The notes under the pieces were generated by a model. That model did not search any database, was not told where the DNA came from, and saw only the letters and a list, made by a program, of their open reading frames with translations. This document shows, one piece after another, positions 1-29,839 of a DNA stretch of 29,839 bases (position 1 is its first letter; each line of letters starts with the position of its first letter). The position numbers were made by a program, and so were the translations under genes. This DNA comes from a virus. The stretch covers positions 1 to 29,839 of IMG/VR virus record IMGVR_UViG_3300007512_000149; one strand, given 5' to 3'.

Positions 1-294
1 GGCATGCCAAAAAACACTTTTATGATTTTTTAAATTATAATATCTTTTCCCCAACTCCTCATCTTTTATCATAGATAAAAACTTATATTCTTCATCTAAT
101 AATTCTTGCCGATTTGAATGTATTCGTTTTAATGTTCTTCGTTTGAAATCGGATGGTCTTCTTTTATATGATTTCCTCATCCACGGAGAACTGCAAATAT
201 ATCCATCATCTTCTGTTCCCCAATGACACCCAATATAATATCTCCTATGCTTCCTATCATACCAAATATAAACAAATCCATATTTTTCTTTCAT
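1..294 (-). CDS. GIY-YIG family endonuclease, N-terminal part, cut by window edge
   Basis: This open frame starts at an ATG at 294-292 and runs 98 codons without a stop to base 1, so the C-terminus lies outside the window. A GGAG Shine-Dalgarno sits about 8 bases upstream of the ATG. The first 20 residues contain the GIY-YIG signature as GFVYIWYD followed by RRYYIGCHWG, then GYICSS-PWM and a basic stretch (KRRPSDFKRR) that could supply the catalytic arginine. In phages this family is mostly free-standing homing endonucleases that cut DNA and spread between related genomes. The gene lies 34 bases after gp14, where T4 has gene 15, so it looks like an insertion between neck and tail-completion genes. 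Family call is fairly sure; homing activity is inferred. Confidence 0.8.
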   Translation of the reverse strand, partial: MKEKYGFVYIWYDRKHRRYYIGCHWGTEDDGYICSSPWMRKSYKRRPSDFKRRTLKRIHSNRQELLDEEYKFLSMIKDEELGKRYYNLKNHKSVFWHA

Positions 295-328
295 TTTAAA
301 TCTCCATACTATATATAAAAAGTGTACC

Positions 329-1252
329 CTAGAAATTTCCCTCACTGAATGGATCAGTTTCGGTAAAGTCAAAGATGTCATCTTGGTCTCTTAATAATTC
401 AAAGTCTTCGCCATCGCCCATGTTATCACTATCTTCTGGCTCTTGTGGAATAATTAATGTGGTTGTTGTGGTACTACTAAGTTCATATTCAGCACTAGAA
501 ACTGCGCCTTTAACTGTCTCACTGGTTGCAGTAGAAAGATTACCTGCAATATTTGTAACTGTTAGTTTCGTTGTATCCGCATCCCAATCTGTAACAACGG
601 CAGTTGCAGTCGCATCAGCAAGTGCCGCACCAGTAGAACCCAGAACTTGAAAAACAGTTTCACCTTCAAAATAATTGATATATGCAGAATCACTTATTCT
701 TGTACCAAGTGATAGTTCAATTGCAAATTGTTTTCGTTCATCTTCAACTTTATCGATATCACTATATCCTGTATCAATAGTTTCTCCACTGTATGTGAAT
801 ACCTCACATGAAAGTTTATATGTAAAGAGTTTGCCCAATTGATAGAAGGGATTTTCGTGTTCTACAAAGTTAATTTCAAACAAAGTATTACTTAACGGAA
901 AGAAGATTAAATCGCCTTCTTTTGGTCGTGTTGTATTTTCATAAGAACCAACTGATTCCTCAAATCGTTTACGAGAAACAATTAATTCTATTCTATCTTT
1001 TATTTGAATGCCAAATCTAGAAAGAACATCACCCTCTCCCTCAAATCCATCAACCGACTGAATATACATTTCAACTTCATATCCATCATCAAATTGAGAT
1101 ATAGTATCCTCTCCGAATATTTCATCTTTATTCATAAGAGTTCTTGGAATATAGACCATATCCCTTCCCATCGTTTTAATCATTTCGATGGTAAGGTCTT
1201 CTACTATATTCTGTTCACCAGTATAGTCTTTAAAGTAAGGATTACGAGCCAT
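329..1252 (-). CDS. 14: Neck protein gp14 homologue
   Basis: This is the T4-type neck (head completion) protein gp14, which joins the DNA-filled head to the tail. The opening NPYFKDYTGEQN, the segment MGRDMVYIPRTLMNKDEIFG and the FGIQIKDRIE region are what I know from gp14 of marine T4-like phages. The core ends near residue 195. Residues about 200-260 form a Thr/Ala/Val-rich insert (VLGSTGAALADATATAVV, then LTVTNIAG) of a beta type common in marine phage structural proteins. The last 45 residues are very acidic and end FTETDPFSEGNF. At 307 aa it is longer than T4 gp14 (256 aa), and the insert accounts for the difference. It follows gp13 by 7 bases, and its Shine-Dalgarno (AGGA) lies in the end of gp13. 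Confidence 0.85.
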   Translation of the reverse strand: MARNPYFKDYTGEQNIVEDLTIEMIKTMGRDMVYIPRTLMNKDEIFGEDTISQFDDGYEVEMYIQSVDGFEGEGDVLSRFGIQIKDRIELIVSRKRFEESVGSYENTTRPKEGDLIFFPLSNTLFEINFVEHENPFYQLGKLFTYKLSCEVFTYSGETIDTGYSDIDKVEDERKQFAIELSLGTRISDSAYINYFEGETVFQVLGSTGAALADATATAVVTDWDADTTKLTVTNIAGNLSTATSETVKGAVSSAEYELSSTTTTTLIIPQEPEDSDNMGDGEDFELLRDQDDIFDFTETDPFSEGNF

Positions 1253-1259
1253 ATTTTAG

Positions 1260-2066
1260 TTATCCTGTCATAAAGTCTATTGGAAGTTCGTATGTTAATC
1301 GTAATTCTTCTTCAAGTTTTTGAATTTCTTCGTTCGCTTCGGAAGAAATTGCATCACCTCTTAAAGAAACTCCACCAGGCATTTGAATGCCCTCAAACTT
1401 TGATAAATTCGACCCCCATTGTTTTTTGATTTGTGCCGTGACATACTTCTTTAACCAAATATCATTAAATATTTCTGAAAATTGAACAGAAGATATAGCA
1501 ACATATGCTTCAATTAAAAGATACTTGTCTTTTATGATGTCATTATCCCAATCAGCATCAAGGTTTAACTTATTTGTTATTTTATTAAATCGAATTTGCT
1601 TTTCTGGTTGGAAAAAATCTTGAATCATATTGATATATCGTTTCGTGGAATCATACCTAGACAATCCCATACTAGAATTGAATCCGAGCCCTCTATTAAT
1701 TCCAAAATAGTCCATTAATGCCATTTGATAACGAACATCAAACATATTAATATTTGCAAACTCACCAAATTGGTGAATTCTAACAACACTTAAAATATCC
1801 TTTCCTTGGATTCTGCTGCCTGTTGCACCAACGGGGTCACCCAAATCATTCAAATCAATGTATTTACGATCTTTATCCTCTTGGGTTACTTGGTAACTAA
1901 ATAATTCTTTTTCAGCACCATCAAAATGATATTCTGAAAATAATTCTAATGATTCGTCTAGTCTATCTTCGCACTGCTGTCTATCAACATTGATGTCAAT
2001 GACTGGTGCCCCAAGTTTTCTTAAAGAATAATCGATTAATGCATCTCTGGATGTTATATTTGACAT
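1260..2066 (-). CDS. 13: Neck protein gp13 homologue
   Basis: This is the predicted T4-type neck protein gp13, which with gp14 completes the head-tail connector. It starts SRDALIDYSLRKLGAPVIDIN, followed by a Glu/Asp-rich helix (CEDRLDESLELFSEYHFDG), then a conserved-looking middle (DILSVVRIHQFG, FDVRYQMALMDYFG) and a C-terminal helix ending in IDFMTG. Its 268 aa compares with 309 in T4. The ATG at 2066 has an AGGAG Shine-Dalgarno 7-8 bases upstream. The gene pairs with gp14 exactly as in T4. The 54-base gap to the upstream gene holds only that ribosome site and a weak CTTTA/TAAAG dyad, so it probably shares a transcript with the 169-aa gene and its promoter at 2659-2686. Confidence 0.82.
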   Translation of the reverse strand: MSNITSRDALIDYSLRKLGAPVIDINVDRQQCEDRLDESLELFSEYHFDGAEKELFSYQVTQEDKDRKYIDLNDLGDPVGATGSRIQGKDILSVVRIHQFGEFANINMFDVRYQMALMDYFGINRGLGFNSSMGLSRYDSTKRYINMIQDFFQPEKQIRFNKITNKLNLDADWDNDIIKDKYLLIEAYVAISSVQFSEIFNDIWLKKYVTAQIKKQWGSNLSKFEGIQMPGGVSLRGDAISSEANEEIQKLEEELRLTYELPIDFMTG

Positions 2067-2120
2067 TAAAAACTCCTATACCTTTAATATATGTATAAAG
2101 ATAGAGGAATGGAGTTGGAA

Positions 2121-2630
2121 CTATTGAGCATCTTTGGTTGGATTTTGCTCTTCTTCAGTTCCAATTTCTACATTTAATTTCTGAATATTCTCGTAATCAA
2201 TGTTTTCAATGTAATATTTGCGAGTCACGGGTTCTTCTGATTCGTCTGAGGTGCTTACAAGGTAATTGGTAAATCCTGGCATTTGCAAAGGGCATGCCAG
2301 TTTTGGATAATCTAATTTTCCATATTCCTCTGCTTCTGCAACCAAAAATGTTTGTTTTCTATCTCCACAGCCACAACCACCACAAATGTGTTTAGTCGGG
2401 TCTACTTCACTTTGTTGCAAATATTCACAGGGTGGAAGTTCTCCTCCACCATCTTCGTTGCCAAAACAACTCAACACCCGCAATTGCTTAATTGGTTTGT
2501 TAATTTTTTTATTATTTAGATTTCTTGATGTTAAGGCCATTGCAAAATTTTGCACCATACTAAATGCTTTTTTAACACCTCGTTGGTTTGGGTCAACTGG
2601 TACTTTTCTGAATTTTGGTTTATCTGTCAT
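2121..2630 (-). CDS. Small Cys-cluster protein upstream of neck genes, function unknown
   Basis: A 169-aa protein that I do not recognise by name. The N-terminal 50 residues are basic (PKFRKVPVDPNQRGVKKAF, NNKKINKPIKQLRV). A Cys cluster follows: C-FGNEDGGGELPP-C at residues about 55-68 and ICGGCGCGDRKQ at about 83-94, then CPLQMPGF. The spacing C-x2-C-x-C with further cysteines suggests a bound metal (zinc or Fe-S), but this is inference. The C-terminal third is acidic. The ATG at 2630 has a GGAG site 7 bases upstream and lies about 28 bases after the -10 box of a near-consensus sigma70 promoter. Being first in the promoter-proximal unit with gp13 and gp14 suggests a role in head or neck assembly or in regulation. 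Confidence 0.6.
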   Translation of the reverse strand: MTDKPKFRKVPVDPNQRGVKKAFSMVQNFAMALTSRNLNNKKINKPIKQLRVLSCFGNEDGGGELPPCEYLQQSEVDPTKHICGGCGCGDRKQTFLVAEAEEYGKLDYPKLACPLQMPGFTNYLVSTSDESEEPVTRKYYIENIDYENIQKLNVEIGTEEEQNPTKDAQ

Positions 2631-2658
2631 AATATCTCCATAATAAAAGGTTTTATAA

Positions 2659-2686
2659 ATTATACACTATATGTATCACTTGTCAA
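2659..2686 (-). promoter_or_regulatory. Near-consensus sigma70-type promoter for the 169-aa/gp13/gp14 unit
   Basis: On the minus strand TTGACA (2686-2681) is followed by exactly 16 bases and then TATAAT (2664-2659), so both hexamers match the bacterial housekeeping consensus. The predicted start of RNA is near 2652, about 20 bases before the 169-aa ATG. The spacer carries a small dyad (ATACA/TGTAT around CTATA) that could be an operator. TATAAAA lies immediately downstream and is one or two bases from the T4 late consensus, so the site might be read in more than one phase of infection. The 62-base gap around it is among the larger gaps in the window. Confidence 0.72.
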
Positions 2687-2692
2687 GAAAAA

Positions 2693-4288
2693 TTATACTA
2701 TTCTTGCTAAAGTTACAGTTCTAACCCTGTGCATCATATCCCAATCACATGCAGAAACAAATCCCGAATTAAAATTTTGCGTATATGTCATTTTTCTATT
2801 TTTATCAGATTCATTCACTATTGTAGAAGTCCAATATGTAGAAGTCATTGGTTGCCATTTATATGCTGGATTAGAATTTTTTAGAATACCATCCATGAAG
2901 TTGGAATCGTTTTTTGTTTTGTCGTATATAAATGCAGATAAATGTAAAGAAGGTATAATGCACGAATTAATATTACTTGAAGTTATTCCATTATCTACGC
3001 AACTGTGTTTTACTGTATTGATTATATCAAAATCAGCATTCATATTTCTTGCGCTGTCGAATTTTGATGATATAGGAATTTTTGTATTCAACGAAATTGA
3101 TTTTTCATGAAACTTAATATTAGTTGCATGTAAATCTCTAGGAGAAACAATAACTGCGTATTTATTTTTAAGAAAGGATTTGAATTCTTTCCCATCAGAT
3201 TCCATAACATATTTTTCTGCTATACCTGTTTTTGGATTTCCGTAACCCTGAAGCCTTTCAAATGGGCTACCACTTGACCAAAACTGGCCAACATAAAACC
3301 CACCAAGTTGATAACTTCCTGGAGTCCAAGAATTAGCAACACTAGAAGATACTGTGCCGTATTTTATAAAATCATTTACAACATTAATTTCGGAACTATC
3401 TGAACAATTGTATGGAATTCCTTGTTTCTTTAGTCCCATCCAATATCCATTACAATTGCCGACAACAGTTTCGGTACATTTGTCCTCTTGAACACATGCA
3501 GAAAACAACCCGTCCTTGCTATTAACTGTGTTATTATATCTAATGATTGAATCTCTTTCGGTAGGCACAGAACTTATTAATACATTATCATAAACTTTAC
3601 TGCGAACCGAATTTCCACCTTCTGTAGTTTCTGACCTATATGGTGTGCTACCACATTCAATTTGTATTTCAACCGTTGGGTCGAAGGGACAAGAAACCGT
3701 GGGATAATATGTGGCAATGCCATTTGGATTTATTTTTGTTTGTTGATTGGAGCATTCTGATTCGGAACAAACATTATAACAATCAAACACATTACCGCCA
3801 ACTTCAACACAGCACCCAGAAGGAAATCTCACATCATCTTCAATTGGGTCTGGAACTTTTGGATTGTTACTTGCACCGTTTGTACAAAATGCAAAAATGT
3901 CATCCGAACTTTCGTTTATTTCGGAGCAAAGCCTATCTTTACCTAACCAAATGCCCCCAATAGAATGACATTCGCAAAATGTTACATCGTCTTGCAATCC
4001 ACCCATATAACTCGGAACGCCCTGATTAATACTGTTTAGATATTCGTCATAGTCATCAACATATTCACAAGCGCAACAGCACCCCCTAGAACTTAATTCT
4101 GGACATTGAACATCTGAAATGTCTTCACCTTCTTGTTTATATTGAAAATATCCCCTAGATTCCATACATGAAATATATGTTATGGGATATTCTTTTGTGC
4201 CGTCTGGATGACAACACACACCAATATCAGAAAGAAAATCCTTATAATTGGTTGATGATTTTATTCTAGATCGAAATTGTACACTCAT
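2693..4288 (-). CDS. Cys-rich protein with C-terminal DUF1566/Lcl_C-like domain, probable adhesin
   Basis: A 531-aa probable virion-associated adhesin. The first 22 residues are a short polar helix-like leader (KSSTNYKDFLSDIG). Residues about 24-310 are Cys-rich, with CC and CCCAC clusters and one module of the kind repeated in the neighbouring giant proteins (CECHSIGGIWLGKDRLC). From about residue 329 a GGFYVGQF start is followed by a domain ending in KWQPMTSTYWTST, FNSGFVSACDWDMMHRVR and TVTLARI. This matches the layout of DUF1566 (Lcl_C), where a YW(S/T)ST segment is followed by a Gly turn and an arginine-rich last strand. The same layout ends the 1043-aa protein. It lacks a collagen stretch and a signal peptide. 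It occupies the place of T4 wac (fibritin), just before the neck genes, but shows no fibritin coiled coil. Confidence 0.68.
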   Translation of the reverse strand: MSVQFRSRIKSSTNYKDFLSDIGVCCHPDGTKEYPITYISCMESRGYFQYKQEGEDISDVQCPELSSRGCCCACEYVDDYDEYLNSINQGVPSYMGGLQDDVTFCECHSIGGIWLGKDRLCSEINESSDDIFAFCTNGASNNPKVPDPIEDDVRFPSGCCVEVGGNVFDCYNVCSESECSNQQTKINPNGIATYYPTVSCPFDPTVEIQIECGSTPYRSETTEGGNSVRSKVYDNVLISSVPTERDSIIRYNNTVNSKDGLFSACVQEDKCTETVVGNCNGYWMGLKKQGIPYNCSDSSEINVVNDFIKYGTVSSSVANSWTPGSYQLGGFYVGQFWSSGSPFERLQGYGNPKTGIAEKYVMESDGKEFKSFLKNKYAVIVSPRDLHATNIKFHEKSISLNTKIPISSKFDSARNMNADFDIINTVKHSCVDNGITSSNINSCIIPSLHLSAFIYDKTKNDSNFMDGILKNSNPAYKWQPMTSTYWTSTIVNESDKNRKMTYTQNFNSGFVSACDWDMMHRVRTVTLARIV

Positions 4289-4299
4289 ATATTATATAT

Positions 4300-7200
4300 C
4301 TATTTGTTGCATACGCCATAAGGGCAATTTGGAGGAAGACACTGCACCCAAATACATTCTCCAGACGGAAGGGTAATGTATGTATAGGCCACTCCGTTGA
4401 TTATTTTACTATAATCTTCATTGAATGTTTGTCTGGTACAAACAATACAACCATCTGGAGGGTAACAATCTTGATGGTCTTCACAGACCGAATTGTCTCC
4501 ATTGTATGTTCCATAGTTTAGAGAACAAGAGTCTGAATCTGTTATATAACACCAAGGTTCTTGATTTACACAACATGCTCCAGTTTGAGTTCCTGGTTGA
4601 TGACATTCAGTATCATCTTCTAGTGTATCGCATAAATTGCCAGCACCCTTCCATGTTCCAAGTAAAACTGTATCGCATTCAAATTGAATGGTATCAACAC
4701 AACTAGGAGTTCCATTTATTCCACCACAACATGCACCCAAAGCACATGGGTCGGAATCACAATTCGCAATATGTGATAAAGATGTTCCCGTACATGAACT
4801 AGGCAACACATCAGAACATCCGCCGGTATATATTCCACCTGTCTTTTCACAACATGCGAAAGTATAGTCGGTGCAATCACCGCACTCATTTTCAATAGAA
4901 TCCAGTGGATTATTACAACAAGTCCAATCGGATGTACAAGTCGAATCTCCATGACAGCAGACTCTATCTGGGCAAGAGTCAGAACAACTATTAGATTCAT
5001 TCCAAAGACCGCCGCATAGTAGGCACTGTGTTTCTTCAAGTATTCGGCATTCTCCTACACCCAAGCAACATTGTCCTGTAGGAATTGAAGTATCGCATAG
5101 TGTTGTGGCCGCACAGGTATTTGAATCGTCCCATTGTCCTTTACCATTTGTATCACAACTACAATTCCATTCAGTTAAGTTATCATAACAAGTTGTTTCG
5201 CTTGTGCAACACGAACCCGTTCTATTCCCACAATCATTATTAATACAACTTCCGTTTGCAATGAAGTTATTTGGATTAGAACAATCACCTATTGTTGCAT
5301 TTCCGTCTTGACAATTTTGTGAACCACCATAACAACCATTAGCGGAGCTGGCATCCTCACAGCATATTCCATACTCAATAGGAGAGCATGGAGTGCCATC
5401 AGCACATTGTCCTTGCGAGCATTTTGTTGTTCCATCACCACAGTACACTCCACCATGTTGCATACTACATTGATTTTCAGTTACATCTGTTGTACAACTA
5501 CCACTACCGTAACAACAAGCACCTGTTGGTTCTGTAGTATCACATAAACCACCAATACAAAAACCTTGATTACAATCTGTTGTATTATCGCCACACCAAG
5601 TTCCAAGACAGTTACTCTGAGTAACATCTGTTATACAAGTTGTATCTGTACAACAAGCACCTGTTGGTTCTGTAGTATCACATCCACCACCAGTACAAGA
5701 ATCTTGATTACAATCTGTTGTATTATCGCCACACCAAGTACCAGAGCAATTTGCTTGTATGTCGTCTGTTGTACAAGTTGTACCATTACAACACGCACCT
5801 GTTGGTTCACCACATGTTATTTGTGAGCAAGTCATTCCATCATGGAACACTCCACCACCATTACTGTTATCAATATCCCAACAATCTACTGCGTTTGTAT
5901 CATCCACGCAAACACCTTTATTTGGATTACAACACGCACCCCTACCAAAACAAGACTCTTCGCACATCGGTCCAGAACCTTCTGGATGGAAACCGCAATA
6001 AGTACAAGTTTCTGGATGTAGATTGCAATCACACATTTCATGACCGGCCACCAAAGTATCGCAAAGCGATTCGTCTCCGTTGGTGAAACATTGGGGGTTT
6101 GGATTATTGGTCAGGCCGATAATATAACAACACTTATTCGGGCCCGAAAGGCACGGAGTCTCGCATTCAACTGGCTCTCCACTGCATGTAATATCTTCTC
6201 CTCCACATCCACAACACCCCGCACATGCCTGACCCCCCCCGGGGTCGCCACAAGAGCAATGACATGGTGTCCAACAATCTCCAATGTCATTGTCGCCGCA
6301 AGATTGTCCTAAACTATTAATACAATCCGTATCGATGGGATTATTTGGAAGCCATTGACCATTCCCATTCATCCAACAAGGACAACGCAATGCTGGGTCT
6401 GTTTCGTCAAACTCCAGGCACTGTGGATTCTGTCCGTTTGGACCTATATCACATTGTGGTGTAGTTCCAGAACTACCAGTATCACAAAACGGAGGTTGAA
6501 CTAAAGCAGAACCTTGACTACAATTGTACCCAAGTGTTTCGGGTTGTTGAATACAACAAGTAGATAAATTTGCCCAATATTCGCTTGGAATGTTATCACA
6601 TTGGTCATCATTAACATCACCCGGACATAAACCACAATCAAGATTACCATTGGAGCAATCTAGAGGAATCCACTTGCAAGGTTCAGGGCCGCACTCACAA
6701 CTACCGTCAGTACATTCTGTCGGAATAGTCCCACCATTGCACCTATACATACACTGCTCTGCGGTACTATATAAACATTGTGTTTCGCCCAAGACGGTAA
6801 GACCATCGCAACAAGTTCCAAACTGGATACCAGTACAAGATGGCCATTGGGGTATTACTTTACCAGTGTCATATTCACTAGTGCAATAACCACACGATTC
6901 TTCTTCACAACCCTCTGGGCAACATGGAGGTTTGGAATCGTCCCAATGAGAAGTTCCAGTAGATGAAAACTGGCCCATAAATTCACATTGTGCTTCACAT
7001 ATATCTTCATAACATCTCCAATTATATTGAGTTTCTACACAACATGTTCCTACTGGCTCCAATTCTTCAAATGCGCCTGGGCAATCGTTTGCGTTACAAT
7101 ACGATTCATGGCTTGTTCCACCATAAGTAGCACAATCTTCTGGTGAAATATTATCCAAACAGAAACAACTTAAACAGCAACTTGTTTGAGGCACATCGTC

Positions 7201-10200
7201 AGCAAGACAATTCGCACACAGATTTCCATAATCCCATCCAGCATTTTGGTCACACCACGCATACGCGCCTCTTAGACCACCTGTGAAGTCCTCACACGGA
7301 CCGTACATAATTTCACTACAGCCTTGTGGGTCATTAGGACTATTACATGGAATAATATAAGGAGGCAATTCACTATTATTTCTCGGTGCGTCTTCAGTAC
7401 ATGCCATATCTTTCATAAACCAATCGGGTCTTGCTGGGAATTGGTCGGGAGGAGTGCTTCCTCCAGTAATTAACGCAGTACAAATCTTTGCTCCTTGCAT
7501 TAATCTTGAGGCATCTGAAAGTGAAATGTTGTTTGCTTGGTCGGTTGAATATACACCATGAGTACAGAAACTATGTGCATCAGTTGTGAGTATACCATGT
7601 GTTGGATTTATATAACCCACCACGGTTTGGTCAAATCCAGGCAGAATCGCAGGGCACGCTGGTGGGTCCGCTGTACAATTTGGATAATCAAGAACACCAG
7701 TCCATGTGTTTGGATATCCTATGGCCTCCATAGCATCACATATTTTTGTACCACCACCAAGGCCACGGTCTGTTGCCTTAATGTCATCCCACAAACTTGC
7801 GAGTTCCGAAGAATTATTAGTATTAACTCTTTTAACATTTACATTTGTATTTGGAATCCACGCTTGAGTATTAAAGAATATTAGAGAGAAGAATACATCT
7901 CCTCTGTCAGCGAAAGCGGGTGACATACCAACAAGAGATTCACCAATTCCTTGCATTGCTTTATCAAACATTCCAGCCGCTATACTACCAGACACATCTA
8001 TTATGAATACTATATGTTCTGTTACTGAGGTTTGGCCTCTTTCGTCTCTGTCTTCTGGTTCATTTGCGCCAGGACAGCACGATGTTCCATCGCCATGGAA
8101 CACTCCATCATCATCTTCACATGCACTTCTGGATAAATTATCTTCACAACTTCCATCAGTATGGCAACACGCACCATATTCTTTTATACCACAAGGATCA
8201 CCGTCACATGTAGTATCATCTCCTTTATAAATTCCTTGCACATTGTCACAATCTGTTGATGTCATTATATCACAGGATTTTGCAGTACAACACGCACCTG
8301 TTGGTTCTAATGGGTCACCGCATAGGTCACAAGTTGTATCTATTCCTAACCATTCTCCACCACATCCTTCTTGGGTCGTTATAAAGCAACTTCCACTACT
8401 TAAACAACATGCACCAACATTTATATCTATATCACAGGCACAATCTACGGGGTTATCTCCCTCGCATTCTGTGTTTGGACCCATAAAGTTTCTTCCAGTT
8501 TGCGTACAAATGTCTGCGGTAGTTTTTTCACAAAGACCATCTCCACAACACGCACCAACATAAATGGTTGCATCACAGCAATCAACTTCACCACATATTC
8601 CATCAACTGCAATACCACCATAAATTAATTCACAAATGGTTGCACTCATTGGTGGTAGTTTTGTTTCTGGACGATTGGTGTCATAACTTCCTATACTATC
8701 ACCGATACAACTACCATCTTTACAACACGCGATAGGTGAGCAACAAGGACTTAAACAAAGTTCATCTCCACCATTTGTACAACCGGGACCATCACATTCT
8801 CCTGTGCATTGTCCTTCAGGATTGAATGAACCACCGAGAGCATTGCATTCTGTTACTGTAACATTTGAAACACATTCTTGACCAGCACCTCTAAGTGGTT
8901 CAGTTCGTGGTCTACCAGTATCACCGCCAGTTAAAGGCGTTCCTCCACTAAAGTAACCAGTACACACAGAACAAGGACCACAACATTCTGGATATGGCTT
9001 TCTGTTGGCTTGATCATATCCACAAGCACAACTTTCATCATCACTCCAACCATCGGGACATTCGCAACCTGCAATGGATCCACAGGGAGCATCTCCCAAG
9101 TAAACACCGCCCAATAATATACATTCTCTTCTTGGCCATCTAGATGCATATCCAACACAATTATTACCATTTTCATCACAATGGGGTAAGCAACAACATC
9201 CAAATGGACCCATTGCTTCTCCAACAAATGGATTATATGCATTTCCGGCGCCATATGTGTGAACTCCGTGTGTTCCTAATCGGGAGAGTCCACCAGGCAA
9301 ATTACAAACTTGCCTTCTAATTCTACATTCTGGGCAACCAGCACCACACTCTGAACCTAAATATGAAGGTCCTATAATAGTATCTGAATTACTATCGTCT
9401 CTGTACCAATTTGTGTTTGGAATAGGAACTCCATTATCATCCAAATCCCCACAGAACCCCCATTTTCTTGAAGGAGTACCAACATGAAGAGGATGAGTAC
9501 CCCAACTACAATTAGCATCTTCGACCAGAGCAGAGTGACACCACGGACTACTCCATTCTCTATCAAGTTTTACGCAGCCAGTATGTTCATCCCAACAAGA
9601 ACCAGCAGGACACATCATATCCCAGAAAGACATAATTACGGTAAATAGTGGGTCATATCCTCCAGTATCGACATGTGGTCCTTGAGCATCTTGCCAAGCA
9701 TAACTGGTAGTTGGAAAGCCGCAAGGACCCAATGAATCCCATATGGGCATGTTACTGGTAGTCCTAAAATCCTCGTGACTGGGAATACATGACTCTCCAC
9801 TCCACATCCCTTGACCATTTTCACAAGGTTCTAGATATTCTGAATCCCACATACCCTGTTCACAACTTGTTCCGGGACCCCACCATGTCCAATTTCCATC
9901 TTCTTCAAGACCTTGAAATCCTTGTACGCCAGGCAACGAATTACATTCTGGATATAGAGAAATTTCATCTGGGAAATTCTCATTCCAATTGGTGCATCTC
10001 TGTGGAATTCCAATGATTGTATCTACTGGGTCGTCATCATAATTCCCAAGCGAGCCTGGGTATGTGGGTGTTCCATTATATAATCCCCATTTATTTAATC
10101 TATCACAATTATGTTTTGTTGTTGTAAAACAAGCGGCCGGCGAATGTGGAACTCCTATACCACCACCGCCACAGTTATTACCAAACCACCACTCATCACA

Positions 10201-12147
10201 CCAATTGTCTCCAATAGCAGGATCATCTGGGTCAGATCCGTATTCAGTCCACGGATAGTTCCACTGATATGAAGTACAAGAACAACACGCGCCAGTTGCC
10301 TCTTCAATGCCAATGTCACAATTTTCTCGACAAACATTATCATCACAACATTCTTCATCAGATTCACAATCTGTATCGTCCTGACACCCACATGGTGGGC
10401 AACTATTATCGAGACATGGTTCTTTACAAAGACCACTACAACATATTTCAGAACCAGTACAGTATGTGTCATCACAACATTCAGGACATGGAGGGCAACC
10501 TCCATCACAACAGTTATCTGTGACACAGTTTCCACCACAACAAATTTCATCAGAACCGCAACTATTATCGTCAACACATTCTGGCACGAAACAAGAACTA
10601 CAAGGAATTCCAGAACCTAAAAATGCACCACCCAAAGATAGACATTGGAATAGAGTAGTAAATTGACACGAACCATCTGTCATACAACAAGCACCAGATG
10701 CATCAACACAACATGAACCAAACTCTTCTCCTCGTTCGTTTGTAGATTTCGCAGTATTAACTCCACATTCAATTTCTATAGGTTCATCTAATAATACTGG
10801 TCTTCCCCACTCATCTATTTCATAAAAATAATGAGTCCAGAAAGTACCACCAAAATAATCACATTCGGTAGCACCAATATTCGATAAACATACTCTTGTA
10901 CCTGCAAAATTGCCCCAATCACCACCTTCACTACAGCAAACACCACCAGCAGTTATACCACAGTTTTCTGCACAGGTTGCGAAAGGACTCCAATATCCAC
11001 CAGAACTTTCATCTGGAATTCCATCACCATCCAAATCAAATGGGTAATTATAATCTGGATTATTCGCACATTCTTCTGATGTAACATAATCTTTACAATT
11101 TAATTCATTTTCGTTGTCTAAGTAACAGCAAGAACCCAAACCATGTACAACTTCACATTCACTTGTTCCATATCCACGAACTGCGACATTTGCTTTCCAA
11201 CTTTTACCACCATCATGTGTTAAAAAATTAATAATATCTGTGCCGCAGGAGAAGTATAGGTCATGCTTGTCCATATAAACATTTTCTGGCCAATCCCAAA
11301 TTTCGTTGCCTTTAAGATGGACAGTAAAGTTAAATATTTCAATATCGGAAAATTCTCCAGTAAATCCTTTGATTCCTATAGGCGTTTCTACATTATAGAC
11401 ACCGCCTCTGCTCACATCAAGGTACATGCCAGCACCATCTCCAGATGTAGCACCCCAATTACCACCATCCCCCCACAGACGACCACCAGTTAAACCATAC
11501 CAAATTACATCACCAGTATCTTCACTGTAGAGTTCCATTGGCGGGACAGGTATAACAATTTCTTCTGGGTCATATGAAGCGTGTTTAGAGTTTCCAGTAG
11601 CATCAGTACCAAATATAATAACACCTTCATCTGAATAAGTTAAATTTGTGACATCTGCGCCTGTATCGGCACTAAGATATGCTACTCTTCCTGTTGTTGA
11701 TGAGTCTGCTGTACCACCTCTTTGCAAAATAACATTTCCACGAATACCCACGACTTCATCATTAGCGTATATTTTACCAAGAAGTGTTCCATCACCAGTC
11801 AATCCACGAAATTCAAAAGTAATTCCTTCTGTTACTTGTTTAAAAATTGCATAAGTAGTACCACTTATGTCTCTGTTGCGATATACACCACTCGCAGTTC
11901 CAGTAGCACCTGTGGGCCCACCAATATGGTCGATTGTAATTTCATTTCCGTCAGAAAGTGTTAATATTAAAGATTTACCAAAAGGTCTACCAGAAACAAC
12001 CCAATTTCCAGTTGCACCCGTTAAACCAGTTGCACCAATTGGACCAGTTGGTCCAGTAGGACCTGTACTTCCTGTTGGTCCTATAAGTCCAACAGGTCCC
12101 TCTTCTATTGCTGGTACTGTAACTGTACTGCTTCCAATTACTGGCAT
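4300..12147 (-). CDS. Giant collagen-like, Cys-repeat, von Willebrand A protein, predicted phage adhesin/fibre
   Basis: A single uninterrupted 2615-codon frame, about twice the length of T4 gp34. In order: leader PVIGSSTVTVP; ten Gly-X-Y triplets (residues 17-46); a beta-rich region to about 345; Cys-rich modules from GSCCY onward, one with a calcium-type loop DLDGDGIPDE (about 370); three WAP-like motifs D-x2-C-x4-CC-x3-4-C (about 525-612); a Trp-rich stretch (about 630-1000); more GACC modules; a von Willebrand A domain at about 1375-1570 with DVSGS (D1384, S1386, S1388), T1467 in GGGTKICDAM and D1523 in ILTTDAHS, the residues of a metal-dependent adhesion site; then modules to the end, including a tandem 46-aa repeat at 2114-2255. 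I count twelve exact GACC tetrads plus many GSCC/GTCC/GQCC variants. There is no signal peptide or membrane segment. A T4-type late promoter lies 39 bases upstream. Adhesion is inferred from the domains; virion location from context. Confidence 0.75.
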   Translation of the reverse strand: MPVIGSSTVTVPAIEEGPVGLIGPTGSTGPTGPTGPIGATGLTGATGNWVVSGRPFGKSLILTLSDGNEITIDHIGGPTGATGTASGVYRNRDISGTTYAIFKQVTEGITFEFRGLTGDGTLLGKIYANDEVVGIRGNVILQRGGTADSSTTGRVAYLSADTGADVTNLTYSDEGVIIFGTDATGNSKHASYDPEEIVIPVPPMELYSEDTGDVIWYGLTGGRLWGDGGNWGATSGDGAGMYLDVSRGGVYNVETPIGIKGFTGEFSDIEIFNFTVHLKGNEIWDWPENVYMDKHDLYFSCGTDIINFLTHDGGKSWKANVAVRGYGTSECEVVHGLGSCCYLDNENELNCKDYVTSEECANNPDYNYPFDLDGDGIPDESSGGYWSPFATCAENCGITAGGVCCSEGGDWGNFAGTRVCLSNIGATECDYFGGTFWTHYFYEIDEWGRPVLLDEPIEIECGVNTAKSTNERGEEFGSCCVDASGACCMTDGSCQFTTLFQCLSLGGAFLGSGIPCSSCFVPECVDDNSCGSDEICCGGNCVTDNCCDGGCPPCPECCDDTYCTGSEICCSGLCKEPCLDNSCPPCGCQDDTDCESDEECCDDNVCRENCDIGIEEATGACCSCTSYQWNYPWTEYGSDPDDPAIGDNWCDEWWFGNNCGGGGIGVPHSPAACFTTTKHNCDRLNKWGLYNGTPTYPGSLGNYDDDPVDTIIGIPQRCTNWNENFPDEISLYPECNSLPGVQGFQGLEEDGNWTWWGPGTSCEQGMWDSEYLEPCENGQGMWSGESCIPSHEDFRTTSNMPIWDSLGPCGFPTTSYAWQDAQGPHVDTGGYDPLFTVIMSFWDMMCPAGSCWDEHTGCVKLDREWSSPWCHSALVEDANCSWGTHPLHVGTPSRKWGFCGDLDDNGVPIPNTNWYRDDSNSDTIIGPSYLGSECGAGCPECRIRRQVCNLPGGLSRLGTHGVHTYGAGNAYNPFVGEAMGPFGCCCLPHCDENGNNCVGYASRWPRRECILLGGVYLGDAPCGSIAGCECPDGWSDDESCACGYDQANRKPYPECCGPCSVCTGYFSGGTPLTGGDTGRPRTEPLRGAGQECVSNVTVTECNALGGSFNPEGQCTGECDGPGCTNGGDELCLSPCCSPIACCKDGSCIGDSIGSYDTNRPETKLPPMSATICELIYGGIAVDGICGEVDCCDATIYVGACCGDGLCEKTTADICTQTGRNFMGPNTECEGDNPVDCACDIDINVGACCLSSGSCFITTQEGCGGEWLGIDTTCDLCGDPLEPTGACCTAKSCDIMTSTDCDNVQGIYKGDDTTCDGDPCGIKEYGACCHTDGSCEDNLSRSACEDDDGVFHGDGTSCCPGANEPEDRDERGQTSVTEHIVFIIDVSGSIAAGMFDKAMQGIGESLVGMSPAFADRGDVFFSLIFFNTQAWIPNTNVNVKRVNTNNSSELASLWDDIKATDRGLGGGTKICDAMEAIGYPNTWTGVLDYPNCTADPPACPAILPGFDQTVVGYINPTHGILTTDAHSFCTHGVYSTDQANNISLSDASRLMQGAKICTALITGGSTPPDQFPARPDWFMKDMACTEDAPRNNSELPPYIIPCNSPNDPQGCSEIMYGPCEDFTGGLRGAYAWCDQNAGWDYGNLCANCLADDVPQTSCCLSCFCLDNISPEDCATYGGTSHESYCNANDCPGAFEELEPVGTCCVETQYNWRCYEDICEAQCEFMGQFSSTGTSHWDDSKPPCCPEGCEEESCGYCTSEYDTGKVIPQWPSCTGIQFGTCCDGLTVLGETQCLYSTAEQCMYRCNGGTIPTECTDGSCECGPEPCKWIPLDCSNGNLDCGLCPGDVNDDQCDNIPSEYWANLSTCCIQQPETLGYNCSQGSALVQPPFCDTGSSGTTPQCDIGPNGQNPQCLEFDETDPALRCPCWMNGNGQWLPNNPIDTDCINSLGQSCGDNDIGDCWTPCHCSCGDPGGGQACAGCCGCGGEDITCSGEPVECETPCLSGPNKCCYIIGLTNNPNPQCFTNGDESLCDTLVAGHEMCDCNLHPETCTYCGFHPEGSGPMCEESCFGRGACCNPNKGVCVDDTNAVDCWDIDNSNGGGVFHDGMTCSQITCGEPTGACCNGTTCTTDDIQANCSGTWCGDNTTDCNQDSCTGGGCDTTEPTGACCTDTTCITDVTQSNCLGTWCGDNTTDCNQGFCIGGLCDTTEPTGACCYGSGSCTTDVTENQCSMQHGGVYCGDGTTKCSQGQCADGTPCSPIEYGICCEDASSANGCYGGSQNCQDGNATIGDCSNPNNFIANGSCINNDCGNRTGSCCTSETTCYDNLTEWNCSCDTNGKGQWDDSNTCAATTLCDTSIPTGQCCLGVGECRILEETQCLLCGGLWNESNSCSDSCPDRVCCHGDSTCTSDWTCCNNPLDSIENECGDCTDYTFACCEKTGGIYTGGCSDVLPSSCTGTSLSHIANCDSDPCALGACCGGINGTPSCVDTIQFECDTVLLGTWKGAGNLCDTLEDDTECHQPGTQTGACCVNQEPWCYITDSDSCSLNYGTYNGDNSVCEDHQDCYPPDGCIVCTRQTFNEDYSKIINGVAYTYITLPSGECIWVQCLPPNCPYGVCNK
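5383..5808 (-). repeat. Tandem repeat, 138-bp period (46 aa), three units
   Basis: Three head-to-tail units begin at 5808, 5670 and 5532, exactly 138 bases apart, each opening with the same codons for EPTGACC. Units 1 and 2 are both 46 residues and share CGDNTTDCNQ and CDTT with the cysteines aligned (8 per unit in unit 1). Unit 3 has diverged after GACC and is slightly longer. DNA identity between units 1 and 2 is long and nearly unbroken in places, so the duplication looks recent compared with the other modules in this gene. Confidence 0.88.
6233..6244 (-). repeat. Homopolymeric tract C4-G8 in coding sequence
   Basis: The plus strand shows eight C followed by four G; the gene strand reads CCCCGGGGGGGG, coding Pro-Gly-Gly near residue 1970 of the 2615-aa protein. 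It is the most striking mononucleotide tract in an otherwise AT-rich window and sits in a locally GC-richer patch at about 6040-6330. The reading frame is intact here. A run of eight G is prone to length change, or to sequencing error. Confidence 0.7.
7438..8025 (-). other. von Willebrand A domain-coding segment of the giant protein
   Basis: This part of the 2615-aa gene encodes residues about 1375-1570. The first strand HIVFIIDVSGSIAAGMF gives the D-x-S-x-S motif. A helix and second strand follow (RGDVFFSLIFFNTQAW), then the threonine in GLGGGTKICDAM, then the strand ILTTDAHSFC in the position of the usual LLTDG. A late strand, GAKICTALITGG, matches the usual I-x-I-x-x-I-G position. Unlike most of the gene, the first half has no cysteines, which fits a folded alpha/beta domain inserted between disulfide-rich modules. 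Boundaries are approximate. Confidence 0.8.
12010..12099 (-). repeat. Collagen-like Gly-X-Y repeat at start of the giant protein
   Basis: Ten uninterrupted Gly-X-Y triplets (GPV GLI GPT GST GPT GPT GPI GAT GLT GAT) cover residues 17-46. Comparable stretches begin at residue 21 of the 910-aa protein (nine triplets) and of the 1043-aa protein (five, then an AE break and four more). Such stretches form short triple helices and are a known trimerisation device in phage fibres. Thr at the Y position replaces the hydroxyproline of animal collagen. Confidence 0.85.
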
Positions 12148-12185
12148 TCACTTTCATCCTTTTAATTTATGAAAAACGGTCTCTA

Positions 12186-12193
12186 TATTTATA
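12186..12193 (-). promoter_or_regulatory. T4-type late promoter TATAAATA
   Basis: The minus strand reads TATAAATA at 12193-12186, the exact T4 late-promoter consensus recognised by the gp55 sigma factor with gp33/gp45. It overlaps the TAA stop of the preceding 910-aa gene and lies 39 bases before the ATG of the 2615-aa gene, in a 41-base gap that also holds AAGGATG as ribosome site. It would give the giant gene its own late start. I found no other exact copy in a gap between genes. Confidence 0.65.
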
Positions 12194-14921
12194 CTAAACA
12201 ATTGTCACATCCATTCACAGCAACACAGTTTAATCCTTTATTTTCACATTCTGATTGTGGTATTGGCCGCGGGAATTCCTTACACATCCCATCACAACAA
12301 CAAGAGCAAACCATCCATATAGGATTATTAGCATCTGATGTATCAATATATGGAATGCATCCTAAACTATTTGTCTCCCATATATGTTCTTTATTACATA
12401 TGGGTTTATTTGTTGGTAAAGATACTAAATCTATATCCTTTGCACTTGATTGACAATTTTTAGAATCAAATACTGCATAACACCTTGATTCTATATTCTT
12501 ACAGTCTTCAACAATGCCACCAATTCCTAATGCACCTTCCCAACAGACACCGGGACAACAACAAGAACATTCTCCATCTCCTGCTTCAATTATCACTTGG
12601 TCATTTTCTGAAGAGAATAAAGCAATACCTGGCTCAATACAAGAAGATAAATTTGAAGATCCAAAACATCTATCATTTGGATTTGAAATGTCAAGACTTT
12701 TCCTCGCATTAGAAGTATTAAAGGTCGGTTTATAGTTTTGTTGTTTTGTTCTCTTATTTGTTACATTATTGCTTTTAGGAATAACTATTGGCGGAACAAT
12801 ACCATCCTTCGCATCATCTTTTAATAGATTTAATCCAGCACATGGCTTTCCATTACAATCTCCAGGAATCCAGATGCCATTGGCATCTGAACACTCTGTT
12901 GGAGTTGTGCCAGGTTCACAAAATTCATTAGTATGACAACATGCACCCTCGTTACAGTTTATGTCTTCACAATTTCTTCCAAATGCGAACACACCATTTC
13001 GTTCATTGCAAATACTTTCTGTAAGTGGAATACAAGAAAAATTATTATCTCCGTCAATATCTGTACAACAAGCATATATTTCTTCAATATCTGTTGGTGC
13101 ATTTCTGCAACACTCCCAACAAGTTTGCTTATCTGCTAAAAGCATTGTACCACAAGAATCGCTGTCAACGCAAGAGTATGGGTCTATACCATAATCGGGG
13201 AATGGTTCGCAACGACATCCCACTTCTGGACACAAACACATATAAGAATCATCACCAGTTTCCAATGCATCTTGGCAAGTTGCATTTCCTTCACCAGATG
13301 GACTTGGTGCAGTCGGCATAACTTGACTCCAACCATCGCAACCACCACAAGGGGGCGTTGCAATTTGCCCTGTGTCTGGGTCGATTATAGGATCACCAGT
13401 ATCACAATCTACACATTGGAAGAGGGGATTTGCACAGCCATATTCTACCCCACCTATAATACAGTTATGTGGGTAGTAGGAGGCATCTGTATAGTCCGTT
13501 GCTGAACTTACCATATTTAGTCCAGAACATCTTGAACCTACACCCCAAAATACACCAGTAGAGAAACCTGCACCGCTGCCAGACAATAACCTAGAACAAG
13601 TGATAGAATCAGTAATGAAACATGCTTCATCAACGCAACATGCACCCAAGTTCGCTTCTAAACAACAATTGGTTTCTGAACAAGGTTTATCAATCCAAAC
13701 ACCATTCGGACTAAATGAACATTCATATTCTGTTAATTCAAAACATTCATTATTGATACAGCAAGAACCTCTTTCGCCACAGGCATCTGGACAACCTCCC
13801 AAAGATTCTACACTATCTTGACCAGTGCAGGAAAGTCCAGCAACAAAGAATCCACCAAAATCCCTACATTTATTTTCACTTGACGATACACATATTCCGT
13901 TTATACAACAAGAACCTTCTGAATAACAATTTGGACCTTCGGGACGGAACAGACAAACGGTAGTAGAAAACTGCCCGCCAATTTCATTACAATATGATTC
14001 TGTAACATAGTCGATGCAATCTTGATGGTCTAACTTATTTTCGTCAGTACCATCTTTACAGTAACAACAAGAACCTATAATGTTATCTTCTACCACATAT
14101 TTGGAATCATATGTAACTCCAGCAAATTTATGAATTGTGCCATCATTTCCACCACCCAAATGTATTCCACTGGCTATTGCAGTAGAACCGATAGGGCCTC
14201 CTAAAAGTTCATCAACATAACTTATACTACTAAATGTTACGGCAGTTCCTGTTATACCCGAAGAACTTACTTCAGTTTCTGTGTTTGTTGGATTTTGTCC
14301 AAAATCTGGAATGTTGTTGTTGGCCGCTCCATAGAGTTCTCTGTGTGTTAGTATTCTTGTAGTTAATTGATTGCCACTCCAATAAGTATTAATAGCACCA
14401 TGAGCAGATAGTCCACCAAGGGTTGGGTCAATAAAGAGAAGTTCTCCAGTGTTGCCCATTCTGCCGCGGTCATAAACTGTTCCAGTTAAAACAATTTCAT
14501 TGTTATTCTGCACAGCCGATATATCTCTACCAGAAACAGTTAGAGTTCTGAAATATGCAGTCGTTCCAACTATTTCCTTGAATATTTCTCCGTAGTTATC
14601 TCCTTCTACGGCATTGGTAATAATAAAGTCGTCACTTTCTCTATCTCCAGTCCCACCACGAACACCACGAACACCAAAAGTTAAGCCGGTAGAGTTTGTT
14701 TCAAAATCATACATATCAAATATAATTTCATATTCAATACCAGAGCCGCCTGTTCCATATGCACTAGTGATTCCAAATCCAGTAAATCCAACTATACCTT
14801 GAGGACCAACAGGACCAGTTTCACCAGTCGCTCCAGTCGAACCTATAGAACCAGTTGGTCCAGTTATTGAACCAACTCCAGATGTGTCTAATATTCTACT
14901 GCTTCCGTGTACTGATGGCAT
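12189..14921 (-). CDS. Collagen-like Cys-rich fibre/adhesin protein, paralogue of the giant protein
   Basis: A 910-aa protein built on the same plan as its two neighbours. The leader PSVHGSSRILD is followed by nine Gly-X-Y triplets (residues 21-47) and a Gly/Thr-rich beta region to about 280. Cys modules then begin at IGSCCYCKDG, whose continuation (ENKL..C.DYVTESYC) aligns with GSCCYLDNENELNCKDYVT in the 2615-aa protein. Modules include GSCCINGIC, GSCCINNEC, GACCVDEAC and GACCHTNEFC. A Lys/Asn-rich, Cys-free linker at about 710-750 (KSNNVTNKRTKQQNY) separates them from a C-terminal Cys-rich domain (CSCCCPGVC, CSCCCDGMC) ending DNCLV. Its stop overlaps the late promoter of the next gene. Ribosome site AGGA; 8-base gap to the previous gene. 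It is probably an adhesive fibre protein, by analogy and position. Confidence 0.7.
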   Translation of the reverse strand: MPSVHGSSRILDTSGVGSITGPTGSIGSTGATGETGPVGPQGIVGFTGFGITSAYGTGGSGIEYEIIFDMYDFETNSTGLTFGVRGVRGGTGDRESDDFIITNAVEGDNYGEIFKEIVGTTAYFRTLTVSGRDISAVQNNNEIVLTGTVYDRGRMGNTGELLFIDPTLGGLSAHGAINTYWSGNQLTTRILTHRELYGAANNNIPDFGQNPTNTETEVSSSGITGTAVTFSSISYVDELLGGPIGSTAIASGIHLGGGNDGTIHKFAGVTYDSKYVVEDNIIGSCCYCKDGTDENKLDHQDCIDYVTESYCNEIGGQFSTTVCLFRPEGPNCYSEGSCCINGICVSSSENKCRDFGGFFVAGLSCTGQDSVESLGGCPDACGERGSCCINNECFELTEYECSFSPNGVWIDKPCSETNCCLEANLGACCVDEACFITDSITCSRLLSGSGAGFSTGVFWGVGSRCSGLNMVSSATDYTDASYYPHNCIIGGVEYGCANPLFQCVDCDTGDPIIDPDTGQIATPPCGGCDGWSQVMPTAPSPSGEGNATCQDALETGDDSYMCLCPEVGCRCEPFPDYGIDPYSCVDSDSCGTMLLADKQTCWECCRNAPTDIEEIYACCTDIDGDNNFSCIPLTESICNERNGVFAFGRNCEDINCNEGACCHTNEFCEPGTTPTECSDANGIWIPGDCNGKPCAGLNLLKDDAKDGIVPPIVIPKSNNVTNKRTKQQNYKPTFNTSNARKSLDISNPNDRCFGSSNLSSCIEPGIALFSSENDQVIIEAGDGECSCCCPGVCWEGALGIGGIVEDCKNIESRCYAVFDSKNCQSSAKDIDLVSLPTNKPICNKEHIWETNSLGCIPYIDTSDANNPIWMVCSCCCDGMCKEFPRPIPQSECENKGLNCVAVNGCDNCLV

Positions 14922-14929
14922 ATATTATC

Positions 14930-17900
14930 CTAAAATTCTTGATTAATTCCTTTATCTTCATCTCTGAGAACATTTGGAAGTTTCCATAGTTTATAATTTA
15001 TGTCTGAACTTTCTGCAAATCTCCCATCACATCTAACAAATCTAATTGGTCTTACTTGATATGTATTGTGGGTCCTGTCTTTTTTACCTGCTATAAAGTT
15101 TTCTTTGATGCCGTTTACATCAAATTTCATTGCCCATGCGAGTGTTCCAGGGTCTGCTGATGCAACCCCTGATGTTATTTCGGCAATCCCTTCTCCAGTT
15201 CCATGAGTTATCCCTTTAGTTTCATTAAATGCACCAGTTGAAGTCCAATACCAATCATTAAGTGGAGTACCATCTTCTTCAAGAAGTTTAGCATTTAAAT
15301 CAAAACCGTCATGCTCCCTGCACACATTAGAAGCAATATATGCCATTTCATCATGACTTGGCATATGCCAACTGGAAACATTGTTTGGACTTGAACCAGT
15401 TATACCATCTATTGAAATTATTCTGTCATCGTATAATCTAGTTGCTCTAAATGCAGAAACATAATCAGCACTCAATCCTGGGCCAAAGTCTGTCGATGAA
15501 TAAAACCCATCGTTGTTGTTATAATTTTGAGATAGTGCATTATCAGCACTAATGATTCTGATGTTGTTATATAAACCCCAATTCCTATGCCATTGACCAT
15601 GTGCAGTTTGTATAGGTTTTGTTTGAAGTTTTTCTACCGCTCCATTTCCTAGTCTTCTGGCTTCTTTGCAACTGGTAAATGTATTAGGAGCAATATTACC
15701 ATAAGAAATATCTCCCATTTCCGAATTATACCAATAACCTTCTTTGAGTTTAAAATAATCAAGTTTCATGAAGTCATCGTATCTTCCAATTATTTGATTG
15801 TATATTGGTCCCCATGCACTGCCATGATTTCCCCAATAAAATTCACTCGTCGCTCCTGGGTTTTTAGTCGGATTTATAATTTCACGGTCACCAGTAATTC
15901 CAAGAGGGTCCATAGAGACAATCATATAATATGCATCTGGTCTACTAATATCTTCTTGATGGATAGACATTGGACCATACTCACCACATCCTTTAGAATC
16001 AAATCCATATCCATGAAAATCATATTTGGATTTGTATGATTCACACTCAAGACCTCTGGCATCTGATGTAGAACCAGTAGCACCTTCCATTAATGTTTGC
16101 CATGGTGTAGTTTTATTTCCACCAAATGCTTTTACACCAACTACAGAAGAACTATATGGTTGATACAAACCAACTACCATTCCACCCGCATATAAATCTC
16201 CTGGATTTAAATTTAATTTAGTTACTTCTTGAACACAAGAGGAAGTTGTTGTATTATTCCTACAATTAATATCATTACAGAGACTTCTATGACCAGCATA
16301 AAGATAACCAGATTCTATACAACCACCACCAGATAATCCATCAACACAAATCTCTGTTCCTTGACAACATGCACCTGTTCCACCAGAACATACTTCAAAT
16401 TTATGTGTTCCTGAATAGCAAGATACACCAACACCCAAGAAGTAATGCCCCTTCTTCTTGCATTGACTCTCAGAAATTTGTGAGCAATTTCCTATTCCGT
16501 CACAACATGCACCAAATTCTTTTGAAATATCATCACATTTCATATCAACACACTGGCTTCCAGTTCCACCGAATGAAGAAATTTTATTTAATGGGTTTCC
16601 AAGTTCAATACATTCATTAGCAGAAGAATTATCATAACATGTAGAAATATTTGTTTGTGTATTTGTCACACAACATGCACCATTTGCTTCATAGCAAACA
16701 CTTCCAGTATTTGCTATAACTGAACCACCGCAAGTGGTCCCTGCACCAAAGTAATACCCATAGCACAAATCACTTGTGGTATAAACACAAGTTCCATCGC
16801 CAACACAACACGCACCAGTAGTTCCTGTCATCCCACTAATAAACGGATAATTTCTATTCGTACTTTTATATGTAACTTTATCAGAAATACAATGGAAAGG
16901 ATCACCAGTATTTCCTTGAGAATGGTATTGAACCATGTTTCCATGCCATGCGGCGCCTTTTGGACATATTTCTTCTATACCATCACCGTCTATATCTCTA
17001 GATTCACAAGGCAACCAGAAGAAATTAATTATATCATCACCACCACTCCAACAAGGTTCTTTGTCTAAAGGCCATATAATGTTGCCTCCATCAAATCTAA
17101 CTTGTTCATATCCAGAAGATGCACCAATAACTTCCATTGTAAATGCTTTACTCAAATCCCTTAAATCGTCATCTGAATTTAATACATTTCCAGTATAACC
17201 AAAAGAAGCATCACGGAATCGGAGTTGAAGTGGACCAGTATTACCATCGGTATCATCAACATCGGCAAGTTGTCTCATATCTATGATAATGTTCTTTGCT
17301 TCATTTGGATTTATGGGGCTATCAATAGGCGTAATATACATTGGGTCTTCACCATCGCCACCAACATTTTGAATATCTCCAGAAGAACTAACAATAAGAT
17401 ATTTTATTTTTTCTTTATAACTTTTTACTTTTGCATTCAGAGCATTATAGTTTTTACCAACACCCTCTTCCAAGTCAAAACTACTTGCAGTGTCATATGT
17501 CGCACCAGTAATACCAGAAATCCAAAGAGGATTTGTAATATTGTCATCGATAGCAACCAACTGATTGGCAGTACCACTCTGAACATCTAAATATCCAAAA
17601 TTACCTCTATCATAATTAATATCAATGTTATTAAGAAATTCATTTTGAACCAAAGAAATGGCAGAACCATCATAATCACCAGTAACTTCAAGACTTCTTA
17701 TAATGATAGTGTTTGGGTCAAAATTGTCATTTCTGCCTTTTCCAATAGTTTCACCGCCCAATGTAGATGAAGCATTCAAGACATCAATTAAATTATAGGT
17801 ATCGCCAGTAGGTCCTTTGATTCTGGTTAAAGTAGTATAAGAACCAGTAGGTCCCTCTTGAGCATTAAATTCTGTATAAAGTTTATCATCATCTACCAGA

Positions 17901-18061
17901 TACATCCAAGTGATGCCTGCACCACTGTATCCAGTATTTCCTATTCGTCCCTCAGCGCTCGGTCCTGTGGGGCCTGTAAAACCAGTACTACCTGTCGGGC
18001 CAGCAATTGCTGTCTGTCCGAAAGGTTTGAAATAACTACTTCCATGAATAATTGCTACCAT
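14930..18061 (-). CDS. Collagen-like Cys-rich adhesin with C-terminal DUF1566/Lcl_C domain
   Basis: A 1043-aa protein. Leader VAIIHGSSYFKPFG, then Gly-X-Y triplets from residue 21 with one AE interruption, then a beta-rich region to about 410 that includes a calcium-type loop DIDGDGIEE near 355. Residues about 415-605 hold four exact GACC modules of the form GACC-x4-C-x6-8-C-x5-10-G-x3-C. From GDLYAGGMVVGLYQP (about 624) to the end is a DUF1566/Lcl_C-like domain: SSWHMPSHDEMAYIASN, WYWTSTGAFNE (about 938) and VRPIRFVRCDGRF (about 1007). Legionella Lcl has the same pairing of collagen-like repeats with this C-terminal domain, which there binds host polysaccharides, so receptor binding is a reasonable inference. 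Start codon is 5 bases from the previous stop; no strong ribosome site, which suggests coupling. Confidence 0.75.
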   Translation of the reverse strand: MVAIIHGSSYFKPFGQTAIAGPTGSTGFTGPTGPSAEGRIGNTGYSGAGITWMYLVDDDKLYTEFNAQEGPTGSYTTLTRIKGPTGDTYNLIDVLNASSTLGGETIGKGRNDNFDPNTIIIRSLEVTGDYDGSAISLVQNEFLNNIDINYDRGNFGYLDVQSGTANQLVAIDDNITNPLWISGITGATYDTASSFDLEEGVGKNYNALNAKVKSYKEKIKYLIVSSSGDIQNVGGDGEDPMYITPIDSPINPNEAKNIIIDMRQLADVDDTDGNTGPLQLRFRDASFGYTGNVLNSDDDLRDLSKAFTMEVIGASSGYEQVRFDGGNIIWPLDKEPCWSGGDDIINFFWLPCESRDIDGDGIEEICPKGAAWHGNMVQYHSQGNTGDPFHCISDKVTYKSTNRNYPFISGMTGTTGACCVGDGTCVYTTSDLCYGYYFGAGTTCGGSVIANTGSVCYEANGACCVTNTQTNISTCYDNSSANECIELGNPLNKISSFGGTGSQCVDMKCDDISKEFGACCDGIGNCSQISESQCKKKGHYFLGVGVSCYSGTHKFEVCSGGTGACCQGTEICVDGLSGGGCIESGYLYAGHRSLCNDINCRNNTTTSSCVQEVTKLNLNPGDLYAGGMVVGLYQPYSSSVVGVKAFGGNKTTPWQTLMEGATGSTSDARGLECESYKSKYDFHGYGFDSKGCGEYGPMSIHQEDISRPDAYYMIVSMDPLGITGDREIINPTKNPGATSEFYWGNHGSAWGPIYNQIIGRYDDFMKLDYFKLKEGYWYNSEMGDISYGNIAPNTFTSCKEARRLGNGAVEKLQTKPIQTAHGQWHRNWGLYNNIRIISADNALSQNYNNNDGFYSSTDFGPGLSADYVSAFRATRLYDDRIISIDGITGSSPNNVSSWHMPSHDEMAYIASNVCREHDGFDLNAKLLEEDGTPLNDWYWTSTGAFNETKGITHGTGEGIAEITSGVASADPGTLAWAMKFDVNGIKENFIAGKKDRTHNTYQVRPIRFVRCDGRFAESSDINYKLWKLPNVLRDEDKGINQEF

Positions 18062-18066
18062 TTATT

Positions 18067-19383
18067 TTACTTCTTTTCAATGCTTGAGTTTGTTGCATTT
18101 TGGTCCCCATTCACTGAAGATTTCAAAGCCGCGATGTCATCTTGCATTGTATTGAACGCATTAGCAACATCAGATACTTTCACATCGTCATTTTCCGCCA
18201 CTAATGTCGTTACTGATAACTCATTTAGTTCTAAATTATTTGCTAAAGAAATTGCATGGGTGTATCTTGTTGTGCCGTTTCCAGCAATCGCATCTCTAGG
18301 ATTAAACACCATAACATTCAGTGGTAATTGAGTTTCTTTAATTCCGTCTGTTACTTTTATATTAAGCCAAGTATTATTTTTTGAAAGTTTTGGCCAAGTA
18401 TAACTTAATTTTTTAAATCCATTATCCGAAACCGTTAATAAACCACCATTCTTTACACTTACAAATCTACCGGCAACTATACTAGAATCAAATTTATTAA
18501 AGTATATACTATCACACAAAACATCTATATAACTTTGAGCAACATTAACTCCTTGAACTTTTCCAGTAATAAGAGTTTTTCCAGCATTCTTAATCGAAAA
18601 TACAGTATCAACCATACTTCTTGATGGCGTTTCTACGGTATAAATTCTAAGAGAAGTTTGACAAAGATGCCCAACTTTATTGTAAGAGTTTATAAATGTA
18701 TTTCCTTCTTCTTCATTTAAGTTGAAGGATGCTCCCAAATCAAACCATCCATCTCTATTTGGAGTTTCAAATATTTCTGGAACAAACCTCATAGAACCCG
18801 TAGGATTTTCTGAATCTTGACTAGCAACAACTTGCCCACCTGATTGATATCCAATATAGTTTACAACTTGACCTGTAAAGGGACTATCTGGTGCAACTTG
18901 ATATATTGGTTTTATAACTTGCGTTGGTTCTGTTGGTGCAAGGTTTTGTAGTAATCCACCTGTTACTGCACTCAAGAAATATACATCATTGCCGCCGGCA
19001 GAACCAGTTACTCCTGCATCAACATCAACATGAGTTGCTGTAATTAATTTATCTTCTGGATAATTTATTTGACCATTTATAACAATCACAACAGAGGAAT
19101 TATTTACATCTACGGTTTCAACAATACCAACCACTTCAGAGTTAGCAGGAGAGTCTGCTTTGGCTTTTATATACTTTCCATAACTAGTACTATCTGTAAC
19201 ATTATCATAACGAATAGCATTACCATATGTAATACCGTCTGTCATTTCTGGTGTAGTTTGTATAACACCACTTCCAGAAAAACCACTTAGTGGAAGTGTC
19301 ATAAGAAGCCTTGCACCACTTCCAGAAATATCATTAATATTGACATTTCCTAAAAGGTTTGAACTATTTGAACAACTTGACAT
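18067..19383 (-). CDS. Tail-fibre/baseplate-associated protein sharing a repeat domain with its neighbour
   Basis: A 438-aa structural protein of unknown exact role. Residues about 80-176 (EVVGIVETVD, SVVIVINGQI, DVYFLSAVTGGLL, then IKPIYQVA and VVNYIGYQ) match, strand by strand, two segments of the 777-aa protein encoded upstream, so both carry one kind of beta domain. Residues 195-395 are a second beta-rich region without recognisable motifs. The last 40 residues (VSDVANAFNTMQDDIAALKS) look like a short coiled coil that could trimerise the protein. Apart from two N-terminal-to-middle positions it has few cysteines, unlike the proteins that follow. GGAG ribosome site; 20 bases after the previous stop. 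Confidence 0.6.
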   Translation of the reverse strand: MSSCSNSSNLLGNVNINDISGSGARLLMTLPLSGFSGSGVIQTTPEMTDGITYGNAIRYDNVTDSTSYGKYIKAKADSPANSEVVGIVETVDVNNSSVVIVINGQINYPEDKLITATHVDVDAGVTGSAGGNDVYFLSAVTGGLLQNLAPTEPTQVIKPIYQVAPDSPFTGQVVNYIGYQSGGQVVASQDSENPTGSMRFVPEIFETPNRDGWFDLGASFNLNEEEGNTFINSYNKVGHLCQTSLRIYTVETPSRSMVDTVFSIKNAGKTLITGKVQGVNVAQSYIDVLCDSIYFNKFDSSIVAGRFVSVKNGGLLTVSDNGFKKLSYTWPKLSKNNTWLNIKVTDGIKETQLPLNVMVFNPRDAIAGNGTTRYTHAISLANNLELNELSVTTLVAENDDVKVSDVANAFNTMQDDIAALKSSVNGDQNATNSSIEKK

Positions 19384-19403
19384 TACTTATCTCCATTATG
19401 GTT

Positions 19404-21737
19404 TTACATGTTTTCATCTAAATCTGCATCCGAAACACAATGAGTTGAAATTTGATCCCATAGAACTGCTCCATTTGGAACAATAAATACAACACCATCC
19501 GAATCAACATAATCTGCTCTGATAGTACCGCTTCCGCTTGGTGCAACTCTAGCAATACCGCCACCAAATGTGCCAGATGTTTTTCTTAAATCTACTCCAG
19601 CAGATCTATTATATGCATCTCCTGTTTGCCCAGACTTTGGAGAATATAGAGTAACACTTGGAGTTCCTCTCATTCTTACGGGAAATCTATACATATAATC
19701 TTTCATCAGAGTAGTTGTAAAATCAATTACCGTGTTGCTTGGCATTCTATTATCCGACATAGTTTGTGTGGCATTAGTTTCATCTAAACTATAGGTTCTT
19801 TGATAATATCTACTACATTTTTCTAATTCTTCTTCTGGATTTACTGGTTCATTAACTGTTGCAACCAATCCTCTTTCAACTTTCACTTTAGCAAGGTCTA
19901 GTGAAGTATTCAATTTTGTAACATCAAAACCAACACCAACATAATGTTTTTGTCCTGTTACCACTGATGTTACATCTGGAACTTTAAAAGAAACTTCATA
20001 TTTGCTCCACAAAGTTCCTAGTGATGCAGTAGCCATATTTGTACTTGTGTGTGAAGAACCATCCCATTGGTTTACAACTAATCCCATTGTTGAACCAGTA
20101 ACACCACACTTAGCATGGAACGACATAGTTACATCTTCGCCATTAATTAATCTAACATCTTCTATACGATTTTCAATATGAACAAAGTCACCATTATGAC
20201 CACCAGTTCCTGCAAGTGTGTGATTACTCGCAAGATAATATTTTGGATGACCATCAACCTCATTTTGGTCTTTATCAAATTCCATTCTTTGTAAACTGAA
20301 AGTTGTTATATCCTGTCCACCACCAGAAACACCATTTCTTCTTACCCACCTATCTGCAAAGTAAGTTGTATCTGTTGCAGTATATGAACCATCGTGGCCA
20401 ACACCTCTTTGCCAAACATCAAATGCACCATTAATTAATAGGTTATCATTAATTGCAGAACCATATGTGGCGCCAGATGTATCTGTGCGATACGCCCAAG
20501 ATGGAGATAATGAACCAGAAGTGCTTCTGCTAGTCCCACCAGAAGTTTCTTCTCCACTTCCAGAATGGTTTTGATTTAGAATTACACCCCGTTTTGTTGA
20601 ACTATTACCACTATCTGGCCATGCAACTGCAAATGGCTTGAGAACACCACCGACCGCATTTGAAGTTAATTCACCATCGGCACTAACATATAGAAGTCCT
20701 AATGATCCATCAGTAGGAATGTTGTCAACATGACCAGATGATACAATTTCAATATAGTCTGTACCATCAAGAGTAAATCGTTTTGTAATTAGACCGACCG
20801 CATCTGATACAACTCCTGTACTGGAACATTTTCTCCATTCTGTGCCATTATGTCCAACTACTACACCCCTGACCAAATCTGCTGAAGTTGTTGAAACAAT
20901 AAATCTATTATTATCAATTCCACCAGTACCACCAGTACCTGTTCCTTGTAAATATTGTCCACGATAATGTAATACCACTCCTGTATCTGAAGTAAGTCCG
21001 AGTAAAACCGGCTTAGATACATGACCAGCAATTGTTGGTTCTATTGGAGTAAATCCACCACTATTTCCTGTACTTAAAAAGTAAACTGTGCCGGCAGAAA
21101 GACCAGTATTATCATCATTAGCACGAACAAAATCTCCTTGAATCTTTCCACCTGTGGTTACTTCAATATATGTGTTATCACTGTCGTATCCACTTCCATC
21201 GTATGGCCAAGTAACACCAGAAACAATCCCAAATACCTCTGCATAATCTCTGCTGTCTGCTTTGCCAAGATAATATGTTGCATCTCCAGAACAACCAGAA
21301 TTTTCTGGAGATGTCCCAACACGAATTGGCATACCAAAAGTAAATCCAACAGTTCCAGTAAATCCATTATCGGGGTGAAGTTTCATTTTGACACTTGAAA
21401 CTTCACCTTTACCCAAATCATAGTTTAATGTTCCACTGATGGTAACATCTTCTTCAAATGTTATTCCTTTTGGAATGCTATCTGCAAGACTTACTCTAAA
21501 TGTTCCTGCTGGCAAATCAGCAGGTTTTGAACCGTCCCAATCACCACCAACTGGGTCATTAGAAGCGGTAGTCCCCAATGTTAAATTTATACCATCACCA
21601 GAAATACCATCATATACTTTTATCAAATTAAGTTTATTGATTGCAAGGGTGTTATAGTGGCTCACCCAATCTGCAAAGGTGTGATTTCCCGTTACATAGG
21701 GTATCGTATAAAGGTTGTCGTTTACATTATTTGCCAT
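19404..21737 (-). CDS. Tail fibre protein with repeat domains and carbohydrate-binding-like C-terminus
   Basis: A 777-aa predicted tail fibre. The N-terminus (TIPYVTGNHTFADWVSHYN) likely attaches to the baseplate. Two beta-repeat copies lie at about 162-265 (EVFGIVSGV, YIEVTTGGKI, TVYFLSTGNSGGF, KPVLLGL, YRGQYL) and about 285-387 (AVGLITKRF, YIEIVSSGHV, LLYVSADGELT, LKPFAVAW, GVILNQNH). After a Ser/Thr/Gly linker comes NDNLLINGAFDVWQRG at about 432, with YFADRWVRR downstream. This 'NGxFdvWQRG...ADRW' opening marks the jelly-roll, carbohydrate-binding-like domain found at the ends of many phage fibres. Its last part shows the usual RYYQRTY element. Receptor contact is therefore likely. Ribosome site is weak (AGAGA); 33-base gap upstream. 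Confidence 0.72.
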   Translation of the reverse strand: MANNVNDNLYTIPYVTGNHTFADWVSHYNTLAINKLNLIKVYDGISGDGINLTLGTTASNDPVGGDWDGSKPADLPAGTFRVSLADSIPKGITFEEDVTISGTLNYDLGKGEVSSVKMKLHPDNGFTGTVGFTFGMPIRVGTSPENSGCSGDATYYLGKADSRDYAEVFGIVSGVTWPYDGSGYDSDNTYIEVTTGGKIQGDFVRANDDNTGLSAGTVYFLSTGNSGGFTPIEPTIAGHVSKPVLLGLTSDTGVVLHYRGQYLQGTGTGGTGGIDNNRFIVSTTSADLVRGVVVGHNGTEWRKCSSTGVVSDAVGLITKRFTLDGTDYIEIVSSGHVDNIPTDGSLGLLYVSADGELTSNAVGGVLKPFAVAWPDSGNSSTKRGVILNQNHSGSGEETSGGTSRSTSGSLSPSWAYRTDTSGATYGSAINDNLLINGAFDVWQRGVGHDGSYTATDTTYFADRWVRRNGVSGGGQDITTFSLQRMEFDKDQNEVDGHPKYYLASNHTLAGTGGHNGDFVHIENRIEDVRLINGEDVTMSFHAKCGVTGSTMGLVVNQWDGSSHTSTNMATASLGTLWSKYEVSFKVPDVTSVVTGQKHYVGVGFDVTKLNTSLDLAKVKVERGLVATVNEPVNPEEELEKCSRYYQRTYSLDETNATQTMSDNRMPSNTVIDFTTTLMKDYMYRFPVRMRGTPSVTLYSPKSGQTGDAYNRSAGVDLRKTSGTFGGGIARVAPSGSGTIRADYVDSDGVVFIVPNGAVLWDQISTHCVSDADLDENM

Positions 21738-21770
21738 AGGTTAATATCTCTTTTATTATATATCTAGGAT

Positions 21771-22787
21771 TTACCACTTGTATAAAAGTATGTTGTTCAT
21801 ATATCTGATAGTTTTTAATTTGGGGTTAATAGTACAGATGAGAGATAGTCCTTTCCATTCATCTATTCCATTTTGATTCCATCCAGACCCATCGGTTGGC
21901 CAATTATTTTGACTTGGAACACTTGCGCCAATAGCATTAATTGCATATCTACTGCCGCCACACGCAACTGGATTTGCAAATCCTGCCGCATTATCACCCA
22001 AATCTGGGTCACATGGTGTGCTTGGGTCGGTGGTTTCTGTACAACAACGATAATATAAACTTTGCATTTCAAGTCCTACAGGGATTTCAATATCTCTATC
22101 TGCAATACTTCCTGAAACATCAACATCAATTTGGAAAGATGGGTCTGGAGTAAAACCGCCCAAAGACGATTCAATCCAAATCCAGTGTTTTAGTCCACTT
22201 ATTTGATTGTTTGGATCTGTTGAACTTGGATTTTGTTGAGGCAATTCAACACACCACCATCCTGGAGTAATTGTAATTTTAAGATGGCCATTACTTAAAA
22301 GTTCCACATCAACAGGATTTCTAGAATCACTGCCACTGTATGGTGATGCGAAAGGATATAGTGGTGTTGCACCTCTCCAGCCGGGACCAGATATTGCTAA
22401 ATTTGAATCGTGGCCGCCACCATCAATACCACCAATACCAATTCCAGTATTATATGGTAAAGAAACATTGCCGCTTGGTACACCATCGCCTGGATGTGAC
22501 TGATTGCTTCCAGCCCATAGTGGACCAGCACCAGAAGTAATCCAATTATTCATCATATTAATTGTTAAGGTTAATTGTAATTGATAATGCTCCTGTATTT
22601 CATTTAATTCAGATGCCTGTAATGGAAATCCTGGTCTAAAACCAATGAATTGATAATTCTTTGGAGTTTCACCAGTATCAAAGATTAATTCATCTTCTAC
22701 ACGACTATTATATGGAGTATTTAATCCACTTGCTAGTGGAAATGATGGATTTCCAGACGTTTTAATTGGTGTAATATCTCTTGGCAT
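21771..22787 (-). CDS. Baseplate/fibre-adaptor-like protein with RPGFPLQASELNE motif
   Basis: A 338-aa protein. The motif FRPGFPLQASELNEIQEHYQ at about residues 50-69 matches the 'F-x-PG-x-x-LQA-x-EL-x-x-x-Q' opening of DUF4815-type and related tail proteins in marine phages, where it begins proteins that join fibres to the baseplate. Residues about 75-200 are Gly/Ser/Pro-rich, and the C-terminal half holds a few cysteines (YRCCTETTDPSTPC). It ends in a hydrophobic RYMNNILLYKW. Position after the wedge genes and before the fibre corresponds to gp9-gp10 in T4, but I see no direct similarity to those. The 18-base gap holds an AGGAA ribosome site. Confidence 0.55.
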   Translation of the reverse strand: MPRDITPIKTSGNPSFPLASGLNTPYNSRVEDELIFDTGETPKNYQFIGFRPGFPLQASELNEIQEHYQLQLTLTINMMNNWITSGAGPLWAGSNQSHPGDGVPSGNVSLPYNTGIGIGGIDGGGHDSNLAISGPGWRGATPLYPFASPYSGSDSRNPVDVELLSNGHLKITITPGWWCVELPQQNPSSTDPNNQISGLKHWIWIESSLGGFTPDPSFQIDVDVSGSIADRDIEIPVGLEMQSLYYRCCTETTDPSTPCDPDLGDNAAGFANPVACGGSRYAINAIGASVPSQNNWPTDGSGWNQNGIDEWKGLSLICTINPKLKTIRYMNNILLYKW

Positions 22788-22805
22788 GGTTATAAATTCC
22801 TATAA

Positions 22806-24800
22806 TTATTCAAAAAGCATTTCTCCAGTTCCAAGTACCATTTCTAAAACAATACTTTGATGAGAAAATGCATCTTTATGTTCAGGTTTGACATTTGTTA
22901 AACTTTGTTCTGGAAGACTGATTGTTCCTTTGGTCTGATTATATAAAACTGTTTTACGAGGATCTAACAGTTCTCCAGATGTTGGGTCGGTCGATGGTTC
23001 ACTTTTTGAGGTAGTATAAATATTACCAATAGTATCGGAAAATTTTAAATCACCTTTCAATTTACTATTGGTATTTGAAGAAAATATTTCTACTTGAACT
23101 TTTGTTGTAGTTAGCGATTTTATATTTGCTAATTTTACATATGAGGTGCTTCCGCCTCCCCCTTCAGAATCTTGCTGTGCTTGAGTAACAGATATTGATA
23201 ATTCTTTAGATTCTTGTGTATAAGTTTGAGACGCGTGAGACTTACTTGAAAGGATTAATCCATTTTTATCAACAGGAGTTCCACCGCCAGAAGATGCAAC
23301 AGTCATCGTATTTGCAGTCGTTAATCTGGCTTTTTCTGGAACTCTAGTAGAATGAGTGAAAAAAGGCCTACCACTTTCTGTTTTTAATTGTCCAACTGCC
23401 CATCCATCAAAACTTCCCACATCTGTAATTTCTGAGATATCTCGGAATTTAATTTGCTTACGAATAATTGTTTGGGTTTTACCTACTAATAAATGCATTT
23501 CTTTGTGAAGATTGGGAACTCTAACAACATTAAACCATTCTGGCTGTGCATCAGGACAAATCTTTTTCAATTCTGTGAAATTTATTTCTGGAGTAATATT
23601 ATAATTCCCAACACTTCTCAATTTGATGCCTGTAATATATGCTTCTCCCTTTTTGCCTCTAACATCTAATTCATAGACAGTATCTTTTGCACCATCGTCT
23701 TGTGGCCCAACCAATTTTATAAATTTATCTCTATCAAAATAAGCGTCAGCAATTTTTTTACTTGCTGAAGGCAAATTGGTAAACTTTTGAGTTAAATGGA
23801 TAAATACCATTCCTTCATTTCTTTCCCACCAACTTGCATATTCTGCATTTTGTTTGATCTTGCTTGCTGGCGCCAAATCATTATCACTTAAAAGTCTAAT
23901 AGTATCAGTATTATAAGGAACAGAACAATCACAAGGTCCACAGTTGGTAGGAGGATTATCATAATCACAATTTAAACATCTATCTCCAGTACCACCAGTA
24001 GTCCCATTAGATCCAGTAAATCGATTAAAGACATAATGCATGTCCATGGCTTTCGCTATTTCTAAACACCTATAGCATTTAGCACCCATACATTTATAAT
24101 ACTCTCCAGGCCCACAAGTTCTTCCCTGAATTGAATCATAGTGATGTTTATTATAATATAAACAACAAGTTCCAGTAGTTTGTTCATTTCCAGAACCACA
24201 TATTCTTGTTGCTTGGCTTTTATCATTTTTAGAAACTAAGTGCAAATGTTCAGCCGCACTGTCTTCCACATTTGAAAGTTCAACATAAGAATCTGATAAA
24301 GATGAAAATCCATCAAATACTTTTCCAACAACAGCAAATACTTGACCACCATGTAATTGATGAACTCCAGTTCCCCTATTAAAATTTATATCATTTTTAA
24401 ATGTACGACTATTATAATGCTCAGTATGCCACATGGCTTTGTCGTTTCCAAAAATAGCACACAATAAACCATCTTCTGTAACTACATAGGGTCTGTTGCT
24501 TAGTGTTGTTGCACTTCCATCTCCTCTAAAATATCCATATGGAGGCGAATCTGATGTGATTATTTTTTGTTGCCCGGGCGGTATTGTTACACTTCTAAAA
24601 ATTTCATTTGGTTGTATTTCAAATGCCGCAACCATTGAATTTTTAAAATTCGATTCTGATTCTGGAGTATTTCCATCAACCCCCGTCTTTGCAGAATTAG
24701 TAGCAAGAATTAAAGATAATCCCTGAATATCCCTCAAGGATTTAATAGAGTTGTCTACAAGATTTGCTAATATTGGTGATCTATTTGTATGATTAGGCAT
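22806..24800 (-). CDS. Baseplate/tail structural protein, gp8 position, function not recognised
   Basis: A 664-aa protein. The N-terminal region (IKSLRDIQGLSLILATNSAK) leads to a mixed beta domain. Residues about 210-290 form a Cys-rich insert (GTCCLYYNKHH, CMGAKCYRCLE, CLNCDYDNPPTNCGPCDC) with CxxC pairs that could bind zinc. The middle (MVFIHLTQKFTNLPSASKKI, YELDVRGKKGEAYITGIKL) and C-terminal parts have no motif I can name. In T4 order, gene 8 (a wedge protein) would sit here after gp6 and gp7. At 664 aa it is twice the size of T4 gp8, so the equivalence rests on position only. AAGGAA ribosome site; 9 bases after the previous stop. Confidence 0.5.
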   Translation of the reverse strand: MPNHTNRSPILANLVDNSIKSLRDIQGLSLILATNSAKTGVDGNTPESESNFKNSMVAAFEIQPNEIFRSVTIPPGQQKIITSDSPPYGYFRGDGSATTLSNRPYVVTEDGLLCAIFGNDKAMWHTEHYNSRTFKNDINFNRGTGVHQLHGGQVFAVVGKVFDGFSSLSDSYVELSNVEDSAAEHLHLVSKNDKSQATRICGSGNEQTTGTCCLYYNKHHYDSIQGRTCGPGEYYKCMGAKCYRCLEIAKAMDMHYVFNRFTGSNGTTGGTGDRCLNCDYDNPPTNCGPCDCSVPYNTDTIRLLSDNDLAPASKIKQNAEYASWWERNEGMVFIHLTQKFTNLPSASKKIADAYFDRDKFIKLVGPQDDGAKDTVYELDVRGKKGEAYITGIKLRSVGNYNITPEINFTELKKICPDAQPEWFNVVRVPNLHKEMHLLVGKTQTIIRKQIKFRDISEITDVGSFDGWAVGQLKTESGRPFFTHSTRVPEKARLTTANTMTVASSGGGTPVDKNGLILSSKSHASQTYTQESKELSISVTQAQQDSEGGGGSTSYVKLANIKSLTTTKVQVEIFSSNTNSKLKGDLKFSDTIGNIYTTSKSEPSTDPTSGELLDPRKTVLYNQTKGTISLPEQSLTNVKPEHKDAFSHQSIVLEMVLGTGEMLFE

Positions 24801-24809
24801 TATGATTCC

Positions 24810-26300
24810 TTATTTGGGCAAGCATGGCAATTCTCCAGTAGTTATACATCCAGTTAAACCTAAATTTGGACTTCTTTCCAATGGGCATAACTCTATAAAC
24901 TCTCCTATATATATCCCCGCAAAGGGCGCATCATGATCATCATCGCCAGAAATTCCTAAAGACCAATTTGGATAATGATGAGTAATAGCACCAAATGTAA
25001 TACCATTTCCTTTGGCCGCATTTGTGACTCCGCCCCATGCGGCATAGGTTGATCCTTGTTTTTCAAAACCAAAAGATGTCCCAGCAGGAGCGGCACCTTC
25101 AATACAAATTCCACCTATTCCAATTTTATCCCATTGACTTCCATATGTCCACCCAGTAAGTCCGCCCATACTGTCTTCAGTAATACCCAAAAACATAGCA
25201 TCTGGTCCATCGTATGTATGACCGCTTCCAGAACAACCAGCGCAACCATCAAGACTTCTGCTGTCTAACATCCTGTAAGGAAAATAATTCATCAATTTTG
25301 GTGTTTCGCAGAAATTAAAACCACCCCCAAAATCATCTGGTGGAATATAATCGGATTCTGTCTTTTCATAAAACCCCTTCATGCCGGCAGGATGAAGCAT
25401 CTCATATAAAGCATCAAAATATATCGGCAATCCAGTTTCTTCATCAACTTGATCGACATAACTCTTAACGACATAAGAATAGTCTTGATACCAATCACTA
25501 TCTTGTATTACATATCGTCCATTTAAATAACTGCCGCCTAGATGCCATACAGCATTACCAACACCTGTGCAGTATGAAACACCTTCGGCAAGGTCACAGT
25601 CCCTGTCAAATCGAATATCTTGAAGAACACCACCATAATGACCAGTCACCCCTTCATTAGTTAAAACAGTCCATCCATCAAACTTTCCGCCATTTAGACG
25701 AAGAATATCTGCTTTTGGATAAAAGAATTCTGTTCCCGGCCTTTTCTCTTGTTCTAATTGTGGACTTCCATCAGAAGAATCGGGTGGAGAAAATAAAGAC
25801 GAAAAGAAATACCTATATGCACCTTCGGTACTTTTTCGTTGATAAAATCCCTGACGAATGTTTTTTATAAGTTGCCTGATGTTGTTGGTATTATCAACCC
25901 CATCGGGGCCCACTTCTGCACCAATAAACCAATTTGGGAATCCTGATGCGTACATATATGTAAAATGTTCTAAAAATTCAACTGGAGTTTCATCTATATC
26001 TACTAGATGGGTCATTCCTGTTGAATAAAAAGGAGCGGCAACTAACTCATAACCACCGAAGTTATATAACCAATCGTAATATGCTTGAGTAAATTTTATA
26101 ATATTGCTTGTTGAAGGAGTCGATTCACTTTTCTCTACAATCCATCGAGGAAATATACCACGAACATCAATATATGAAGGCACTGGTACACCAGAAGAAT
26201 CATAATTTTGTTCTATTTTTTCTCCGAGCAAAAGCAACATATACTGTTCGTTGCGTTTGCCCTGGTTATTATTATTACTTATCCCTCCAAAAAATCCCAT
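24810..26300 (-). CDS. Probable baseplate wedge protein in gp7 position
   Basis: A 496-aa protein. Residues about 45-190 follow a pattern I associate with structural proteins of marine T4-like phages: IKFTQAYYDWLYNFGG, LVDIDETPVEFLEHF, then IRQLIKNIRQGFYQRKSTEGAYRYFFSSLF (quoted here as one run of conserved-type residues in two parts, IRQLIKNIRQGFYQ and RKSTEGAYRYFF). The middle is rich in Tyr, Asp and Gly; the C-terminal third has CAGCSGSG and several further cysteines and ends CLPK. Its ATG directly abuts the gp6 stop (TAA then ATG), implying translational coupling. T4 gp7 occupies this position but is about twice as long; I treat the match as positional. Confidence 0.55.
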   Translation of the reverse strand: MGFFGGISNNNNQGKRNEQYMLLLLGEKIEQNYDSSGVPVPSYIDVRGIFPRWIVEKSESTPSTSNIIKFTQAYYDWLYNFGGYELVAAPFYSTGMTHLVDIDETPVEFLEHFTYMYASGFPNWFIGAEVGPDGVDNTNNIRQLIKNIRQGFYQRKSTEGAYRYFFSSLFSPPDSSDGSPQLEQEKRPGTEFFYPKADILRLNGGKFDGWTVLTNEGVTGHYGGVLQDIRFDRDCDLAEGVSYCTGVGNAVWHLGGSYLNGRYVIQDSDWYQDYSYVVKSYVDQVDEETGLPIYFDALYEMLHPAGMKGFYEKTESDYIPPDDFGGGFNFCETPKLMNYFPYRMLDSRSLDGCAGCSGSGHTYDGPDAMFLGITEDSMGGLTGWTYGSQWDKIGIGGICIEGAAPAGTSFGFEKQGSTYAAWGGVTNAAKGNGITFGAITHHYPNWSLGISGDDDHDAPFAGIYIGEFIELCPLERSPNLGLTGCITTGELPCLPK

Positions 26301-28091
26301 TTAATATACTACTCTCTGCATGTTTAATTCTAAAAATAACTTAGAGACCATATGTTGCTTCGCATCAAATACAGAATTTCTTGGCGAACATACAACATTG
26401 AACGGTTCGGCTGCAACTCCTTTTGCAATAAATACTTCTCCTGTATTTGCATTAAATGTTCCTGCGCCTTGGAGAACACTTATAACATTATTTTCATTTT
26501 GATAAAATCCTTGTAATCTTTGAACTCCGTTTGAATCTATTGCTCCCGCAGGTCTTAATTGGATTAATTGATTTGTTGGTATATCTGCATCATCATTCCA
26601 TTTTGGTCCAACCCTAAAACTTGATGTTGTCAATATATTTTCTTTTAGTGCTGTTTGAAAATTTATTTTTTTTGCATCAAAACCAATTCCCAAATCTACC
26701 TTTATTCTTAAAGAAAATGAAAAATCACTAGCACCAGATAAAATTGAATTGGACTCAACGCTGTTTATGATATTGGATATTTCCGAAGCACTAAATTTAT
26801 TTTCAAATCCAGACCTATAAGAGTGTGCAACAGTACTGATAATATCACTCATTATTTCTTCTCTAGATTTAAGAGTTTTTGAAGAATCCCAAGGAACACT
26901 TCCGAGTAAAACAACATCCATATATTCTGGATTCATATATTCAGGCAAAATAGTCACACAAGTTTTTTCTTTTAATAATGCAGGAATCGTTCCTGCTAGT
27001 ACTGCTTGACTTAAAACATCTGGATCATTTACAGAAACAAAAACCCTGCCAAACATTGGAGGGTCCATTTCTTCTCCGCCCCACACATTAAATACTTCAT
27101 ATGGGTCTGAAGAATCTCCAACAAATCCTTGTTGTGCTAATAATGCTCTACAATCTTCCACAGTAACTGCTCTATCTTGCGCTGCAAACCACTTTGGTGC
27201 AAAGAATTTAATCATATCCACATTCGGTTCATCCGAACCACCGTTGGAAAGAGAAATAGTTTCTGTTTCTGAGGCCACTTCAAGACCGTGTATTTGATAA
27301 TTACCAGCGCCATTACCTGCTTTTCCACTGCTCTTTAAATATGTGACTCTTGTTAAATCATTTGGTGTTATTTGTCTTCCGACTTGAACTACAGTATTCG
27401 CACCAACATTACCACCAAATACGACAAAGAAACCCAACTCACTTCGCTCCAACCAATAAACCTTACTGGTTGAATCTAAACCAGATTGAATATTGTCTGC
27501 TTTTGACCAGACTTCCCATTCATCAGTATTTGCATTTTTTACTTCTACAGTAATAGTACTTATATCAATATCCAATCCATGAAGAAATGCTTTTTGAGTA
27601 TCTTGGTCTACTAACAAAGGCAAATTTCTATTTAAAGTACTCCCCTCAATTATTTCTACTATTGCTTCGCCATCAAGATTTAAAGAATAATTTTTTGTTG
27701 TGTAAAACGAATACGGAGTCCCGTTTTCATCATATGCAGAAAATCTAGTATATGCTGGTACTATAGTCCCTTCCGCACCACCATGTCTTACCTTTGCTCT
27801 TCCCTTTGCAGAAGTTCTGCCAGGGACCACAAATCCCAATGGTTTAACTAATGATATAATAGATTCTAATCTTTGTGCAGAATCTAAAAACATTTCATTT
27901 CCAATCATATTTGCATAATACCCATAATACATGGTGTTATATGACAAAACATCTAAAAGAACTTGAGCGGCCGAACCAGAATAATCATAGTCCTTTATCG
28001 TTTCTTGTGTTTTTAAATATTCTATGATACTATCTTTTATTTCATAGAAATTTAAACTTCCTAATTTTATGACTGGTGAATCGTTTGGCAT
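26301..28091 (-). CDS. 6: Baseplate wedge protein gp6 homologue (baseplate J-like)
   Basis: This is the T4 gp6-type wedge protein, which forms the dimeric ring that holds the baseplate together and moves at contraction. The N-terminus shows the gp6 pattern: LNFYEIKDSIIEYLKTQ, then DYSGSAAQVLLDVLSYNT, YYANMIGNEMFLDSAQ and LVKPLGFVVPGR (residues about 10-90). The baseplate J-type core includes VTYLKSSGKAGNGAG (about 260) and FFAPKWFAAQDRAVTVEDCR (about 300-320). Its 596 aa compares with 660 in T4. It starts one base after gp25 stops and its stop touches the next ATG, so gp25, gp6 and the following gene read as a coupled block. Confidence 0.88.
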   Translation of the reverse strand: MPNDSPVIKLGSLNFYEIKDSIIEYLKTQETIKDYDYSGSAAQVLLDVLSYNTMYYGYYANMIGNEMFLDSAQRLESIISLVKPLGFVVPGRTSAKGRAKVRHGGAEGTIVPAYTRFSAYDENGTPYSFYTTKNYSLNLDGEAIVEIIEGSTLNRNLPLLVDQDTQKAFLHGLDIDISTITVEVKNANTDEWEVWSKADNIQSGLDSTSKVYWLERSELGFFVVFGGNVGANTVVQVGRQITPNDLTRVTYLKSSGKAGNGAGNYQIHGLEVASETETISLSNGGSDEPNVDMIKFFAPKWFAAQDRAVTVEDCRALLAQQGFVGDSSDPYEVFNVWGGEEMDPPMFGRVFVSVNDPDVLSQAVLAGTIPALLKEKTCVTILPEYMNPEYMDVVLLGSVPWDSSKTLKSREEIMSDIISTVAHSYRSGFENKFSASEISNIINSVESNSILSGASDFSFSLRIKVDLGIGFDAKKINFQTALKENILTTSSFRVGPKWNDDADIPTNQLIQLRPAGAIDSNGVQRLQGFYQNENNVISVLQGAGTFNANTGEVFIAKGVAAEPFNVVCSPRNSVFDAKQHMVSKLFLELNMQRVVY

Positions 28092-28092
28092 A

Positions 28093-28560
28093 TTATCTTA
28101 CCTTTGTTAATCCTATACTGATTGCATCTCTTAAAGTTTGTCCAGGGCCTGCAAGTCTCGTTACAAAATACGAAATATAAACATATAAAAGATTAATATC
28201 TGCATTATTTGCCATTGCGGCTTCTACTCCATGCCCTGGAACATATGCTGTCCTTTCCGTTACTGGAACATCATTTATTATAACATGTTCAACATTTACT
28301 CTTGGCTCATATAATTTTATTTTATCCCTAATATCTAATGATTGTATGGCAGCCAAGTGAGGGTCATAATTTTCAAACAAAGAGTCATTAATATCTGTTC
28401 CAAAGTTTCTATTAAATGGTTTTTCTCCAGGAATAGTAAGAAGTAAATTCACCAAAGATTGTCTTATAGAATAGACATCTTTTACCACTCCAATATCGTT
28501 AGTAAATCTATTTTTCGCGAAATTAATTTCTACATCTGAATGTACATTTGAGAGTGCCAT
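28093..28560 (-). CDS. 25: Baseplate wedge protein gp25 homologue (GPW/gp25 family)
   Basis: A 155-aa member of the GPW/gp25 family (Pfam PF04965), the small wedge protein that anchors the sheath to the baseplate. The hallmark segments are present: VYSIRQSLVNLLLTIPGEKP (about 28-47), FNRNFGTDINDSLFENYDP (about 48-66) and IRDKIKLYEPRVNVEHV. T4 gp25 has 132 aa; the extra length is at the C-terminus. An AGGAG ribosome site precedes the ATG at 28560. The 76-base gap upstream has no exact promoter match, only AT-rich sequence. Confidence 0.92.
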   Translation of the reverse strand: MALSNVHSDVEINFAKNRFTNDIGVVKDVYSIRQSLVNLLLTIPGEKPFNRNFGTDINDSLFENYDPHLAAIQSLDIRDKIKLYEPRVNVEHVIINDVPVTERTAYVPGHGVEAAMANNADINLLYVYISYFVTRLAGPGQTLRDAISIGLTKVR

Positions 28561-28636
28561 TATATGTTCTCCTATAGTAAGAATGACTCTTTGTATGTAT
28601 AATATAAATGGTAAATGTTCATTTTTTATCTTTCTG

Positions 28637-29533
28637 TTAAATCCAAGATTTTATTAAGTCCCATATAGATTCCCACAATTTTGGTTCTTCGTCTGGGTCA
28701 AAAACTGTTGTATCTCTTATTAAATCTACCATCATTCCATGAGCAACAGGAAACGCACCTATACTGTGGGTAATAGATGCAACCAACCACCTACCACCAA
28801 TTTTTTTTGGACCGATTGTACCTTCTCCTCCTTCTTTTAATTCATTTATAAAAATCATAGTACCAGGTCTCAAAGTTAAATCCCCAGAAATGGTCATCTG
28901 TGCTTTTTGAGAAGTTATAAGTTGCATTTGTGCATTTCTTAGTAATGGTTGTTCGTCTGGAGTATCCCAATATGTGGAATATGTTCTGGTATATTCAAGA
29001 TAATCTTTAAACTTTGGACCTATACAAGGACAATTACAACTACTCGGATGTTCTGTCTCACTCCACAAACATCCCAACCAATCTTCATCAAGATGCTCTT
29101 TGATTAAATCACATTCCTTGATGGCTCTCTCTGCTCTTTTAAGGTTTTTCTCTGTTGGTTCTTTGAGATGAGAAGAAGTGATGGTAGTCTCGTCTTCCCC
29201 AATAATAGAATTCCAAAAAGTAACTGCACTAGACCATATCGAATTGGTAATATCACCAATCGGGCCTCCTATATCAATTGGTGTCTGGTCTATGCCAGTT
29301 ATTTCTTCATTGATTCTATTTACTTCTTCATCCGAATCTGGTTTTAATTCTTGACAAGGGCAATTACATAACGGATCATCTTCTGGGCAACTAGAATTAT
29401 CTACTGGACCATTTGGATTTGCACAAGGATATTCATCAACCACTCCCTTGTGGGAATGAGTTATTTTTTTGCTATAAGCCCACGAACTATTAGCAAATTC
29501 TGTTAATCTTGATACTAGTTGTTTCTTATTCAT
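28637..29533 (-). CDS. Probable baseplate hub/tail protein with hub-like C-terminus
   Basis: A 298-aa protein. The N-terminal half is acidic and includes two Cys groups, CPEDDPLCNCPCQE (about 48-61) and SSCNCPCIGP (about 168-177), that are unusual for a baseplate component. The C-terminal third (about 200-290) reads MQLITSQKAQMTISGDLTLR, PGTMIFINEL, GGRWLVASITHSIGA and GMMVDLIRDTT. The sequence 'Gdl.LrPGtmI.i' followed by 'GrWlV..ItH' is the beta-domain pattern of tail hub proteins of the gp27/gpD/VgrG type. It may be a full small hub-associated protein or the last part of a hub whose other part is encoded upstream. Position just before gp25 supports a baseplate role. Ribosome site is weak (AGAGA). 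Confidence 0.5.
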   Translation of the reverse strand: MNKKQLVSRLTEFANSSWAYSKKITHSHKGVVDEYPCANPNGPVDNSSCPEDDPLCNCPCQELKPDSDEEVNRINEEITGIDQTPIDIGGPIGDITNSIWSSAVTFWNSIIGEDETTITSSHLKEPTEKNLKRAERAIKECDLIKEHLDEDWLGCLWSETEHPSSCNCPCIGPKFKDYLEYTRTYSTYWDTPDEQPLLRNAQMQLITSQKAQMTISGDLTLRPGTMIFINELKEGGEGTIGPKKIGGRWLVASITHSIGAFPVAHGMMVDLIRDTTVFDPDEEPKLWESIWDLIKSWI

Positions 29534-29561
29534 TAGAATCTCTTTATTTTATATGTATATC

Positions 29562-29839
29562 CTACGGACACGGACATAAATCTGGAGGACACGGCGAATT
29601 ACCCCAAACACCACAAAATGCCTGACATATCAATTGATTATATTCACCACAAGGCATAAGTAAACAACTCTCGTCCCCTGAATTATTTTCATTACACCCG
29701 CCATTATCACAATGGGGAGGACTATTTCCAAAATAACAGCAACAAAATGGTTCATCACAATCTCCCAAGTAACACGCATTATCTGAAGGCTCTGGGAAAT
29801 CATCACACGAATATGGTGTTCCAAAAATGTCACAAACTC
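29562..29839 (-). CDS. C-terminal end of a Cys-rich protein, cut by window edge
   Basis: The frame that ends with TAG at 29564-29562 is open all the way to the last base, so this is the C-terminal 91 or so residues of a longer protein. The visible part is dense in cysteine (CDEPFCCCYFGN, CDNGGCNENN, CPPDLCPCP). A TTG at 29768 could act as a start for a 68-aa product, but I see no good ribosome site for it and prefer a partial gene. It precedes the probable hub gene by 28 bases, so it belongs to the same operon. Function is unknown; it resembles the Cys-rich segments seen in the hub and fibre genes. Confidence 0.5.
   Translation of the reverse strand, partial: VCDIFGTPYSCDDFPEPSDNACYLGDCDEPFCCCYFGNSPPHCDNGGCNENNSGDESCLLMPCGEYNQLICQAFCGVWGNSPCPPDLCPCP

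Follow-up and report, generated by a model that had tools for sequence, protein, structure and literature searches.

The locus analyzed here raises the question of what a T4-like phage might do with one giant gene whose product, P0001, combines collagen-like triplets, arrays of cysteine modules and a putative von Willebrand A (VWA) domain. The window is the whole stretch of 29,839 nucleotides that was analyzed. Since it constitutes the first 29,839 bases of the 50,241-base contig IMGVR_UViG_3300008954_000078, the identical loci L002, L083 and L135 are the same record as the window and are not counted as independent confirmation.

A giant gene in a T4-like fibre cassette

All main genes of the window are carried on the minus strand (Table 1), and the P0001 gene is contiguous and co-directional with its neighbours between the baseplate wedge and neck genes, the order being gp25-type, gp6-type, fibre-type genes, 1043 aa, 910 aa, P0001, 531 aa, head-tail adaptor and head closure. 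The equivalent stretch of T4 holds baseplate, short-fibre and whisker genes. One of the fibre-type genes in the cassette shows similarity to a tail-fibre PHROG, and the synteny with the baseplate wedge and neck genes bears out the description of the region as a T4-like fibre cassette in an earlier note on this DNA. The 531-aa neighbour of P0001 has an Lcl_C-like look by eye, without a Pfam match.

Table 1 Features of the window and of the P0001 protein.
Feature	Position	Strand	Basis
Head closure Hc2 (gp14-type)	329..1252	-	phrog_460, E 9.3e-81
Head-tail adaptor (neck; gp13-type by position)	1260..2066	-	phrog_211, E 2.7e-40
531-aa gene, next in the cassette, synteny anchor	2693..4288	-	alignment A5; 80 loci
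P0001, Cys-rich giant protein of 2,615 aa	4300..12147	-	single open frame; 10.7% Cys
Conserved C-terminal tail, residues 2580-2615 (LPSGECIWVQCLPPNCPYGVC)	4303..4410	-	
Second Cys-rich array, residues 1640-2566 (15% Cys; GACC at 2070-2523)	4450..7230	-	
VWA-like domain, residues 1379 to about 1600 (DVSGS 1384, GGGT 1464, TTD 1521)	7348..8013	-	
First Cys-rich array, residues 338-1359 (GACC at 485, 1198, 1245, 1284, 1325)	8071..11136	-	
Three WAP-like Cys cores, residues 524-610	10318..10578	-	pattern only
Calcium-type loop DLDGDGIPDE, residues 371-382	11002..11037	-	pattern only
N-terminal domain, residues 223-335, common to the family	11143..11481	-	alignment A1 and family matches
Collagen-like Gly-X-Y run, residues 17-49	12001..12099	-	Pfam Collagen below cut-off
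910-aa collagen and Cys paralogue	12189..14921	-	
1043-aa collagen and Cys paralogue with Lcl_C-like C-terminus	14930..18061	-	weak Pfam match (Lcl_C-like part)
Baseplate wedge subunit (gp6-type)	26301..28091	-	phrog_219, E 1.5e-85
Baseplate wedge subunit (gp25-type)	28093..28560	-	phrog_261, E 6.9e-32

The P0001 gene is a single uninterrupted frame, as had been claimed, and lies on the minus strand, a detail the earlier note omitted. Its product contains 279 Cys residues (about 11%), while Lys and Arg are very scarce and His amounts to 1.4%. The smaller motifs reported previously were likewise recovered: a single Gly-X-Y run, of 11 triplets where ten had been counted, exactly 12 copies of GACC where at least twelve had been listed (0.19 on average and never more than 2 in 200 shuffles), three WAP-like motifs and a calcium-type loop, the last two as patterns. 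Profile searches were weaker than the earlier note implied, in that Pfam Collagen (PF01391; 20.9 bits against a cut-off of 27.2) and Pfam VWA (see below) both give scores below their cut-offs. A search of P0001 with Pfam WAP (PF00095) gave nothing at E<=1, and the pattern shows a 6-Cys core and not the full 8-Cys arrangement.

A tblastn search with P0001 against cultured phages (50,697 phage records) returned nothing, and no match in these records was obtained with the N-terminal domain, the modules, the minimal form of the protein, or the 531-aa and 1043-aa neighbours. The literature on Cys-rich, VWA, FG-GAP or WAP phage fibres yielded nothing relevant either, and the statement that no phage fibre with this set of domains has been described holds within these searches. 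The TerL of the relative L022 shares approximately 60% identity with the terminases of cyanophages, but psbA, a cyanophage marker, is absent from 15 related records, which leaves cyanobacteria unsupported as hosts.

A six-Cys module shared with predicted secreted bacterial proteins

The arrays of P0001 contain a module of about 37 aa with six Cys residues (consensus GACCIEDGTCENTTEDECNALGGVYQGDGTTCADVDC), for which no Pfam entry was found. It had previously been missed that this GACC module is an abundant, unnamed constituent of predicted secreted planctomycete proteins. Predicted secreted proteins filled with the same module occur in Planctomycetota, Zixibacteria and others; they carry signal-like leaders and EF-hand/dockerin-like ends, both recognized by eye, and up to 108 module matches were obtained in one genome in the Planctomycetota search. 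The planctomycete genomes L115 (L115:3462-8522), L111 and L114 encode many large predicted secreted GACC-module proteins, one of them with 31 modules. An HMM built from bacterial copies only, with the phage sequences left out, detected 9 modules above 8 bits in P0001 (best score 36.8) and 0 in 200 shuffles. For the scan of the collection one tandem of modules was used; the nine-sequence alignment was too diverse.

AlphaFold produced a confident model of the module from a 52-sequence alignment (pLDDT 88). With this model Foldseek placed iRhom1/2 first (E 1.3, probability 0.80), and the sequence profile of the module also placed iRhom1/iRhom2 first, with a borderline E value of 0.057; neither match is significant by itself, and both draw on sequence information. 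The model gave no significant match in the viral fold library. By these two methods the six-Cys module appears weakly similar to the iRhom homology domain, which is extracellular and stapled by 8 disulfides (PMC11248996; PMC10148629).

The VWA-like segment between the arrays

The assignment of a VWA domain in the earlier note could be kept in a qualified form. The metal-site motifs of VWA domains (D-x-S-x-S, T and D) are all present in P0001 as DVSGS, GGGT and TTD, but the segment scores only 17.5-19.9 bits with Pfam VWA (PF00092) against a cut-off of 23.8 bits, with an E value of 0.13 for the whole protein; the sub-region gave 0.003-0.005, and a search of one genome 4.7e-5. An insert of Rossmann-like or unrelated type that resembles VWA by chance would agree with this score, as well as with the low-confidence AlphaFold model from the single sequence and with the hhalign probability of only 6% when a profile of the segment was compared with the other phage VWAs. 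Structure prediction had been proposed as a check, but at a pLDDT of 35.5 the model is uninformative on the fold. Its top Foldseek matches are VWA/I-domains (E > 0.8), although a model of such low confidence proves nothing.

The evidence against a chance resemblance comes from relatives. L137 (L137:745-9981) is an orthologue of 3,078 aa on an independent contig, with 49% identity to P0001 at the N-terminus and 37% at the C-terminus; its VWA segment is 30% identical and keeps D-x-S-G-S and the downstream D, and the T motif can be read by eye in both proteins. Genuine VWA domains are present in sister proteins as well: the insert of L089 exceeds the Pfam VWA cut-off (55.5 bits) and matches mussel PTMP1 (E 3e-9), more VWAs were found in paralogues, and a weak one in L185. 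When the two-sequence profile of P0001 and L137 was run against the PDB, the first match was a VWA-like chain, that of the secreted "hemolysin" 9no5 (E 0.013). Because L137 keeps the segment and its motifs, and because the profile finds the 9no5 chain first, we regard the P0001 segment as likely to be a divergent VWA domain, and a chance resemblance as quite unlikely. Among the viral contigs the P0001 VWA query retrieved only the same record, and the VWAs of L089 and L137 retrieved nothing beyond their own contigs or duplicates of these.

Conserved ends and differing inserts in a family of phage proteins

P0001 is one member of a large family, and within this family the VWA domain is one of several interchangeable inserts; the earlier note had seen neither. 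A scan of viral contigs, with the N-terminal domain and the downstream genes as queries, gathered 70 distinct proteins, encoded just upstream of a 531-aa-type gene on uncultured T4-like viral contigs and mostly Cys-rich. Thirty-nine of the 70 are complete and range from 458 to 3,078 aa; at least 5% Cys is found in 34 of these 39, and at least two modules in 30. The N-terminal domain (alignment A1) is common to the family, and a short Cys tail, e.g. G-E-C-V-W-M-x-C-x-x-x-x-C-P-Y-P-x-C, closes most of the complete proteins; a strict pattern of it catches 15 of the 70, the degenerate form being read by eye. The shortest form, L101 (458 aa), consists of the N-terminal part and the tail without the module array, which is therefore dispensable in some relatives. 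The family is widespread and apparently undescribed. In L137 the WAP-like cores are expanded into a larger array (CTGDCTVPEDCDDGLCCENNVCV repeats).

As the exact P0001 gene occurs in only one assembly, a chimeric contig, in which a phage gene had been fused with that of a cellular module protein, had to be considered. We reject such an artefact, whose probability is negligible, since orthologues and syntenic homologues are present in dozens of independent contigs.

The Cys-poor inserts within the arrays vary among the relatives and comprise VWA, FG-GAP propeller, LRR and Lcl_C-like domains. An FG-GAP_2 propeller is present in L084 (431 bits) and L091 (188 bits), leucine-rich repeats end Cys-rich proteins of the cassette in L053:5594-7231, L039:6875-8590 and L045:3899-5596, and Lcl_C-like domains occur in 16 of 54 segments. 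The closest view of a differing insert is given by L084 (L084:9311-17954), which is 74% identical to P0001 in the N-terminal domain and 48.6% identical over the first approximately 600 residues; across the modules that precede the insert the identity is 48%. Its gene is split into two ORFs, the first of which stops where the VWA domain of P0001 begins, and the second encodes seven FG-GAP repeats with long Ser/Asp-rich linkers. The differing inserts of related proteins are observed, and the direction and cause of their exchange between related phages are inferred.

Disulfides or metal in the arrays

No signal peptide is obvious in P0001, which is predicted to be made in the reducing cytoplasm, where the clusters formed by its 279 Cys residues could load Zn or Fe; the virion would then carry metal, possibly aiding uptake or stiffness. 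Phage fibres have been tied to iron in papers on the "Ferrojan Horse". A sulfhydryl oxidase (Evr1_Alr) was not detected in the relatives, which would also suit a metal-loaded protein, although the control of this search was silent too and the result is not evidence of absence. Against metal stands the context of the module: it recurs in proteins of Planctomycetota and Zixibacteria that are predicted to be secreted, and it is similar to the iRhom domain with its disulfide staples. Moreover, the adjacent, regularly spaced CC pairs are reminiscent of a disulfide knot, and His is scarce. Because of the secreted proteins and the iRhom resemblance our analysis favours disulfides over metal for the Cys residues of the arrays, and we hold metal loading to be improbable. 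As neither an evident signal peptide nor an oxidase was found (the latter with a silent control), the bonds would form after lysis.

Thioredoxin matches were considered as candidate PDI proteins and rejected, being CxxC-glutamine-synthetase-like fusions. In the related phage records L133:325-1818 (minus strand) and L134:1495-2934 (plus strand) a domain resembling CxxC thioredoxin/glutaredoxin, with a score under the Pfam cut-off, is fused to a putative glutamine-synthetase catalytic region, the latter judged by eye only.

P0001 as a candidate virion adhesin

We read P0001 as an adhesin on the virion of an uncultured marine T4-like phage, anchored at the baseplate, with a stalk of Cys modules and exchangeable binding inserts, and put the probability of this reading at roughly 0.6. 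What stands of the very long adhesin proposed in the earlier note is a Cys-rich, adhesin-like protein of 2,615 aa encoded in a T4-like fibre cassette, whereas its location in the virion, trimerization, disulfides and ligand binding are postulated. A short collagen trimer together with the domain at residues 223-335 would anchor the N-terminus at the baseplate region, and the array of six-Cys modules would form a long, stiff stalk resistant to proteases, with disulfides most likely cross-linking it once the particle meets oxidizing seawater. Adhesion-type domains within the array, here the VWA with its metal site, would bind a surface ligand, and the conserved C-terminal tail would cap or dock the fibre. 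Exchange of inserts between related phages would then change the binding target.

Receptor-binding fibres usually vary at the tip, and the conserved C-terminus is therefore unusual and speaks against an adhesin. It is compatible with a role in decoration or matrix binding, in which P0001 would be a structural or decorative baseplate protein with fixed ends, and the inserts would serve adhesion to particles or host matrix, or protection, and not primary receptor binding. The conservation of the C-terminal tail as well as the N-terminus, with the variable part internal, and the module-free L101 both agree with such a role. However, ligand binding is typical of the VWA, FG-GAP and LRR folds, and their exchange fits changing targets, so that we consider a structural or decorative protein possible but rather improbable and prefer the adhesin.

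More speculative, and in our opinion very doubtful, is the broader idea of phages with an extracellular-matrix-like, disulfide-armoured surface, built from the module shared with Planctomycetota and mounting exchangeable integrin-type heads (VWA, FG-GAP propeller, LRR). Sharing of the module may be a sign of planctomycete hosts, or else of adhesion to the planctomycete matrix; to our knowledge there are hardly any known examples of planctomycete host-virus pairings.

As an adhesin, P0001 would define an uncultured, recurrent family with conserved ends, a cysteine-module scaffold and interchangeable binding domains, which parallels animal matrix proteins. It also draws attention to a widespread six-Cys module without a Pfam entry, for which an iRhom-like fold is a testable hypothesis, and raises the question of how a phage makes and oxidizes proteins with hundreds of cysteines.

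Comparison with known systems

Like the gp9-gp12/wac region of T4-like phages (short tail fibre and whiskers), the P0001 gene is located between the genes for the baseplate wedge and the neck, and its cassette likewise holds fibre-type genes, one of them with the PHROG similarity mentioned above, and collagen-like triplets. Unlike the T4 fibres, P0001 is without a sequence match in the 50,697 phage records, and its Cys content and size are far outside theirs. One module resembles the iRhom homology domain of iRhom1/2 in the CC-x-C-x-C-x-C pattern and, going by the predicted model, perhaps in its local fold, with borderline statistics. In iRhom, a membrane pseudoprotease of eukaryotes, the domain is a single unit, whereas P0001 has a long array. 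With the unnamed predicted secreted GACC proteins of Planctomycetota/Phycisphaerales P0001 shares the 37-aa six-Cys module, cross-detected by HMM, but these proteins are cellular, have signal-peptide-like leaders, and are without the collagen start and the phage N-terminal domain. Finally, VWA adhesins (PF00092), such as the vWFA of bacterial large adhesins and mussel PTMP1, have the D-x-S-x-S, T and D motifs in common with P0001, whereas the putative VWA of P0001 is a divergent copy, below the Pfam cut-off, set inside the Cys module array of a phage protein.
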